Assembly: GCF_015221995.1 (NCBI RefSeq)
Contig: NZ_JADFFM010000002.1
Coordinates: 372,001 to 436,000, forward strand
DNA: 64,000 nucleotides
Direction of reading: 5' to 3'
Source of the DNA: Mucilaginibacter boryungensis
GTDB taxonomy: Bacteria > Bacteroidota > Bacteroidia > Sphingobacteriales > Sphingobacteriaceae
Both the position numbers and the translations under genes were made by a program. Within the stretch, counting starts at the first letter, position 1. Each line of letters begins with the position of its first letter. Of the stretch, positions 1 to 64,000 are shown one piece after another. Under the pieces are notes generated by a model that made no database searches, had not been told where the DNA came from, and saw only the letters and a program-made list of their open reading frames with translations.

Positions 1-3000
1 TCAGGTACCCAAACTGATGTTAACGGCAAGTTTTCACTCACTGCAAATCCGGGGACAACGCTGGTATTCAGCATGGTTGGCTACAGCCCCAGCCAGGTAG
101 TTGTAGGCAATCAAAAAACACTTTCGGTAAGCCTTACACCCTCTAACTCATCATTAAACGAGGTGGTAGTAGTGGGTTACGGTACACAAAAGAAAGCCTC
201 TTTAACAAGTGCTACATCTTCGGTAACTGCCAGTGAAATTGTGACTACCAAAAACGAAAACTTGTTAAACACCCTTTCGGGTAAGCTTCCCGGTTTCCGT
301 AACGTACAAAACACAGCCGAACCTGGCTCATTTGCCAATAACTACGATATACGTGGTATGGGCGGTGCACTCATCGTAATAGACGGTGTCCCACGCCCTG
401 ATCTTGCCCGTCTTGACCCCAACGACATTGAAAGCGTTTCTATCCTGAAGGATGCTTCGGCAGCTATTTATGGTGTACGCGGGGCCAACGGTGTCATCCT
501 GGTTACCACTAAAAAAGGTAAAAAGGGCGAGCTTGCACTTAATTACGTAGGTAACTATGGGCTGCAAGCCCCCTTAAGGTTATCAAGAGGTGTTGGTTCG
601 GCAGATTACCTGACATTGGTTAACGAAAAAGCAGTTCACAATACCGGTGTGGGCTTTAAGGGCAACCCAACCTATACCGCTGCACAAATGGCTACCCTTA
701 GCCAGATAAATACAGATTGGTATGATGTTACTACGAAAAAACACGCGGGGCAGCAACAGCATAATTTAAGCGCTACCGGCGGTACCGACAATAGTAATTA
801 TTATATAAGCATTGGTATGTTAGGCCAGGATGGTTTACTAAAAACTAACGACCTGGATTACACACGTTATAACCTGCGCTCGAATTTAAGTACCAGGGTT
901 TCAAAAAATCTTACCTTTGATTTGAACCTGTCTGGTTCTCAGGATAAGAAAAACCAACCGCTGCAGGCGCCTTACTGGATTTTCCGCAGCATGTGGTTCG
1001 AGCGGCCTATTTACCCGGTTTATGCTAATGATAACCCGGCTTATTACTATGCCTTACCCAACCCGCTGCACCCTTTAGCGCAGGCAGATGCAAGCACCAG
1101 CGGCTACCAAATTTTAGCCAGCAAATATTTCCAGTCATCTGCTGCCCTTACCTATAATGTTCCGTGGGTAAATGGGTTAAACCTTAAAGGGTTATATAGC
1201 TATGATTATACCCAAAACGATAACCAGCTTTATAACAAAGCCTATAACCTATATACTTATAATGCAGCTACAAACGCTTATGTAGTGGGTAGCGTTCAGC
1301 AATCGCCAAGTACTATCAGGAAAGAGAATTATCAGTATCCTGCCAGCCTGGCCCAGCTATCTTTAAATTACGACCATACTTTTAATAACACCCATCACAT
1401 TTCGGGATTGCTGGCCTATGAAGAGAACAACCGAAGCGGCGATAACTTTTATGCTCAAAGGGAATTATCTGTACCAATAGAGTATCTTTTTGCAGGCACC
1501 AGTACTAATGCCCAGGCCAGCAACAGTTCAAATCCAAGTGTTTTCTACAAGTACAAAAACACTTCTTACTTTGGCCGTTTAAATTACGATTACAAGTCTA
1601 AATATATTGCCCAGGTATCATTCAGGTACGATGGTTCCTCACGTTTCAACCTAAACAAGCAATGGGGTTTCTTCCCTGAAGCAGAGTTGGGCTGGCGGAT
1701 CTCTGAAGAAGGTTTCTTCAAAAACACTAAAGCGTTGTCATTTATTAACAACTTTAAAGTACGTGCAAGCTATGGTGCAACCGGCGACGACGGTGCATCA
1801 ACCTACCAGTACCTTGCAGGCTTCACCTACCCGGCCAGCGGTTCGGCAACCGGCCAGCCTCCCGGCTCCGTGTTCGATGGTGTATTTTACAATGCTGTAC
1901 AACCACGTGGTATACCTAACCCCAGCATTACCTGGTTTACCGCTAAAACGCTGGATGCTGGTGTAGATTTGGAGGCATGGAATGGTTTATTCGGCATTAC
2001 GTTCGATTGGTTCAGGCGCGATAGGGATGGCCTTTTGGCTAACCAGTTACTATCTTTGCCAGATGTGGTAGGCGCAGGTTTACCGCAACAAAACCTGAAC
2101 AGCGACCGTACTTTTGGTTTTGACTTCTCGGTATCGCACCGTAACCATATCGGCAAATTCAATTATGAAGTAGGCGGTACCTTTGGCTACACCCGTACCA
2201 TGAACCGTACATATACTGCTGCACGTGCAGGTAACTCATACCTTAACTGGATACAAAAAGGTAGTGTAGCCAACGTACTTACCGGTGCAAACCGATACAA
2301 TAACGCTTATTTTGGTTACGGATCGGCCGGTCAGTTTGAAAGCTATAAGGCCATTGAGAACAGCCCTATTTACGTAAGTAAAGGAACTGTTGTAGGAGAT
2401 TACCGCTACCAGGATTGGAACGGCGACGGCCAGGTAGGTGTTGATGACAGTCAGCCTATAGGTTTGTATGGTTTGCCTTTGGTTTCTTTTGGGTTCAACT
2501 TTTCAGCCGCATACAAAGGGGTCGATCTAAGCGCCCAGTTCCAGGGGGCAGCCATGGTTTATGCAACTTATATTGAACAATTGCACGAACCGCTTTGGGC
2601 CGATGGTAACGCGCTTACGCAGTTTTTAGACAGGTGGCACCCTACCGACCCTGCTGCTGACCCATATGACCCTAATACACAATGGACACCGGGCTACTAC
2701 GCTTACACAGGTACCTTAGCTTTCGTTAATACATCTGCTAACATGCATAACGCCTCGTATGTGCGGTTAAAAAGCCTTGAAATAGGTTATACTTTGCCCA
2801 ATAAGCTTATGTCGCGTGCAGGGATCAAAAGCATCCGCCTGTTTGCTAATGGTTATAACGTATTCACTATTACCGGTCTTAAATACATCGATCCGGAAAA
2901 ACCATCTGGCTCGTCAACATTCATAGCCGCTACTACACAGTACGATTATGCTTACCCGGTTGACAGGGTACTATCATTTGGTGTGAACCTGAAATTTTAA
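1..3000 (+). CDS. SusC/RagA-type TonB-dependent outer-membrane receptor, 5' partial (PUL A)
   Basis: The reading frame is open to the first base of the window, so the gene starts upstream; the ATG at 73 lies inside the protein. The first residues visible (GTQTDVNGKFSL, then FSMVGY) are the end of a carboxypeptidase-regulatory-like beta-sandwich. A plug domain follows, with the family motifs VVVGYGTQ, VIDGVPRPD and SILKDASAAIYGVRGANGVILVTT, and then a long 22-strand barrel that ends in an aromatic residue (LKF). SusC proteins form the TonB-driven pore that imports oligosaccharides under a SusD lid. The SusD gene follows after 10 bp, so the two are co-transcribed. The substrate cannot be read from the receptor; the GH38-like enzyme downstream hints at a mannose-type or related glycoside. 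Confidence 0.95.
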   Translation, partial: SGTQTDVNGKFSLTANPGTTLVFSMVGYSPSQVVVGNQKTLSVSLTPSNSSLNEVVVVGYGTQKKASLTSATSSVTASEIVTTKNENLLNTLSGKLPGFRNVQNTAEPGSFANNYDIRGMGGALIVIDGVPRPDLARLDPNDIESVSILKDASAAIYGVRGANGVILVTTKKGKKGELALNYVGNYGLQAPLRLSRGVGSADYLTLVNEKAVHNTGVGFKGNPTYTAAQMATLSQINTDWYDVTTKKHAGQQQHNLSATGGTDNSNYYISIGMLGQDGLLKTNDLDYTRYNLRSNLSTRVSKNLTFDLNLSGSQDKKNQPLQAPYWIFRSMWFERPIYPVYANDNPAYYYALPNPLHPLAQADASTSGYQILASKYFQSSAALTYNVPWVNGLNLKGLYSYDYTQNDNQLYNKAYNLYTYNAATNAYVVGSVQQSPSTIRKENYQYPASLAQLSLNYDHTFNNTHHISGLLAYEENNRSGDNFYAQRELSVPIEYLFAGTSTNAQASNSSNPSVFYKYKNTSYFGRLNYDYKSKYIAQVSFRYDGSSRFNLNKQWGFFPEAELGWRISEEGFFKNTKALSFINNFKVRASYGATGDDGASTYQYLAGFTYPASGSATGQPPGSVFDGVFYNAVQPRGIPNPSITWFTAKTLDAGVDLEAWNGLFGITFDWFRRDRDGLLANQLLSLPDVVGAGLPQQNLNSDRTFGFDFSVSHRNHIGKFNYEVGGTFGYTRTMNRTYTAARAGNSYLNWIQKGSVANVLTGANRYNNAYFGYGSAGQFESYKAIENSPIYVSKGTVVGDYRYQDWNGDGQVGVDDSQPIGLYGLPLVSFGFNFSAAYKGVDLSAQFQGAAMVYATYIEQLHEPLWADGNALTQFLDRWHPTDPAADPYDPNTQWTPGYYAYTGTLAFVNTSANMHNASYVRLKSLEIGYTLPNKLMSRAGIKSIRLFANGYNVFTITGLKYIDPEKPSGSSTFIAATTQYDYAYPVDRVLSFGVNLKF

Positions 3001-3010
3001 ATAAAGAAAG

Positions 3011-4939
3011 ATGAAAAGGAAAATATTTTTATTGATACTTGCTTTGGTAACCGTTGTTACCTCGTGTAAGAAAGACCTGGATATCCCGCCACCTAATATT
3101 TTACAGGACCCTGATGTATTTGGTAATACCGCGGGTGTAGAAGCATATATGGCGCGTATTTATAGCGAACTACCTATCGAGGATTTTAAATGGCTGCCAA
3201 ATGCCGGTTTCAAATCATTCTGGCGTTCCTCGCCGTTCACCATTACCGGCGAGGCCATTAGCCGCGACGCCACCCAACAGCAAACTGAAACCTTTAACTA
3301 TTGGGCAGATGCTTACTCGCTTATCCGTGAATGTAATTATTTTATGGAAACCCTGCCATCTTATGCAAGTAATTACAATACAACACAGGTAAACAGCTGG
3401 CTGGGCGAAGCTAAGTTTATCCGCGCCATGACCTACTTTGCATTGGTTAAACGGTATGGCGGTGTGCCATTGGTGGATAAAGTGCTTACCAAACCAGGGG
3501 AAACTATTGATGACATAGTAGCCGAGATTGACAAGTTTAAAATACCACGCTCATCCGAGCAGGCTATATGGGATTTTATAGCTTCCGATCTGGACGATGC
3601 CTTTACCAAGCTACCCGATATTTCAGGTACAAAGAAAGGCCGGGTAACCAAATGGGCTGCATTGGCATTCAAATCGCGTATAATGCTGTATGCCGGTTCT
3701 ATTGCTAAGTACAATACTATTAACCTTACCGTAGGTGGTGTACAACTTTGCGGCATTCCATCGGCAAAGGCTGTTGATTACTTCAAAGCTTCGTACGATG
3801 CCGCTGCCCAGGTAATTGGTAAATATTCATTGTATAAGCAAAGCTGGTCTGCAACCGATAAAGCTGCCCAGGCAAACAATTTTGCAGCCTTGTTTATTGA
3901 CCAGTCAAGCAGCGAAAATATTTTTGTACGTCAGTACCATTATCCCGAAGCGGCACACTGGTACGATGTAGAGATGATCCCCCGCCAGTTGTGGAATGGT
4001 GTAGAATCGCAGGAGACCTGCCCTACACTTGATTTTATTGAGATGTTTGAAGGGCTTCCAAAAAATGCCAATGGTACTTTCCAAACGCTTGATGGCGCTG
4101 GCCATTACATTATGTATAACAACCCCGGCGATCCGTTCGCCAATGCCGAACCACGTTTAAGGGGTACAGTATTATTCCCAGGCGATCTGTTCAAAAACCA
4201 GATCATTGATATCCGTCGTGGTATTTATACAGGCGCGTCAGCAGGCGGTATAAACAAACTGCTGCCTGCAGGTTCTAAAAGCCCCTATCCTACTACAAAT
4301 ATCGTACAAGCGCCGGATGCCAACCAGGCCGATTATACCCTGCCCGATGGTTCGAAAATGAAGCCAGGCGGCTTAAGTGGTTATTTCGTTGGTACTTCTT
4401 CCTCAGGTTCTATTTCCGGATTCAGTATCCGCAAGTGGCTGGATCCGAATAAGCCAACCACCGATTTAGCTACTAACCGCTCGGACCAGGCCTGGATTGA
4501 AATGCGCTATGCAGAGGTATTACTTAACCAGGCCGAAGCAGCTTACGAATTGTTTACTGCCGGCCAGGGTGCAGCTTACCAAACTACTGCCCTTACTAAT
4601 ATTAACCTGATTCGCGAACGTGCGGGCGCTACCCAGGCAACCCTGGCTGATATGACCAGTGTGGATATTATACGTAAGGAAAGAAGAAAAGAGCTGGCTT
4701 ACGAGAATAAAACCTGGTGGGATTTAAAAAGGTGGCGCATTATTGATAAAGAGCAAAACGCTACTGTTTGGCGTGTTCTGTGGGGATTTTACTCGTCGCA
4801 GGCTAAACAATATTTTTACGATGACCGTTTCGACGAACGCAATACTACCTACACTTTCGATCCGAAGTGGTATTATGAAGCTATTCCGACAGCTGTTATC
4901 TCTAAAAGCCCTAACGTAGTTCCAAACCTTAGTAATTAA
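3011..4939 (+). CDS. SusD/RagB family nutrient-binding outer-membrane lipoprotein (PUL A)
   Basis: This 642-residue protein begins with a lipoprotein signal peptide whose lipobox gives a Cys at about residue 19 (VVTSCKKD). Family marks include the N-terminal TPR-like helices with WLGEAKFIRAMTYFALVKRYGGVPLV, and the C-terminal block RYAEVLLNQAEAAYE followed by IRKERRKELAYENKTWWDLKRWR. SusD proteins sit on the cell surface and bind glycan for the partner SusC. It lies 10 bp after SusC and 12 bp before the DUF3823 gene, so it is the second gene of the operon. At 642 residues it is somewhat longer than the usual 500-600. The glycan specificity is not visible. Confidence 0.95.
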   Translation: MKRKIFLLILALVTVVTSCKKDLDIPPPNILQDPDVFGNTAGVEAYMARIYSELPIEDFKWLPNAGFKSFWRSSPFTITGEAISRDATQQQTETFNYWADAYSLIRECNYFMETLPSYASNYNTTQVNSWLGEAKFIRAMTYFALVKRYGGVPLVDKVLTKPGETIDDIVAEIDKFKIPRSSEQAIWDFIASDLDDAFTKLPDISGTKKGRVTKWAALAFKSRIMLYAGSIAKYNTINLTVGGVQLCGIPSAKAVDYFKASYDAAAQVIGKYSLYKQSWSATDKAAQANNFAALFIDQSSSENIFVRQYHYPEAAHWYDVEMIPRQLWNGVESQETCPTLDFIEMFEGLPKNANGTFQTLDGAGHYIMYNNPGDPFANAEPRLRGTVLFPGDLFKNQIIDIRRGIYTGASAGGINKLLPAGSKSPYPTTNIVQAPDANQADYTLPDGSKMKPGGLSGYFVGTSSSGSISGFSIRKWLDPNKPTTDLATNRSDQAWIEMRYAEVLLNQAEAAYELFTAGQGAAYQTTALTNINLIRERAGATQATLADMTSVDIIRKERRKELAYENKTWWDLKRWRIIDKEQNATVWRVLWGFYSSQAKQYFYDDRFDERNTTYTFDPKWYYEAIPTAVISKSPNVVPNLSN

Positions 4940-4951
4940 GATAAACTGAAC

Positions 4952-5731
4952 ATGAAAAATATATTTTATAGCATAGCATTGGGCGCGGCCATTCTGTCGG
5001 CCAGCTCATGCAAAAAATTCGATAACTATGATGGGCCCGACCAAACGCTGCAGGGTACTATTATTGACGTTAATACGAACAAGCCTATGCAAAGCGATCT
5101 ATCGGGCGATGCGGGAGGTAGCGCGGGTACACGTATTAAATTACTGGAAACCAGTTGGAGTTCAAACCCTACCCCGCTTTATCTGGCTACCAAAATTGAT
5201 GGCACTTACATTAACACCAAAGTGTTTGCGGCAACTTACAACATCTCTGCCGAGGGTGCTTTTGTACCCCTGGTACAACCGGCCGCTACCCCACCGGTTG
5301 ACCAAAGCCAGAATGTTGAAGTTAAAGGGGGCACAACAACAGTTAATTTTACAGTAGAGCCTTTACTGGAAGTTGAATGGGTTGGTACGCCTGTATTAAA
5401 CGCTAATGGCAGTATTACCGCCCAGGCTAAAATTACCCGCGGTACCACTAAAACAGCATTTCAGGGTAACCTTACCGATGTGTGGTTGTATACATCGCCA
5501 TACCCCTACATTGGCAGCAATACCAATAGCTACGATACCCGTTATGCAACACACTTAACTTATTCGGGTACAACAGGTACTGCTTTACTTGGCACTACAA
5601 TTACCATTACCACTTCTTTGTCTTCGGGCGCATTACCTAAAAAAGACTGGTACATCCGCCTTGCGGCACGCACCGACTATGGCTCGAAGTTGTACAACTT
5701 CAGCGACATCAAGCTGGTGGTAGTACAATAA
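4952..5731 (+). CDS. DUF3823-type SusE-position surface lipoprotein (PUL A)
   Basis: A 259-residue lipoprotein with signal peptide and lipobox Cys at about residue 20 (SASSCKKF). The stretch YDGPDQTLQGTIID, followed by GTRIKLLE and the YLATKIDGTY region, matches the DUF3823 family, whose members are usually the third gene after SusC and SusD. The protein appears to hold two beta-sandwich domains: a carboxypeptidase-regulatory-like half and an Ig-like C-terminal half. It is thought to be an accessory surface glycan-binding protein, comparable in position to SusE/SusF. It is the last gene before a strong terminator, so SusC, SusD and this gene form one unit separate from the GH38-like gene. Confidence 0.8.
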   Translation: MKNIFYSIALGAAILSASSCKKFDNYDGPDQTLQGTIIDVNTNKPMQSDLSGDAGGSAGTRIKLLETSWSSNPTPLYLATKIDGTYINTKVFAATYNISAEGAFVPLVQPAATPPVDQSQNVEVKGGTTTVNFTVEPLLEVEWVGTPVLNANGSITAQAKITRGTTKTAFQGNLTDVWLYTSPYPYIGSNTNSYDTRYATHLTYSGTTGTALLGTTITITTSLSSGALPKKDWYIRLAARTDYGSKLYNFSDIKLVVVQ

Positions 5732-5742
5732 TAAATTTTGTG

Positions 5743-5771
5743 AAAAAGGGGGGCATTTAGCCCCCTTTTTC
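5743..5771 (+). terminator. Rho-independent terminator after SusCD-DUF3823
   Basis: A run of A and G (5743-5753) pairs with C and T (5761-5770) around a short loop, giving a stem of about ten pairs followed by the T-run. It lies 12 bp after the DUF3823 stop and separates that operon from the next gene. Confidence 0.85.
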
Positions 5772-5844
5772 ATTTTGCTAAGTGCTGATTTGCAACCCTT
5801 GCTATCAGTGTAAATATCCCTTCCCCTATTCTACCCCTGAAAAT

Positions 5845-8778
5845 ATGATGATCATAAAATCCGCTTGTATTAGCCATAACTATAAAATTTCCAATGCCCT
5901 TATTGGATTCTTCCTGCTTATTTTAAGTTTGAACCTGGTTTGCATAAACGGATGTGCCCAGGCAAATCCATCGCTCACATTCAATGCCGTTGTGCAGCCT
6001 TATTATAAATACCGTAAAGATGGTAAGCCTGGTCGTGCCGTATACCTGGCGTTTAAAGGTGACAGGCTTAACGAAGCCGCTTCCATAAAAGTGGAATGTA
6101 ACGGGACCACTGAAGAAACCGATATCCCTAAAAACGAAAAAGGCCTGGAAGGCACCACGATAATGCTTCCTGCCGGTGCTGGTTTAGATAAATTATGCCA
6201 GGCACGCGTTACTATTACCACTGCTAAAAATGTGATGTACCAATCGGTGTTTGTACCGGTATTAAAGCAATGGACGGTTTACATTTATCCCCATTCGCAT
6301 GTGGATATTGGCTATACCAACACGCAGGAATTTGTGCGCAAGCTGCACATGCGCAATATTGATGTGGCGATTGATATTGCTAAAAAAACGCAGAACTACC
6401 CCGAAGGGTCGCGGTTTGTTTGGAACCCCGAAGCTAATTGGGTAACCGAAAATTACCTGAAAGAAGCATCGCCCGAAAAAAGGAAAATTTTTATTGATGC
6501 CGTAAAAAAAGGTTGGATAAGTTTGGATGGCGATTATGCCAACGTAAATACCAGCGCCTGTACCGACGAGGAATTGCTGAGGCTGTTTCACAATGGTCAT
6601 GAAATTTCGGCTGTTACCGGTGTGCCTATTAAAACCATGGTGCAAATGGATGTGGCCGGCGCATCATGGGGGACAGTGCAAGCTGCTTATCAAAACGGTA
6701 TCCGCGGCTTTTTTATATATCCTAATATTGGTACCATAAGAGACCCTTGGGAACACCGCCCGTTCTATTGGGTTGCCCCCGATGGAAAATCAAAGATCTT
6801 TTTTTTACAGGCCCTGCCTTATGGCTTTGGCTATACTATAAAAGGCTCGAAAATTGGTCTGCACAAAAGCCAGGGTAACGACCCATCGCTGGATCGTATC
6901 GTTACCGGCAAGCCCGATGAAAATTTTGTAGGTGACCTGGTGTTCGATGAAATAGCGAAGCTGGAAGCCAAACGTTCGCCTTATAACATACTGGTAATAC
7001 CATGGGCTTTAGCCGATAATGCCCTGATAGATGCCGACCTACCCGATGCTGTGCGCAATTGGAACGAAAAATATGCTTATCCTAAACTAATTATATCCGG
7101 CTCGCAGCGTATTTTGGATGATTATGAAAAACGTTATGGCGATATCATCCCCCAGGTGAAAGGCGATTACAGCGAGTACTGGACAGATGGGCTGGGGTCG
7201 GATGCTAAACGCGTAGGTGAATACCGTCGCGCTACCGAAAACATTGTGCAAGCCGAAACCGCCTGGAGCATGCTGAATTACACTAAACCAGCGCCACGTA
7301 AACTAATTGACAGCGCCTGGCAAAACTGCTTGCTGGGTGCCGAGCATACCTGGGGCTACCAAGACCCTAAAGCGCCGCTGGCCAAGCAAATAGAACAAAC
7401 CAAAGCATCGTTTTTTGAAAATTCGTTGAAAAACAGTCAGGAATTGCTCAATCTGACATTCAACACTATCAAGAGTGCAGCAAGCAATAAAATAGCGGTG
7501 TTCAATACCCTATCGTGGGCCAGGGATGGTTTGGTTACCTTAAGTAAAGAGCAATCAAAAGCCGGTGACCGTGTGCTGGATGAACAAGGGCTTGAAATGC
7601 CATCGCAACGCTTATCATCAGGCGAGCTGGTTTTTATGGCTAAGCAAATACCGGCGCTTGGCGCTGCAACCTATACAGTTACAACAGGCGAAAGTAAATT
7701 GAAAAATGGTTGCAGTATCAGCAATAATACATTAACAAACGGCCTGCTCACCCTGCATATCGACCCCGAAAACGGCGATATCAACAGCCTTAAGGAGGTT
7801 AAAACCGGGCAGGAATATGTAGACAAAAAATCAAAATACGGGTTAAACAGCTACCGCTACCTGCTGGAAACGGATACGGCCAACATAGGTTCGAAACCTT
7901 ATAACATTAAGTTAAAAATAAAAGATAACGGCCCGCTGGTAGCCTCGGTAGTTGTATCATCAAGCGCCGAAGGCTGTAACTGGCTTACGCGTGAAGTAAA
8001 GGTAGTAAACGGACAGCCCTGGGTTGATATAACCAATATACTGGACAAGATAAGCACCCCCACTAAAGAGGGCATTCATTTTGGTTTTGCCTTTAACGTG
8101 CCCGATGGTAACACCAGGCTGGATATCCCCTGGGGGACAATGATCCCTGAATATGACCAGATAACCGGCAGCAATAAAAGCTGGTTAACCTTTCAGCACT
8201 GGGTTGATATTTCAAATAACGAAACCGGTATTACCTGGACATGTATAGAAGCCCCTTTAATTGAAATGGGCGAAATGACGGCCAATGTGCTGGGCGGTGC
8301 GCATGGCCGTAAAAACTGGTATAAAACCCTGCCAAAAACACAAACCATGTTCTCGTGGGCGTTGAATAACCACTGGGGTACCAATTTTCCTTTAGAACAA
8401 GGCGGTGTGATGAATTTCCACTATGCCTTGCTGCCTCATCAGATTTACGATGCCGTAGCCACCAATCGTTTTGGACTGGAGCAAAACAGGCCTTTAATCG
8501 CTATTCCGGTGGATAAGGCTCCGGCTGTAAAAAACTGGATTAAAATTGGTAACCCTAATGTGCTGATATCAACCTTAAAACAGAGCGACAATGGTAAAGG
8601 GATGATATTAAGGGTAAGGTCGGTTTCGGACAAGCCTGAAAAGGTGCTATTAAGCTGGCCCGGCGGCAAACCCCGCAAGCTCTACACTTGCCTTGCCGAT
8701 GAAAAGCCCGAAAAACCGATAACTACAGATCAAACCATTCTGCCATTGGGCACCATTAGTTATTATTTTGAAATGTAA
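5845..8778 (+). CDS. GH38-like secreted glycoside hydrolase (alpha-mannosidase fold)
   Basis: A 977-residue exported protein. I chose the ATG at 5845 because the frame further upstream opens only with a GTG next to the terminator, and this start gives a signal peptide (hydrophobic LIGFFLLILSLNLV, then Cys and AQA). The N-terminal domain has the GH38 zinc motif HSHVDIGYT (His-x-Asp) and a candidate nucleophile Asp in MVQMDVAGASWG. LGAEHTWGYQDP probably supplies another metal ligand. The C-terminal half is a large beta domain of the GH38 C-terminal type. GH38 enzymes are zinc-dependent alpha-mannosidases, but these motifs differ from the textbook HxDPGW and HHD forms, so the substrate may not be mannose. 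Its own transcript probably starts after the terminator. Confidence 0.75.
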   Translation: MMIIKSACISHNYKISNALIGFFLLILSLNLVCINGCAQANPSLTFNAVVQPYYKYRKDGKPGRAVYLAFKGDRLNEAASIKVECNGTTEETDIPKNEKGLEGTTIMLPAGAGLDKLCQARVTITTAKNVMYQSVFVPVLKQWTVYIYPHSHVDIGYTNTQEFVRKLHMRNIDVAIDIAKKTQNYPEGSRFVWNPEANWVTENYLKEASPEKRKIFIDAVKKGWISLDGDYANVNTSACTDEELLRLFHNGHEISAVTGVPIKTMVQMDVAGASWGTVQAAYQNGIRGFFIYPNIGTIRDPWEHRPFYWVAPDGKSKIFFLQALPYGFGYTIKGSKIGLHKSQGNDPSLDRIVTGKPDENFVGDLVFDEIAKLEAKRSPYNILVIPWALADNALIDADLPDAVRNWNEKYAYPKLIISGSQRILDDYEKRYGDIIPQVKGDYSEYWTDGLGSDAKRVGEYRRATENIVQAETAWSMLNYTKPAPRKLIDSAWQNCLLGAEHTWGYQDPKAPLAKQIEQTKASFFENSLKNSQELLNLTFNTIKSAASNKIAVFNTLSWARDGLVTLSKEQSKAGDRVLDEQGLEMPSQRLSSGELVFMAKQIPALGAATYTVTTGESKLKNGCSISNNTLTNGLLTLHIDPENGDINSLKEVKTGQEYVDKKSKYGLNSYRYLLETDTANIGSKPYNIKLKIKDNGPLVASVVVSSSAEGCNWLTREVKVVNGQPWVDITNILDKISTPTKEGIHFGFAFNVPDGNTRLDIPWGTMIPEYDQITGSNKSWLTFQHWVDISNNETGITWTCIEAPLIEMGEMTANVLGGAHGRKNWYKTLPKTQTMFSWALNNHWGTNFPLEQGGVMNFHYALLPHQIYDAVATNRFGLEQNRPLIAIPVDKAPAVKNWIKIGNPNVLISTLKQSDNGKGMILRVRSVSDKPEKVLLSWPGGKPRKLYTCLADEKPEKPITTDQTILPLGTISYYFEM

Positions 8779-8792
8779 ATTAAGATCACATA

Positions 8793-8824
8793 AAAGGCTG
8801 CCCCAAAAGGGCAGCCTTTGTTTT
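8793..8824. terminator. Bidirectional terminator between convergent genes
   Basis: An 11-bp perfect stem (8793-8803 with 8809-8819) and a short loop, with A before and T after. It sits between the GH38-like gene and the convergent SRPBCC gene and can serve both. Confidence 0.85.
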
Positions 8825-8842
8825 ATCATGTGCATCGGTTTA

Positions 8843-9331
8843 TTAAGCTTCCAGTAACTCGTCCAAATTGCCAAGGGCCATGGTAAAGCCGCCTTCGAAG
8901 CCCATTTGGACCAAAGTTTGCATATCGGTTTCCGAATCAAACTCAAGGGTCACATCAACTTTCGATCCTGTTTCTGTAGCGCTGAATGCAATATCCCAAT
9001 AACTGGTTGGCATAGTGTTGGTCAGGTTACCATCCTCGTCGCAAAAGGCGTGGGCGGTTGTAAAGCTTTTTTGTGGGTCTACAGTTTTAAAATCAACCCG
9101 CGACCAATGTTTTTCTCCCTGTGGGCCGGCCATGCAATAAAGCCAGGTACCGCCCTCTTTAAAGTCCATTAGCTTGGTTTGTGCCTGCCATGGCCTGGGT
9201 GCCCACCATTTATCCAACAATTCGCTTTCAGTCCATGCTTTCCATACTTTGTTTAATGGCGCATTAAAATGACGCACTACATGTAGTTTCCTGTTTGCCA
9301 GGTCCTTGGTAATTTCAGTGTTGTTTTTCAT
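8843..9331 (-). CDS. SRPBCC (AHSA1-like) domain protein
   Basis: A 162-residue cytoplasmic protein of the START/Bet v1-like SRPBCC superfamily. Typical features are VVRHFNAPLNKVWKAWTESELLDKWWAP near the N-terminus, the central GEKHWSRVDFKTVDPQKSF, and a C-terminal helix with LVQMGFEGGFTMALGNLDELL. Such proteins have a deep hydrophobic ligand cavity; the true ligand is unknown. The start is 9 bp after the stop of the ArsR gene on the same strand. This ArsR-SRPBCC pair is a common arrangement in which the regulator controls both genes. Confidence 0.85.
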   Translation of the reverse strand: MKNNTEITKDLANRKLHVVRHFNAPLNKVWKAWTESELLDKWWAPRPWQAQTKLMDFKEGGTWLYCMAGPQGEKHWSRVDFKTVDPQKSFTTAHAFCDEDGNLTNTMPTSYWDIAFSATETGSKVDVTLEFDSETDMQTLVQMGFEGGFTMALGNLDELLEA

Positions 9332-9340
9332 AATTGCAGT

Positions 9341-9646
9341 TTATAAATCGTTTAATAAATTATCTAACTGGTTAAACCGGTCGTCCCACAACTGGCGGAA
9401 CTTTTCAAGCCATAAGTCTATTGTTTTCATCTTTTCAGGATCAAGCTGATAGTAAATTTCCCTGCCCCTTTGCTGCTGGTTTACCACTTCGCATTCGGTT
9501 AGTATTTTAATATGTTTTGATACCGCCTGCCGGGTGCTGTCAAAATGTTCGGCCAGGGCGTTTGGTGTCATAGCCTGCACTGCCAGCAGTACTAAAATTG
9601 CCCGGCGTGTGGGGTCGGCAATGGCCTGAAAAATATCTCTTCTCAT
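9341..9646 (-). CDS. ArsR-family winged-helix transcriptional regulator
   Basis: About 101 residues when started at the ATG at 9646 ([15 protein letters not shown]). A longer frame reaches 9694 but would start inside the promoter. The winged helix shows [19 protein letters not shown], the recognition helix [13 protein letters not shown], and the wing [14 protein letters not shown]. No cysteine metal-site motif (CxC) is seen, so it probably belongs to the metal-independent branch usually paired with SRPBCC genes. A Bacteroidota-type promoter covered by a two-fold symmetric repeat lies directly upstream, which suggests autorepression. Confidence 0.9.
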
Positions 9647-9664
9647 AATTTCTTCTATATATTT

Positions 9665-9706
9665 GCAACCGTTTGATTGCAAATATAAATGCAATTGTTT
9701 GGTTGC
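9665..9706. promoter_or_regulatory. Likely ArsR operator: two GCAAyyGTTTGrTTGC repeats
   Basis: Two near-identical 16-mers, GCAACCGTTTGATTGC (9665-9680) and GCAATTGTTTGGTTGC (9691-9706), lie 26 bp apart. The outer arms (GCAACC/GGTTGC) and inner arms (ATTGCA/TGCAAT) share one symmetry centre at 9685.5. The repeat overlaps the -33 to -7 region of the promoter, as expected for a repressor site. Confidence 0.6.
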
Positions 9707-9711
9707 GCAAA
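9680..9711 (-). promoter_or_regulatory. Promoter of the ArsR-SRPBCC operon (TTTG-N20-TATATTTG)
   Basis: On the minus strand a -33 TTTG (9708-9711) is followed after exactly 20 bases by TATATTTG (9680-9687). This fits the Bacteroidota sigma-ABfr promoter consensus, about 35 bp before the chosen ATG. Confidence 0.7.
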
Positions 9712-9789
9712 TTTTTTTTCATTTTTTTAGTTAAACTATAATTAATATTTTTAATCAAATAGCTCAAAACGCCTGCTATATAACTGAAC

Positions 9790-10596
9790 ATGAAGGACTT
9801 TTACTACCTGCTGGGGACGGACAGCAAGGCTACGCCGCAAGAAATAAATTCGGCCTATCGGAAGCTGGCCAAAAAATTTGACCAGGACGGCGGCGAATAT
9901 GATCATTTTCTGGACAGCCACTTTCGTGAGATAACAGAGGCGTACCAATTACTAAGCGATCCTGTTCGTCGCCGCAAGTACGATATTGCTTTAAAGAAGG
10001 CCGAGCAGCGGCGTTTTTACTGGTGGTTCAGGGTTAGGCACCTTACTGTAGCCGCATCACTTGCGCTGGCATGTTTTACCAGCTTGTTTGGCTGGTATGT
10101 AATAAACTCGTTAAAGGGATCAAAAAAGGCCCTGGTAGTTAAAACTCCAATGCTTAGCGCCGCTAAGGTTAAGCATCACAAAAAAAAGAAACTGCTACAG
10201 AAAAAAGCTAAAGATGCCGCTCCCCTGGTTGCAACAACCATAGCAAGGCCAATAAAGATAAAAAGGGATACGCCTGTTATTAAAAAAGTTGCACCCGTTA
10301 TTGTTACTGCCAAACAAGCGCCTTTAATAGCTACGCAACCGGTAGTCACAAAGCAACCGGCAATAATTAAGTCGCCGGTGGTTGAACCGGATAATGAAAC
10401 TTATACCGCAACCATACAGGCTAACATGACGGGTATAGTTAACCTGCACCAGCAATCGGGCTATACATCGGCAGTAATTGCCAGTATCCCAAACCATTCG
10501 CAGGTTAAAGTATTGGAAAGGGGCCAAAGCTTTTATAAAGTATTCTACAACGGACAAACAGGCTATGTGCCAAAATGGACCATCCCCACTCCCTAA
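9790..10596 (+). CDS. Membrane-anchored J-like domain protein with C-terminal SH3 domain (HPD lost)
   Basis: A 268-residue protein in three parts. Residues 3-67 resemble a DnaJ domain (FYYLLGTDSKATPQEINSAYRKLAKKF ... ITEAYQLLSDPVRRRKYD), but the HPD tripeptide that stimulates Hsp70 is replaced by DQD at residues 31-33. A transmembrane segment follows (about residues 82-100, LTVAASLALACFTSLFGWYV), then a long Lys/Pro/Ala/Val-rich linker. The end (about 202-268, ANMTGIVNLHQQSGY ... FYKVFYNGQTGYVPKW) looks like a bacterial SH3 domain. The topology would put the J-like domain in the cytoplasm and SH3 in the periplasm, where it could bind peptidoglycan. It is divergent from the ArsR gene and stands alone. 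The role is unknown. Confidence 0.75.
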   Translation: MKDFYYLLGTDSKATPQEINSAYRKLAKKFDQDGGEYDHFLDSHFREITEAYQLLSDPVRRRKYDIALKKAEQRRFYWWFRVRHLTVAASLALACFTSLFGWYVINSLKGSKKALVVKTPMLSAAKVKHHKKKKLLQKKAKDAAPLVATTIARPIKIKRDTPVIKKVAPVIVTAKQAPLIATQPVVTKQPAIIKSPVVEPDNETYTATIQANMTGIVNLHQQSGYTSAVIASIPNHSQVKVLERGQSFYKVFYNGQTGYVPKWTIPTP

Positions 10597-10607
10597 TATT
10601 TCAATGA

Positions 10608-12506
10608 TCAACGATCGCCGTTTTGCTGTAATGGTATTTCAAAGAAAAAAGTTGTGCCTTTGCCCAGCTCGCTCTCGGCCCATATTTTACCATGGTGGCG
10701 ATGAATGATCTCGTGGCTTATATATAAACCAATACCCAGGCCAGACATATGCGCGGCAAGGTTTTCAACCCGGTAAAACCGCGAAAATATACGCTTTAAC
10801 TGATCTTTTGCAATACCTATCCCAAAATCCTGAACGCTTACTTTCAATTTACTATTAGTGGCCTGCCCTTTAATTATTATTAAACCAGCATCAGGCGAAT
10901 ACTTAATAGCATTAGAAATAAGGTTGATAATTACCTGTTCTATACGTTGCTGATCGGCATAGATCAATAACTGATTAGCATCAAATTCCGCACGGATGGT
11001 ATGAGATGGGTTATTGTGCTGCATCATCTCAATAGCATCGTTAAACAACTGCACAAAATTAAACGTTGTAAAGCTGAAGGGTAATTTACCCGTTTGTATT
11101 TTGGATACATCCAGCAGGTCCTCTATCAGCGAGGTAAGTTTAATAACCTGTTGCCGGGCGCGTTTAATAAAAGTATTGTTCAGGTCAGCTGCAGGCATAT
11201 TGCGTTCTATCAATTGCAGGTATCCGCTTAAACTGGTAACAGGGGTTTTTAGTTCGTGACTGGCCAGGCCAATAAATTCATCTTTTTTGGCATTTAGTGA
11301 TTTTACTTCCTCGTAAAGTTTGGCGTTATCAAGCGCTATTGCCGCTTGCGACGCCACCCCCGCCAGTAGTTTTTCGTGTTCAATGGTAAATCTGCCAGGT
11401 TCCGGATGGCCAAAAAACAAGCCGCCTATTACCCCGTCTGATTTGGATATGACAGGTACCGCAAGATAACTTACTACCGGCAAATGCCCTTCAGGCATAC
11501 CATAGTGCGGGGGAGTATGTCCATAGCGGGGGTCTTTAGTTATGTCGTCAACCCGCACAATACCTTCACCCTCAAACGTCGGTTTAAAAACAGCGGTATT
11601 ACGCGGCATTCCAAATTTTTCAAATGCTTCCCGGGGCGCCCCCGATAAAGTGAACAGCATGTACGATTCGCCCTTCTCATTCACTTCGTTGTGAAAAAAA
11701 GCGCCGAATGCCGCGCCGGTAAGCTGTGTGGTAGCATCAGTCACTTTTTGTAAAATACCTTGCGTATCCAGGTCGGCAGAGATGATCTGCCCTACCGAGT
11801 TTAGTATTTCCAGGTTTTCGGCATACATCTGCAGGCGTTCTTCCGATTGTTTTTGCTTACTAATGTCGCGCGCTATTTTAGAGGCCCCAATTACCTCGCC
11901 TTTACGATTATGAATAGGTGATACGGTTATAGAAAGGGGGATGAGTTTACCCGACTTTGTTATACGGATGGTTTCAAAATGGTCAACACGTAAATTGTTC
12001 TTTATCCTGTTGATGATTATATCCTCTTCTGCATGTCGGTCTTCAGGGATCAGGGTGGTAATATGTTTACCTATTATTTCATCTTCGGTATATTCAAACA
12101 GCTTTTCGGCCGCCTTGTTCCAACTAGTAATATAGCCGCCCAGCGTTTTACTAATGATCACATCGTCAGATGATTCAATAATAGCAGCCAAACGGGCCTC
12201 GCGGTTATCATCATCTATCTGCGCGGTAATATCCATTAAAATAACTACTGTCCCTGCAGTATCAGGCAGCGTGGTAATATGCGCCTGTACAATGCTTTTA
12301 CTACCATCAGGCCTTACAATGGTAAATTCATCATCCTGGCTGTGTTTTTCACAAGGCTTGCCTATTACCGGTATGCTACCCCACAATTTCTCTGCTGCCG
12401 GGTTATAAGCCACCAGGTTGTTATGGTCATCGCAGATATAGGCAGCAACAGGCATTTGCAAAAAAACATTAGTATAATTTAAGCCTGTAAAATTTGGAAC
12501 GTGCAT
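10608..12506 (-). CDS. PAS-PAS-GAF sensor histidine kinase
   Basis: A 632-residue kinase without a signal peptide or membrane segment, so probably a cytoplasmic sensor. Order: PAS domain (about 12-95), second PAS domain with PAC segment (about 105-218, including ITSWNKAAEKLFEYTEDEIIGK), GAF domain (about 235-395), then HisKA with SHELKTPVTSL (phospho-acceptor His417). The HATPase domain has the N box NLISNAIKYS, G1 box DFGIGI and G2 box GLGIGLYIS. There is no receiver domain and no adjacent response regulator, so the partner is elsewhere. The gene is convergent with the J-like gene; the 11-bp gap has no room for a hairpin. Signal unknown. Confidence 0.9.
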   Translation of the reverse strand: MHVPNFTGLNYTNVFLQMPVAAYICDDHNNLVAYNPAAEKLWGSIPVIGKPCEKHSQDDEFTIVRPDGSKSIVQAHITTLPDTAGTVVILMDITAQIDDDNREARLAAIIESSDDVIISKTLGGYITSWNKAAEKLFEYTEDEIIGKHITTLIPEDRHAEEDIIINRIKNNLRVDHFETIRITKSGKLIPLSITVSPIHNRKGEVIGASKIARDISKQKQSEERLQMYAENLEILNSVGQIISADLDTQGILQKVTDATTQLTGAAFGAFFHNEVNEKGESYMLFTLSGAPREAFEKFGMPRNTAVFKPTFEGEGIVRVDDITKDPRYGHTPPHYGMPEGHLPVVSYLAVPVISKSDGVIGGLFFGHPEPGRFTIEHEKLLAGVASQAAIALDNAKLYEEVKSLNAKKDEFIGLASHELKTPVTSLSGYLQLIERNMPAADLNNTFIKRARQQVIKLTSLIEDLLDVSKIQTGKLPFSFTTFNFVQLFNDAIEMMQHNNPSHTIRAEFDANQLLIYADQQRIEQVIINLISNAIKYSPDAGLIIIKGQATNSKLKVSVQDFGIGIAKDQLKRIFSRFYRVENLAAHMSGLGIGLYISHEIIHRHHGKIWAESELGKGTTFFFEIPLQQNGDR

Positions 12507-12559
12507 AGGCAGTAATTGGGCATCAAATATAATTAACTTTTAAGTAATATATCACTGGG

Positions 12560-13336
12560 TCATTTATCAGTCAATTCAATCCAAACCGGACAATGATCGC
12601 TGGTTTTTTCCCAGCCGCGCACATGGCGGTCTACCTTTGCGGCAACCAGCCGGCCTTCAAGTTTGGGGCTTAACAAAAAGTGATCGATACGTAAACCGGC
12701 GTCGCGGCCGTAGGCGTTGCGGAAATAGTCGTAAAAAGTATAAATTTTTTCTGTAGGGTATAGTTTACGGATGGCATCTGTCCAACCCTGAGCTACCAAT
12801 GCGTGGAAGGCGGCCCGGGTTTCAGGCCTGAATAGGGCATCATCCACCCAGCGCTCGGGCTTGTATACATCAATATCGGTAGGCATCACGTTATAATCGC
12901 CGCATAAAACTACCGGTGTATCATAACTTAATAACTGCGCGGCGTGCAGGGTAAGCCGCTGAAACCAGGCTAACTTATAATCGAACTTTGGCCCCGGTGC
13001 CGGATTACCGTTAGGCAGATAAAGGCAGCCTATCACTATGCCATTAATAACGGCTTCTATATACCGGCTATGCAAATCTTCAGGATCGCCGGGCAGGCCG
13101 CGCCTTGATTCCTTGATATCGCCATAGCGCGAAAGTATTGCTACCCCGTTCCAGCTTTTCTGGCCATGCCAGATAGCTTTATAGCCAGCATCGTTAATTG
13201 CTTGTTCGGGAAACTTTTCCTCGGGCGCTTTCAGCTCCTGCAGGCAAACTACATCGGGTTGGGTTTCCTGAAGCCAGCGCAACAACACCGGCAGGCGCCC
13301 ATTAACGCCGTTTACATTATAAGTGGCTATTTTCAT
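12560..13336 (-). CDS. xth: Exodeoxyribonuclease III (AP endonuclease, EEP superfamily)
   Basis: A 258-residue protein of usual family length. The catalytic residues are visible: Asn in TYNVNG, Glu in LQELKAPE, Asp and Asn in CGDYNVMPTDIDVY, Asp in LRIDHFLLS, and the terminal His in SDHCPVWIEL. The enzyme cuts DNA at abasic sites and removes nucleotides 3' to 5' in base excision repair. It lies 53 bp before the histidine kinase start in the opposite reading sense of transcription flow (both minus strand), so it is upstream of the kinase but probably independent. Confidence 0.93.
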   Translation of the reverse strand: MKIATYNVNGVNGRLPVLLRWLQETQPDVVCLQELKAPEEKFPEQAINDAGYKAIWHGQKSWNGVAILSRYGDIKESRRGLPGDPEDLHSRYIEAVINGIVIGCLYLPNGNPAPGPKFDYKLAWFQRLTLHAAQLLSYDTPVVLCGDYNVMPTDIDVYKPERWVDDALFRPETRAAFHALVAQGWTDAIRKLYPTEKIYTFYDYFRNAYGRDAGLRIDHFLLSPKLEGRLVAAKVDRHVRGWEKTSDHCPVWIELTDK

Positions 13337-13453
13337 TACAGAACATTAACAACGTGTGACAAACTTAGTTTGAAAGTAATAAATTATGGTAATTGCCTGT
13401 AAAGATACCACAGCTTGTTGCTGATGAATCCCTATCTTAGTTAATAAATTTAT

Positions 13454-14077
13454 ATGCTGCAAAACCGTGTAAACCCACAGGGCGATATCATACAAACAAA
13501 GGCCCGCGGCGCGTGGCTTGGTAACCGTGGACAATTGCATGGCGCTACCAAAACCATACTGCGCCCCTTTAAACATAAGGCCTGGATAATTTGCGTGCTG
13601 CAGTTTAAGAACAGGCACCGCCAAATTATGGCCCCAAACCTTTGGACGGAACTGTTTTTTTTAGACGAAGCTACGGCTTTTGCTGCCGGGCACCGCCCCT
13701 GCTTTGAATGCCGGCGCGATGCAGCAAACCAATTTAAAGCCGCATGGCTTAAAGGGAACCCGGCGTATGGTTTTAATATAAAAACCGCTATCGGTAAAAT
13801 AGATGACATCATCCACACGGAAAGAATAGGCGCCGATCATCAGAAAGTAACATTTACCGCTGCGGCAGCGAGTTTGCCGGAGGGGACCTTTATCTACATA
13901 AACAGCGCGCCTTACCTTTTGGCGGGCAACCAACTGCACCGTTGGACATCATTTGGATATGATGAAAGCCTGCCCATCCCCCGGAGTGAAGTCACTGTGT
14001 TAACCCCTTACTCCATTGTGCAAGCATTCCGCGCGGGTTACCGGCCACAAATGACGATTGAAAATGGGGCGCTTTGA
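13454..14077 (+). CDS. Conserved hypothetical protein with an Ada-like Cys pair
   Basis: A 207-residue cytoplasmic protein that I do not recognise by name. Its clearest mark is AAGHRPCFECRRDAANQF (about residues 77-94). The RPCFECR core with flanking basic residues resembles the zinc-binding RPCKRC motif of the Ada methyl-phosphotriester domain, but only one Cys pair is present. The rest is mixed alpha/beta with a basic N-terminal part (ILRPFKHKAW, FKNRHRQIMAP). It is divergent from exonuclease III, which would suit a DNA-related role; this is inference only. Confidence 0.65.
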   Translation: MLQNRVNPQGDIIQTKARGAWLGNRGQLHGATKTILRPFKHKAWIICVLQFKNRHRQIMAPNLWTELFFLDEATAFAAGHRPCFECRRDAANQFKAAWLKGNPAYGFNIKTAIGKIDDIIHTERIGADHQKVTFTAAAASLPEGTFIYINSAPYLLAGNQLHRWTSFGYDESLPIPRSEVTVLTPYSIVQAFRAGYRPQMTIENGAL

Positions 14078-14121
14078 TTTTTAAATACTACGTTTATCTT
14101 TATATACCTATAATAACTTCT

Positions 14122-16203
14122 ATGAATTATACCTGTTGCATATTGGCCATTACCTGCTTGTTAGCAAGCAACCGGGTAAATGGCCAGGCAAAACCGGCCA
14201 CAGCTAAAAAGCCCAACATCATTTTTATACTTACCGACGACCTTGGCTATGGCGATGTAGGCGTATTTTTTCAAAACCAGCGCGCCCGGGATAATAACCG
14301 CAGCAAACCTTATACTTATACCCCAAATCTTGATAAAATGGCCGCGGAAGGCGCCGTCATGCTAAATTCATATACTGCCGCGCCGGTTTGCGCGCCATCG
14401 CGCTCTTCTATCCTTACCGGGCTAAGCCAGGGCCATGCTCGCGTACGCGATAACCAGTTTGATAAAGACCTGGCCGATAATTATACATTGGGAAACGTTA
14501 TGCAAAAGGCAGGCTATGCAACTGCGGCCATAGGCAAGTGGGGCCTTCAGGGCGACAAACGCTGGTCGGCAGATGGCGCGAAGTGGCCCGCCCATCCCCT
14601 GAACCGGGGCTTTGATTATTACTATGGTTATATGCGGCATAATGACGGGCATGAGCATTATCCGAAAGAGGGTTTATACGAAAAACCTAAACAGGTCTAT
14701 GAGAACCGCACCGAGGTAAGTAAAGACCTTGATAAATGTTATACCGGCGATTTGTGGACCGCGGCCGCCAAAAAATGGATAGTGGCGCACCAGCAGGGTA
14801 AAAAAGGCGATCAGCCGTTCTTTATGTACCTGGCTTACGATACGCCGCACGCGGTGCTTGAATTACCGACCGGCCCTTATCCTAAAGGCGGCGGACTGAA
14901 TGGCGGTGTGCAGTGGTTAGGTAAACCTGGTGAAATGATCAACACCGCTAACGGTACTATAGATAGTTACCGGCACCCCGATTATGCCAACGCCACCTAT
15001 GATAACGACAACGACCCCAATACGCCTGAGATACCCTGGCCCGATACCTACAAACGCTATGCTACCAGCACCCGCCGCATTGATGATGAAGTAGGTGACT
15101 TGTTAAAACTACTGGCCGATTTAAAAATAGACGATAATACGCTGGTGATCTTCAGTTCGGACAACGGCCCATCTATAGAAGCATACCTGCCTAAGCCCAA
15201 TGTACCTTATGCTGCCAATTTTTTTGGAAGTTCGGGGCCGTTTGACGGGATAAAGCGGGACGTATTGGAAGGCGGCGAAAGGATGCCGGTAATTGCGCGC
15301 TGGCCGGGGCATATTGCGACTAATAAAATTGTTACCACACCCAGCATATCCTACGATTGGCTGCCAACATTTACCGATGCCGCAGGCTTGCCCGCGCCGG
15401 TAATTACCGATGGTGTATCGATGCTGCCGGCATTGACAGGCAACGGCACACAACGCGATGGCTTAATATATGCGGAGTATTTTGAACCTAACAAATCGCC
15501 AAACTATAAGGAATTTGCGCCTATAAACCGGCAAAAACAACGCAACCAGATGCAAATGATACGCATAGGCGATTTTGTGGGCCTGCGGTACAACATTAAA
15601 TCGGCCGACGATGATTTTGGGATCTTTAATATCACTACGGATACCCATCAAAGCGCCAATCTGGCTGCGGATGGCAAAATGGCCGATTTGCAGCAACTGA
15701 TGAAAGAGCGTGTATTACAGGTAAGGCGCATTGATACATCAGCAAAACGCACGTATGATGATGCGGCCGTCCCGGCGAACAGGATAAGCAATACTGTTAA
15801 TGGGATTAACTGGAAAACTTTTAATGGCAGGTATAGCTGGCTGCCCGATGTGAGTACCCTTAAACCCGTAAAAACAGGCCAGGCCGATATGCCGGGTATC
15901 ACCAGTACACCAACCGGCGATATATACCTTTTTGAAGGATATATTAAAGTCCCCGAAAATGGTGATTATACATTTTATCTATCCGCAGGCGACAAAGCCT
16001 TTATGCGTTTGCACGAAGCCATACTAATTGATGCCGACTATGGCTATACCCCGGGCACCACCAGACAAAGCACCATTAAACTGAAGGCAGGCCTGCATGC
16101 CTTTAAAATATACGCTTATAACCCTAAAGGCACATTTAATTTAGAGTGGAAAGGCCCACCGTTTAATCGGCAAAAAATACCAGCTTCGGCATATTACTAT
16201 TAG
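14122..16203 (+). CDS. Secreted sulfatase with C-terminal PA14-like domain
   Basis: A 693-residue exported enzyme. I chose the ATG at 14122, because the longer frame opens with a TTG overlapping the previous gene and this start gives a clear signal peptide ending VNGQA. Metal ligands appear in PNIIFILTDDLGYGD, and the sulfatase signature CAPSRSSILTG places the formylglycine precursor at Cys90. IGKWGLQGD and FSSDNGPS are further family S1 motifs. Residues from about 590 (YLFEGYIKVPENGDYTFYLS ... LKAGLHAFKIYAY) look like a PA14/GLEYA-type carbohydrate-binding domain. The Cys form needs an anaerobic-type or FGE maturase, not seen here. The substrate is unknown. It lies just upstream of the alginate operon but 89 bp and an operator apart from it. 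Confidence 0.88.
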   Translation: MNYTCCILAITCLLASNRVNGQAKPATAKKPNIIFILTDDLGYGDVGVFFQNQRARDNNRSKPYTYTPNLDKMAAEGAVMLNSYTAAPVCAPSRSSILTGLSQGHARVRDNQFDKDLADNYTLGNVMQKAGYATAAIGKWGLQGDKRWSADGAKWPAHPLNRGFDYYYGYMRHNDGHEHYPKEGLYEKPKQVYENRTEVSKDLDKCYTGDLWTAAAKKWIVAHQQGKKGDQPFFMYLAYDTPHAVLELPTGPYPKGGGLNGGVQWLGKPGEMINTANGTIDSYRHPDYANATYDNDNDPNTPEIPWPDTYKRYATSTRRIDDEVGDLLKLLADLKIDDNTLVIFSSDNGPSIEAYLPKPNVPYAANFFGSSGPFDGIKRDVLEGGERMPVIARWPGHIATNKIVTTPSISYDWLPTFTDAAGLPAPVITDGVSMLPALTGNGTQRDGLIYAEYFEPNKSPNYKEFAPINRQKQRNQMQMIRIGDFVGLRYNIKSADDDFGIFNITTDTHQSANLAADGKMADLQQLMKERVLQVRRIDTSAKRTYDDAAVPANRISNTVNGINWKTFNGRYSWLPDVSTLKPVKTGQADMPGITSTPTGDIYLFEGYIKVPENGDYTFYLSAGDKAFMRLHEAILIDADYGYTPGTTRQSTIKLKAGLHAFKIYAYNPKGTFNLEWKGPPFNRQKIPASAYYY

Positions 16204-16264
16204 TATCTTCCATTCTCAAAATAGTTTTTTAAGCATTTGGAATTGTAAAATAAAGCACTGATAT

Positions 16265-16289
16265 TTGGTTAACCAATCTGGTTAACCAA
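16265..16289. promoter_or_regulatory. Double TTGGTTAACCAA operator before the GntR gene
   Basis: A perfect 12-bp palindrome TTGGTTAACCAA (16265-16276) is followed by CTGGTTAACCAA (16278-16289), with centres 13 bp apart, ending 3 bp before the ATG. FadR-subfamily regulators bind TGGT/ACCA palindromes, and the uronate regulators UxuR/ExuR bind the similar TTGGTATACCAA. The site is therefore most simply the autoregulatory operator of the adjacent regulator. Confidence 0.75.
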
Positions 16290-16292
16290 TTT

Positions 16293-17039
16293 ATGCGATC
16301 ATTAAGAGAGACCCTTCAGACAGTCACTGCCGAGAACCCTGTTGATACCATTATCCAGCAGTTAAAGCAATTGATCATTTCCGGTCAGTTAAGGCCCGGC
16401 GACAGGTTGCCTGCCGAACGTCATTTATCTGAAAGGTTTGGCGTTGGCCGCAGCTATGTACGCGAGGCTATTTTGAAACTGGAGTTTTACGGGTTACTTA
16501 AAACTAATCCCCAAAGCGGTACCTATGTATCGGGGCTGAGCATTAAGGTGATCGATAATTTGATAACCGATATCATTAAGTTTAATAAGGACGATTTTAG
16601 CGCTTTGATAGAGGCCCGTTACTACCTGGAACTGGATGCCGTTAAGCTTGCTGCCGAACGCAGGACGGATGAAGACCTGAAAGCTATTGAGCAGGCCATG
16701 CTGGAATACGAAACAAAAACCATGTCAGGCCAGGATGCGGTTGAAGATGATATGCTTTTTCATATGATGATTGCTCGCGCTTCGCATAATTCGATTATCG
16801 AATCGATGATCCTGATCCTGATACCCGACTTGATCAAAACCATTACCGAGAACAAAATTTGTGGTGAAAACCGTGGCAAATTAGCCATTGCCGAACATCG
16901 CGCCATATATAACGCCATAAATGCCGGCGATATCGACGCGGTTGAAAACGCCATGGCCAGTCACCTTGATGATATACTGCAAGTGAGCAGGACCGGCCAT
17001 AAATTAGAAAGTATAATAAACCAACATAACCCGGCTTAA
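16293..17039 (+). CDS. GntR-family regulator, FadR subfamily (FCD domain)
   Basis: A 248-residue regulator. The N-terminal winged helix (about 15-80) has IISGQLRPGDRLPAERHLSE and the recognition segment VGRSYVREAILKLEFYGLLK, followed by the wing PQSGTYVSG. The C-terminal all-helical FCD domain holds the metal/effector residues in ARYYLELDAVKLA, DMLFHMMIARASHN and EHRAIYNAINAGD. Family members sense uronates, organic acids or fatty acids. It starts directly behind a double palindrome and stands first in a set of uronate genes (lyase, transporter, reductase), so it probably controls that set in response to an alginate breakdown product. Confidence 0.92.
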   Translation: MRSLRETLQTVTAENPVDTIIQQLKQLIISGQLRPGDRLPAERHLSERFGVGRSYVREAILKLEFYGLLKTNPQSGTYVSGLSIKVIDNLITDIIKFNKDDFSALIEARYYLELDAVKLAAERRTDEDLKAIEQAMLEYETKTMSGQDAVEDDMLFHMMIARASHNSIIESMILILIPDLIKTITENKICGENRGKLAIAEHRAIYNAINAGDIDAVENAMASHLDDILQVSRTGHKLESIINQHNPA

Positions 17040-17077
17040 CCAATTTAAGCACAGCCGTAATTTAAATATAATCCAAA

Positions 17078-19213
17078 ATGAACTACTTAAAAAAAGTGGT
17101 AATGTTAATGTTTTGTGTATGCTGCAGCAGTTTGATACAAGCACAGGTACACCCAAACATTATGCTAAGCCAGCAAAATTTGCCGGCCGTGCGCAGCGGC
17201 GTAAATAGCTATCCGCTACTTAAAAGCTCGTATTTGGAAGTGAAGCAGGAGGCCGATAACGCTTTAAAAAATCCCATCAGCGTACCTGTGCCAAAGGATG
17301 GCGGGGGCGGGTTCACGCACGAGCAGCACAAACGCAATTATCAGTATATACTGGCCTGCGGCACGGCTTACGCCATTACCCAGGATGCGCGCTACGCTGC
17401 TTACGTAAAAAATATATTGCTGGCTTATGCTGCCCAGTACGAGAAATGGCCTGTGCACCCCAAACGCGAAAACAGCAACCCGCCGGGCAAAATGTTCTGG
17501 CAGATATTGAACGATTGCGTTTGGCAGGTAAACGCTATACAAGGCTATGATATGGCTTATAACGGCATTCCCGCTGCGGACAGGAAAACTATTGAGGAGC
17601 ATTTGTTTATCCCCATTGTTAAATACATTACCGAGGATTCAAAGGAAACGTTCGACCGGATACATAATCATGGCACCTGGGCGGTGGCTGCTGTGGGCTT
17701 AACCGGCTACGTTTTAAACAAACCGGAGTATGTACAAATGGCTTTAAAGGGATCGGACAAAAGCGGCAACACGGGCTTTATGAAGCAGATTGACGAGCTG
17801 TTCTCGCCGGATGGCTATTATACCGAGGGCTTTTATTATCAGCGCTATGCCTTGTTACCTTTCATGATCTTTGCTAAAGCCATCAGCCGGTACCAACCGC
17901 AGGTGCAAATATTTAAATACCGTAACGGGTTACTGGCCAAAGCGGTCAACATTGCCCTGCAAGGTACTTACAGTAATGGTGCGTTCTTCCCTGTTAATGA
18001 TGCGATGAAGGACAAAACCTTTGAAAGCTCGGAGCTTATCAGCGCGGTGGACATTGCTTACGCCGATATCAGCAGCGATAAAGGTTTCCTGGATGTAGCG
18101 GTACGGCAAAAAAAGGTGATCGTATCTGATGCCGGCTTAAAAGTGGCCAAAGATATTGCCGCGGGTCTAACCCAACCCTTCAGCTACAAACCTATGTGGA
18201 TGAGCGATGGCAAAAACGGCGATGAGGGCGGCATCGGTATCCTGCGTTATGGTGCAGGTAAAAAGCAGCAATGTCTGGTATTGAAGGCAGCAGCCCAGGG
18301 CATGGGCCATGGCCATTTTGACCGGCTGAACATTTTGTATTATGATAATGGCGGCGAGGTTTTCCCTGATTATGGCGCCGCTCGCTTCATCAATATTGAA
18401 ACCAAAGGAGGCGGCGGTTACCTGCCCGAGAATACCAGCTGGGCTAAACAAACCGTAGCGCACAATACGCTGGTAGTAGATGAAACCTCCGACTTTAAAG
18501 CGAACGTAAAAGAGGCATCAAAATATCACCCCGAGTTGGTATACTTCAGCAATACTGCCGCTATACAGGTAGTGAGCGCTAAAGAAAATAATGCCTATCC
18601 CGGTGTGCAAATGGTGCGTACATCGGCTTTAATTAAAGTGGCGGAACTACAAAAACCCTTACTGGTTGATGTGGTTACGGCGGCATCGGCTACCAGCCAC
18701 CAGTACGATCTGCCTTTTTGGTACCTGGGCAATATCATTGATGCCTCGTTTAAAATTGAGGCTGTTAAGGATAACCTGAAAGCTTTAGGCAGCAACTACG
18801 GCTACCAGCACTTATGGTTAAACAGCCAAAACAATATCCCGCAGGCAAGTGGTTACATTACGGTAATGCAGGGCCAAAGCTTTTATACCACCAGCTTCGC
18901 GGGCAGCTCGCCATTTAGTGTTAAGCTGGTTTCAATAGGCGCTAACGACCCGCAGATGAACCTGCTGGAGGGGAAGGCTTTTATGCTTTCGCAGGCCAGG
19001 GCTAATAACCAAACCTTTGTATCGGTAACAGAAAACCACGGAAATGTTGACCCTATTGCCGAAACCACGTCGGGCGCAAAAAGCTCGGTCAGCGGTTTAT
19101 CGGTCATCTCACCCGATCAAAATAAAACCATCTTCTCTTTCAAAGTGAAGGAAAAGCCTTATACCATTACTATCAACTATCACGATAAAAGCAATTTTAT
19201 ACAAATCAATTAA
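17078..19213 (+). CDS. PL17-type oligo-alginate lyase (heparinase II/III fold)
   Basis: A 711-residue secreted protein with a signal peptide ending SLIQAQ. The alpha/alpha-barrel domain contains FDRIHNHGTWAVAAVGLTGY, with the Asn-His pair (197-198) expected near the active site, and YYTEGFYYQRYALLPF, which holds the catalytic Tyr of the Alg17C-type enzymes. The C-terminal beta-sheet domain has GMGHGHFDRLNILYYDNGG and VAHNTLVVDE, with the metal-site His residues. PL17 enzymes release unsaturated uronate (DEH) from alginate oligomers. The gene is 38 bp after the regulator, and a hexuronate-type permease and an SDR follow, which supports the alginate reading. Chondroitin- or heparin-type lyases share the fold, so the substrate needs testing. 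Confidence 0.82.
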   Translation: MNYLKKVVMLMFCVCCSSLIQAQVHPNIMLSQQNLPAVRSGVNSYPLLKSSYLEVKQEADNALKNPISVPVPKDGGGGFTHEQHKRNYQYILACGTAYAITQDARYAAYVKNILLAYAAQYEKWPVHPKRENSNPPGKMFWQILNDCVWQVNAIQGYDMAYNGIPAADRKTIEEHLFIPIVKYITEDSKETFDRIHNHGTWAVAAVGLTGYVLNKPEYVQMALKGSDKSGNTGFMKQIDELFSPDGYYTEGFYYQRYALLPFMIFAKAISRYQPQVQIFKYRNGLLAKAVNIALQGTYSNGAFFPVNDAMKDKTFESSELISAVDIAYADISSDKGFLDVAVRQKKVIVSDAGLKVAKDIAAGLTQPFSYKPMWMSDGKNGDEGGIGILRYGAGKKQQCLVLKAAAQGMGHGHFDRLNILYYDNGGEVFPDYGAARFINIETKGGGGYLPENTSWAKQTVAHNTLVVDETSDFKANVKEASKYHPELVYFSNTAAIQVVSAKENNAYPGVQMVRTSALIKVAELQKPLLVDVVTAASATSHQYDLPFWYLGNIIDASFKIEAVKDNLKALGSNYGYQHLWLNSQNNIPQASGYITVMQGQSFYTTSFAGSSPFSVKLVSIGANDPQMNLLEGKAFMLSQARANNQTFVSVTENHGNVDPIAETTSGAKSSVSGLSVISPDQNKTIFSFKVKEKPYTITINYHDKSNFIQIN

Positions 19214-19226
19214 AGAATTATTCCAG

Positions 19227-20117
19227 ATGAAAAGATTATTAAGCATGATATTACCGGTATTGATAACCATAGCGGCCACTGCGCAGGATACAGCCAAGGT
19301 GCCCGCTAAGGTTATTCTTCCGGCTGGTTATAGCGCGCAAATTGATGTGGTTTATACGCGGGTCAATGGTTGGGAGGGCAGGGCCGACCTTTACCTTCCC
19401 GCCAAGGAAAAAGGCCCCTCGCCTATGGTAATTAACATTCATGGCGGCGGCTGGAACCATGGTAAAAAAGAAGAGCAAACCGGTTTTGGAAGTTTTTTTA
19501 AAAAGGGTTACGCCGTGGCTAATATGGAATACCGCCTGGTACAGGCGGCACCCGCCCCTGCTGCCATTGAGGATACCCGATGCATGCTTATTTACATTAT
19601 TGAACATGCTAATGAACTGAATGTGGATGTAAATAAAATTGTGATCATGGGCGGTTCGGCGGGTGCACACCTGGCGTTAATGGCCGGCTTGTTAGAGAAC
19701 GACCATCGCTTTGATACCAACTGCCCCACCAACAAAACCATTAAAGTAGCCGCAATTATTGACCAATACGGCATTGCCGATGTTTGGGATTGGGGCTACG
19801 GCACACATATCACCAGTAAATCGGCCGTTAACTGGCTGGGCGCGCATGCTAAGGACCAGGCTTTCGCACAGTCGGTATCGCCCATTTCTTATGTAAAGAA
19901 AACAAGTCCGCCAACCCTTATTGTGCATGGCGATGCGGACCCGGTGGTACCCTATCAGCAGTCGGTAGATCTGTATAAGAAATTCCAGGACATGGGCGTA
20001 AAGTCGGACTTTTTAACAGTGCCCGGCGGCCAGCACGGCAAGTTTGATCCTGATCAAAAGAAAGTAGTAAGCGCTAAGATCATGGAGTTTTTGAAAAGTG
20101 CAGGCATCCATCAATAA
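19227..20117 (+). CDS. Secreted alpha/beta-hydrolase esterase (BD-FAE/carboxylesterase type)
   Basis: A 296-residue protein with a signal peptide (LSMILPVLITIAATAQ). The oxyanion-hole motif NIHGGGWNHG, the nucleophile elbow GGSAGAHLA, the acid in VHGDADPVVPY and the final GGQHGKF give a complete Ser-Asp-His triad. The enzyme is likely to remove acyl groups from a sugar or oligosaccharide. It lies 13 bp after the PL17 gene and 16 bp before the MFS gene, in the same operon. Bacterial alginate is often O-acetylated, so deacetylation of the oligomer is a reasonable but unproven role. Confidence 0.85.
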   Translation: MKRLLSMILPVLITIAATAQDTAKVPAKVILPAGYSAQIDVVYTRVNGWEGRADLYLPAKEKGPSPMVINIHGGGWNHGKKEEQTGFGSFFKKGYAVANMEYRLVQAAPAPAAIEDTRCMLIYIIEHANELNVDVNKIVIMGGSAGAHLALMAGLLENDHRFDTNCPTNKTIKVAAIIDQYGIADVWDWGYGTHITSKSAVNWLGAHAKDQAFAQSVSPISYVKKTSPPTLIVHGDADPVVPYQQSVDLYKKFQDMGVKSDFLTVPGGQHGKFDPDQKKVVSAKIMEFLKSAGIHQ

Positions 20118-20133
20118 GTAACATCTATCACAC

Positions 20134-21420
20134 ATGAAAATAAAAGGGTTAAGGTGGTTTATTATTGGGCTAATTGGGCTGGCTACGGTTATTAATTATA
20201 TAGACCGCAGCGCCATTAATATTATGTGGCCCTACATTTACCACCAGTTTGGTATTGCGGATGTTGACAACAAAAGAACCTTGGCACTCATCACTACCTT
20301 TTTTATGATAGCCTACGCGCTGGGGCAAACCTTTACCGGCAAGCTGATGGATTCCATTGGTACGCGCAGGGGTATGGCAGTATCTATTGCCGGCTGGAGT
20401 ATTTCCATCGCGCTCCATTCCATTGCGCGGTCTATATTCTCGTTCAATATTTTCCGGTTCTGCCTGGGCTTTTTTGAGGCCGGGAACTGGCCCGGCGCGA
20501 CCAAAAGCAATGCCGAATGGTTCCCGGCTAAGGAACGGGCCATTGCACAGGGGATATTTGGTGCGGGCGCATCGTTAGGTTCGGTTATATCGGCGCCCAT
20601 TATTGCCCTGCTGTTCGTTGCCTTTGGCTGGAAGGTTACTTTTATAATGATTGGCGCTTTGGGCTTGCTTTGGGTTATCCCCTGGCTTATAATTAACAAA
20701 GCCACACCCGATAAACATAACTGGGTTAGCGACGAGGAACGGCAGTATATCTTATCGGACCAGCAAGCAGCGGATAGCCAAACCGCCAACACCACGGTTT
20801 TAACCTGGAAACAGCTGCTGGCATTTAAACAAACCTGGGGCATTATACTAGGCCGCTTTTTTATAGACCCGGTATGGTGGCTTTTTGTAACCTGGCTGCC
20901 TACGTTTTTAAAAGAACAGTTTCATTTTGATATTAAGCAGATAGGCGCTTTTACCTGGGCTCCCTATTTATGTGCCGCTATTGGCAGTTTGCTGGGTGGC
21001 TTTTACTCTTCACAATTAATAAAACGGGGCGTCGACCCCGAGGCCGCGCGTAAAAAGGGTATCACCATTGGCTGCGTATTTATGCTTATTGGCCTTGGCG
21101 GGATAGTTTACACGCTGTCGTCGTTAAAAGATAACCCCATACTGGCCATGGGACTGATTGGCACCGTACTATTTGGCTTCCAGTTTTTAATTGGCAACCT
21201 GCAAACCCTGCCAAGCGATTATTTTAACGGTAAAAATGTGGGCACCGTTGCGGGAATGGGCGGTACGGCAGCCGTTGCCGGGACACTGTTAACCACCTGG
21301 CTGGTACCGGTAATTACCCAAACAAGCTATGTATCATTTTTTGTGCTGGGCGCGGTTTTAGTGCCTATAGCATGGCTGTGTGTAAAGTTTATGAGTTCTA
21401 AAATAAAAATCAATCAATAA
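20134..21420 (+). CDS. MFS hexuronate-type transporter (anion:cation symporter family)
   Basis: A 428-residue inner-membrane protein with about 12 hydrophobic segments. The opening (GLIGLATVINYIDRSAINIMWP), with the first-helix IDR motif, and the loop TGKLMDSIGTRRGMAVSI are typical of ExuT/GudP-like members of the ACS family. PAKERAIAQGIFGAGASLGSVI is a further family mark. It would import the uronate made by the lyase. It sits between the esterase (16 bp) and the SDR (10 bp) in one operon, which matches the alginate catabolic clusters known in marine and soil Bacteroidota. Confidence 0.88.
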   Translation: MKIKGLRWFIIGLIGLATVINYIDRSAINIMWPYIYHQFGIADVDNKRTLALITTFFMIAYALGQTFTGKLMDSIGTRRGMAVSIAGWSISIALHSIARSIFSFNIFRFCLGFFEAGNWPGATKSNAEWFPAKERAIAQGIFGAGASLGSVISAPIIALLFVAFGWKVTFIMIGALGLLWVIPWLIINKATPDKHNWVSDEERQYILSDQQAADSQTANTTVLTWKQLLAFKQTWGIILGRFFIDPVWWLFVTWLPTFLKEQFHFDIKQIGAFTWAPYLCAAIGSLLGGFYSSQLIKRGVDPEAARKKGITIGCVFMLIGLGGIVYTLSSLKDNPILAMGLIGTVLFGFQFLIGNLQTLPSDYFNGKNVGTVAGMGGTAAVAGTLLTTWLVPVITQTSYVSFFVLGAVLVPIAWLCVKFMSSKIKINQ

Positions 21421-21430
21421 TAAAATTAAT

Positions 21431-22183
21431 ATGCGTTTAAAAAACAAAGTTGCCATTGTAACCGGTGGCGCCAGGGATATAGGCAGGGCGGTATCGCTGC
21501 AGCTGGCCCGCGAGGGCGCTAAAGTAGTAGTGAATTACTTTAACGATGAAGAGAAGGCCAAAGATACACTTGCCCTTATTAAAGCCGAGGGCGGCGAAGC
21601 CACCATAGTGTACGGTAACATGACCCTGGCTGCCGATGTAGCCAACCTTATTGCCAAAACAAAAGAGGCTTATGGCGAGGAAATACACATTTTGGTAAAT
21701 GTTGCCGGGGGACTGGTGGCCCGCAAAAAACTGCTGGAAATGGACGAGGATTTTTGGGACCAGGTGATCAACCTTAACCTTAAATCGGTTTTTTTGGCTT
21801 GCAAAGCCACGGTGCCTTTTATGCCTAAGGGATCAACTATTATTAACTTTTCATCGTTGGCTGGGCGCGATGGCGGGGGGCCGGGAGCAAGCGCTTATGC
21901 CACCTCTAAAGGCGCTATCATGACTTTCACCCGGTCATTAGCCAAAGAATTGGGCCCCGAAGGTATCCGTGTAAACGCGGTAGCGCCAGGATTGATAGCC
22001 ACTACTTTCCATGATGTTTTCAGTTCGGCACAAGGTCGCGCCAATACCAGCAACGCTACACCATTACGCCGCGAAGGCGCCGCCGAGGAAGTAGCCGACC
22101 TAGTGGCTTACCTTGCATCAGATTCCTCATCGTTTATTACGGGAACTAATATTGATATTAACGGCGGCTTAGCATTTTCCTAA
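21431..22183 (+). CDS. Short-chain dehydrogenase/reductase, candidate DEH (uronate) reductase
   Basis: A 250-residue classical SDR. The nucleotide motif TGGARDIGRA is at the N-terminus, NVAGG marks the central strand, and the catalytic Ser (NFSSLAGRDG) and Tyr-x3-Lys (SAYATSKGA) are present. The tail GTNIDINGGLAFS is typical. In alginate clusters an SDR reduces 4-deoxy-erythro-hexoseulose uronate (DEH) to 2-keto-3-deoxygluconate. The gene is the last of the operon behind the permease, which supports that role. KDG kinase and aldolase genes are absent from the window and would have to be elsewhere. Confidence 0.85.
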   Translation: MRLKNKVAIVTGGARDIGRAVSLQLAREGAKVVVNYFNDEEKAKDTLALIKAEGGEATIVYGNMTLAADVANLIAKTKEAYGEEIHILVNVAGGLVARKKLLEMDEDFWDQVINLNLKSVFLACKATVPFMPKGSTIINFSSLAGRDGGGPGASAYATSKGAIMTFTRSLAKELGPEGIRVNAVAPGLIATTFHDVFSSAQGRANTSNATPLRREGAAEEVADLVAYLASDSSSFITGTNIDINGGLAFS

Positions 22184-22195
22184 GTAATTATTATT

Positions 22196-22223
22196 ACAGG
22201 TATCCCGTTACCGGGATACCTGT
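22196..22223. terminator. Hairpin between convergent SDR and 735-aa genes
   Basis: A perfect 12-bp inverted repeat (ACAGGTATCCCG with its complement) around a TTAC loop, 12 bp after the SDR stop and 16 bp from the end of the facing gene. The T-run is weak, but the stem is strong enough to serve both strands. Confidence 0.75.
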
Positions 22224-22238
22224 ATATAAGAACCAAGC

Positions 22239-24446
22239 CTATTTCCAATCGATATGAATTTGGCTGTCGCCGGCCACCGTAAATTCCAGGTGCCCATCTT
22301 TCAGCTTTTTGCCGGTCAGCTTTTCGTTGCTTCCTTTAATCGTCACCGTAAAATCCGGCAATTTCCCTTTGTCAGTTTTAACCAGCATCAAACGGCAGGT
22401 TTGCCGTGGATCGCCCGCCAGTGTAAAATTGACCGGGCGATGTTTTTTAGGGGAAAACCCATAAGTTGGATAATCGGTATAGATCATAAACGGCTCGCCA
22501 GGCACCTGCATGTAATGTCGCGGCAGTATACCGAACGCGTTACCCGCGCCATACACTTCCTGTCCCACCTCGCCCGACTTTTCCCAGCCATCATGCATAT
22601 CCTCCAAAGCTATCCACAGGTTAGGGTCAAGCTCGCCGGTCTTCACGTTTTCCGATAGCATTTCCTTTGGTAATTTTGGTGGATAATAGTACACGGCCCG
22701 TTCTACCACATAACGGATATATTCGGCCATCAGCAGGCGTACAGACGGAAGGATCTCCTGCCCTTCGGCATGCCGCAGGTAATCGTGGAAAGCGCAGAAA
22801 ACTTCCTCTTCTTCATAAACCGCGGTATAAGGCGCGTCGCTAAGCGGATACAAAGCAAAAAACGTTGGGAAATTTACCCCGTGGCCGTAGTTGCAATCCC
22901 ATAGCTTGGTGTTTTTAAATACATTAGCCAGGCAAAGGTAGCTCAGTTCTTTATAAAGTTCTTTTTTGGTGATTTTATATAAGCGCAATAAGGCCCCGGC
23001 AGAGAAAGCGGTATTATTGGCCTGGTAAAACAGTTCGAAGCCCAGTCCCTGTAATTTTTGCGCCGCCCTTTCCGCCTCGGCCAGGTAGCGTTTATTACCT
23101 GTCAGTTCCCAGGCCTGCAGCATCACGTGGGCATATAGTCCCGGCACATCTTTTTCGCCCCCTTTACCCGGTTGCGTTTCTGCCTTTATTACCTCCAAGG
23201 TATCCATTTTGTAAAATACCGGCCAGGTATAATCAAAATGCTTAGCCACTTTTATCGCAAATTCCAAAGAATCAAGGAACAATTTTTCGGCCGTCTTCTC
23301 CCCCTTCAGCGCCAACCTTGACAAGTTAAGCAAAGGGTGGTTTAGGTACCACGAATCCATGACCAGCGGTTTCTTATGCTCCTCCTCCCCCTTCATCTGA
23401 TCGGCTGTTTTAGGATGCCAGCGCATAATAGTGCCGTATTTCTCCGAATAAAAAGCGGGCAAACCATCTTTTACCTTTTTCATAACCGACAGTTGCGACT
23501 CGTTCCATTCTACGTAATCCACCAGCGGCAATAACACCGCTAATTGCACCATAATCTCGGGCGGAGTGGCATAGTCGCACACATAGGCGTTGAAATAGTG
23601 GTTGCCATCTACCTGCGCCCAGCAGCCGGGACTATCCATCAGGTCATCTAATCCTTTTTGCAGGATATCCGGCCAATGCTTGTAAGTAGTATCGGGCTTT
23701 GGCATGGCCAGGTAAATGGTTGCCAGTAGGTCTAAGTACTGCTGTATCATCGCGGCCTCATTATCCGGTACGTTTTCGTCAAAGGCCACAAAAGCATCGC
23801 TTAGCGTATACACCTTGCCAGCTTCCAGCGCTTTGTTTTTTATGGTTGGCGGCAGTGCAAAACCAATTTCAGGCCATTCGCCCCCTACGGTATCCGCTGC
23901 AGAAGTTTCTGTCTGCTGGTTGTAGTCGGCCAGTGCTGTCAGGTTCTGCAGGTAGAAGACGGCCCCTGCCTTCGGCCTGGTCAGGTGAAAGTACAATTGG
24001 CCCGAACGCGCGCCTACCTGGCTGGCTATCACTTTTCCTTCCGCCAGTATGTCGCTGCCTACTGCCCCCAGCGGCACAATGTCCCGCGGCCAAAACGGAA
24101 ATAGCAATGGCGCTTTTGGTTTTAAGGTAGTTGTATAGCGCAACACCGGTTGTTCTTCCGTGGGTAGCACCAGTTTTACTTCGTAATCGCCCAGCAAGCA
24201 TTTGATTTTGAATGTAACCTGTCCGTTCGACTCGCGGAACTGCACATCAAGCTTGTCGTTCGGCGAATACGCCAGCCTGAAAGCAATCCGGCTGCCTTTC
24301 GGCCAGGCGACCACCAGCCAGCACGATTCCTCAAGATGATATATCTTAAACGAATAGCCAATTGCTGCTTGTTCAAAAATAGGTTTCCTGTTTGCGACGT
24401 TTAACGCCGCGTTTGTGTTTAAAATCCATGGTGATGTTGCATTCAT
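22239..24446 (-). CDS. Unknown 735-residue protein, probably an alpha/alpha-barrel enzyme
   Basis: I do not recognise this family. There is no signal peptide, so it appears cytoplasmic. The first ~220 residues look beta-rich. The middle (about 240-620) is helical with repeated aromatic and acidic residues (HWPDILQKGLDDL, MRWHPKTADQM, VMDSWYLNHPLLNLSRLALKGEKTAEK, HVMLQAWELTGNKRYLAEAERAAQKL), which suits an (alpha/alpha)6 toroid as in glycan hydrolases and lyases. The end (about 660-735) is again beta. It faces the oligo-alginate operon across a shared hairpin and is isolated on the other side. An intracellular sugar-processing role is plausible, but not shown. Confidence 0.6.
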   Translation of the reverse strand: MNATSPWILNTNAALNVANRKPIFEQAAIGYSFKIYHLEESCWLVVAWPKGSRIAFRLAYSPNDKLDVQFRESNGQVTFKIKCLLGDYEVKLVLPTEEQPVLRYTTTLKPKAPLLFPFWPRDIVPLGAVGSDILAEGKVIASQVGARSGQLYFHLTRPKAGAVFYLQNLTALADYNQQTETSAADTVGGEWPEIGFALPPTIKNKALEAGKVYTLSDAFVAFDENVPDNEAAMIQQYLDLLATIYLAMPKPDTTYKHWPDILQKGLDDLMDSPGCWAQVDGNHYFNAYVCDYATPPEIMVQLAVLLPLVDYVEWNESQLSVMKKVKDGLPAFYSEKYGTIMRWHPKTADQMKGEEEHKKPLVMDSWYLNHPLLNLSRLALKGEKTAEKLFLDSLEFAIKVAKHFDYTWPVFYKMDTLEVIKAETQPGKGGEKDVPGLYAHVMLQAWELTGNKRYLAEAERAAQKLQGLGFELFYQANNTAFSAGALLRLYKITKKELYKELSYLCLANVFKNTKLWDCNYGHGVNFPTFFALYPLSDAPYTAVYEEEEVFCAFHDYLRHAEGQEILPSVRLLMAEYIRYVVERAVYYYPPKLPKEMLSENVKTGELDPNLWIALEDMHDGWEKSGEVGQEVYGAGNAFGILPRHYMQVPGEPFMIYTDYPTYGFSPKKHRPVNFTLAGDPRQTCRLMLVKTDKGKLPDFTVTIKGSNEKLTGKKLKDGHLEFTVAGDSQIHIDWK

Positions 24447-24875
24447 ATAAGTGTCTGTTATCGATAAAATTTCCTAATAGGCTATATATTTAATTAGAAA
24501 AATAATCTCTATATAATACCTTAATCCTGAATTTATGTTTCACAACCGGGAAGATTTATCACCGAAAATCATAACTTTTCGGACACGACCGGCTCCCGGG
24601 CAGATGGCTCTGCCGGGTCAATAATGCATTTAACCAAAAGTTAAATTAGACGGGCACTAAACGTCACAAAAAACCCGTGAGCTGTGGCCGATGGGGTAAC
24701 TGCATTGTAACAAAACCGGAATATCCTGATGGAAATTTGCCAGCCGGGGATACGCCCGATCACTTGCTAAACCAGATGAAAAAGGGGCGCCAAAAATTCT
24801 TAAAAACTCGAAAAAAGCCGCAAAAAGGCGTTATAATTATTAATAATTATTCATTTTATTCGATAAGGTGCGTAC
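24447..24875. other. 429-bp intergenic region with two hairpins
   Basis: No convincing gene. It separates the 735-residue gene and the FAD/Rieske gene, both on the minus strand, so it should hold the promoter of the former. Two inverted repeats are visible: CCGAAAA/TTTTCGG (24562-24582) and a bulged CCCGGGCAGA/TCTGCCGGG hairpin (24595-24618). The reading frame at 24677-24886 looks accidental. Confidence 0.5.
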
Positions 24876-26411
24876 CTATCCTGTAATTTTTGGCAAGCCT
24901 TTGGTTGCGGGACCAGTCAGCACGGTACCGTCAATATCGTAGCGGGCACCATGGCAAGGGCAGTCCCATGTTTTCTCGGAGCTGTTCCAATTCACAATAC
25001 ATTTGGCATGCGTGCAAACCGGACTCAAAGCATGAATAACCCCGTCTTCGTCCCTATAGGCGGCTATTTTTTCGCCGTCTACTTCCACTACTTTGCCCGT
25101 ACCCGGTTTAATCCTTTGTAATGAATCTGTTTCATGGATATTAATGCGGTCAGCCACAAAATGATAGGCCACATCGGCATTTTCCTTCACAAACTCGCTA
25201 AAACCATCTATCGGTTTCAGGCGGGAAGGGCTGAACAGATCGGCATAGGCATTTGCTTTTCCCAGCACCAGGTCGCTTAGTATTTTAGCCGACACACTGC
25301 CCAGCATCATTCCGTTACCATTGTAGCCGGTTGCACAGTAAACACCATCAGCTGCAAAGGGCATTTGCCCAACATAGGGCAAGCCATCAACAGGGATATA
25401 ATATTGAGATGACCATTGGTATTTAACCGAGGAAACCTGATAATATTTACGGATATATTTTTCAAGATCGGCGAAAGCCTTTTCCGGATCCTCATGCGCG
25501 GTTTTATGGTCCAGGCCGCCTACAAGCAGCAATTGCTGCCCCTCAATAGTATGGGTGCGAACATAATGGTACGGGTCCTGCATGTCGTAGATCAGGGCAT
25601 CAGGATATTTCCCGCTCTTTAATTTAACCGCCATAACATAGCTGCGGTAAGGCGCGCATTCAAAATTGAACACATTGATATTGGGTGGCATATGTGTAGC
25701 GTAGATCACTTTTTTAGCCCGAACACTAACACCCGCTGCTTCAGCAACATGAATGCCATCCCCGCTATCCAGTTTTTCTATTTTGGTATTTTCCATAATA
25801 ATGCCACCAGCTGCCAGATAGGCTTTTTGTAATCCCTGCAGGTATTTTAAAGGATGAAATTGGGCTTGTCCGTCAAATTGTAGGGCTCGGGTATAGGGTA
25901 CAGGCGTCGGTACCTGTTCGGCATACTGAACGGCAATACCAACCTTAAGCGAACCTTCATATATTTCATCCAGCTGCTGGTCCTGCTTTTCATCTTCGGC
26001 ATATATATAGCCTGGTTTGCTTTCGTAATCGCAATCGATCCGATAATCGTCAATATTCGATTTGATTAGGGCGAAACCCTCGTTAATAGCATCGGCAAAC
26101 AGCTGGGCGCCTTCTTCGCCAAAGGCACTTTCCGCCTGTTTATAGGTAGTATCGGCAAACGTATTGATATGGGCACTTGTCCCGCCCGTTGTCCCGAAAC
26201 CAACACTATGGGCCTCGGCAATGATGGTTTTCTTGCCGGCGTTTTGCAACAATAACGCAGCAGTCAGGCCGGTGATCCCGCCGCCTACTATCAGGCAATC
26301 ATATAAAATATCTGCTTTATTGTCATAAACCTTGGAGATACTTGCATTCAAACCTGCCTGCCAGGCGCTTTCATTTTCTCCGTCTCTTTGGATATTATTT
26401 GCAGTGGTCAT
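24876..26411 (-). CDS. FAD-dependent oxidoreductase with C-terminal Rieske [2Fe-2S] domain
   Basis: A 511-residue protein. The N-terminal dinucleotide motif LIVGGGITGLTAALLLQNAG is followed by a DAO-type (glycine/D-amino-acid oxidase-like) domain with GFGTTGGTSAHIN and the second FAD segment GLPYVGQMPFAADGVYCATGYNGNG. From about residue 425 a Rieske domain carries the cluster ligands CTH and CPCH (Cys-x-His ... Cys-x2-His). Such fusions are known in many bacteria and probably pass electrons from a small amine or similar donor to a soluble acceptor; the substrate is unknown. It stands beside stress-type genes (small membrane protein, Hsp20) but is not in an operon with them. Confidence 0.88.
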   Translation of the reverse strand: MTTANNIQRDGENESAWQAGLNASISKVYDNKADILYDCLIVGGGITGLTAALLLQNAGKKTIIAEAHSVGFGTTGGTSAHINTFADTTYKQAESAFGEEGAQLFADAINEGFALIKSNIDDYRIDCDYESKPGYIYAEDEKQDQQLDEIYEGSLKVGIAVQYAEQVPTPVPYTRALQFDGQAQFHPLKYLQGLQKAYLAAGGIIMENTKIEKLDSGDGIHVAEAAGVSVRAKKVIYATHMPPNINVFNFECAPYRSYVMAVKLKSGKYPDALIYDMQDPYHYVRTHTIEGQQLLLVGGLDHKTAHEDPEKAFADLEKYIRKYYQVSSVKYQWSSQYYIPVDGLPYVGQMPFAADGVYCATGYNGNGMMLGSVSAKILSDLVLGKANAYADLFSPSRLKPIDGFSEFVKENADVAYHFVADRINIHETDSLQRIKPGTGKVVEVDGEKIAAYRDEDGVIHALSPVCTHAKCIVNWNSSEKTWDCPCHGARYDIDGTVLTGPATKGLPKITG

Positions 26412-26670
26412 GTTTTTATAGTTTACTTAACTAATACAATAATATCTACCTACTGTTTGCTTTTATACTTCCCAAACCTGTTAATAGAATATATCCTATT
26501 TTTAACTTAAAAGAAACAACAGGACATTATTACTGTCCTGAATAATGCGCTAAATCTTGTTTTTTATACAGGTTTATATGGCTGATGGTCTAATAATTTA
26601 GCTTCATATCGTTATGGTATTCAATTTGCAGGTAATTAAACATCTGCTAACCATTAAAAAAGAAAAGCAT

Positions 26671-26829
26671 ATGAGATCATTACTGTATATCATAGCTGTC
26701 ATCCTGATCATAGGCTGGGCTATCGGAACTTTCGCCTATTCAGCAGGCGGTTTAATACATGTTTTATTGGTAATCGCGATCATTTCGCTGATCCTTGGAT
26801 TCATCAGGGGCGACACGACCACCGTATAA
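26671..26829 (+). CDS. Small lmo0937-type membrane protein
   Basis: A 52-residue protein starting at the ATG at 26671. A longer frame from 26614 adds a polar leader with no likely start signal. It is almost wholly hydrophobic, with two segments (LLYIIAVILIIGWAIGTFAY and HVLLVIAIISLILGFIRG) and an RGD-containing end. This pattern fits the lmo0937 family of tiny membrane proteins, common in Bacteroidota and often linked to stress responses. A purine-rich stretch (AAAAAAGAAAAG) precedes the start. A terminator follows 10 bp later. Confidence 0.75.
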   Translation: MRSLLYIIAVILIIGWAIGTFAYSAGGLIHVLLVIAIISLILGFIRGDTTTV

Positions 26830-26839
26830 ACTATAAGTT

Positions 26840-26870
26840 AACCCGGTTTGTAATTCAAACCGGGTTTTTA
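26840..26870 (+). terminator. Terminator after the lmo0937-type gene
   Basis: An 11-bp perfect stem (AACCCGGTTTG with its complement, 26840-26850/26856-26866) and a TAATT loop, followed by T's. Confidence 0.85.
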
Positions 26871-26904
26871 TTTATTTAATCCTAATTTTAATATAGTCGT
26901 AAAA

Positions 26905-26937
26905 CAAAAAGACCGCCAATAAATGGCGGTCTTTTTG
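26905..26937. terminator. Bidirectional terminator before the Hsp20 stop
   Basis: A 14-bp perfect stem (26905-26918 with 26924-26937) that begins with five A's and ends with five T's, so it can act for the minus-strand Hsp20 gene and also for read-through from the plus strand. Confidence 0.85.
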
Positions 26938-26960
26938 TTGAAATTTCGTTATTATTATTA

Positions 26961-27392
26961 TTATTTTAATTCGATCTGTCGGCTCACTGTCTTGGCCTCT
27001 TCTTTTTTTGCGACATCAATTTTCAGGATACCATCTTCGTAAGCTGCTTCGATGTTCGCCTGATCAGCCAGTTCGGGCAGGGTAAATGAGCGGACAAAAG
27101 AGCTGTAGCTATATTCCCGCTTATTGTACTTACGGTCATTGTTCTCTACTTGTTGCTCTACAGAAATATTTAGCTGGTTGTCATCCACACTGATCTTAAA
27201 ATCTTGTTTTTTCAATCCCGGTGCGGCCAGTTCAATATGATAATGATCTGCCGATTCGCTGATGTTCACCGCTGGTACGCGGGTCACCATCCGGTCGTTA
27301 AAGAATGTGTCGTTAAAAATCGATTCAAAAACGTCATTAAAGCCTGGCAATAATGCGTTGTTGGCTTTGTTGTTAAATTTAACCAATGTCAT
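26961..27392 (-). CDS. Hsp20/alpha-crystallin small heat-shock protein
   Basis: A 143-residue protein from the ATG at 27392. The upstream AAGGAG seven bases before that ATG is a rare clear ribosome-binding site and decides against the longer frame to 27434. The alpha-crystallin domain (about 35-140) has PAVNISESADHYHIELAAPGL and the closing YEDGILKIDVAK, with the conserved GxLxI-type motif. The N-terminal arm contains FESIFNDTFFND. It is an ATP-independent chaperone that holds unfolding proteins. The single gene ends at a strong hairpin. Confidence 0.93.
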   Translation of the reverse strand: MTLVKFNNKANNALLPGFNDVFESIFNDTFFNDRMVTRVPAVNISESADHYHIELAAPGLKKQDFKISVDDNQLNISVEQQVENNDRKYNKREYSYSSFVRSFTLPELADQANIEAAYEDGILKIDVAKKEEAKTVSRQIELK

Positions 27393-27581
27393 GGCCTTTC
27401 TCCTTAAAAAAATTTCTAAAAAATAATTGAACAATGAATTTATTAAATTTTGGATTGATGTCCAGTTAACTTTTTACAAGTCGTATGCCAAATCTCAGTC
27501 ACCGATTAATATGGCAGCTTAGAGGAAAAATCGACAGCTCCCAAGTGAAAAATTTTCAGTCAGGTGTCAATTTTTCAGCGC

Positions 27582-27872
27582 TTAACCACCTTCAAGCGCC
27601 AGGTTTTTAAACACATCCCGCGTAATAATACGGCCGTTAATAGCAATATCATCGATGGTACAATGTAATATCTGGATCGGTAGCGGGATGCCATTCCTCA
27701 TTTCGGTAAAGTCCATATGTAAAATTGATTTTTCCGATACCGAATCGGTCCCTTTTAACTGGCTAAAAATCGCTATTGCCTTTTCCCGGTTGTTACCCAA
27801 ATAAAAGGTACCATATGTTTCGAAACCCAGGGGAGTTTTAATGTGCAGGTCGATATAATACTTGGTTTCCAT
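27582..27872 (-). CDS. Small conserved-looking hypothetical protein
   Basis: A 96-residue soluble protein that I do not recognise. It opens METKYYIDLHIKTPLGFETYG, with an alternating pattern suggesting a beta hairpin, then a helix NREKAIAIFSQLKG and a second strand pair (ILHMDFTEMRNGIPLPIQILHCTID). Codon use is like its neighbours. It lies 190 bp upstream of the Hsp20 gene on the same strand and 200 bp from the divergent amino-sugar operon. No function can be assigned. Confidence 0.6.
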   Translation of the reverse strand: METKYYIDLHIKTPLGFETYGTFYLGNNREKAIAIFSQLKGTDSVSEKSILHMDFTEMRNGIPLPIQILHCTIDDIAINGRIITRDVFKNLALEGG

Positions 27873-28044
27873 ATGAAGTATTTGAATAATTTAAACCTTT
27901 AGAACGTTAAACTATTACAAACTTTATTCCATCCCTTCAAATTTCACACATCTGATCTAAGAATTTGCGCCGACTTACAGCTAATCTTTAGTGTTCCAAT
28001 TTTAATTACTCAACAGTTTTCTCATCCTGTTTTTTTAGATACAT

Positions 28045-28074
28045 TTTGCGATAATATATATTTTTATATATTTG
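28045..28074 (+). promoter_or_regulatory. Promoter of the amino-sugar operon (TTTG-N18-TATATTTG)
   Basis: A -33 TTTG (28045-28048) and a -7 TATATTTG (28067-28074), 18 bases apart, fit the Bacteroidota promoter consensus. The next bases form the GTGTACGTAAACG operator-like site, placed over the expected transcription start. Confidence 0.65.
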
Positions 28075-28086
28075 TGTACGTAAACG
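28074..28086 (+). promoter_or_regulatory. Operator-like site A (GTGTACGTAAACG)
   Basis: Related to three other sites in the window (35868, 45125, 50842) with the shared core TACGTA. It begins at the last base of the -7 box, a position suited to repression of the GH84 operon. Confidence 0.5.
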
Positions 28087-28121
28087 TTCAGCATTATTTA
28101 TCGTATTTTATCTTCTTAATT

Positions 28122-29519
28122 ATGATGGGCCAACACCTGTTCACTAAAAAACGTATCGTTTTTTTGGTTATACTAACATGTAGCTACGTGCGGTTATTTG
28201 CGTTTAATAATCAACAAACAAACCTAAAATATGCGCAAATGCAGGATTCATTACCTGCAATTAAAGAGGTTCCGGTAAGACTGCCTAAAACAAAAAACTC
28301 TTTTTTAGAGAAAGCCGAAATGAGTGCCGACCCAACCGGGTTCAAAATTCGCGGTACCAAAGGCTGGTCGTGGACACCAGAGCAATACCTGGCAGAGATA
28401 CCTGTGCTGGCCAAATACAAAATGAACTTCATGATGAATTGCTATATCTCGATGTTCAGTCACCCCCTGCCTGCAGACAGCCTTTGGAAATTAACAACTA
28501 CAAAAAATGAATGGTGGCTGCCTATCCCTGATGCTAAAAAGAAAGCCTACGAAAGAGTATTTGCAAAAGCCCGGGAATACGGCATATCCTTTTGTTTTGG
28601 AGTACATGCACAATTAGCTTCTCCCCGGCCGGCAAACTTATCCAGCGATAAGGATTTTGAGGCAATATGGCAGCATTATGCCTGGGCCCAAAGCAAGGGC
28701 ATACACTGGTTTTCGGTACCGTTGGATGATGTAAACGAAAAGGACACCAGGATAAGCGGCGAAGAACATGCGCGGTTTGTAAACAGAATATTGTCTCGCC
28801 TGCGCGAAAAGGACAAGGACGCACAAATGATATTTTGCCCAACTTACTACCATGCCGATGCCAAGGTGCCTAAAGAAAAAGCTTACCTGGAAGGTGTGGC
28901 CAAAATACTTGATAAGGATGTTTACGTTTTCTGGACGGGGAAATCGGTATTACCTACAACCATTACCGTTGCCGATGCGGAAGAATTTAAAAGTATGGTT
29001 AAACACAGGGTGATACTATGGGATAATTATCCGGTAAACGACGCCTGGAAAACACTGCACCTGGAGCCATTGACCGGCCGTGACCGGTTGCTGTCTACCG
29101 TTGTTGATGGCTATATGGCAAATCCCCATTTTATGCAAAATGATATTAACCGGATCCCCCTGTTCACCATAGCCGATTATGCTTATGATCCCATCAGCTA
29201 TAACCCCGAAACTTCTATTGGCCAAGCTATTGTGCACCAAACCGATAATATTAAGCAACAGCAGGCGCTGTTGGAGTTCACCCGGCTATATTCAGGTAAT
29301 ATCGTTCGCAATGTTGCATTTAACCAGGTAGTGGAAAATGCAAAGCGTATCATGTCGGCACCTTTTTCGCGCCCGGTTGCCGATGCCTACATCGCTTATC
29401 TGAAAAAAGTACAATTGGATCTCGAAAGAGAATTCCCCGGTCAATATACATCTGCTAAAAAAACATTTTCCGAAAGCATCCGGCAGGTAGAAACTGACTA
29501 TGCCTATAAATATAAATAA
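28122..29519 (+). CDS. GH84-like beta-N-acetylglucosaminidase
   Basis: A 465-residue exported protein. The ATG at 28122 (or 28125) is preferred over the GTG at 28074, which lies in the promoter. A basic start and hydrophobic stretch (RIVFLVILTCSYVRLFAF) form a signal sequence. GH84 marks are GTKGWSWTPEQYLAEIPVLAKYKMNF, the catalytic Asp pair in WFSVPLDDVNE, VYVFWTGKSVLPTTIT and VILWDNYPVND. GH84 enzymes use substrate-assisted catalysis to remove beta-GlcNAc (hyaluronidase or O-GlcNAcase type). This version lacks the usual extra N- and C-terminal domains. It leads an operon with MurQ and a NagP/FucP-type permease, which fits an N-acetylhexosamine substrate. Confidence 0.8.
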   Translation: MMGQHLFTKKRIVFLVILTCSYVRLFAFNNQQTNLKYAQMQDSLPAIKEVPVRLPKTKNSFLEKAEMSADPTGFKIRGTKGWSWTPEQYLAEIPVLAKYKMNFMMNCYISMFSHPLPADSLWKLTTTKNEWWLPIPDAKKKAYERVFAKAREYGISFCFGVHAQLASPRPANLSSDKDFEAIWQHYAWAQSKGIHWFSVPLDDVNEKDTRISGEEHARFVNRILSRLREKDKDAQMIFCPTYYHADAKVPKEKAYLEGVAKILDKDVYVFWTGKSVLPTTITVADAEEFKSMVKHRVILWDNYPVNDAWKTLHLEPLTGRDRLLSTVVDGYMANPHFMQNDINRIPLFTIADYAYDPISYNPETSIGQAIVHQTDNIKQQQALLEFTRLYSGNIVRNVAFNQVVENAKRIMSAPFSRPVADAYIAYLKKVQLDLEREFPGQYTSAKKTFSESIRQVETDYAYKYK

Positions 29520-29563
29520 CAACATACAGCTAAATTATTGCTCATTTCAACAGCACTATTATC

Positions 29564-30385
29564 ATGACTAAAATTACAGAGCAGCCATCTAAATACCGTC
29601 ATTTAGAAAAAATGTCTATCGAAGAATTGACGGCTAACATTAACAAGGAAGATAAAACTGTAGCTTTTGCTATTGAGCAGGCCCTGCCGCAGATCAATTT
29701 ACTGATCCACAACGTTGTAACTAAACTTAGCCACGGGGGACGGATGTTTTACCTTGGGGCGGGCAGCGGCGGCCGTCTTTCTGTATTAGACATTATTGAA
29801 CTCCCCACTACATATGGCGCCCCTAAAGGTCAGGTAAATTCGATATTAGCAGGCGGAGCCGAACATTTAATAGAGGCGCTGGAAGAAAAAGAGGATGATA
29901 CCGAAGAAGCCTGGAGTAAACTAAGCGAGGCAAGCATCTCACCAAAAGATATTGTAATTGGAATTTCGGCCAGTGGCACTACACCTTTTGTTTTAGCGGG
30001 ATTAAAAAAATGCAGGGAACACCACATTGCAACTGGCTGTATTGTTAGTAACCCCGATTCGCCGATTGCTGCACTGGCGGACTTCCCTGTTGAAGTAATT
30101 ACCGGCCCGGAGTTTATATCGGGCAGCACCCGCATGAAATGTGCTACTGCACAAAAAATGATCTTCGATATGATCAGTACTACAACCATGGTTAGGTTGG
30201 GTCGGGTTGAGGACAACAAAATGGTGAACGTAGCGCTAATAAACGATAAAATTACCGACCGTGCTGTAAAAATGTTAATGGAAACAGCCAAGCTAACCGA
30301 TTACCAGCAAACCAAACAATTGTTGCTTGAAAAAGGGAGCGTAAAAAAAGCATTGGATCACTTATCTGCTACAAATACGCATTAA
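29564..30385 (+). CDS. murQ: N-acetylmuramic acid 6-phosphate etherase (MurQ-type, SIS domain)
   Basis: A 273-residue SIS-fold protein. MurQ marks are LGAGSGGRLSVLDIIELPTTYG with the active-site Glu, AEHLIEALEEKEDD with the second Glu region, GISASGTTPFV, and GPEFISGSTRMKCATAQKMI. MurQ cleaves the lactyl ether of MurNAc-6-phosphate to give GlcNAc-6-phosphate and lactate, in the cytoplasm. It is slightly shorter than the ~300-residue norm at the C-terminus. No MurNAc kinase is in the window, so MurNAc-6P must be formed elsewhere, or the enzyme acts on another phosphosugar. It is 44 bp after GH84 and 4 bp before the ceramidase-like gene. Confidence 0.88.
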   Translation: MTKITEQPSKYRHLEKMSIEELTANINKEDKTVAFAIEQALPQINLLIHNVVTKLSHGGRMFYLGAGSGGRLSVLDIIELPTTYGAPKGQVNSILAGGAEHLIEALEEKEDDTEEAWSKLSEASISPKDIVIGISASGTTPFVLAGLKKCREHHIATGCIVSNPDSPIAALADFPVEVITGPEFISGSTRMKCATAQKMIFDMISTTTMVRLGRVEDNKMVNVALINDKITDRAVKMLMETAKLTDYQQTKQLLLEKGSVKKALDHLSATNTH

Positions 30386-30389
30386 TGTC

Positions 30390-32387
30390 ATGCTCATGAT
30401 CAGGAAATTCCAAGTTGTTCTCGCGCTATTACTGTGTAGTTTGTCTGCCACTTATAGTCAGGAATATTTAACAGGTAGTTCGGTAGTAAGTATAGAACCC
30501 GATAGCAGCATATATTCTGTAGCGATTGCCGGGTATGGTGCCCCGCGCGAAGGGCGTTTCAGCATTACGTGGAAGCTGATAAGCGATATACCTGAAACGG
30601 CAGCCATTACTACACTAAACGGCAAATTATATGCCGCCGGTAAAGACGGCGAAATAATGGAAGGCGTCCTTTTACACGATCATATCTCCTGGAAAATCCT
30701 TGAAAATAAAGCCCCGGTTACATGCTTAACCGTTTTAAATGGTAAATTATATGCAGCGACGACAACAGGCGATTTATTACAGGGAACATTAAGTTTGAAC
30801 GGTATCGTTTGGCTGCATATAGGCAAAAGCAATAACATTACCGGGCTAACCGGTATCAATGGTAAATTGTATGCAGCTAACAGCAGCAATGGTTTGCTAA
30901 CGGGGGTTATTTGGAAAAATAAATTAACGTGGGTTAATACCGGGCAAGCTTATCGAATACTTGGCATGGCCAATGATGGCGAGCGGGTGTATTATATTAA
31001 TTCGGGTGATACCTTGTGGTTTAGCAAACCCGGACAACCATATAATCAGTGGCGCGAGATTGGCCGGCATAATTCGTTTACGTTTAATATTCATATTAAA
31101 CATATTTTGGTGCTTAATGGCCGGTTATATGCCGTATCAAAAGATAATAAACTTTACCTGGCACACCACAGTACCAAAGGCGATCTTACCGTACGTTCGC
31201 TGGCAGTGAAAAAGGGCAGGCAAACCGCAGTAATAACCACGCTTGACGTTACCGGTTTCAACTACACTTTTATTAAAACTATAAAAGCCGAGATATTTAA
31301 AAGAAGGGGACTGCCTGAAGCCGCATTATTAATTAATGCCAGTCATACCCACTTTGCCCCCGTCACTCAAGCCTGGAGTGCCTGGGGCGATTTTTATCAT
31401 ACCCCCGATAGCAATTATTTAAACCGCATTGTTAAAAAAGCGGTTATCCGTTCCATTGAACAGGCTTTGGATAACCTTGGCCCCGCACAAATATCTTTTG
31501 CACGCGGCACAACCAATATTGGCGAAAACCGCCGTGGCGCTAACAACCTGGCGAAACCTTATGATAAAACTTTAGATATTATTAAAATCACCCATCCCGG
31601 CAACGGCAAAAGCGAAGTGTTATTCACAACAGGCTGTCATCCGGTGTTCAATAACTCTGAAGCTAATTCAACTTTTACATTAAATGCAAATTACCCGGGC
31701 GTAGCAAAAAGGCTTATCCAGGAAAAAACCGGCTATAAGGCAATCTTTGTGCAGGGTTGTGGCGGCGATATCAATCCACGCGTATTAGACTATGAGAGCA
31801 CCGGGAAAGAATTGGCTGATGATGTATTAAACAGGTTAAATAGTGATATGAAAAAAGTATCCGGTGATATATCTTACTCGCTCGATGAGATACAGATCCC
31901 TGTTAAACCCTGGAGCCTTAAAAAAGTACAGGATTTTAAAGCTGAAAATGCGGCGGCTGTGATTGAAGAAAAAAAGAATACGCCACCCTATTCTGCCGAG
32001 GGGCAGTTTGTATTAACCCAGCTATTGGAACGCGAAAAGAATGTTCGTTGGGCAAATATTATGCTGGATAACTACAAAAAAGGCACAGTGGCTAAAACGA
32101 TGCCTTTATACGTCCAGATTATCAATATAGGGCCGTGGAAATTGGTAGGCCTTTCCAGGGAAGTTACTACAGAATATGCGGAAGCCATTCGCGCCCTATG
32201 GCCGGATCAATTGGTTTCCGTAGCCGGATATTGTAATGACGTGCCCAGTTACTTACCACGGGACTGGCATATCCACGACAGCACATACGAGGGTTACGAC
32301 TCATTTTTTTGGTATGGCCAGTCGGCCGTGCCACCGGCCAATGTGCGCGATATTGTACTTAACGGAATTAAAAAACTGCACCGCTAA
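30390..32387 (+). CDS. Ceramidase-like amidase with inserted five-repeat beta-propeller
   Basis: A 665-residue secreted protein with a signal peptide (VVLALLLCSLSATYSQ). The enzyme part resembles neutral/alkaline ceramidases: VAIAGYGAPREGRF near the start, then LLINASHTHFAPVTQAW, FTTGCHPVFNN and FVQGCGGDINPR, which carry the expected zinc His residues. Between residues 60 and 262 this domain is interrupted by five repeats of exactly 40 residues, each beginning with Trp (61, 101, 141, 181, 221), with NGKLYAA in the first three and NGRLYAV in the fifth. The repeats look like a tectonin/tachylectin-2-type propeller. The enzyme family hydrolyses N-acyl bonds; in this amino-sugar operon the substrate could be an N-acylated sugar or lipid-linked glycan. 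Confidence 0.75.
   Translation: MLMIRKFQVVLALLLCSLSATYSQEYLTGSSVVSIEPDSSIYSVAIAGYGAPREGRFSITWKLISDIPETAAITTLNGKLYAAGKDGEIMEGVLLHDHISWKILENKAPVTCLTVLNGKLYAATTTGDLLQGTLSLNGIVWLHIGKSNNITGLTGINGKLYAANSSNGLLTGVIWKNKLTWVNTGQAYRILGMANDGERVYYINSGDTLWFSKPGQPYNQWREIGRHNSFTFNIHIKHILVLNGRLYAVSKDNKLYLAHHSTKGDLTVRSLAVKKGRQTAVITTLDVTGFNYTFIKTIKAEIFKRRGLPEAALLINASHTHFAPVTQAWSAWGDFYHTPDSNYLNRIVKKAVIRSIEQALDNLGPAQISFARGTTNIGENRRGANNLAKPYDKTLDIIKITHPGNGKSEVLFTTGCHPVFNNSEANSTFTLNANYPGVAKRLIQEKTGYKAIFVQGCGGDINPRVLDYESTGKELADDVLNRLNSDMKKVSGDISYSLDEIQIPVKPWSLKKVQDFKAENAAAVIEEKKNTPPYSAEGQFVLTQLLEREKNVRWANIMLDNYKKGTVAKTMPLYVQIINIGPWKLVGLSREVTTEYAEAIRALWPDQLVSVAGYCNDVPSYLPRDWHIHDSTYEGYDSFFWYGQSAVPPANVRDIVLNGIKKLHR
30570..31172 (+). 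repeat. Five 40-residue protein repeats (propeller insert)
   Basis: Coding repeats of 120 bp each in the ceramidase-like gene. Each protein repeat starts with Trp and carries a central NGKLYAA-like strand, and the spacing is constant at 40 residues with a one-residue longer last unit. Repeat 4 is the most diverged (GERVYYINSG). Five blades would close a small propeller. Confidence 0.8.
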
Positions 32388-32398
32388 ACACATATATC

Positions 32399-33676
32399 AT
32401 GAACGATGGAAACTATAGCGCTCCTAATATAAACCGGTCGATGATCATCATCGGGGCTTTATTTTTTATATTTGGTTTCGTTACCTGGCTTAGTTCGGTA
32501 TTAATACCTTATTTAAAAATTGCCTGTCAGCTTAACAACTTCAAAGCTTATCTGGTAGTTTTTTCATTTTATATTTCTTATTTAATTATGGCCATCCCAT
32601 CGGCCTGGGTGCTTAAAATGACCGGGTTTAAAAATGGAATGGCTATTGGCCTGGTATTAATGGCCGTTGGGTCGATGGTTTTTATACCGGCTGCTATATA
32701 CCGGACATATGGCTTTTTCCTTACGGGATTATTTATACAGGGATCGGGCCTTGCTATTTTACAAACCGCCGCAAACCCTTACGTTGCTATTTTGGGCCCC
32801 CGTGAAAGCGCAGCAAAAAGGATCAGTTTTATGGGCATTTGCAATGGGGTGGCTGGGGCTATGGCCCCTATTATTTTAGGTTCTGTGATCCTGGCCGATT
32901 CGGATGGATTGCAGGGGCGTATTAACGCCATGCCCACCCTTAAAAAATTAGCCGCGCTGGATACCCTGGCACAACGCGTTATTATGCCATATATAATTAT
33001 CAGCATTGTTTTAATGATCCTTTCTGTTGTGATCTACTTTTCCGGCTTGCCCGAAGTTGAAGCTGAGGAAGATGAAGCCACTGGTTCGGCCAATGCCCAT
33101 AAAACAAGTATATTTCAGTTTCCGCATTTAATAGTCGGCGTATTTACCCTCTTTTTATACGTAGGTGTCGAGGTTATCGCCGGCGATTCTATAGTTAACT
33201 ATGGGGCATCGCAAGGCATAGCATTATCAACCGCCAAGTTTTTTACAGCCTGTACATTAAGCGGCATGTTAGTAGGCTATATTGTTGGCATTATTTGCAT
33301 CCCTAAGTATTTCACCCAGGAAAATGCCCTCAAGGTATCTGCAATATTGGGAATAATTTTCTCTGTAGCAGCCCTTTGTACAAGTGGCTATATTTCCATT
33401 ATGTTTATCGCTTTTCTAGGCTTGGCCAACTCGCTCATGTGGCCTTCCATATGGCCATTAGCTATTACCGACCTGGGGCGTTTTACTAAACTCGGATCGT
33501 CACTTTTAATTATGGCAATAGGCGGCGGCGCGGTATTGCCTTTACTATATGGCCGGCTTGCCGATAAGTTTACACCCCATTATGCCTATTGCATAGTGGT
33601 GCCTTGTTATTTTGTTATTCTTTATTATGCCGTTTACGGACATAAGTTACGCACAGGCGGTGCAATTAAAATTTAA
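32399..33676 (+). CDS. MFS sugar permease, NagP/FucP type
   Basis: A 425-residue inner-membrane protein with about 12 segments. The start IIGALFFIFGFVTWLSSVLIPYLKI is the hallmark of the FucP/GlcP/NagP group, and QTAANPYVAILGP is its second signature. These permeases move fucose, glucose, galactose or N-acetylglucosamine with protons. The gene is 11 bp after the ceramidase-like gene and behind GH84 and MurQ, so GlcNAc or MurNAc is the best guess. It is strikingly similar to the second permease at 56058-57356, which points to duplication within this region. Confidence 0.9.
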   Translation: MNDGNYSAPNINRSMIIIGALFFIFGFVTWLSSVLIPYLKIACQLNNFKAYLVVFSFYISYLIMAIPSAWVLKMTGFKNGMAIGLVLMAVGSMVFIPAAIYRTYGFFLTGLFIQGSGLAILQTAANPYVAILGPRESAAKRISFMGICNGVAGAMAPIILGSVILADSDGLQGRINAMPTLKKLAALDTLAQRVIMPYIIISIVLMILSVVIYFSGLPEVEAEEDEATGSANAHKTSIFQFPHLIVGVFTLFLYVGVEVIAGDSIVNYGASQGIALSTAKFFTACTLSGMLVGYIVGIICIPKYFTQENALKVSAILGIIFSVAALCTSGYISIMFIAFLGLANSLMWPSIWPLAITDLGRFTKLGSSLLIMAIGGGAVLPLLYGRLADKFTPHYAYCIVVPCYFVILYYAVYGHKLRTGGAIKI

Positions 33677-33715
33677 TCTTGTCAGCCTGTACAATACATA
33701 TTTATACATAGCTAT

Positions 33716-34855
33716 ATGAAAAGGAATGCTTTAATACTCTTCTTCTCCGCTGTAACTTCACTGGTGATACTTGTCACGTCTTTTAGCTGTATGGCCAGGA
33801 AAGTTAATTATACAGACAGCCTGCTCACCTATAAAAATAAAGCCGGGAAAAATGCACCTATTAAAACATTGGCTGAATGGCAGCGGAAACGGGCCCAAAT
33901 TCTGGAAGGCATGCAACAAGCTATGGGGCCGCTTCCTTCCATGAAAGGTCTTCCGCCGTTAAATATTAAATATATTGATAGTGTAAAGGAGGATAATTTC
34001 ACTTGCTATACTATCAAATTTACAGTAGCAGTTAACGAAACGCTCCCTGCGCTTTTATATGTCCCGCATCAGAAAAGCAAACTTAAAAAGCTGCCTGCCT
34101 TAGTTGTATTACACGGCACCGATGCTTTGGGCAAAAGGGTGTTAAGCGGCATCAGCCCTAAACCAAACCGTGCGTATGCAAAGGAACTGGCACAGCGCGG
34201 TTATGTAGTAATAGCGCCCGATTATCCAAGCTTTGGCGATATGGCTGACTATGACTTTGGAAAAGACCGCTACCAATCGGGAACGATGAAAGCCATTTTT
34301 GATCATATGCGCTGTGTCGATCTTTTGCAGGGCAGGGCATATGTAGACCCTGATCGTATAGGTGTTATCGGCCATTCGTTGGGTGGGCATAACGCCATGT
34401 TTTTGGGTGCGTTTGATAAACGTATAAAGGTAATAGTAGCAAGCTGCGGCTGGACATTGTTTGATAATTATGATATTGGCGAGGAAGGTTCAAAAAAATT
34501 TGGCGGTAAGCTTGGGCCCTGGGCGCAGGATCGTTACATGCCACTGTTGCGCGATAAATACAAACTTGATGCGGCCCGGATACCCTTTGATTTTGACCAG
34601 GTTATTGCGACACTTGCCCCACGCCCATTTTTTTCAAACTCGCCTTTAAACGATGCTAATTTTAATGTGGCCGGAGTAAAAAAAGGTATTAGCAACGTAT
34701 CGAAGGTTTATAATTTTTTAAATGCACCTGCTAATTTGCAGGTAAGATATCCTGAAGCCACACACGATTTTCCGCCAGCAGTTAGATTGGAAGCTTATCA
34801 TTTTATAGACAGCGTACTTAAACACACACCAACCGAGCATCCATTACTGCCGTAA
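33716..34855 (+). CDS. Secreted alpha/beta hydrolase (dienelactone-hydrolase/acetylesterase-like)
   Basis: A 379-residue exported protein, possibly a lipoprotein (hydrophobic LVILVTSFSC). The fold is shown by the strand LPALVVLHGTDALGK, the nucleophile elbow IGHSLGGHNAMFLG, APRPFFSNSPLNDANF near the acid position and the closing TH in PEATHDFPP. The nucleophile elbow differs from the GCSRxG of glucuronoyl esterases (CE15). It is the last gene of the amino-sugar operon, 39 bp after the permease. It probably removes an acyl group from the glycan, but the bond cut cannot be told. Confidence 0.8.
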   Translation: MKRNALILFFSAVTSLVILVTSFSCMARKVNYTDSLLTYKNKAGKNAPIKTLAEWQRKRAQILEGMQQAMGPLPSMKGLPPLNIKYIDSVKEDNFTCYTIKFTVAVNETLPALLYVPHQKSKLKKLPALVVLHGTDALGKRVLSGISPKPNRAYAKELAQRGYVVIAPDYPSFGDMADYDFGKDRYQSGTMKAIFDHMRCVDLLQGRAYVDPDRIGVIGHSLGGHNAMFLGAFDKRIKVIVASCGWTLFDNYDIGEEGSKKFGGKLGPWAQDRYMPLLRDKYKLDAARIPFDFDQVIATLAPRPFFSNSPLNDANFNVAGVKKGISNVSKVYNFLNAPANLQVRYPEATHDFPPAVRLEAYHFIDSVLKHTPTEHPLLP

Positions 34856-34905
34856 ACTAATAAAATCAGTATAACATATCAATTGATTAAAATCAGGCTT
34901 GTTTT

Positions 34906-35655
34906 CTAAAGCAGGACAAGATTAGTATTTTGGTATGGCTTTAATATATCGCTGTTTACAGGCAATTCGGTAATAAGATAGTCCACTTTGTCGATACCAC
35001 AAATATTTAGCCGTTGTACGGTGTCCAATTTTTCTGAGATAGTCATTACAACCACTTTTTTAGCACAACGGATAAGTGCTTTTTTTACCTGCACTACTTC
35101 CCAGTCTACATCGGTTAATCCATCCTTCACCGAAAAAGCATTAGCGCCTAAAAAGCAAATATCTGCCCGCAATTCGGCCAGGCGGTTAATTACAGCCGAA
35201 CCTATATGTAAATTTGCATTTTTAACCAGTTTTCCGCCAATAGTGACAACATCCAGGTTACTGTGCTCAGAAAGTGTGATAGCAACCTGAGGGCTTATGG
35301 TAAAAAAGGTAGCCTTAATGTGATCGGGGATCATCCGGGCAAGCTCCAGCATAGTCGTACCTCCTTCGGTGACAATAACACTGTTGTTTTTAATTAATTT
35401 TAGGGCTTTTTGTACAATTCTTTTCTTTTCCTCGGCTGCATAAACATCTGTTTGCGTGGTAAAGGTTGAAACAAATGATGGGCTTACCGCTCCGCCGTGC
35501 ACCTTTAAAATTTTACCCGAATCAACAAGTTCTTTTAAATCGCGCCTGATGGTATCATCAGAAACTTTAAGCAACAAACTTAAATCTGTAGATAATACTT
35601 TATTGTGGAGATTGATCTCCTTAATGATCATTTTCTGCCGCTCTTCTTTAAGCAT
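34906..35655 (-). CDS. DeoR-family transcriptional regulator
   Basis: A 249-residue regulator. The N-terminal helix-turn-helix has the DeoR signature (VLSTDLSLLLKVSDDTIRRDLKELVDSGKILKVHGGAV). The C-terminal DeoRC domain, an isomerase-like sugar-phosphate sensor, contains IVTEGGTTMLELAR, VVTIGGKLVKN and DICFLGANAFSVKDGLTD. DeoR proteins usually repress sugar genes and sense a phosphosugar. It is convergent with the amino-sugar operon and divergent from the lipoprotein gene at 35993, so it may act on either; GlcNAc-6-phosphate is a plausible effector given MurQ. Confidence 0.92.
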   Translation of the reverse strand: MLKEERQKMIIKEINLHNKVLSTDLSLLLKVSDDTIRRDLKELVDSGKILKVHGGAVSPSFVSTFTTQTDVYAAEEKKRIVQKALKLIKNNSVIVTEGGTTMLELARMIPDHIKATFFTISPQVAITLSEHSNLDVVTIGGKLVKNANLHIGSAVINRLAELRADICFLGANAFSVKDGLTDVDWEVVQVKKALIRCAKKVVVMTISEKLDTVQRLNICGIDKVDYLITELPVNSDILKPYQNTNLVLL

Positions 35656-35992
35656 AACTAAAATTGGGTTAATAAAAGTAGCAAAAATAAATAGCGGGGA
35701 ATCAAAAATTTGCTTTTGTGTAATGAATAGGTTATTTTTATTATAATATACTTTATACCGCCCGGTCTAAATAAATTATAAAGGCGATTAGTTATCGCTA
35801 AATCAATCTGCTTAAAACGTTAGTAGTCCTATAAATAATGCAGCAATGCATTAATCTGCATTATTTACGGGTACGTACACTATTTATTTAAAATTTTTAT
35901 TAATCACATACATTATGAAAACAAATCGTCCTTGTAGCGGCACTGAGAAGTTGCCGTTGAAAAAACATGTTGCCAGCTATTTAGCAAATAAC
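35656..35992. other. 337-bp divergent regulatory region
   Basis: Between the DeoR gene and the lipoprotein gene. It is AT-rich and holds operator-like site B. An in-frame ATG at 35915 would extend the lipoprotein by 26 polar residues, but would bury the signal peptide. No other gene is seen. Confidence 0.5.
35868..35880 (-). promoter_or_regulatory. Operator-like site B (GTGTACGTACCCG)
   Basis: Read on the minus strand, GTGTACGTACCCGTAA is identical over 16 bases to site C upstream of the PUL B SusC gene (45125), and it lies in the same orientation relative to its gene. Confidence 0.6.
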
Positions 35993-37093
35993 ATGAAAAA
36001 AATTATTGTTCTATCCATCGTCGGTACCGCCCTGGCCATTGGCTGCGCAAAAAAACAACAGGTAAATACCGACCAGCCGACACCCGGTAACAGTAAGCTG
36101 ATAGTTAACTCAGCCCAGCCTTTGCCACAAGGTAAAACCAATTTTTCTGTAACTATGGGTAATTTTGATAATGTTGGCCGTACCTGGGTACGCATTATTA
36201 ACTGGACATTCAACGCTTCAAATGGCACAGTTGCTGCCACATCATGGACTTGGTTTAGCGATGTAAAAACGGGTACCGGTGCATTTGCAGGCGGTAGCCA
36301 TACTTGTACTATGGACGGGGTTACTTCTGTTTGTGACAACTACGTCCCTGCCGGGTGGAATACTACAGGCGCCTCCATTCATCAAAGTTGGTCGGGCAGT
36401 TATACTTATAATACATCAACCCATGCCCTTAATATTGCCTGGGCAACAATTGATGGGGTTGCTACTACAGCTACCGATGCATGGGATGTTACTTTGCCAC
36501 AAACTGGACTGGCCCGCGTGAATTTAACCAGCTCAAATTATAGTTTAACCCATGGCCGCGGCTATGGTAGCAATGCGGCATGGACTGTTTACAAAAACAT
36601 TTCGCAAATTGTGGCCGCAGGTATGCCAAACTTTACAGGCTCAAACCCTAAACATGTTTATGCGCATCAGGACGCCGCTGGTACTTTAACAATCTTACCA
36701 ACACAGCCTGTTGGTGGCGGCGCATGGGAACCCGCAGCCTTTAATATTACAGGTAGTACTACCCCTTCTAACCCTACACCTGCAGTCACCTTACATCATT
36801 ATAATTCAGCGGCAGGGGGATGTACAGCCAGTTGCCAAACCTCGCGTACAGGTAATGTAACCCATTTTACAGTTAGCGGTACTAACCGCCAGGTTGGTTA
36901 TTCGGTGTTTTGCGCATGCTTACCTTCTAATGCTGAATGGCCATGCTACAGCGGGAACAGACACCCTTTTGCATTAATGCAAATTATTGACGATAGCGGC
37001 GCGTTGCAAGCTTATGTTGGTATTGAGGCACAGAATAAATCTGGCTATGCCGACTTCCAGTTTCAGTGTGTAGATTATTCCAATATTCCTTAG
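35993..37093 (+). CDS. Unknown surface or periplasmic lipoprotein
   Basis: A 366-residue protein if started at the ATG at 35993, which gives a clean lipoprotein signal (MKKIIVLSIVGTALAIGC). I do not recognise the family. The mature part is Thr/Ser/Asn/Trp-rich and beta-like (FSVTMGNFDNVGRTWVRIINWTF, SWTWFSDVKTGTGAF), with paired Cys residues, for example in SHTCTMDGVTSVC and GGCTASCQTS, that could form disulfides. The pattern suits a secreted glycan-binding or adhesion protein. It stands alone, ends at a strong terminator, and shares its upstream site B with the PUL B SusC gene, so it is likely co-regulated with that locus. Confidence 0.65.
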   Translation: MKKIIVLSIVGTALAIGCAKKQQVNTDQPTPGNSKLIVNSAQPLPQGKTNFSVTMGNFDNVGRTWVRIINWTFNASNGTVAATSWTWFSDVKTGTGAFAGGSHTCTMDGVTSVCDNYVPAGWNTTGASIHQSWSGSYTYNTSTHALNIAWATIDGVATTATDAWDVTLPQTGLARVNLTSSNYSLTHGRGYGSNAAWTVYKNISQIVAAGMPNFTGSNPKHVYAHQDAAGTLTILPTQPVGGGAWEPAAFNITGSTTPSNPTPAVTLHHYNSAAGGCTASCQTSRTGNVTHFTVSGTNRQVGYSVFCACLPSNAEWPCYSGNRHPFALMQIIDDSGALQAYVGIEAQNKSGYADFQFQCVDYSNIP

Positions 37094-37138
37094 TAATTAT
37101 TACTGAGGTATTGTTTCATCAAAGTCACATGTGTTTAG

Positions 37139-37168
37139 AAGCCATCTTGCAGAACTGCAAGGTGGCTT
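37139..37168. terminator. Bidirectional terminator between the lipoprotein and the amidohydrolase
   Basis: A 12-bp stem with one G-T pair (GCCATCTTGCAG/CTGCAAGGTGGC, 37141-37166), flanked by AA and TT, between convergent genes. Confidence 0.8.
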
Positions 37169-37189
37169 AATTAAGGTAAGGTATCACCG

Positions 37190-38131
37190 TCAATCGAAAT
37201 TCCTTCCTGACTTTCTTAATACATTATTATAGTTACCATAAAATATCTTCTTTTTTTGCGCTTCAGTAACGTTCGAGGCCAGTATTTTTCCAACACTTTG
37301 ATAATAACAGTTATCCGAACCGAAGAATAGCCTGTCTTCTCCTAATTCCTTTAAGGCAAAATCGATCATGTTCTCGGGGTTATTACTTCCCGATGTATCT
37401 ACATAAATATTTGGATGGCCTTTGAACGATTTGCAGGCATACTCCCAATCGCCGCCGCCACCTATATGCGCGTACTGGAACATACCCTCGGGATATCTTG
37501 TTGCTATAGCTACAAAATCTTCGGGTATGGAAGTATTGGGTTTTATTTTGGTATCATATTTCATGCGATAACCGGCAACGCCTAACTGGCAATTGGAATG
37601 GCAGTGTACGATCATTTTCAGATCGATCATTTTTTCGATGATAGGATAAAACAGCGGATCACTAATTTTTACCTGAGTATAAACTTTTAAACCAACCATC
37701 CCGTTGTCAACACAACGTTTTATTTCTTCAAGCGATTCTTTTTGATAAAGTACGTTTAAAGTAAGCTGACCTACAAAACGGTCGGGGTATTTTTTCATGG
37801 CCTGCATTACCAGGTCGTTATACGATCTAAAGTTGACAGGTGTACCTTCACCGCTGGTTATTGGCCTCGAAATAATCATTTTATTGATACCCAATCTATC
37901 GGCAAATGCAATATTTCCTTCAGGCGGGCCATCAAACAAATTGACGTGGATGTGGGCATCTATTTTCCGGTATTTCATCACTTCTTTCATAACATCGTAA
38001 GAAGCTACCGCATCGCTTGTTAAAGGTTCGTCATGTTTATCTTTGGATGATACCTTCAGCAAGCCCGCCGGCATTACCATACCCGCAGCCGATAAAGCCG
38101 CCCCCGTAACAAATTTCCTCCTGTTTATCAT
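37190..38131 (-). CDS. Tat-exported amidohydrolase-2 family metal hydrolase (PUL B)
   Basis: A 313-residue protein from the ATG at 38131, chosen because it puts the twin-arginine motif NRRKFVTG at residues 3-10, followed by the hydrophobic AALSAAGMVMPAGLL. The TIM-barrel metal hydrolase marks are DAHIHVN, MIVHCHSN, FQYAHIGGGGDW and LFFGSDN. Amidohydrolase-2 members hydrolyse lactones or decarboxylate aromatic and sugar acids. It is the last gene of the PUL B transcript. Export through Tat implies folding with its metal in the cytoplasm. The substrate is unknown; a sugar lactone made by the exported dehydrogenase of the same locus is one option. Confidence 0.82.
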   Translation of the reverse strand: MINRRKFVTGAALSAAGMVMPAGLLKVSSKDKHDEPLTSDAVASYDVMKEVMKYRKIDAHIHVNLFDGPPEGNIAFADRLGINKMIISRPITSGEGTPVNFRSYNDLVMQAMKKYPDRFVGQLTLNVLYQKESLEEIKRCVDNGMVGLKVYTQVKISDPLFYPIIEKMIDLKMIVHCHSNCQLGVAGYRMKYDTKIKPNTSIPEDFVAIATRYPEGMFQYAHIGGGGDWEYACKSFKGHPNIYVDTSGSNNPENMIDFALKELGEDRLFFGSDNCYYQSVGKILASNVTEAQKKKIFYGNYNNVLRKSGRNFD

Positions 38132-38172
38132 AGCCGTTATTAGTAAGTCATCATTAGCTGCCGACAACTAAT

Positions 38173-38985
38173 TTAGTTATTTGCCACCAATTTTAACGCC
38201 AGCGGCGATTTGGTAGCTGTTTTAACCGTGTACTGAGTTGATACCGCATACAGCGTATATAGCTTACCTGCTTCCAGGGACGCAGTAAGGTCTACGGTAT
38301 TTACCGGGTCTAAAAGCGCAGCTGCGGATGTAGCACCATATACTCTAAATGTTACCGAGCTTGCGGGCAAACTAGCATAGTCTGAACTAAACAATTTTAA
38401 ACCAAGTGCTTGTGTTAATGTGGTGGTTGCCGCTGTGCTGCCAACAGTATTTACCTGTAAAAATGTAAGCAACCCTAATGGTGCGTTTAGCGGCTGCGAA
38501 CTCATATTCACAAAACGCACTTTCGCAGTCCCTGCATCGGGCGCGGTTGTATTGTTATCGGCAACGGCGATTAAACCGGTTTTTAAGGTGGTGGTAATAT
38601 TAGTAGCATTTGTCCATAACCTATCCTTTATAAAAAAAGAATACTGGATACCATCGGCAATATTAAGCGTGGTATCGGCAAGTACCGCACCAGTGTTTGT
38701 TTTGGCCGAAATTTTTCTTGAGCCGTTTGTTAACGGATAATATGAAGAAGCATTTGAAAAGGCCACAGCGCCGCCTGTAGTAAGTTTCACATCATCAACA
38801 TACAAATCGGCAGGGGTAGCATTGTTGTTATACGAGCTATGTACCAGGCGTAAACTTGTTGCTGCCGTTACATTACCCTGGTTTGTTGTTTTGTCTTTTT
38901 TACAAGCAGGGGCCAACACGATAATCATCGACATCAGCATAAAAATGTATTTGCCGGCCGTATTTATTGGTAATATCTTTTTCAT
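38173..38985 (-). CDS. DUF4397 lipoprotein (PUL B)
   Basis: A 270-residue lipoprotein from the ATG at 38985; the longer frame to 39024 adds 13 residues before the signal. The signal peptide ends at IVLAPACKK. The repeat unit SLRLVHSSYNNNATPADLYVDDVKL and, later, KVRFVNMSSQPLNAPLGLLTF match DUF4397, an Ig-like extracellular fold found twice per protein. It is 41 bp before the amidohydrolase and 46 bp after the DUF5017 gene. In PULs such proteins fill the accessory surface-protein position. The exact role is unknown. Confidence 0.82.
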   Translation of the reverse strand: MKKILPINTAGKYIFMLMSMIIVLAPACKKDKTTNQGNVTAATSLRLVHSSYNNNATPADLYVDDVKLTTGGAVAFSNASSYYPLTNGSRKISAKTNTGAVLADTTLNIADGIQYSFFIKDRLWTNATNITTTLKTGLIAVADNNTTAPDAGTAKVRFVNMSSQPLNAPLGLLTFLQVNTVGSTAATTTLTQALGLKLFSSDYASLPASSVTFRVYGATSAAALLDPVNTVDLTASLEAGKLYTLYAVSTQYTVKTATKSPLALKLVANN

Positions 38986-39031
38986 AAAATTATTAATAAG
39001 ACCGGAAGAAAACCCTCCGGGCAATGAACAT

Positions 39032-40021
39032 TTACGGTGTAATAGTGAGTACTATTTGTTTAACCACTTCTTTAGTGCTATTTACAGTATTGTTTGATGC
39101 GACAAACGTTGCTTTATAAGTACCTGGCTGAGCATAACTGAACGTGTAGTTAGTAAGTGGGGTGCTTTTTTCCTGGTCTTTAATTGCTACGCTTTTGTCA
39201 TTTCCCAGGTTAATGGAAGCTGTATTGATAGCCGTACTTACCGCCCAGTTTTCGCTTTGCGGGTCGTTGCCGGGATCGTTCACCGGGTCGTAAAGGTTTC
39301 CTAACAAAGTAACCCTGGAACTGCTTACGCTTGATCGGGCAGGGGCAGTTGTTGGGTTTTGGTCAACAATGCGGAAACCTGCCAGTATCTGGTTTACAAT
39401 GGTTGGATTGACAGGTATGTTGGTAGTGCCTATATTTTTTTTGCTCACCAGTGTAAATGCTTCAAGAAACCAGCTCCTTGCTGTTCCATTGATAGCCTGG
39501 GGTTTGGTAATATACTTGTAAGCAAAATAAATAGGCTTGCCTGCTACTAACAGGTCTGATACGTCAACTGAAGTTGAGGTGATCAATGTGGCGGTTGTAG
39601 CATATTTAAAACGTGCGGTTATATCCGTCCAAGTAGCTTTGGTAACGTTTGCATAATCATATTGACCGTTAAAATCGGTTGAAGCCAATACCGCTAACTG
39701 TGGTGGTGCAGTCGCACTTAAAGTACCCTGGGTACCGCCTGATACGCCGCTATTGAATGATAGCTTTGCACCGCCGTCACTATTGTCTATTATTCTGCCG
39801 TTTCGGTAGTCAAATTCCTTTTGCGGTTCGCCTGAATAAAAGGCAACTATATCGGCATCACAGTTGATATTGAAAGTGATGGTTTGCCCTGCCTTGTAGG
39901 TTGTAGCATCAGTTGTCACATCAAATGATGGTTCGCCAGGCTTTTGCAGATGGTCTTTGTTGCACGATGCCGTCAGGATAATGAGGGCAGCTGCTAATAT
40001 ATAGTGATATCTGAATTTCAT
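39032..40021 (-). CDS. DUF5017-type surface lipoprotein (PUL B)
   Basis: A 329-residue lipoprotein with lipobox LTASCNKD. The N-terminal block FDVTTDATTYKAGQTITFNINCDADIVAFYSGE is typical of DUF5017 proteins, which lie next to SusD genes. A PKD/Ig-like strand set closes the protein (TNYTFSYAQPGTYKATFVASN). It lies 17 bp downstream of the SusD stop and is presumably exposed on the cell surface as a glycan-binding accessory. Confidence 0.82.
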   Translation of the reverse strand: MKFRYHYILAAALIILTASCNKDHLQKPGEPSFDVTTDATTYKAGQTITFNINCDADIVAFYSGEPQKEFDYRNGRIIDNSDGGAKLSFNSGVSGGTQGTLSATAPPQLAVLASTDFNGQYDYANVTKATWTDITARFKYATTATLITSTSVDVSDLLVAGKPIYFAYKYITKPQAINGTARSWFLEAFTLVSKKNIGTTNIPVNPTIVNQILAGFRIVDQNPTTAPARSSVSSSRVTLLGNLYDPVNDPGNDPQSENWAVSTAINTASINLGNDKSVAIKDQEKSTPLTNYTFSYAQPGTYKATFVASNNTVNSTKEVVKQIVLTITP

Positions 40022-40038
40022 TTTCTGTTGTTTTAAGG

Positions 40039-41892
40039 TTAATTCCAGCCGGGGTTTTGTGTAAGTGCTTTGTCGTTCAGCAATTCCTGGGCAGGGATTG
40101 GGAGTAACACGAATTTGTCAGTCACCAGGCCATACCAGGTAATCATGTGTGCAACACTGGTAGCCCCTACACCATCAGCAGCGGCTTGTGCCGATGCAGC
40201 TTGCATAGTATTTACATATATACCCCAGCGTATCAGGTCGAACTTGCGCAGCGATTCAAAGCACAATTCGCGTTTTCTTTCATCCTGTATAAATTTCAAA
40301 AAATCCGGTTTCGACATCCCAACAGGGGCATCGGCATCATCTGTATTAAATAAGGTTACGGTAGCCGTAGCCCCCGTGCCATTGCCACCGGTTATAGTAA
40401 CGGCAGGGGCAGAAGTATACTGCCCGTAGCTTAACCAGGTAACGTGATTGGGTGAAAGATTAATAGCAGTTACTTTACCGCCCGATACAACTGCGGTAGC
40501 GGCACCGCCGCCAGCACCGCCGCCGGTAAAGCTTACAGTGGGCGCAGTTGTATATCCTGAGCCTCCGTTGGTAACAGTAATGGTTTTAATACCGCCTATA
40601 GCATAAGCCCTTCGCCTTACCTGGTTAAGGGCATTGTAGGCATCGGCTGTGGGGCCGTTTACCGCATTCTCGGCTTCGGCAAACATTAGCAGTACATCTG
40701 AATACCGTATGATTGTAAAATTCTCAGGCGTTTGGTTAGGGTGATAAGGACGCACTAACTCATATTCCCTCCTCCATTTGGCATTTGGGAAGGTATAGAT
40801 AGATGCCTGGTTAGCAGGGAATGCTTTGTATGTCCTGGTGCCGTCGGCAGCAAGGTTGTAATTCTGCACGTTCCAGCCTTTGCGCACATCGCCAGGGGCG
40901 TATGAGTTATATAAGCCGGAAGTTACCCACATATAGCCCGAGGCATTACCTACCGTAGTAACCGCGGGCGCCACAGCTGCTGTTTGTACAGCGCCGCAAT
41001 TGAAACCAACCTGGCCGGTTTCAGCGGAAAACGTACCGGTACCATCGCCCGAGAACTCAACCTCCCAAATACTTTCCTTAATGTCATATTTATCCTGCGC
41101 TACTTTAATAAATACGTCCGAATAACTTGGGTTCAGCGCATGTCCTGCTTCGGTATCATCCATCACCATTTTGGCCCATTTGCGTGCATCGGCATATTTA
41201 GCTACATCATTCAGCGGTTGACCCGCCATACTGAGGCAAACGCGCGCCAGTATGGCACGCACCGCAGATTTACTTACCCTGCCACCGTAGCCCAGCTGAG
41301 TGATCTTCAATACCAGGCCTTCCGCATCGGTCATATCTTTCAATATCTGCGTATATACTTCAGCTATGCTTGAACGCGGCTTGTCCAGATTATTGATATC
41401 GGTAACAGGCTCTGTAGTTAATGGAACACCGCCGTAGCTTTGTACCAACAGAAAGTAATAATACCCCCTTAAAAACAAGGCTTCGCCGCGCACCTGATCG
41501 CGCAATGCCTGCGGTATGCTTTGGTTACTGTTTACGTTTGCGATTAATACGTTGGCACGCGCAATACCTTTATATAAATCGCGCCAATAGGCAAAAACAT
41601 CAGCCGTAGATGAGGTGAACTGGTTACTGTTTAAATAAGTAGTAAAGTTACTTGCCCTTGCAAAGCCCTCGTCAGCTTCCCACCCTTTAAGGTAATGGAA
41701 CTTGGTTTTATAAAGTTCGCCACTTTGTAAAATATTATACACGGCAGCCAGGGCATAATTTAACTGATCGGCAGTTTGGAAGTAGGTGGAAGGCGCAAGG
41801 CTATCTTCCGGCTTGGGCTTGCTCAGAAACTTTTTACATGAACTTACGCTTATCAGGGCGATAAGAATAAGTAAGCATTTTAATTTTTTCAT
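40039..41892 (-). CDS. SusD/RagB lipoprotein with inserted GGSGY-type repeats (PUL B)
   Basis: A 617-residue SusD protein with lipobox SVSSCKKF. Standard blocks are present: [45 protein letters not shown], and [27 protein letters not shown]. Between LNQVRRRAY and FLKFIQDE, where other SusD proteins have a short loop, about 82 residues (435-516) are inserted. The insert holds two diverged units of the form [16 protein letters not shown]. The gene is 25 bp after SusC. SusD caps the SusC pore and binds glycan; the insert may add a binding surface near the ligand side. Confidence 0.93.
40345..40590 (-). repeat. Inserted Gly-rich repeat module in SusD
   Basis: Encodes residues 435-516 of the SusD protein. 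Two related units are seen: [22 protein letters not shown], split here as GGSGYTTAP and VSFTGGG, and then [19 protein letters not shown]. Such GSGYTxAP repeats occur in tail-fibre-like and other surface proteins. Confidence 0.75.
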
Positions 41893-41917
41893 ATCAATAT
41901 GTTTTAAATTAACACTG

Positions 41918-44900
41918 TTAAAAAGATGCGTTTACGCCCAGCACAATTGTGCGGGATTGCGGATAAGGTGAAAAATCGAATCCGGGCATTAATACGCCTA
42001 AGCCGCCCCTGGTTGAAACTTCGGGGTCCATACCAGTATACTTGGTCCAGGTAATAAGGTTCTGTGCTGAAACATTAATGCTTAAAGCACTTAGCGAAAA
42101 TCTTTTCAGATATTTAGCGGGAACACTATACGCAAGTGACGCAGTTTTCAGGCGCAGGTATGAGCCGTCTTCAACTGTGCGTGATGAGAAATAGCCTACC
42201 TGCCCCTGGCCACCCGCACGATAGTTTGGCGCATCCTGATTGGTTGGCGACCACCGGTTCTCATAGCTGGCAAATTGGTTCAAATCGGTACGGCCGTTGG
42301 CATTACCCTCAAGAATAATACGGTTGGCATTATAAACATTGTTTCCATACGACCATTGGAAGAACAGGTTCATGGTGAAATTTTTATAAGTGAAGTTGTT
42401 TGAAAAACCTCCATAATGGATGGGTTGGCCACGGCCGATAACCGTCCTGTCAAGCGAGTTCACCGTTCCGTCCCCGTTCAGATCTTTGTATTTAATATCA
42501 CCGGGTTGTTGTGTAGCGGCGCCATTTGTAGGCACACCCGGTTTCAGTACATATACGCCAGGCGCGGGATTGTTAAAATCAGCATATTGATAGTTGCCAT
42601 CCCATACGTAACCGTACATCTGGCCAACTGGCCCGCCTAGTTCGGCCAGGTACATATCGCCGAACGAAACATCAAACGATGGTGAGTTTATAGTTTGTAA
42701 CTGACCGCGAGCTAAAGCAACTATCTTGTTTTTGTTGAAGCTGATGTTGAAATTACTTTCCCATGTAAATTTGCGTGTTTTAATAGGCGTGGTAGTAACA
42801 CTGATTTCCAAACCACGGTTTCTCATCGAACCGATATTTTGTGTAGCTGTGGCAAAGCCTGTCCATGCCGCCAGCGGTGCGCCGGATATTAGCAGGTCTG
42901 TAGTCGATTTATCGTAAACGTCTACTTCCAGTTGGATACGGTCTTTGAATAAACCTAACTCATAACCAATATCTTTAGTGGTGGTCTTTTCCCAGGTAAG
43001 GCCGAGGTTTTCAATACCAGTAGTATAAGCGCCTAATGTTGGCGCATTATTAAAGGTATAGGCGCCGTTTGCAGTAGCATTAACCGCAATAGTTGAATAC
43101 CAGTCGTAATCGCCAATACGGTTGTTACCGGTTACACCATAACTGGCCCTCAGTTTTGAATAGCTGATGAAAGGGATCTTCTTAATAAACTCTTCGTTAT
43201 GCATGTTCCACCCAACACCGGCTGTTGGGAAATAGCCCCACTGTTTAGGGAATTTTGAAGAACCATCGGCCCTTAATGCTACTTTGAGATAATATTTGGA
43301 TTGATAATTATAATCGGCAATGCCAAAGAATGAAGAAAGCCTGCTGCCGGTTGCAGTGGCTACCGGTGCACTTGCGATGCCCTCATCAAGGCCCGCCATA
43401 CCTTCGCTTTCGTTCGGCAGGTTGGTGCCGGTATAGCCATAAGCACGACTGTGAGATGATTGCTGACTGTTGCCTGCAACTACGGTAAGGTGATGAACGT
43501 TATTAAAAGTATTTATATAGGTTAATGTATTTTCATTCGACCAAATATCCATGGTTGTTTGCAGGATCGACCCGTAAATGCCGTTAAGCCTTAACGGGTT
43601 CAACGGGCTGCCTTGCGGTGTTTTTGAGTTATAAAAACGGTCCTGTTCGGGGCGCAGCACATTTTTAATACCCGTAACTTTTAATTGCAGATGTTTTACA
43701 ATATCCCAGGTAAGGTATCCGTTAACCGTCAGGTTTGCGTACGAACTATAATTATATTCATTTTCTGCAGAAATTTTGGGGTTAAGGCGAATATCTGAAG
43801 TATTGATACTTTCCGGGTCGCCATCAGATTCCAGCAGGTTATAATCAGTATTGGAACCTTGTATCGGGCGATAGGCCCATGCCCTAAACCACTGCGCGCT
43901 GGAAAGCGAGGCGACTGGTGTACTTGAAGCTTGTACGCCATAAGCCTTAACTTCCATATAATCCGCGGTGAAGCCTGTTCTGAATTTCTTGCTAATGGTT
44001 TGATCAATGGTGGCACGGCCCTGATATTTTGTGTAGCCAGTATTGATCAGCACACCTTTTTGATCGAAACTTGCCACCGACACCGAGTATTTGGTTTGTG
44101 CATTACCTCCTCTTAAAGCAACATTATTTTTAAGTATCGACCCTGTCCGTGATATTTCACCAGGCCAGTTGATGCCTTGCATATTACGGTATGATTCCAG
44201 TGTTTTACCATTAGCAAGATAATTGCTGGTCGCATCAGCTGCATTACGCTCGAATTGATATTTTACAAATTCGTAAGGATCCATCAATGGAATTTGCCGG
44301 CGAATAGATTGTTTGCCATACGAGCTTGTAAAGGATACTACCGGGCGCCCAATTTTACCTCGTTTTGTTGTTATTACAACCACACCGTTAGTACCGCGCG
44401 AGCCATATACCGCAGTTGATGCCGCGTCTTTTAATATATTTATCGATTCAATATCATCCGGGTTAAGGTTAGCGCTTTCATAGTTTTCTGTAGCAAAACC
44501 ATCAATAATATATAATGGCTGCACGCTATTGTTAAGAGATGAAGCACCTCGGATTTGGATGTTCATCGTATTACCGGGCTGTCCGTCATTTGATGATACC
44601 TGCACACCGGCCACGCGGCCAGCCAATGCTTCAGCAAAGTTTGAAACAGGGGCTTTATTAATATCGGCTATCTTTACAGATCCTACAGCGCCGGTCAAAT
44701 CAGCTTTTCTTACGGTTTGGTACCCTATTACCAGTACTTCGTTTATGGCAGCAGGCTGCTCCTTCATTGTGACATTAATGGTCGTTTGTTCACCCACAGC
44801 TATTTCCTGGGTTTCCATGCCTACAAAAGAAAATACCAGCACATCGGTACTTTTGGCCTTGATACTATATTTTCCGTCATTTCCGGTTGCAACTCCTGTC

Positions 44901-45097
44901 GTTACACCTTTAATTTTCACACTCACACCTGGAAGCGGCTGTCCGGATTCTATTACTGATCCTGTGATTGATTTTATGTTTTGTGAGAAGATTTGTTGTG
45001 GGAAAACAAAAAGCGCGAAAAGGATCATTATCATCATCCCTATACTTAAAGGACTGTTTGATCTGGGTCTTCGCATTGGCGTATAAATTTTTCGCAT
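41918..45097 (-). CDS. SusC/RagA-type TonB-dependent receptor (PUL B)
   Basis: A complete 1059-residue SusC. A signal peptide ([19 protein letters not shown]) is followed by the carboxypeptidase-regulatory-like domain ([21 protein letters not shown]), the TonB-contact region [20 protein letters not shown], the plug with [12 protein letters not shown] and [26 protein letters not shown], and the barrel ending in Phe (VNASF). It imports the PUL B glycan. Site C (GTGTACGTACCCG) lies 28-40 bp before the start codon. The leader on the coding strand carries CCTCC rather than a Shine-Dalgarno sequence, as is usual in this phylum. Confidence 0.96.
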
Positions 45098-45124
45098 AAT
45101 GAAATTGATTAGGAGGTTAATACT

Positions 45125-45137
45125 GTGTACGTACCCG
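45125..45137 (+). promoter_or_regulatory. Operator-like site C (GTGTACGTACCCG)
   Basis: Upstream of the minus-strand SusC gene and identical over 16 bases (through GTAA) to site B. The core GTACGTAC is palindromic. The spacing from the start codon is close to that of sites A and D. Confidence 0.65.
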
Positions 45138-45253
45138 TAATATGGGTAAAGTTTATGTCTACATTGTATGCTTTCTATACATGACGTTAATAAATGTATC
45201 CTAACTAAAGGGCTTATTACATTACTTTATTGCCGGTCGCTCTTATGCGTTTA

Positions 45254-46639
45254 TTATCCTTTAACTACTTTCTTCAAACGCTCGGCATTAGCGTGTGTCT
45301 TTTCGATAGCAGACGCTATGGCGTCCATATCTGCTTTGCTTCCTAAAAGCAGGTTCTGTGTAAACCATACCGCTTCATTACATAACTGATTATTCTGGGG
45401 GCACTGGTTCCTATCCATATAATCTTTGTAATTCAGCATTTCCTTAGGATATATTTTTTTATAGTTTTTAGATTCGAAAGTTTCTTTAATAAATGGCTGA
45501 TCGTTCAATGTAGTGTATCCGCTTGAACATGGGACACCCTCGGCCCTTAGTGATTCCAGGAACCCAGCGCGTGATAACCCCTTAAACTCTTCGGATTTAT
45601 AGCGGAACGGAAAAAGGTGAAAAGCAGCCTGCGTTACATTGTCATAAAGTTTATAAGGCAATATACCCGGCACTTTGGCAATTTTTGCACTTAGATAAGC
45701 TGCATTTTCATTACGCGTAACTGTTTGCGCCTGCAAGCGGGCTAGTTGGGCCAGCCCAATTGCAGCCTGGTATTCTGTCAGCCTTACTTTGGTACCCTGC
45801 ATCAGGCTTCCGGTATTTGGCTTTCCAACAAAACTGCCATATGGCAAACCCAGGTTCTGATAGGAGAAACACCTGTCTAAAAACGCATCATCACTACTTA
45901 CAATAGCTCCACCCTCGCCTATTGGAATATTTTTTGAGTTCTGGAAGCTGAAGCATCCGGCATCGCCAATTGTCCCTACCTTTTTATGATTTATCTCGGC
46001 TAACGGCGCCTGACAGGCATCCTCAACAACAAGCAAGTTGTGTTTCTTCGCAATCGCCATAATATGATCCATGTCCGCAGGCAAGCCTAATATATGTACA
46101 GGCAATATCGCTTTGGTGCGCGGGGTAATTTTTGCTTCGATCTTATTTGGATCGATCTGGAAAGTTTGCGGATCAACATCAACAAACACCGGCATAGCAC
46201 CGTTGGCTAAAATAGCTTGTACTGTGGCAACAAATGTATATGGTGGCACAAGTACCTCATCGCCCCCGCGTATGTTTAATTGATCGAGCGCGACAATTAA
46301 AGCATTAGTACCATTGGAAACTACAAGACTGCGTTTAGCGCCTAATGCTTGTGCCCAGGCCTTCTCAAATTCGGCTACTACAGAGGCCCGCGACCATACA
46401 CCGCTCCTTAATACTTCAAGCACACGCTTTTCGTCTGTTTCTGGTATCCATATTGGCCATTTTATCCACCTTGAGGTATCCCAGGCGGCCTGGCCACCCA
46501 GCAATGCAGGCGTCGAGGCTGATTTTGAACCTATGGCGAAAACAGATGGGGCTGCATTTAATGCTAATACAGTGCCTATGCCAGCAATGGAACTTTGTTT
46601 CAAAAATGTGCGTCGTGTTGAAGTAATTCTATTTTTCAT
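45254..46639 (-). CDS. Tat-exported DegT/DnrJ/EryC1/StrS-type PLP aminotransferase (PUL B)
   Basis: A 461-residue protein that starts with a near-perfect twin-arginine signal: STRRTFLKQ (Arg9, Arg10), then SIAGIGTVLALNAAPSVFA. The fold-type I aminotransferase is complete: substrate/PLP phosphate segment VVSNGTNALI, the PLP-binding Asp in VVEDACQAP, and the Schiff-base Lys in SFQNSKNIPIGEGG (Lys236). DegT enzymes aminate keto-sugars or, rarely, dehydrate or deaminate amino sugars; nearly all known ones are cytoplasmic. Here the signal predicts export with PLP already bound. It lies between the lyase gene (80 bp) and the SusC gene, near an exported Gfo/Idh dehydrogenase. Confidence 0.88.
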   Translation of the reverse strand: MKNRITSTRRTFLKQSSIAGIGTVLALNAAPSVFAIGSKSASTPALLGGQAAWDTSRWIKWPIWIPETDEKRVLEVLRSGVWSRASVVAEFEKAWAQALGAKRSLVVSNGTNALIVALDQLNIRGGDEVLVPPYTFVATVQAILANGAMPVFVDVDPQTFQIDPNKIEAKITPRTKAILPVHILGLPADMDHIMAIAKKHNLLVVEDACQAPLAEINHKKVGTIGDAGCFSFQNSKNIPIGEGGAIVSSDDAFLDRCFSYQNLGLPYGSFVGKPNTGSLMQGTKVRLTEYQAAIGLAQLARLQAQTVTRNENAAYLSAKIAKVPGILPYKLYDNVTQAAFHLFPFRYKSEEFKGLSRAGFLESLRAEGVPCSSGYTTLNDQPFIKETFESKNYKKIYPKEMLNYKDYMDRNQCPQNNQLCNEAVWFTQNLLLGSKADMDAIASAIEKTHANAERLKKVVKG

Positions 46640-46719
46640 TTTATGATCGTTTAGAGAGTGTTAGTATTGTAGCTGTTTGATATGATGTAAATTCTCAGTT
46701 GTGTTTTAAGATATTGAGC

Positions 46720-49700
46720 TTATTCTTTTGTTATGTTACTATCCCATATGGCATGTGATGGGATTTGAAACGGGGCGCCTTCATCAAAATCGTATAAATA
46801 TTGTTTTGGAGATTCCCCAGAGCCGCGCACAAATGAAATAGGCCCGCAAAATATTTTTGAACCATTATTATATTTCTCTACACTTGTTATTGTATAACAG
46901 GCATCGCGTTCGCTGTTTGCAGCAACCATAATGGGCTGTCCGTTCAAACTACCATCTGTCGGGAGTTTCGTGTCAACCACTATCCATCCGCCACCCGATA
47001 GTTGTTTATTCATGGTTACTACTTTACCTGTTAAGGGACCAGTTGAATGGAGCGTAAAATTATTATAGGCTAATGATGTACCGTTTATCAAAGCTCCCGC
47101 AAGCGCTTTGCCGTCATTTTCGCGTACATACCCCACCATACCATTCATAGAAGGGCCGTTAGCTAATTTTATAGTCTTATCAGTAAGTGAATTATATAGC
47201 ACTAAATCGGTATTACCATTCATTAGCTCTACTTTAAGATAAACATAAGTGCTTTTACCATCATCCAGCCTTTTTACCGACTTTATAAAAGGCCGGGTTT
47301 TATAAGGCTCAATTACTGAAACAAATGTGCTGTTAAGGTTATTACCCTGGTTGTGGATCAATACATAATCCAGTTTACGCGGGTTGCCCGGTTTATTTTG
47401 CGGTGGATCGCCATCGGCCAGGGCCACATCTGCAGATTGATTTAAAGCGTAATATCTTAAATGTATATCATCTTTATCCGAAACATTCCTGTAACCTGCT
47501 GCAGCCTTCCAGTCTAACATAAATTGTGCAGGCGGATTTTTATCTGCCCTTACATTGTACAGATATGAATAGCCTATAGGGAAATTTCCCTCTGCTGCTT
47601 TGGCGCCCTTTTCAATATTTACTCCGGCATAAGTACCTGTAGTTTGCAATTGCAAGTTTAAACCCTCACTGTTTACCAATCCCGGTGGCCCATGAAAGCC
47701 ATAAACATGATCATCACCGCCCGCTACCCTAACAATATCTACGGCATACGCGTTACTATCGGAACTAATAAGACACATGGTACGGGTGTAGGTTTTAAGG
47801 CCGGGATATGCTTTTTTACCGTCTATCTCTACTGCTGCAAATCCATTTAATTGCTTAAAAAAATTGATTTTCCCACTCCATATTTCCTTTTGAGGTGTTT
47901 TGTTTACCAATACTGTATTATGCGAAAGTGTGGAGCCTGTCCATTCCTGGTTACTGGGCCAGTTGGTGGCAAATTCAGGATAACCCTGATCTGGCGCAAG
48001 CCAATTATTAAAGCCCCAAATATCAAAATTTAGCATATCGGGATGCGCGTGCTTAATAGTGCGCCCATAGTTGAGGGCCAGTGATATAGAGGACTTGTTA
48101 TCCGCACCTAATACCGCTAATCCAAAACCACTTACCAGGTAACCATTTTGGGGAACAACTTTTGTATTCTCGGCAACTTGTTTTATCTCACGGCTTAACG
48201 CATCCGGATCGGCAGCATAGATATCCCGTCCTAACACTTCAGCCGAATTCCCATTGCTTTTATAAGCGGCTACGGCAATTTCAGGATCGCGAGTGTACCG
48301 ATAGCCCTGAGCCATAAACTGCGGATCGACACCTGAACTGCTAACTAAGCCTGTAGCGCCTGAATCGCCCGAATTGGGAATAGCTTTACCATGTATAGCC
48401 AAACGGTACGGTAGTAAAAAGGCAGGGGTAATATGGGGGAACTCCTTGAAAATATCGTGGTGTGTGTATGCGGGGTAATGTTTCAGTTCGTCGGCTAACC
48501 GGGCAATCATTTTTCCCCATAAAAATGTATAGTTTGGAGCACCTTCATCTGTGCTGCCATCATGGTCCATGGTATTTACCATTAACCAGGGTATATTTCC
48601 GCCAGTAGAGGAAAATAACCAATCCAGCCATTCTGTAGTTTCAGGAGCGGTATTTAGCGCTATGGCACAGGTAGCAACTGTTAATTGGTGCATCCCCTGG
48701 TTGCCACGTATTTTTTTAGAAAGTACAGCCTGGAATGCGGTACGCAATATCCCTTCATCAATATTATCCACCAACAGCTTGCGGGTACCTTTTTCCGATT
48801 TTAGTTTATACTTTTTTGATTGCTGAAGCAAAAACTGGTAAAGCTGTTGGTCATTTTCAGTACCACTTAAGATCTTATCGTACGAAGTTGCCATTGACTG
48901 TGCTAAACCAGTCTCTGATATTGATCCGCCTATTTTACCCAGGTTAGACCCGCCGTCTGAATTGTACCAGCCTGCATCTGCATAAGGTTTCCATTCCATA
49001 TCCGGATAAACGTCGGCTATGCGATCAAGGAGAATGGCCGCCTTATGTGCATAAATTTTATCACCTGTATATAAATAGGCATCAGCAAGTAATGCTATTC
49101 CATTAAGCAGATAATCCCAATACTTATAAGTGAAATAGCCAATAAACCTATGTGGCTGGTCATCTTTATCTATATAACCATAGCCGTCATCTACGCCAAA
49201 CATATGCAGCGGATCTTTAGGGTCGGGATGGGCGGTGTTGTACAATAATTTCCTATCGGCCTTAGCCGGATTAAAGACCCCGGTCTCATCTATACCGCTT
49301 TGGTAATACTTTCCAAAATCGTTTGTAGGGAAAACATTATGGCATGATGGGCAGGTCAGCTTCCATGGTTTATTCAAAATATCAGGCTCGTAGGGATAGT
49401 TACCGAAACTGAATATTTTTTTACCACAAACCAGGCATCCAATCGCCTTTGTTTTACCTTTACGCCTATCCAGCGTAACATCAATACACCGGGGTAAAGC
49501 CTGGCCTGGCACCATACCCCACAACTGTTCATCGCTAATTGTTATCCAATGTTTTGCATTTGCTATAGCCTTGGTTTGAAGCTTTTTACCCCAAACGTAT
49601 TTATCGCAATTATTACGCAGGTTTGCAATGCGCTCTTTGGTATACATACCGCCAAACTCCCGCTGCGCGCTTGCGCGGGTAAATACTGCAATAAGTATCA

Positions 49701-49737
49701 CAATTGCTAAACAACCGGTAATTCTTTGTTTGTACAT
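46720..49737 (-). CDS. Heparinase II/III-like polysaccharide lyase with Cys-rich N-terminal motif (PUL B)
   Basis: A 1005-residue secreted protein (signal LAIVILIAVFTRASAQ). The N-terminal part has two Cys pairs, GCLVCGKK (101, 104) and TCPSCHN (129, 132), which suit a zinc-ribbon-like structural site. The helical barrel follows (KIRGNQGMHQLTVA, MDHDGSTDEGAPNYTFLWGK), then the beta-sheet domain with KHAHPDMLNFDIWGFNN and LSHNTVLVNKTP, both typical of heparinase II/III proteins. The fold acts on uronate-containing glycans by beta-elimination. The length and Cys motif set it apart from the PL17 enzyme at 17078. It is 36 bp downstream of Gfo/Idh and belongs to the same transcript. Confidence 0.8.
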   Translation of the reverse strand: MYKQRITGCLAIVILIAVFTRASAQREFGGMYTKERIANLRNNCDKYVWGKKLQTKAIANAKHWITISDEQLWGMVPGQALPRCIDVTLDRRKGKTKAIGCLVCGKKIFSFGNYPYEPDILNKPWKLTCPSCHNVFPTNDFGKYYQSGIDETGVFNPAKADRKLLYNTAHPDPKDPLHMFGVDDGYGYIDKDDQPHRFIGYFTYKYWDYLLNGIALLADAYLYTGDKIYAHKAAILLDRIADVYPDMEWKPYADAGWYNSDGGSNLGKIGGSISETGLAQSMATSYDKILSGTENDQQLYQFLLQQSKKYKLKSEKGTRKLLVDNIDEGILRTAFQAVLSKKIRGNQGMHQLTVATCAIALNTAPETTEWLDWLFSSTGGNIPWLMVNTMDHDGSTDEGAPNYTFLWGKMIARLADELKHYPAYTHHDIFKEFPHITPAFLLPYRLAIHGKAIPNSGDSGATGLVSSSGVDPQFMAQGYRYTRDPEIAVAAYKSNGNSAEVLGRDIYAADPDALSREIKQVAENTKVVPQNGYLVSGFGLAVLGADNKSSISLALNYGRTIKHAHPDMLNFDIWGFNNWLAPDQGYPEFATNWPSNQEWTGSTLSHNTVLVNKTPQKEIWSGKINFFKQLNGFAAVEIDGKKAYPGLKTYTRTMCLISSDSNAYAVDIVRVAGGDDHVYGFHGPPGLVNSEGLNLQLQTTGTYAGVNIEKGAKAAEGNFPIGYSYLYNVRADKNPPAQFMLDWKAAAGYRNVSDKDDIHLRYYALNQSADVALADGDPPQNKPGNPRKLDYVLIHNQGNNLNSTFVSVIEPYKTRPFIKSVKRLDDGKSTYVYLKVELMNGNTDLVLYNSLTDKTIKLANGPSMNGMVGYVRENDGKALAGALINGTSLAYNNFTLHSTGPLTGKVVTMNKQLSGGGWIVVDTKLPTDGSLNGQPIMVAANSERDACYTITSVEKYNNGSKIFCGPISFVRGSGESPKQYLYDFDEGAPFQIPSHAIWDSNITKE

Positions 49738-49773
49738 AATCAGGTCAAAAACATGCGCTATTAGTTTTAATGG

Positions 49774-50808
49774 TTATTTTCTTATTGCTTTTGCGCGTTT
49801 ATACATATCGTCCATACTTATTGGGGCACCATTGTTTTTCTTGCTTTCGTCTGCCGCCTCCATAAAGGCACATATTTCAAGCGTTTCTTTTTCTGTCACC
49901 GGTGGTATACCTGTTTTAAAGAATTCAAGGACTTTAATTAATAAGGGATCATACCCCCCATAGGCACCTAAGGTGGTCACCCCTTTATCGCCGAATACTG
50001 TACCGCCATATTGCTGCTTCCCATCATGAAGGCCGCGGAAAGTCCCTATACGTTCGCCCTCCCATATCCCTACCACTACGTCTGCGCCGGGAGTTGTAAA
50101 ACGGCTTACCGTTTTGCAACCTGTACCCATTACCGTGAAAAGTGTTTCTACACCGTGGATACCATACCAAAACAGATCAGGGTGTGTTTTTTCAAATTTC
50201 TCGGGGCTATAAGCATCTGCACCTAAAACTTTGCCTACACTACCAGCCACTACTGCTTGTGCACCGGCTGTAAAGCGCAGGGACGAAGAAGAAAATATTG
50301 GTACGTTATATTTTTTTGCTACTTCAAAAATGGCTATCGCATCAGCCAGCGATGCGGCTATCGGTTTATCTATAAATAACCTTTTACCCGATTTTAAAAC
50401 TTCTGTAGCTTGTTCAAGGTGCAAACGACCGTCGTTGGTTTCAAGCATTACCACATCCACTTTCTTAAGCAGATCCTTTATTGAACCAACAATTTCAACT
50501 CCCAGTTTCTTCACTTCTGTAGTATAACCCGGTATTCTTTCAACACTGGTTTGAATATCGCGGCTACCCTGTGGATAAGCAGCAACTACCTTATATCCCA
50601 TGTACTCGGCATTTGCCTTATCTTTATTTAGCGCCTGCACAAAAGCTACACTGTGCGATGTATCAAGCCCTATGATTCCGATGCGCAAATTATCTGACAA
50701 CTTGTTTTTTGCATAAGAATAAAAGGGGGCCTGGTTAGCCAGTGTAACACCTATACCTGCAATTGCGGCATTACGGATAAAATTGCGACGGGAATGATCT
50801 TGATTCAT
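49774..50808 (-). CDS. Tat-exported Gfo/Idh/MocA-type oxidoreductase (PUL B)
   Basis: A 344-residue protein with a twin-arginine signal (HSRRNFIRNAAIAG, Arg7, Arg8) leading into GVTLANQAPFYSYA. The Rossmann motif is variant (LRIGIIGLDTSHS), and the usual EKP motif is FIDKPIAAS (Lys148). The C-terminal half contains WYGIHGVETLFTVMG, which carries the family His/Tyr region. Gfo/Idh enzymes oxidise or epimerise sugars, or hydrolyse glycosides (GH109) with tightly bound NAD. It is first in the PUL B transcript, directly behind site D. Co-occurrence with an exported DegT enzyme is discussed in the findings. Confidence 0.88.
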   Translation of the reverse strand: MNQDHSRRNFIRNAAIAGIGVTLANQAPFYSYAKNKLSDNLRIGIIGLDTSHSVAFVQALNKDKANAEYMGYKVVAAYPQGSRDIQTSVERIPGYTTEVKKLGVEIVGSIKDLLKKVDVVMLETNDGRLHLEQATEVLKSGKRLFIDKPIAASLADAIAIFEVAKKYNVPIFSSSSLRFTAGAQAVVAGSVGKVLGADAYSPEKFEKTHPDLFWYGIHGVETLFTVMGTGCKTVSRFTTPGADVVVGIWEGERIGTFRGLHDGKQQYGGTVFGDKGVTTLGAYGGYDPLLIKVLEFFKTGIPPVTEKETLEICAFMEAADESKKNNGAPISMDDMYKRAKAIRK

Positions 50809-51142
50809 TTACTTGAGTTAAAACGCGGTTATTAGCACATCGGTTACGTACCCGAATGTATAAATTATATTTTATATTAAAAAATCAAATTTTATTTTAA
50901 TTGGTAATTAAACTAAAAACGCCCGTAGCTTTCATCAAAATGATACCTTATTTAGGGCCATATCTATACACCTGCATATTCAAGTATCTACCTTGATTTG
51001 CATTTATTAGTAAGTAAGGAGTAGTAGATTAAAGGCAGTATTGTTTAAAGATAAATGCCAAACTAATGGACATTCTATATAACCTGAATATATATCAGAT
51101 GGGAAACATGCGGCTGGCTGATACCAGTAAAACCTTCCGAAA
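50809..51142. other. 334-bp intergenic region upstream of PUL B
   Basis: AT-rich, with no convincing gene. It holds site D and the probable promoter of the Gfo/Idh-led transcript (TACATTCG lies where a -7 box would be). The far end lies downstream of the alkB gene. Confidence 0.5.
50842..50854 (+). promoter_or_regulatory. Operator-like site D (GGTTACGTACCCG)
   Basis: Shares TACGTACCCG with sites B and C and lies 34-46 bp before the Gfo/Idh start, in the same orientation relative to the gene. Confidence 0.5.
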
Positions 51143-51751
51143 TCAAATAACTACCCGGAAGGTCAGGTTGACCCTGGCTTTCATTGGCTTAGGAGACTTC
51201 GCGATGCGGTGTTCCCAATTTTCCTGCAACCCTGCTTTCATTAACAGGAATGAACCATGTTCCAACCGCACCGAGTAATGTTCACTGTGGTCTGCCTTAT
51301 TACGAATATCAAAACTGCGTACCTGTCCAAAACTGACCGAAGCAATAATAGGGTTCTTACCCAACACACTTTCTCGGTCGCTGTGCCAGGCTACAGAATC
51401 GTTTCCATCGCGATAATAATTCAGTAAAACGCTATTAAATCGTATGCCAGCTACCTGTTCTACTCTGTCTTTTAGCATTAACAATTCGTGTGTCCAGGGA
51501 TTGGGGTTAGATATTTTGCCGGATATTGAATAATCGGTGCCTGCATCACCGTACCAGGCCGTTAATCGCGGAGTAAGGTATTCTTTCTCCCACATCTTTT
51601 GTATGGTCTGTTTCCAGGGTGTTTCGGTAATAAAGGTATGTAATAAACGATCGCTGGTACCCCTGTCAATAAATCCGGCACGGTATTCCAACAGTTCTTT
51701 TGGCAATCCTTTACTCTGCCCGGCTTCTGCAAAAAAACTTAGTTGTTCCAT
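51143..51751 (-). CDS. alkB: AlkB-like 2-oxoglutarate/Fe(II) dioxygenase
   Basis: A 202-residue protein, the usual size of AlkB-type DNA/RNA repair enzymes. The iron ligands appear as His-x-Asp in VAWHSDRESV and the distal His in ENWEHRIAK, with the 2-oxoglutarate Arg residues in MKARVNLTFR. NYYRDGNDSV is the family's conserved lead-in. It removes methyl groups from alkylated bases by oxidation. It stands alone between PUL B and PUL C and does not seem related to them. Confidence 0.92.
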   Translation of the reverse strand: MEQLSFFAEAGQSKGLPKELLEYRAGFIDRGTSDRLLHTFITETPWKQTIQKMWEKEYLTPRLTAWYGDAGTDYSISGKISNPNPWTHELLMLKDRVEQVAGIRFNSVLLNYYRDGNDSVAWHSDRESVLGKNPIIASVSFGQVRSFDIRNKADHSEHYSVRLEHGSFLLMKAGLQENWEHRIAKSPKPMKARVNLTFRVVI

Positions 51752-51830
51752 TCTCTTATTTTCAGGCTAACTTTTTTACTCTTCAATAATTATTTTTCGG
51801 ATAGTGTCAGCCGGTAATTAATTATCTTTT

Positions 51831-52103
51831 TCATATGGTTTCAATATGATGAATGATAAACCTTGCTACTTGCTCCTGTTCAATAACTGCTAAATCGTCG
51901 CCATCATATATCCAATAACCCTGCGCGTCAAACAAGATCCGTCCACGGTATTCAGGCTGTTTTTCATAGGCGGTATATAATAAATACGTTATGCCCCCTG
52001 TATTATTTTCCAGGTCGGGTATAATCTTAATTATCTCTCCAGTGCCACTTTTATGCCTGATCCAGGCTTTGGCCTCGGTTATGGTATAACTTTGACGGGA
52101 CAT
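51831..52103 (-). CDS. Small hypothetical protein
   Basis: A 90-residue soluble protein from the ATG at 52103 (MSRQSYTITEAKAWI); the longer frame to 52136 lacks a better start. It is mixed alpha/beta with an acidic stretch (YWIYDGDDLAVIEQEQVARF). I do not recognise it. It lies 79 bp upstream of alkB on the same strand, so the two may share a transcript. Confidence 0.55.
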   Translation of the reverse strand: MSRQSYTITEAKAWIRHKSGTGEIIKIIPDLENNTGGITYLLYTAYEKQPEYRGRILFDAQGYWIYDGDDLAVIEQEQVARFIIHHIETI

Positions 52104-52317
52104 TTTTACTTCCTTAATATTTTTCAAATATAACAAAATGCTAATATTATTAGTATTTGCGATTAATAATTTTTACTAAAGGATTTATACATCCAGTCTT
52201 TCGCAGTTCCACTGAAACTTGCATTTTTTTTGACGTTGAAATAATAATACGCAGCTATTACTTTTAAAAATTATTATTTTGCACCCCTTAAATATTCCCG
52301 CCCTAATATCATATTAG

Positions 52318-53379
52318 ATGGACAATAAGAACGTTCGTATCAAAGACATCGCTATAAAGGCAAAAGTTTCTACGGGCACTGTTGATCGTGTGTTACATAA
52401 CCGCGGCCGGGTTTCTGAAAAGGTAAGGGTACGGATTTTAAAGATCATTGAGGAAATGAATTACCAGCCCAACCTGATGGCGAGGGCCCTGGGATCAAAC
52501 CGGGTTTATCAGTTTGCAGCGCTTATCCCCGATCATCATTACGATTCCTATTGGCTGGCCCCAAAATCGGGGATTGAAAAAGCTGAAACAGAACTAAAGC
52601 AATACGGAGTTAAGGTGACCCAGTTTGTTTTTAACCCGTACGATGCCGGGTCTTTTATACAACAAGCCCAAGCAATCAGTGCCCTCTCTCCTGATGGTAT
52701 TTTATTATCTCCCATTTTTTATCGCGAGGTGTTGCCTTTTTTTGAAGGATGGAAGAATAATAACATTCCGTTTGTATTATTTAATACACAAATTGCTGAA
52801 TTTGATCCGTTAAGCTATATCGGCCAGGATTCATATCAAAGCGGCTACCTTGCTGGAAAACTGATACATTACGGTCAACCGGAAGCCGGTACAATATTGA
52901 TTGCACACATTGACGAGGAAATAAGCAATGCAGCTCACTTGATGAAAAAGGAACAAGGCCTGAGAAATTATTTTATCCAAAATTCGCTGCCACAATATAA
53001 GATTGTTAAAACCGAACTGAATATTGCTAAATCATCAACCTTTATTAAGCAAATGGACGAGGTAGTGGAAACTATCCCTGATTTGGCGAGCGTGTTTGTT
53101 ACCACCTCGAAAGCGCACGAAATAGCCAAATATCTTGAACAACGCTTTATCAAGAATGTACGCATCATTGGGTACGATCTGTTACCGCAAAACATACATT
53201 TTCTTAATAAGAATATCATTAACTTCCTAATCAATCAAAACCCTCAGGGACAAGGCTATTGGGGCATATATCAACTGGCCGACCACTTAGTATTTAAGAA
53301 AGATGTCCCCATGTTAAAATATTTGCCATTGGATATTGTTACAAAAGAAAACCTTAATTATTTCACAGGTCAACAATAA
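52318..53379 (+). CDS. LacI-family transcriptional regulator (PUL C)
   Basis: A 353-residue regulator. The LacI headpiece is clear: VRIKDIAIKAKVSTGTVDRVLHNRGRVSEKVR, followed by the hinge helix NLMARALGSN. The rest is a periplasmic-binding-protein fold with AALIPDHHYDSYW, LSYIGQDSYQSGYLAGKLI and VFVTTSKAHEIAKYL, the type that senses sugars. It stands ahead of the CBM9-like, GH20, permease and SusCD genes on the same strand and is the best local candidate for controlling PUL C. It may also bind the GTACGTAC sites of the neighbouring loci. Confidence 0.93.
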   Translation: MDNKNVRIKDIAIKAKVSTGTVDRVLHNRGRVSEKVRVRILKIIEEMNYQPNLMARALGSNRVYQFAALIPDHHYDSYWLAPKSGIEKAETELKQYGVKVTQFVFNPYDAGSFIQQAQAISALSPDGILLSPIFYREVLPFFEGWKNNNIPFVLFNTQIAEFDPLSYIGQDSYQSGYLAGKLIHYGQPEAGTILIAHIDEEISNAAHLMKKEQGLRNYFIQNSLPQYKIVKTELNIAKSSTFIKQMDEVVETIPDLASVFVTTSKAHEIAKYLEQRFIKNVRIIGYDLLPQNIHFLNKNIINFLINQNPQGQGYWGIYQLADHLVFKKDVPMLKYLPLDIVTKENLNYFTGQQ

Positions 53380-53394
53380 TTTTTTTATTCAAAA

Positions 53395-53434
53395 GTGTGC
53401 GCGCACACGCAAATATATTATATTTGTTTGCGTG
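53395..53434. promoter_or_regulatory. Nested inverted repeats before the CBM9-GH20 operon
   Basis: A perfect 14-bp palindrome GTGTGCGCGCACAC (53395-53408) overlaps CACGCAAA/TTTGCGTG arms (53406-53413/53427-53434). Inside these lies CAAATATA-T-TATATTTG (53410-53426), whose right arm also reads as a -7 box. This is an operator-rich promoter between the LacI gene and its likely target. Confidence 0.6.
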
Positions 53435-53484
53435 CATATCGTAATTACAATATAAGCGCCATGCCTAAGGCAATAAGCACCTGA

Positions 53485-54150
53485 ATGAGACAGTTAAATA
53501 TCCCATTTTTATCAACTATTGATAGTTTAAGCGACCTGTGGGAAGTTTCATTATTAATGGACTTACAAAAGAGACATGCTATTAGCGCCACTCCATGGCC
53601 ATCGCACCCGTATCAGCCTGAGGTTCATTTTAATATTTCGCATGGGGTTGATTGTATTTTTTTGAAATACTATGTTAAAGAAAATAACATACGTGCACTT
53701 CATCGCAAAATCAACTCTCCCGTATATACCGATACCTGTGTAGAATTTTTCATCGGTTTTGGCAATGAAACAGCTTATTATAATTTCGAATTCAATTGCA
53801 TGGGTACATGCCAGGCTGGCTACGGCGCTAACAGGGAGAACAGGCATTTATTAGCCGAAACCGTTATCCGCAATATCAGTTGCCTTCCCTATCTTAAACA
53901 CATTACGGGTAATTTTAGCATTTATTGGGAATTAACCTTAATTATCCCATTTGGGGTATTCCAGCATCATAATGTTTCATCGCTGGCCAATACAGTTTGC
54001 CGGATGAACTTTTATAAATGCGGCGATGAACTACCGGTCCCACATTATTTAGCCTGGAATACTATCGTATCAAATGAACCTAACTTCCATCTGCCCCAAT
54101 TTTTTGGTGAGGGCTATTTTACAGATATAACCGATCAATTAAGCGTATGA
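53485..54150 (+). CDS. CBM9-like carbohydrate-binding protein without signal peptide (PUL C)
   Basis: A 221-residue beta-rich protein. The pattern WEVSLLMDLQ ... PEVHFNISHGVDCIFLKYYVKENNIRAL, then SPVYTDTCVEFFIGF and YYNFEFNCMGTCQAGYG, resembles CBM family 9 proteins of Bacteroidota, including the aromatic and acidic ligand residues. No signal peptide is present, so it would stay in the cytoplasm, unlike most CBMs. Its stop overlaps the GH20 start (ATGA), so the two are translationally coupled. A role in binding imported sugar, or an enzyme-like activity, is open. Confidence 0.7.
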   Translation: MRQLNIPFLSTIDSLSDLWEVSLLMDLQKRHAISATPWPSHPYQPEVHFNISHGVDCIFLKYYVKENNIRALHRKINSPVYTDTCVEFFIGFGNETAYYNFEFNCMGTCQAGYGANRENRHLLAETVIRNISCLPYLKHITGNFSIYWELTLIIPFGVFQHHNVSSLANTVCRMNFYKCGDELPVPHYLAWNTIVSNEPNFHLPQFFGEGYFTDITDQLSV

Positions 54151-55907
54151 AAAAGCTATTTATTTTATTCCTTGTTGCCCTGTGCGGGTTAATTGTACAG
54201 GCACAAAATTCAATCAGTACTGTATCAAACAATAACTTAAGCCTTATCCCTTACCCTTCAAACCTGCATATTGCCCCTGGTACATTTATAATCAATAGTC
54301 AAACCGTTATTATAATTGATGGCAACGGCCTGTCGCCTATCGCCGGGATCATATCAGAGGCTATCAGGCAAAAAACTGGTTTTAAGATCGCTGTAAAAAC
54401 CGGGGCCGTAAATGTTCGTAATAGCATTCTCTTATCATTAAAAGGCGCAGCCGATACGCTTGGCAATGATGGGTATACAATAGCTGCAACATCAAACTTC
54501 ATCAAAATAGCAGCGAATAACCCAAAAGGTATATTTTACGCTGCGCAAACACTAGAGCAGCTAATGCCAGTTCGTTCATCGGCTGCACGCATCCCATGTG
54601 TAAATATTACAGATAAACCACGGTTCAATTGGCGTGGTTCTATGCTTGATTGCGGCAGGTATTTTTATTCGGTCGATTTTATAAAAAAATATCTCGACCT
54701 GATGGCTATGTATAAGTTAAACACATTTCACTGGCATTTAACCGAGGATCATGGCTGGCGGATAGAAATAAAGAAATACCCTAAACTTACCCAGATAGGT
54801 GCCTGGCGGGCCGGAACCCAATTTGACCGCTCGCCCAATCAAATAGACAAAAACCCGCATGGAGGTTATTATACCCAGGAACAAATAAAGGAAATTGTAG
54901 CCTATGCCGCTGCAAGATACATTAATGTGGTACCCGAAATAGAGATGCCGGGGCACTCTCTGGCAGCCCTGGTGGCTTATCCCGAGCTTTCATGCACTGG
55001 CGGGCCGTTTAAAATGCCTGTACAATGGGGAATTCAGAAAGATGTTTACTGTGCCGGCAACGAACAAACATTTAAATTTTTGGAGGATGTGCTTACCGAG
55101 ATCATACCACTTTTTCCAAGCCCTTATATACATATTGGCGGCGACGAATGCCCTAAAGACCGCTGGAAATTATGCCCTAAGTGCCAGGCCCACATCAAAG
55201 CTAAGGGGCTTAAAGATGAGCACGAGTTGCAAAGCTATTTTATAAAGCGCATTGAAGATTTTTTACTCACCAAAAATAAACGCATAATTGGCTGGGATGA
55301 GATACTGGAAGGTGGGTTGGCGCCGAATGCTACTGTGATGTCATGGCGGGGCATTGCCGGTGGTATCGCAGCTGCGAAATTGCATCATGATGTGATCATG
55401 ACCCCATCAAGCTTTATGTATTTTGACTACTACCAGGGAGAACCCTACCAGGAACCTGTAGCTATAGGCGGCTTGCTCACACTACAAAAGGTTTACGATT
55501 ACAATCCGGTACCCGATTCGCTGCCCGCTACTGAAGCAAAATACATTAAAGGATTGCAAGCCAATATCTGGTCGGAGTATATTCATTCGCCTCAAAAGGT
55601 GGAGTACATGGCTTTCCCCCGGCTTGCGGCCATGGCCGAGGTTGCCTGGACTGAACCTGCTTTGAAAAACTGGGAGGATTTCAAGAAACGCATGGAAACT
55701 GAATATCAGCGTTATGATCAGTTAGGCATTAATTATTCAAAAAGCGCCTATAACGTGTGGCAGCATGTCAATATTAACAATGGCGCTGATGAAGCTACCA
55801 TTACCCTGACTACAGACAGCTACAAACCCCAGATCCATTACACTACCGATGGTAGTGAACCTACACTTACCTCACAATTATATACACATATATACACACC
55901 CGTTTGA
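54147..55907 (+). CDS. GH20 beta-N-acetylhexosaminidase, C-terminus cut short by a frameshift
   Basis: A 586-residue secreted protein with signal peptide (LFILFLVALCGLIVQAQ). After the GH20b N-terminal domain, the catalytic barrel shows FHWHLTEDHGWRIEIKKYP and the catalytic Asp333-Glu334 pair in HIGGDECPKDRW. It removes terminal beta-GlcNAc or GalNAc by substrate-assisted catalysis. The C-terminal chitobiase-type domain begins (YKPQIHYTTDGSEPTLTS) but stops after LYTHIYTPV. A perfect 10-bp tandem duplication causes this: without one copy the frame continues for 40 more residues to 56022, giving a 621-residue protein. The catalytic core is intact, so the enzyme may still work. Confidence 0.9.
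   Translation: MKKLFILFLVALCGLIVQAQNSISTVSNNNLSLIPYPSNLHIAPGTFIINSQTVIIIDGNGLSPIAGIISEAIRQKTGFKIAVKTGAVNVRNSILLSLKGAADTLGNDGYTIAATSNFIKIAANNPKGIFYAAQTLEQLMPVRSSAARIPCVNITDKPRFNWRGSMLDCGRYFYSVDFIKKYLDLMAMYKLNTFHWHLTEDHGWRIEIKKYPKLTQIGAWRAGTQFDRSPNQIDKNPHGGYYTQEQIKEIVAYAAARYINVVPEIEMPGHSLAALVAYPELSCTGGPFKMPVQWGIQKDVYCAGNEQTFKFLEDVLTEIIPLFPSPYIHIGGDECPKDRWKLCPKCQAHIKAKGLKDEHELQSYFIKRIEDFLLTKNKRIIGWDEILEGGLAPNATVMSWRGIAGGIAAAKLHHDVIMTPSSFMYFDYYQGEPYQEPVAIGGLLTLQKVYDYNPVPDSLPATEAKYIKGLQANIWSEYIHSPQKVEYMAFPRLAAMAEVAWTEPALKNWEDFKKRMETEYQRYDQLGINYSKSAYNVWQHVNINNGADEATITLTTDSYKPQIHYTTDGSEPTLTSQLYTHIYTPV
55879..55898 (+). repeat. Perfect 10-bp tandem duplication (TATATACACA x2)
   Basis: Two adjacent copies (55879-55888, 55889-55898) near the 3' end of the GH20 gene. 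Ten bases are one codon phase off, so the extra copy shifts the frame. Removing one copy joins LYTH to PFERKYPAIIKSANF in frame. Confidence 0.9.
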
Positions 55908-56022
55908 GCGTAAATATCCCGCAATCATCAAATCGGCTAATTTTAGGGGGCAAAAACAGATCAGTCCGGTAAGCTCGACCGCAATAAACCCTCAAAATGC
56001 GGCATTTGAAGTAAAGCCGTAA
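55899..56022 (+). pseudogene. Displaced last 40 codons of the GH20 C-terminal domain
   Basis: In the frame shifted by one from the GH20 gene, this stretch reads PFERKYPAIIKSANF, then RGQKQISPVSSTAINPQNAAF and a TAA at 56020-56022. The sequence AIIKSANFRGQKQISPVSS is the expected final strand pair of a chitobiase/hexosaminidase C-terminal domain, so it was coding before the duplication. Confidence 0.85.
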
Positions 56023-56057
56023 TTAACATACCAATATAATTTAGATAAAAGAACACT

Positions 56058-57356
56058 ATGACAACTGCACAACAAACCGGCCGGCCAAATGCAAAAGGCT
56101 TGTCACCCATCATCATTATTGGTGCCTTATTTTTTGTTTTTGGTTTTGTTACCTGGGTAAATTCAGTGTTGATCCCTTATCTGAAGATAGCGTGCCAGTT
56201 GAACAACTTTGAATCGTATCTGGTGGCGTTTTCATTTTATATTTCATACCTGGTAATGGCCATTCCCTCGGCGCGATTATTAAAACTGACCGGTTTTAAA
56301 AATGGTATGGCATGCGGCCTGATAGTTATGGCTGCAGGCGCACTTATTTTTATCCCTGCCGCATTTACACGTGTATATGGACTGTTCCTATTAGGTTTAT
56401 TTGTGCAGGGTACGGGCCTTGCAGTACTACAAACAGCATCAAACCCGTATATTACCATATTAGGCCCGGCCGAAAGCGCCGCGCGGCGCATCAGCATTAT
56501 GGGTATTTGTAATAAAGTTGCCGGAGCCATTGCGCCGATCATTCTGGCAGCAATTACATTAAAAAATACCGATGGCCTTACTCAGCGCATAGCACAAATG
56601 AACCCCGTGCAAAAAACAGCTGAACTCAATGCACTTTCATCCAGAGTGATATGGCCATATGTATGCATCATTGTTGTATTGGTGATACTTGCATTAATGG
56701 TATACCTATCCACTCTTCCAGAGATAGATACGGATAAAGAAGATAGCAGCGGCGCTATTGGCCGTACTGCTAAAACAAGTATATTACAATTCCCGCATTT
56801 ACTTTTAGGGGTAGCAACCCTGTTTTTGTATACCGGTGTTGAAGTATTAGCCGGAGATACTATCATTAGTTATGGTGCATCACAAGGGATCGCTTTGTCT
56901 ACCGCCAAGTTTTTTACCACCTGTACATTAATATGTATGATCATTGGTTATATTATTGGCATTATCGGCATACCGAAATACATCAGTCAGGTAAAGGCCC
57001 TACAGATATCAGCAATAATAGGGGTCATCTTCTCTATTGTAGCTATTTTTGCACATGGTTATACATCTGTCATGTTCATTGCGCTACTTGGTCTGGCCAA
57101 TTCGCTTATGTGGCCGGCTATATGGCCCTTGGCTATTAACGGCTTAGGGAAGTTTACCAAAATTGGTTCATCATTACTTATAATGGGAATTGCTGGTGGG
57201 GCCATCCTGCCTTTGCTTTATGGCCGCCTGGCTGATGTATTCAACACGCAGCAAGCCTATTGGATATTGGTGCCATCTTATATTTTCATTCTTTATTTTG
57301 CTGTATCGGGCCACAAGGTTGGTTTGACCACCCAAGCCTCAAAAAATGCAGAATGA
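56058..57356 (+). CDS. MFS sugar permease, NagP/FucP type (PUL C)
   Basis: A 432-residue membrane protein close to the permease at 32399-33676, including the shared IIGALFFxFGFVTW start, SVLIPYLKIACQLNNF, and the second signature QTASNPYITILGP. Long stretches are near identical in the N-terminal half; the loops between segments 6 and 7 and the C-terminus differ more. It probably imports N-acetylhexosamine released by GH20. It is the last gene before the SusC promoter region. Confidence 0.9.
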   Translation: MTTAQQTGRPNAKGLSPIIIIGALFFVFGFVTWVNSVLIPYLKIACQLNNFESYLVAFSFYISYLVMAIPSARLLKLTGFKNGMACGLIVMAAGALIFIPAAFTRVYGLFLLGLFVQGTGLAVLQTASNPYITILGPAESAARRISIMGICNKVAGAIAPIILAAITLKNTDGLTQRIAQMNPVQKTAELNALSSRVIWPYVCIIVVLVILALMVYLSTLPEIDTDKEDSSGAIGRTAKTSILQFPHLLLGVATLFLYTGVEVLAGDTIISYGASQGIALSTAKFFTTCTLICMIIGYIIGIIGIPKYISQVKALQISAIIGVIFSIVAIFAHGYTSVMFIALLGLANSLMWPAIWPLAINGLGKFTKIGSSLLIMGIAGGAILPLLYGRLADVFNTQQAYWILVPSYIFILYFAVSGHKVGLTTQASKNAE

Positions 57357-57627
57357 GGAAATTATAAACTGCACACTAAGCCCTTTATATGGACGCTGGT
57401 AATCAATGACTTGCCTTCCCAGTACAGATCATTGGATTCGATTTCATTTTGACGTTTGCAAAATGCGTTTTTCTGCATGTTTTTAAATAAAAATTGGCAT
57501 AAACGTTCATTTTTTAATTAATAATTTATATACCTTTATTATTAGTTTTGCAATTATGCGTTTTTCTGCATGTACGCCTAATTACATTACCTACAAACAA
57601 CCTATTAATTAACCAAACAACGCAAGT
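57357..57627. promoter_or_regulatory. SusC leader with an 18-bp direct repeat (PUL C)
   Basis: ATGCGTTTTTCTGCATGT occurs twice, at 57463-57480 and 57556-57573, 93 bp apart. A -7 box TAGTTTTG (57543-57550) lies just before the second copy; no clear -33 TTTG is seen. The repeat has ATGC/GCAT ends, so it may be a regulator site at the start of transcription plus an upstream auxiliary site. Confidence 0.6.
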
Positions 57628-60600
57628 ATGAAAAACAGTTTACTGCTCGTTTTCCTGCTGCTTTTTTGCGCTATGCAAAGCCTGGCGCAAAATACAGTCA
57701 GCGGGAGGGTTACATCAGCCGAAGACAATACCCCATTGCCTGGTGTCACTGTAAAAGTCAAAGGCACAACTACCGGGGTACAAACCAGTGTAGATGGCAC
57801 TTACACTATCAAAGCAAGCCAGGGCCAGGTATTAGTATTCTCTTTTGTGGGTACGCAACCTGTTGAGCAAACCGTAACAGGCAGCGGCCCGATCAATGTA
57901 AAACTAAAAGCAGATACCAAAAGCCTGAACGAGGTAATTGTAACTGCTTTAGGTATTAAACAAAACAGACGTGGCCTGGGTTATCAGGCACAGCAATTAA
58001 ATGCTGCAGATATTGCAGAAAGCAATCAAACCAATCCGCTGAACGCCCTTAAAGGCAAGCTGGCTGGGGTGCAGATAACCAGCGATGGTGGCGCGGCCGG
58101 CTCTGGTACCAGGATACAGATAAGGGGGATCAATTCATTAAGCCCATCGGCAAATAACCAGCCCTTGTTTGTAATTGATGGTATACCCGTATCAAACAAT
58201 ACCGACCAGTTTGGCGGTGCCAGTGGTGATGGTTTTCAAAATTCAAACCGCTTTTCCGATATCAACCCCGACGATATTGAGACAATGACCGTGTTAAAGG
58301 GCCCGGCAGCTTCGGCGCTATATGGTTTACGTGCAGGTAACGGCGCTATCGTTATCACCACAAAATCAGGCAAAGCCGGCAAAACCAGCTTCAACTATAA
58401 AACCAGCTTTAGCTTTGATGATGTAACACGTACCCCTCCTATTCAAACTACTTATGGCAACGGTAACCTTGGTGCTAATGCAATTACTTTAAATACCTGG
58501 GGGCCTCCTATTGCACCGGGTACCCCTGTGTATAACCCTTATGATCTGTTCTTTAAAACAGGCCATATGCTGCAAAATGCATTTACTACAAGTGGCGGTA
58601 CTGATAAAATATCTTACTATACATCTTTTGATAATGCCCATCAAAAAGGTGTTGTACCTAATTCTACCTACGATAAAAACTCTTTCCGTATCAATACAAG
58701 TTTACGGGCATCGGATAAACTTAAATTTGATGCAACCGCAAACTACATTAATGCCAATTCAACAAACCCACGTACAGGAGTAAGTTCTGGCGCCATTTAT
58801 TACCTGATGAAACACACCAATACTGTCGATCCGTCAGATTACCTGAATGCCGATGGTACACAAAAAGTATATAATGCCAGTATTGATAATCCCTTCTATT
58901 TCGCGCAAAATGCTTATCTGAAAACTAATGTGAACCGTATAATCGGAACTTTAGGTTTCGATTTTACACCTACCAATTGGCTGGACATTAATTATAAAGT
59001 AGGTGTAGACCATTACACTGATTTTAGGCAAGCATATATCGAAAAAGGGTTAATCATTAGCCGTTTAGGTTCAATGGACGAGCAGAGGCTGGGCTATAAT
59101 GAAATCAACTCAAATTTTATAGCCAAAGCAACTAAACAATTTAACAGCAAGTGGTCAGGATCATTACTTGTTGGGCAAGCTTTCACCAATATAAAAAGCT
59201 CAAGCTTATCAACAAATGCATCACAAGCTATTGTAGATAAATTCATCAGTATCAATAACTATTCTGTTTATGCGCCGACAGGTTCATCAAGTAAAAGGAA
59301 TATATTCGGTGTTTTTGGAGAAGCCAATTTAAGTTATAACCGCACGCTTTATTTAGATGTAACCGGGCGTAACGACTGGTCATCAACCCTACCGGAAAGT
59401 AACCGTTCATTCTTCTATCCATCGGCAAGCTTATCTTATGTGTTTACAGAAACTTTGGGTATGCAAAACAACCCGATATTCAATTTCGGTAAATTAAGAG
59501 TATCGTATGCTGCTGTGGGTAAGGATACTGATCCGTATCAGATTGGGTTATATTATCAAACAGTCCAAGCTTTTAATGGCGTAAGTGGCATCAGGCAGGC
59601 AACAACAATTGGTGACTCCAATTTACTGCCAGAACGTAATGCAGGCCCTGAATTTGGTGGTGAATTCCATTTCTTAAATGACAGGATTACTTTGGATGCC
59701 AACTATGCTATCACTTACAGTACTAATCAAATTGTACCGGTGCCTACAAGTTTAGCTTCGGGCTTTGATACTTATGTAACTAACTCCGGCAAAATCAGAA
59801 ATAACTCTATTGAGTTACTATTGAGCGCAACTGTATTTAACAATGATAAATTTAAATGGACAGCAAATGCCAATTGGTCAAGTACAAAAGGCAGCGTATT
59901 AACTATGCCTCCGGGTGTAAGTGAAATTGCTTTTCAACCGGCCACGCCCTGGGTAAAAGAGATTATTAAAACCGGTGGCAGGCCAGGCGATTGGTATGGT
60001 TGGCCGTATCAGCGTGTTAGTGACCCGAACAGCCCGTACAATGGGCAACTGATCATCGGTTCTGATGGTTTCCCAAGTGTAAATCAAAATCTTGCTGTTA
60101 ATTACCTGGTTGGTAACGCCTTTCCTGATTGGGTGGGCGGTATAGGCAGTACATTTAGTTATAAAAACTTTACCCTGTCGTTCCAATTCAACTTCCGCAA
60201 AGGCGGCGATGTATTTGATATATCCCGATACCAGCGTTACATAACGGGTATTGGCGCTGAGACACAATTTAGAAATGCAGCTGTAGTTTATAAAGGCGTG
60301 GTTAATACTGGTACTGCCGCAGCTCCGGTTTATGCTCCCAATACTCAAACAGTTAACATTACACAAAGCTTGTTTAGCAATCTGTACGAGTATGAAGTTG
60401 CTACAGAGAACAACGGTTTTCAGGATGCTTCATGGATCAGGTTACAAAATGTTGGCCTGTCATACAGCCTGCCAAAATCAATATTAAGCAGAACGTTTAT
60501 CAAGTCGGCTACGCTATCTGTAACGGGAAATAATTTATGGGTAAGTACTCCGTTTATTGGTTTTGACCCCGAATCAAGCACCTATGGGGCTGCTTCAAAC

Positions 60601-60672
60601 GCTGTAGGCTATGTGGGCACGGGTATACCTGCAACACGCAGCATATTTATGGCACTTAATGTAAACTTCTAA
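57628..60672 (+). CDS. SusC/RagA-type TonB-dependent receptor (PUL C)
   Basis: A complete 1014-residue SusC. A signal peptide (LLLVFLLLFCAMQSLAQ) leads into the regulatory-like domain (VSGRVTSAEDNTPLPGVTVKVKG), the region NEVIVTALGIKQNRRGLGYQ, the plug (FVIDGIPVSNNT, MTVLKGPAASALYGLRAGNGAIVITT) and the barrel ending MALNVNF. The SALYGLRAGNGAI variant of the plug motif marks the same SusC subgroup that pairs with SusD-like family 2 proteins, which is what follows 10 bp later. It imports the PUL C glycan. Confidence 0.96.
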   Translation: MKNSLLLVFLLLFCAMQSLAQNTVSGRVTSAEDNTPLPGVTVKVKGTTTGVQTSVDGTYTIKASQGQVLVFSFVGTQPVEQTVTGSGPINVKLKADTKSLNEVIVTALGIKQNRRGLGYQAQQLNAADIAESNQTNPLNALKGKLAGVQITSDGGAAGSGTRIQIRGINSLSPSANNQPLFVIDGIPVSNNTDQFGGASGDGFQNSNRFSDINPDDIETMTVLKGPAASALYGLRAGNGAIVITTKSGKAGKTSFNYKTSFSFDDVTRTPPIQTTYGNGNLGANAITLNTWGPPIAPGTPVYNPYDLFFKTGHMLQNAFTTSGGTDKISYYTSFDNAHQKGVVPNSTYDKNSFRINTSLRASDKLKFDATANYINANSTNPRTGVSSGAIYYLMKHTNTVDPSDYLNADGTQKVYNASIDNPFYFAQNAYLKTNVNRIIGTLGFDFTPTNWLDINYKVGVDHYTDFRQAYIEKGLIISRLGSMDEQRLGYNEINSNFIAKATKQFNSKWSGSLLVGQAFTNIKSSSLSTNASQAIVDKFISINNYSVYAPTGSSSKRNIFGVFGEANLSYNRTLYLDVTGRNDWSSTLPESNRSFFYPSASLSYVFTETLGMQNNPIFNFGKLRVSYAAVGKDTDPYQIGLYYQTVQAFNGVSGIRQATTIGDSNLLPERNAGPEFGGEFHFLNDRITLDANYAITYSTNQIVPVPTSLASGFDTYVTNSGKIRNNSIELLLSATVFNNDKFKWTANANWSSTKGSVLTMPPGVSEIAFQPATPWVKEIIKTGGRPGDWYGWPYQRVSDPNSPYNGQLIIGSDGFPSVNQNLAVNYLVGNAFPDWVGGIGSTFSYKNFTLSFQFNFRKGGDVFDISRYQRYITGIGAETQFRNAAVVYKGVVNTGTAAAPVYAPNTQTVNITQSLFSNLYEYEVATENNGFQDASWIRLQNVGLSYSLPKSILSRTFIKSATLSVTGNNLWVSTPFIGFDPESSTYGAASNAVGYVGTGIPATRSIFMALNVNF

Positions 60673-60682
60673 TCTTACTAAA

Positions 60683-62164
60683 ATGACCAGACATACAAAA
60701 TATTCACTAATAACCGCAACTATATGTTGTGTGTTATCAGCATCATGTAAGAAGGCGTTAGATATTAATACCGACCCTAACAAACTTTCACCAGAGCAGG
60801 CTACAATTAACAACCTGTTACCATCTGGCGAGCAGTACCTTGCATCAGCATTTTATGGTGCTTCGCGCTACGGTATTTTTTATACGCAGCAATTAGCGGG
60901 CAATGCCAGCTATGCAGCAAATATCGACTCATACAACCCTTATGGCTTTGATGAGCTTTGGAGTTCGGCTTACTTATCTGCCATGCCAAATTACAAAGAT
61001 ATTTTTACCCGTGCAGACGCCGCCGGCGCCCCCCAATATGCAGGTATAGCCCGGTTAATGATGGCGCTAACCTTAATGCAAAGCACTGATGTTTGGGGCG
61101 ATGTGCCTTATAAAGAAGCTTTCCAGGGAACGGCCAATATTACCCCGCATTATGATACCATGCAGGATATTTATAACACATCCCTTCTTGATCTGCTAAA
61201 TAAGGCTATCGATAATCTGAATCAGCCTATACCAGCTTTAGCTTCACTAAAAGTTGGCACTACAGACCTGATCTATGCCGGTGATATTACCAAGTGGAAG
61301 AAAGCTGCTTATGCCGCCCGCGCAAGGTATTATCTGCATCTGGCAAAGAAAACAGCTGCAGATTATCAATTGGCTATAAATGATGTTAATAATTCATTTA
61401 CCGATGCGGCCGATTTAAATGGCGCAAATGATCTGCAATTAAAATACAACACCACTCAGCAAAATCCGTGGTTTACAAACGTTTCAAACGTTGCAGCAAC
61501 CAGCCGTTATGTACGCCCATCAAATTATCTCGTCAATTTAATGAATGGCGATGCAACCGCGGGCTTATATCCCGGGTTGTTAGATCCACGCTTGCCCAAG
61601 CTGGTTGATAATGGTGGAAAGCCAACTTATATTGGCCGGCCGGTAGGTACCCAGGATAACGAGCAAGGCGCAAATTTGGCAAATGTTGATATTACTTCAA
61701 ATACATACTATGGCCAGAATATATCGCCACTGCCAATTATTACCTATGCTGAAATACAGTTTATAAAGGCCGAAGCTTATTTTAATCTAAATGACAAGCC
61801 TAACGCATACACAGCATATCTTAATGGTATTAAAGGCAATATGACCAAGCTTGGCGTAACTACCACTGATATGAATACGTACGTTAATAACCCATTGATA
61901 TCAAAAGGTGCTGCTAACCTCACCTTGTCAGACATTATGCTGCAAAAATATATCGCACTATTTCTGCAAATGGAAACCTGGACAGACATGCGGAGATATC
62001 AATATGATACATCGATTTATAAGAACCTGACTAAACCGTTCCGAAATTTGTTACCAGGCGGCCCATGGGTGCAACGTGGAAATTATTCAAACAGTGAATT
62101 TGGTGTTAATCCAAACGTTCCGAAGAACTTAGATCAGACAACAAAACTTTGGTTATTTCAATAA
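60683..62164 (+). CDS. SusD-like family 2 outer-membrane lipoprotein (PUL C)
   Basis: A 493-residue lipoprotein with lipobox VLSASCKKAL. The opening DINTDPNKLSPEQATINNLLP and the block IARLMMALTLMQSTDVWGDVPYKEAF are typical of the SusD/RagB-like_2 group (shorter than classical SusD). The C-terminal part has YAEIQFIKAEAYFNLNDKPNAY, a TPR-like segment. It binds glycan for the preceding SusC. The next lipoprotein gene starts 5 bp downstream. Confidence 0.93.
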   Translation: MTRHTKYSLITATICCVLSASCKKALDINTDPNKLSPEQATINNLLPSGEQYLASAFYGASRYGIFYTQQLAGNASYAANIDSYNPYGFDELWSSAYLSAMPNYKDIFTRADAAGAPQYAGIARLMMALTLMQSTDVWGDVPYKEAFQGTANITPHYDTMQDIYNTSLLDLLNKAIDNLNQPIPALASLKVGTTDLIYAGDITKWKKAAYAARARYYLHLAKKTAADYQLAINDVNNSFTDAADLNGANDLQLKYNTTQQNPWFTNVSNVAATSRYVRPSNYLVNLMNGDATAGLYPGLLDPRLPKLVDNGGKPTYIGRPVGTQDNEQGANLANVDITSNTYYGQNISPLPIITYAEIQFIKAEAYFNLNDKPNAYTAYLNGIKGNMTKLGVTTTDMNTYVNNPLISKGAANLTLSDIMLQKYIALFLQMETWTDMRRYQYDTSIYKNLTKPFRNLLPGGPWVQRGNYSNSEFGVNPNVPKNLDQTTKLWLFQ

Positions 62165-62169
62165 TTAAA

Positions 62170-62628
62170 ATGAATGTCATGAAATTTAAAATATATCAAC
62201 TGCTATTTATACCAGTTATAGTAGCAGTAATTGCAACGGGCTGTAAAAAAGTTGCCCCAAATCAATTTTTAAAGGATAATGTGACCATTGTAGGCTATAA
62301 TCCTGTTATTGCCAGCTTTACCACTACCCCAGCCGGAACCACCACTGCGGTAGCCGGCAGCACTGTTAAGCTGGATCTGCGTTACTGGTCGGATGACCCT
62401 ATTGATAAGATCAACCTGAATGCGACAGTAGGTAGTGGCGGTAAAGCAAATATCTCAAGTACAGCATATCAAAAAGCGTATTCAACTGTTTCCCGCACCG
62501 ATTCGTTAAACCTGCAATACCAGGTTCCTGCGGGGACTGCTGTAGGAACAATTATTACTGTAGAGGCGCAAGTTGTCAATAAAAATTCGTTAACAGCCAC
62601 TTCTACCATTAGCTTAAAAGTGCAGTAA
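62170..62628 (+). CDS. Small Ig-like lipoprotein (PUL C)
   Basis: A 152-residue lipoprotein from the ATG at 62170 (a second ATG at 62179 is equally likely); a TTG further upstream overlaps the SusD gene and is unlikely. The signal ends IVAVIATGCKKV. The mature part is beta-rich and Thr-rich (GSTVKLDLRYWSDDPIDKI ... AVGTIITVEAQVVNKNSLTATS), like an Ig-type surface domain. It is the last gene of the SusCD transcript and probably an accessory glycan-binding protein. Confidence 0.7.
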   Translation: MNVMKFKIYQLLFIPVIVAVIATGCKKVAPNQFLKDNVTIVGYNPVIASFTTTPAGTTTAVAGSTVKLDLRYWSDDPIDKINLNATVGSGGKANISSTAYQKAYSTVSRTDSLNLQYQVPAGTAVGTIITVEAQVVNKNSLTATSTISLKVQ

Positions 62629-62642
62629 CAGCACTTCATAAT

Positions 62643-62676
62643 AATAAGCCCTTGCCTAAAAGCAAGGGCTTATTTA
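62643..62676 (+). terminator. Terminator after PUL C
   Basis: A 13-bp perfect stem (AATAAGCCCTTGC with its complement, 62643-62655/62662-62674) with a six-base loop, 14 bp after the last PUL C stop and followed by T-rich sequence. Confidence 0.85.
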
Positions 62677-62856
62677 TTAACTTATCCCAATACAGCAAGA
62701 CAGAGCAATACCACCTACCGTTTCACAACAACGTGTGCGCAAGCAATATTTATCAATTTTCATTTGATCCGGTGCTTGTTCATTATTAAGGTCCCGATAG
62801 CCAAGGACTCTTCGCACATTGGTTGGTTTCACTTATTAAGTTGTAATTTTGGTATA

Positions 62857-63429
62857 GTGATACCACAACTGCTAAGTCATATCAGGAAATGTTGCTCGAT
62901 CCAGGTGGAGAGTGCTTCAATTGAACCATTTTTTGAGCAGAAGCACTATAAGAGAAAAGCCCTTCTGTTAACCGAAGGACAGCACTGCTTTGAAAAGTTC
63001 TTTTTAATTAAAGGTTGTGTCCAGTTGTGTTACCTGAAAGAAAACGGAGCGGAGCAAACGATTGATTTTGCCATAGAAAACTGGTGGATTTCTGATTTTA
63101 CGGCATTTCCTAAAGGCGGTATCGCGCAATTTTCCATTCGGGCCACCGAGGATACTGACGTGTTAAGCATCAGTGCAGACCGGCAATGCCAACTACTTAA
63201 ACAATTGCCAGAAATAGAGGCCTATTTTCATCTGGTTTTCCAGCGGGCTTATGCCGCGTCTCAAATGCGGTTAAGGTATCTATATGAATTTTCCAAAGAG
63301 GAATTATATTTGAATTTCCTTCAGCAATTCCCCGATTTTACCCAACGGGTTCCCCAATACCTGCTGGCTTCTTTCCTGGGTTTCACACCGGAATACCTGA
63401 GTGAATTGCGGAAGAAGTTTATTTCTTAA
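62857..63429 (+). CDS. Crp/Fnr-family regulator, diverged HTH
   Basis: A cyclic-nucleotide-binding-like regulator, about 190 residues. No ATG is in frame; the GTG at 62857 gives the usual length, while a TTG at 62764 would add an odd 31-residue leader. The N-terminal cupin part shows KRKALLLTEGQHCFEKFFLIKGCVQLCYLKENG and TIDFAIENWWISD. The C-terminal helix-turn-helix is short (VPQYLLASFLGFTPEYLSELRKKF). Members of this group often control the adjacent gene. The carboxymuconolactone-decarboxylase-like gene starts 61 bp downstream on the same strand. Confidence 0.85.
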   Translation: MIPQLLSHIRKCCSIQVESASIEPFFEQKHYKRKALLLTEGQHCFEKFFLIKGCVQLCYLKENGAEQTIDFAIENWWISDFTAFPKGGIAQFSIRATEDTDVLSISADRQCQLLKQLPEIEAYFHLVFQRAYAASQMRLRYLYEFSKEELYLNFLQQFPDFTQRVPQYLLASFLGFTPEYLSELRKKFIS

Positions 63430-63490
63430 ACCAGTTTAAGAACTTCAGGGTTTATGTTTCTCACCTTTGTGTAACATAAATTAATTCGTG

Positions 63491-63940
63491 ATGAAAAAAG
63501 TAATTAAACACCGGTTGGATGTATGGGCGGAAGAGCCCCGCTATTGGGAGTTCATGTCGGGAATGGACAAGCGCCTTCAGGAGTCTACCCTAGCAAAAAA
63601 TCTGATCGATCTGATCAAGATCAGGGTTTCACAGATCAACAAATGTGCCTATTGTATCGATTACCACACCGAGGAAGCATTACAGCATGGCGAGACCGTC
63701 CGCCGCATATTTGCTTTGCCTGCCTGGCAGGAAAGCCCGCTGTTCACTGATACCGAACGAGCGGTGCTCGAAGTGGCCGAGGAAATGACGCTGATTTTCC
63801 AGCATGGTCTTTCCGATCAGGCGTATGAAAAACTACAGGCATTTTTTACAAAAAAGGAAATTGCCGATATAATGATAGCGATCAGCCATATGAACTTTTT
63901 AAACCGCATTGGGGTATCTACTAAAACACAAGCATTATGA
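63491..63940 (+). CDS. AhpD-like/carboxymuconolactone decarboxylase family protein
   Basis: A 149-residue protein from the ATG at 63491; the GTG at 63488 adds one residue. The motif NKCAYCIDYHTEEAL gives the redox Cys pair and following His of AhpD-type proteins, which act as alkyl hydroperoxidases or thiol reductants. The rest is helical (SDQAYEKLQAFFTKKEIADIMIAISHMNFLNRI). Its stop overlaps the start of the next gene (ATGA). The Crp/Fnr gene upstream may regulate the pair. Confidence 0.88.
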   Translation: MKKVIKHRLDVWAEEPRYWEFMSGMDKRLQESTLAKNLIDLIKIRVSQINKCAYCIDYHTEEALQHGETVRRIFALPAWQESPLFTDTERAVLEVAEEMTLIFQHGLSDQAYEKLQAFFTKKEIADIMIAISHMNFLNRIGVSTKTQAL

Positions 63941-64000
63941 AAACAATAGCCGGTATCCAAATACCCGACAGTGCCATGGCCAGCCAGGCCACGGAATTAT
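63937..64000 (+). CDS. Start of a probable HD-domain protein, 3' partial
   Basis: Only the first 21 residues lie in the window (MKTIAGIQIPDSAMASQATEL). An IAGIxIPDSxxAxxATEL opening is what I recall from HD-domain hydrolases of the cyanamide-hydratase-like type, but this is recalled, not searched. Its start overlaps the AhpD-like gene by four bases, so it is translationally coupled. Confidence 0.45.
   Translation, partial: MKTIAGIQIPDSAMASQATEL

Follow-up and report, generated by a model that had tools for sequence, protein, structure and literature searches.

A 64,000-nucleotide stretch of a Mucilaginibacter boryungensis contig, here called the window, encodes a ceramidase-like enzyme that carries a series of tryptophan repeats and lies among genes for amino-sugar use. 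This raises the question of which fold the repeats adopt and what such an enzyme does in this cluster. By eye, the N-terminus of the enzyme is a signal peptide.

Repeats and predicted fold of the insert

The first-pass annotation had described five exact 40-residue repeats. Their tryptophans are found at residues 61, 101, 141, 181 and 221 as described (codon 61 begins at 30570, residue 261 ends at 31172), spaced by exactly 40. The 40-residue period is beyond chance: a shift of 40 is the self-match maximum of residues 61-260 with 40 identities, and the best of 5000 shuffles gave 29 (0/5000). The units are not exact copies, however. Ungapped identity among units 1-3 is 38, 30 and 38%, unit 4 is divergent (5-20% ungapped identity with units 1-3), and unit 5 extends over about 46 residues, since its NG motif comes six residues later. 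Over 40 nt, the DNA of unit 2 is 63% identical to that of unit 1 and 80% to that of unit 3. The insert begins directly after the GAPREGRF motif, as had been stated, but it does not extend to the HTH zinc motif. Its final strand ends at residue 260, far upstream of H319, and in the predicted model two core strands, then a helix and then one more strand lie in between.

In the AlphaFold2 model of the window protein (pLDDT 91.3, pTM 0.91), twenty strands form five four-stranded sets, giving five blades inside a neutral-ceramidase fold. The predicted core superposes on 2zws over 363 residues with a Z of 38.4 and an rmsd of 2.5. For the insert, glutaminyl cyclases rank first among the fold matches, with a top Z of 20.8; 201 residues of the insert align to 3nol, and residues 53-264 match five-bladed propellers. 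An inserted five-bladed propeller had been proposed from the letters, with structure prediction as the step that might overturn it; the predicted model and its fold matches bear it out. The insert is predicted to be a closed five-bladed beta-propeller, closure being read from the fold match, and strand d1 probably serves as the ring-closing strand of blade 5.

Features of the enzyme gene and its cluster (positions in the window)
Feature	Position	Strand	Evidence
GH84-type beta-N-acetylglucosaminidase, first cluster gene	28074..29519	+	PF07555 NAGidase 1.3e-49
MurQ, N-acetylmuramic acid 6-phosphate etherase	29564..30385	+	NF003915 313.6 bits, cut-off 168
Ceramidase-fold zinc hydrolase with propeller insert, 665 aa	30390..32387	+	ORF, model, fold match
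Strand d1, residues 59-66, W61	30564..30587	+	Model; kept in 11/11 short relatives
Blade 1, residues 67-98	30588..30683	+	Strands 70-76, 79-84, 88-94
Blade 2, residues 99-137	30684..30800	+	Strands of model
Blade 3, residues 138-177	30801..30920	+	Strands of model
Blade 4, residues 178-217	30921..31040	+	Strands of model
Strand d5, long loop and blade 5, residues 218-262; N228 invariant, W221 near-invariant	31041..31175	+	Model, conservation
H319, zinc ligand (PaCD H97)	31344..31346	+	Alignment to 2zws
H417, zinc ligand (PaCD H204)	31638..31640	+	Alignment to 2zws
E591, zinc ligand (PaCD E411)	32160..32162	+	Alignment to 2zws
Y621, zinc ligand (PaCD Y448)	32250..32252	+	Alignment to 2zws
NagP/GluP-type MFS permease	32399..33676	+	gluP 311.4 bits, over cut-off 202.55
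Alpha/beta hydrolase	33716..34855	+	PF12697 5e-10, PF22244 2.2e-09
Probable DeoR-type regulator	34906..35655	-	tblastn homologues in seven other insert-type loci

A PDB sequence search with the single window protein returned nothing useful. The family profile matched Cake10 (4.1e-12), 3hxj (1.2e-5) and BamB (3.6e-5) in the PDB. NCBIfam BamI matched the window protein at 4.9e-05, far under its cut-off, and Pfam DUF6242 was over cut-off with the isolated insert and under it with the whole protein; we read these and the KIB1-4 matches as probably generic propeller signals. Likeness to tachylectin-2, which had also been suggested, was not supported: Pfam Tachylectin (PF14517) had no match to the window protein or the insert at E<=1, the best folds are the cyclases, and the best PDB sequences are Cake and PQQ/BamB-type propellers. 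Tachylectin as closest kin of the window protein was rejected by sequence. Tachylectin-2 is not among the 50 fold matches listed, a silence that excludes nothing.

The zinc-ligand residues H319, H417, E591 and Y621 are invariant across 51 relatives; their PaCD counterparts H97, H204, E411 and Y448 we take to be the zinc ligands of neutral ceramidase. PF04734 is matched by 44 of the 51 family members at E<=0.01 (best 1.6e-11). Fold and ligands would suit a true ceramidase acting on sphingolipids, whether the bacterium's own or from its environment, but we regard this as very improbable: the window protein scores 13.2 bits with PF04734, below the gathering cut-off of 32.1, the propeller stands in place of the Gly-Ile-His type loop of insert-less relatives, 2zws past residue 486 has no aligned part in the window model, and the neighbours are sugar genes.

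Relatives without the insert exist, and three of them are paralogues in the window genome itself. From the GY/GF motif to HTH, L108-L113 span 68-71 residues compared with 266-275 in full members, and the plasmid matches listed, from 10 of 16 records, all begin at query residue 249-266. Spacing, paralogues and plasmid matches without the insert rule out that the repeats are an ordinary part of the ceramidase domain; being absent in some relatives, they are an insertion of their own and not the general ceramidase N-terminal domain, a point on which the first-pass annotation had asked for homologues to be compared. No single region in any of the 16 plasmid records covers 80% of the query, and one scan of viral contigs with the single protein found no close relative; on these results a mobile or phage origin was dropped. 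A phylum sample at 1e-30 returned the window protein only (1/395), which suggests that the family is uncommon. The enzyme was found in 22/399 genomes of one bacterial family, and two Tannerella sp. MAGs encode it near MurQ (L061, L069).

Gene neighbourhood and proposed reaction

The amino-sugar gene cluster around the enzyme, already noted on first inspection, was recovered by profile matches. The window MurQ scores 256 bits with TIGR00274, under the cut-off of 302, and the permease 380.8 bits (8e-114) with NagP, under the cut-off of 625. Neighbours were counted in 47 insert-type loci with >17 kb and in 21 insert-less regions, of which 14 have at least 17 kb. MurQ lies in 35/47 insert-type loci, a NagP-like permease in 26/47 and a MurK-like kinase in 20/47. 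Among the insert-less regions, MurQ was found in 0/21 (0/14 counting only those of at least 17 kb) and a NagP-like gene in one, L126. MurQ and the NagP-type permease of the operon context recur, but the GH84 gene has no tblastn homologue near the 72 other insert-type loci. No MurQ lies within about 8 kb in 12/47 insert-type loci, namely seven of Chryseobacterium, which are without any tested neighbour, and L049, L062, L063, L066 and L089.

Homologues of the alpha/beta hydrolase were found in four other insert-type loci (L049, L054, L069, L084). Among the scanned neighbours, which took in three regulator homologues, three members matched DeoR domains. Of clusters L070 and L071, one has a NagA-like gene and the other a GlcNAc-2-epimerase-like gene. 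The window genome has two MurQ matches; by eye, at least two murQ genes are present in 22/22 insert-bearing genomes of the bacterial family mentioned above, compared with 40/377 others. MurQ is present in 395 of its 399 genomes and the enzyme in 22, so MurNAc can be used without the enzyme.

The neighbour genes suggest that the enzyme helps the cell to use cell-wall sugars. Our tentative proposal, which may well be right but falls somewhat short of an even balance, is a periplasmic zinc amide hydrolase of neutral-ceramidase fold for MurNAc/GlcNAc scavenging, with the propeller in place of a loop near the active site and blade 5 helping to build the active site; reaction, substrate, cell compartment and the location of blade 5 are what we infer. 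Trimming of the fragment outside the cytoplasm would be the task of a hexosaminidase that differs with the species (GH84, GH20 or GH89), and the enzyme would cut an amide, most likely the one that joins L-Ala to the lactyl group of MurNAc. Import of the sugar would fall to the NagP-like permease and its phosphorylation to the MurK-like kinase, after which MurQ would remove the lactyl ether. The MurNAc-use genes nearby, with MurQ in 35/47 versus 0/21, appear to argue for this amidase. Several points argue against it: neutral ceramidases cut fatty amides and not sugar-peptide amides, the substrate of GH89 is alpha-GlcNAc, which is absent from the peptidoglycan backbone, and there are the MurQ-free loci, the NagP-like gene of L126 and the many genomes of the family that have MurQ but not the enzyme.

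A DegT aminotransferase is encoded near 19/47 insert-type loci and near 4/21 insert-less regions (L112, L124, L127, L128), which fits an amine product at least as well. The zinc site could accordingly belong to an amino-sugar N-deacylase, which would strip a hexosamine of its acyl group and leave the free amine to DegT. In GlcNAc and MurNAc the carbons next to the amide bear oxygen, as in the 2-amido-1,3-diol of ceramide, and the NagA-like and epimerase-like genes would suit such an enzyme. We nevertheless consider a deacylase unlikely: the NagP-like permease, MurK-like kinase and MurQ are named for N-acetylated sugars, and DegT was found beside relatives with and without the insert, but MurQ only beside those that carry it.

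Variation of the insert among relatives

The insert is of full length in 40 of 51 aligned relatives and shorter in the other 11, and the tree forces at least six changes of insert length. The short variants are unlikely to be assembly errors, as the 11 aligned sequences have intact frames and belong to several genera. The first strand, blade 4 (31-41 residues retained) and blade 5 are kept in 11/11 short relatives. The blocks of blade 1 and of blade 2 are lost or reduced in all 11 and that of blade 3 in 7/11; one short relative, from Pedobacter yulinensis, has a predicted fold with two blades. The spacing from W221 to D286 is 64-68 in 51/51, and that from R56 to W221 is variable. In the 40 full members, the mean information is 1.63-1.93 bits for blades 1-4, 2.26 for blade 5 and 2.71 for the core. 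The positions in blades 1-4 with at least 75% identity are W, L, Y and G only, so that conservation there is, as judged from the alignment, that of a scaffold only.

These results bear on whether the propeller is a lectin module holding an amino-sugar glycan near the catalytic site, the role first assigned to it as a GlcNAc binder. The amino-sugar cluster, weak Pfam matches at E<=0.01 for Tachylectin (PF14517; 6/51 members), equally weak Tectonin matches (6/51) and the presence of fishelectin and tectonin 2 among the fold matches are in line with it. The role was not supported, and we judge it improbable: blades 1-4 conserve scaffold positions, 11/51 members lack entire blades or much of blades 1-3, several of these are still near MurQ (e.g. 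L064, L074, L083, L097), and 17/47 insert-type loci encode a Tachylectin domain on a separate, lipoprotein-like protein. Propellers often bind proteins, and the insert might instead be a docking surface for a partner such as the cluster's own glycan-binding lipoprotein or its importer in the outer membrane. A SusD gene in L056, SusC/SusD-like frames (by eye) and tachylectin-type proteins in several clusters would provide partners; yet no conserved surface was seen in blades 1-4 and, by eye, no SusC/SusD-like pair directly adjoins the window cluster, which makes docking quite improbable.

For the proposed amidase, a loop near the active site (of Gly-Ile-His type in insert-less relatives) would have been replaced by the five-bladed propeller. 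Blade 5, the long loop with the invariant N228 and the first strand would shape the active site and be essential, and blades 1-3 would be a scaffold or substrate-gating extension that was lost in several lineages. The direction of the blade changes is probably loss.

The usual view of propellers is of closed rings that grow in evolution through the addition of blades. The family possibly represents, although we are rather doubtful, a natural series of propeller reduction in which the five blades would have decreased, several times independently, to about four, three and two. Inner blades would have been excised, and the ring-closing blade would have been retained for its part in the active site; short members would be stable open arcs, or else would assemble with one another into closed rings, and the family would be a new class, within Bacteroidota, of MurNAc-peptide amidases with a ceramidase fold. 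With at least six tree-forced length changes and matched full and short homologues, the stability of an open two-blade arc in a host domain is directly testable.

Comparison with known systems

Across Bacteroidota of gut, soil and Tannerella-related lineages, MurNAc/GlcNAc clusters repeatedly encode this unexplained hydrolase. Should it carry out the cleavage of the peptide, the set of enzymes that open peptidoglycan fragments would gain a new fold. Among the literature matches listed, no title concerns a ceramidase with a propeller or muropeptide, or a ceramidase in a murQ or sugar-use cluster.

With the neutral ceramidases (PaCD 2zws/2zxc, human 4wgk; PF04734) the enzyme shares the catalytic fold and the four zinc ligands; it differs in the insert in place of a loop, the lack of any part aligned to the C-terminal part of 2zws, the Pfam score below cut-off and the sugar cluster. 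The insert resembles the glutaminyl cyclases 3nol, 3nok, 3mbr, 2iwa and 2faw, which are five-bladed, and the YjiK C-terminal domain 3qqz (Z 18.5-20.8 over 190-201 residues), but identity is 11-16% and there is no sign of shared function. BamB/PQQ-type propellers and the designed Cake likewise have blades of about 40 residues (PQQ_2 is matched by 11/51 members); their rings mostly have other blade numbers and none is inserted in a ceramidase-fold enzyme. Tachylectin-2 and Tectonin share W-rich blades (Z 13.9 with tectonin 2), and the repeats of tachylectin-2 comprise 47 residues according to the first-pass annotation, compared with 40 in the insert.

PMC7670621 mentions a suspected amidase activity in the periplasm of T. 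forsythia, for which the enzyme would be a candidate kind if it cleaves the peptide. The T. forsythia MurTKQ pathway (PMC5790795) has the same logic of transporter, kinase and etherase for MurNAc use, to which muropeptide rescue in B. subtilis, reportedly by hexosaminidase and amidase, may be compared. The window cluster differs from these in its permease, which is of the NagP-type MFS kind, and in having a ceramidase-fold enzyme where a known amidase would be expected.

Predicted fold and repeats of the insert

The 665-residue window protein, which has a signal-peptide-like N-terminus as judged by eye, was modelled with AlphaFold2 from an alignment of 51 sequences (pLDDT 91.3, pTM 0.91). Residues 59-260 of the model fold into five sets of four strands, twenty in all. 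Structural alignment of the predicted insert matched it to the glutaminyl cyclase 3nol (Z 20.8, 201 residues), and the glutaminyl cyclases matched are five-bladed propellers; the whole chain was matched by a second-look structural aligner to the Pseudomonas neutral ceramidase 2zws (Z 38.4, 363 residues, rmsd 2.5). The predicted model supports the five-bladed propeller inserted in a ceramidase-fold enzyme that the first-pass annotation had proposed. Fold match and strand order suggest that the ring is closed: strand 59-66 (d1), which contains W61 and precedes blade 1, would complete blade 5, and completion of the last blade by the first strand is the classical propeller closure. Sequence matches of the family profile were best for designed Cake propellers (4.1e-12), followed by 2zws (8.3e-9) and, more weakly, 3hxj (1.2e-5) and BamB (3.6e-5).

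The tryptophans at residues 61, 101, 141, 181 and 221 are spaced by exactly 40 residues, and the self-match of residues 61-260 peaks at a shift of 40 with 40 identities, which none of 5000 shuffles reached (best 29). The repeats had been described as exact; their Trp spacing is, but the units are not identical, since units 1-3 share 30-38% identity with one another and unit 4 only 5-20%, and in unit 5 six additional residues precede the NG motif. In repeat regularity the window protein is third among the 40 full-length members, after L095 and L096 of the Chryseobacterium group.

In these 40 members the enzyme core carries 2.71 bits of information on average, blade 5 carries 2.26 and blades 1-4 carry 1.63-1.93. 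W, L, Y and G make up the positions of blades 1-4 that reach at least 75% identity. Blade 5 has an invariant N228, and His occupies position 260 in 92% of the full members and in less than 75% of the short ones. From this blade-by-blade conservation no repeated sugar sites are seen across the blades of the 40 full members, and blade 5 appears to be the part of the insert that is tied to the enzyme. The suggested lectin module is possible, yet conservation limited to W, L, Y and G in blades 1-4 lends it no support.

Insert size and probable loss of blades

The alignment comprises the window protein and 50 sequences from 49 loci, without near-duplicates, contig-edge fragments, second copies and unparsed frames. 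R56 and W221 are 159-168 residues apart in 40 of the 51 members and 131, 104, 103, 102, 98, 93, 92, 90, 82, 81 and 67 residues apart in 11 short ones, while W221 to D286 spans 64-68 residues in all 51. All 11 short members have strands d1 and d5, blade 5 and most of blade 4, and blades 1-3 are missing wholly or partly; by length, one has about four blades, seven about three and three about two, which are estimates except for L074. Insert size classes are similar in the genome set from the window's family. In a tree of the core, calculated with the insert excluded, a well-supported branch (100/98) separates the four insert-less rows from the rest. The short state needs six changes on this tree, and the starred branches also force at least six; at least one of the six is less sure, since the tree calculation gave long-branch warnings, among others for the short member L077 and for the outgroups L108 and L032. 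We read the size differences as loss, not gain, of blades, since the full insert is both common and widespread.

The model of the shortest member, L074 from Pedobacter yulinensis (mean pLDDT 88.7), has a strand at 65-69, a low-confidence linker and then seven strands forming two blades. Its residues 63-168 match residues 29-251 of the glutaminyl cyclase 3nok over 90 residues (Z 7.2; a Z of about 7 alone means little). The first strand falls on the beginning of 3nok and the remainder on its end, the pattern that would be expected from excision of inner blades. Passages of PMC6805158 describe two-blade tachylectin pieces as pentamers forming two five-bladed rings, and WD40 fragments as oligomeric rings; a passage of PMC9218822 takes propellers that are highly repetitive but short of blades to be fragments. 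By these precedents the short members may form open arcs or rings closed by self-assembly.

Distribution and gene neighbourhood

The window genome itself carries three insert-less paralogues. Matches at 1e-30 were found in 25 of 399 genomes of the window's family, three of them insert-less (L031-L033), which leaves 22 insert-type genomes; in the phylum sample 1 of 395 genomes matched, namely the window itself. When 84,980 species genomes were scanned with a pattern-based search, 78 loci were retained from the best 80 of 515 matches. Among these best matches L036-L107 are insert-type or contig-edge fragments thereof, with eight unparsed frames counted as insert-type by extent of match, and L108-L113 are insert-less; hosts include Chitinophaga, Mucilaginibacter, Alistipes, Odoribacter, Parabacteroides, a Tannerella sp., Proteiniphilum, Dyadobacter, Pedobacter, Sphingobacterium and Chryseobacterium.

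The window cluster consists of genes for GH84, MurQ, the propeller-bearing enzyme, a NagP/GluP-type permease, an alpha/beta hydrolase and a probable DeoR-type regulator. GH84 is found near none of the 72 other insert-type loci. Neighbours of the 47 insert-type loci longer than 17 kb are MurQ (35), NagP-like (26), a MurK-like kinase (20), DegT (19), a tachylectin-type protein (17), GH20 (15) and GH89 (12); the 12 without MurQ are seven Chryseobacterium loci and L049, L062, L063, L066 and L089. MurQ is nearby in 42 of all 72 loci, many of which are incomplete, and in two of three additional insert-type regions (L130 and L131, not L132). It is absent from all 21 insert-less regions (L108-L113, L117-L129, L133, L134), or all 14 if seven below 17 kb are excluded; L120-L122 were placed by coordinates of another search, the enzyme not being re-found with the neighbourhood query, and L125 and L127 share one contig. 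In the genome of the insert-less L124, an insert-type gene with its MurQ (L130) lies about 11-17 kb away, and the insert-less L126 has a NagP-like gene.

MurQ is present in 395 of the 399 family genomes. At least two murQ copies occur in all 22 insert-type genomes versus 40 of the 377 others (counted by eye; Fisher 4e-20, relatedness ignored), which points to a dedicated second MurQ, separate from the common one. In 121 scanned neighbours, the 25 families seen most often, out of 51, included no known peptidoglycan amidase family.

Besides DUF218, an endonuclease/phosphatase-family gene is also found upstream of MurQ in Chitinophaga. Proteins like the tachylectin-type one of L065 were detected by tblastn at L048, L057, L060, L064, L083, L097, L100, L101, L104, L075 and L106, and with part-length matches at L038, L040, L041, L043, L074 and L082, and in these clusters too they are placed upstream of MurQ; Pfam Tachylectin at 1e-6 was found in two of the 121 neighbours, the other tachylectin-type neighbours being assigned by tblastn. 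Several DegT-type aminotransferases have an exported-looking N-terminus (by eye).

Coordinates of features in the window, the window genome (G000) and loci with relatives (L numbers)
Location	Position	Feature
Window	30390-32387 (+)	Propeller-bearing enzyme
Window	24876-26411	DAO-type oxidoreductase fused to C-terminal Rieske domain
Window	45254-46639	DegT-like frame (by eye)
G000:C1	1816318-1817160	Best MurK-like kinase of the genome (46% identity), outside the window cluster
L041 (Odoribacter laneus)	6056-7975, 8001-9920	Tandem pair of insert-type copies
L036	4272-7143	DUF218 gene upstream of MurQ
L076	5755-7041	DUF218 gene upstream of MurQ
L065	4515-5720	Lipoprotein-like protein upstream of MurQ; BT_3987 N-domain and Pfam Tachylectin (1.1e-09)
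L072	6612-7958	DegT-type aminotransferase adjoining the enzyme gene
L112	6447-7793	DegT-type aminotransferase adjoining an insert-less gene
L124, L127, L128		DegT-type aminotransferase adjoining an insert-less gene
L119 (window's genus)	7082-9538	Dipeptidase-like gene (by eye) with insert-less gene directly after it
L003 (window's genus)	265-2784	Dipeptidase-like gene (by eye) with insert-less gene directly after it

Proposed role and kinship to neutral ceramidase

Most economically, the enzyme would carry out an amide-cutting step outside the cytoplasm, ahead of sugar import. For T. forsythia, PMC7670621 states that data might indicate strong periplasmic amidase activity, and PMC5790795 that MurT, MurK and MurQ are employed. 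The main rival, a hexosamine N-deacylase that would remove the N-acyl group, is chemically attractive. Three observations count against a purely MurNAc role: seven Chryseobacterium loci are without any tested neighbour, DegT adjoins insert-less relatives as well, and GH89 enzymes act on alpha-GlcNAc, one of them on heparosan oligosaccharides (PMC8225759). The Chryseobacterium-group loci L088, L091-L094, L096 and L098, and the shorter L095, have a full insert and none of the tested neighbours; the four members of this group in the core tree lie on a long branch, and their enzymes may have another substrate. Among the papers listed in a literature search that mostly did not extend to subscription papers, no title gave a link in this sense between ceramidase and propeller or ceramidase and muropeptide.

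In the alignment to 2zws, its zinc ligands His97, His204, Glu411 and Tyr448 correspond to H319, H417, E591 and Y621 of the window protein, and these are invariant in all 51 sequences. The insert occupies the site of a GIH/GVH-type stretch in insert-less relatives. With PF04734 the window protein scores 13.2 bits, below the Pfam cut-off of 32.1, and 44 of the 51 family members match at E<=0.01. Neutral ceramidase requires an active-site zinc, according to a passage of PMC5915598. It differs from the window protein in that the part of 2zws beyond residue 486 has no aligned counterpart there.
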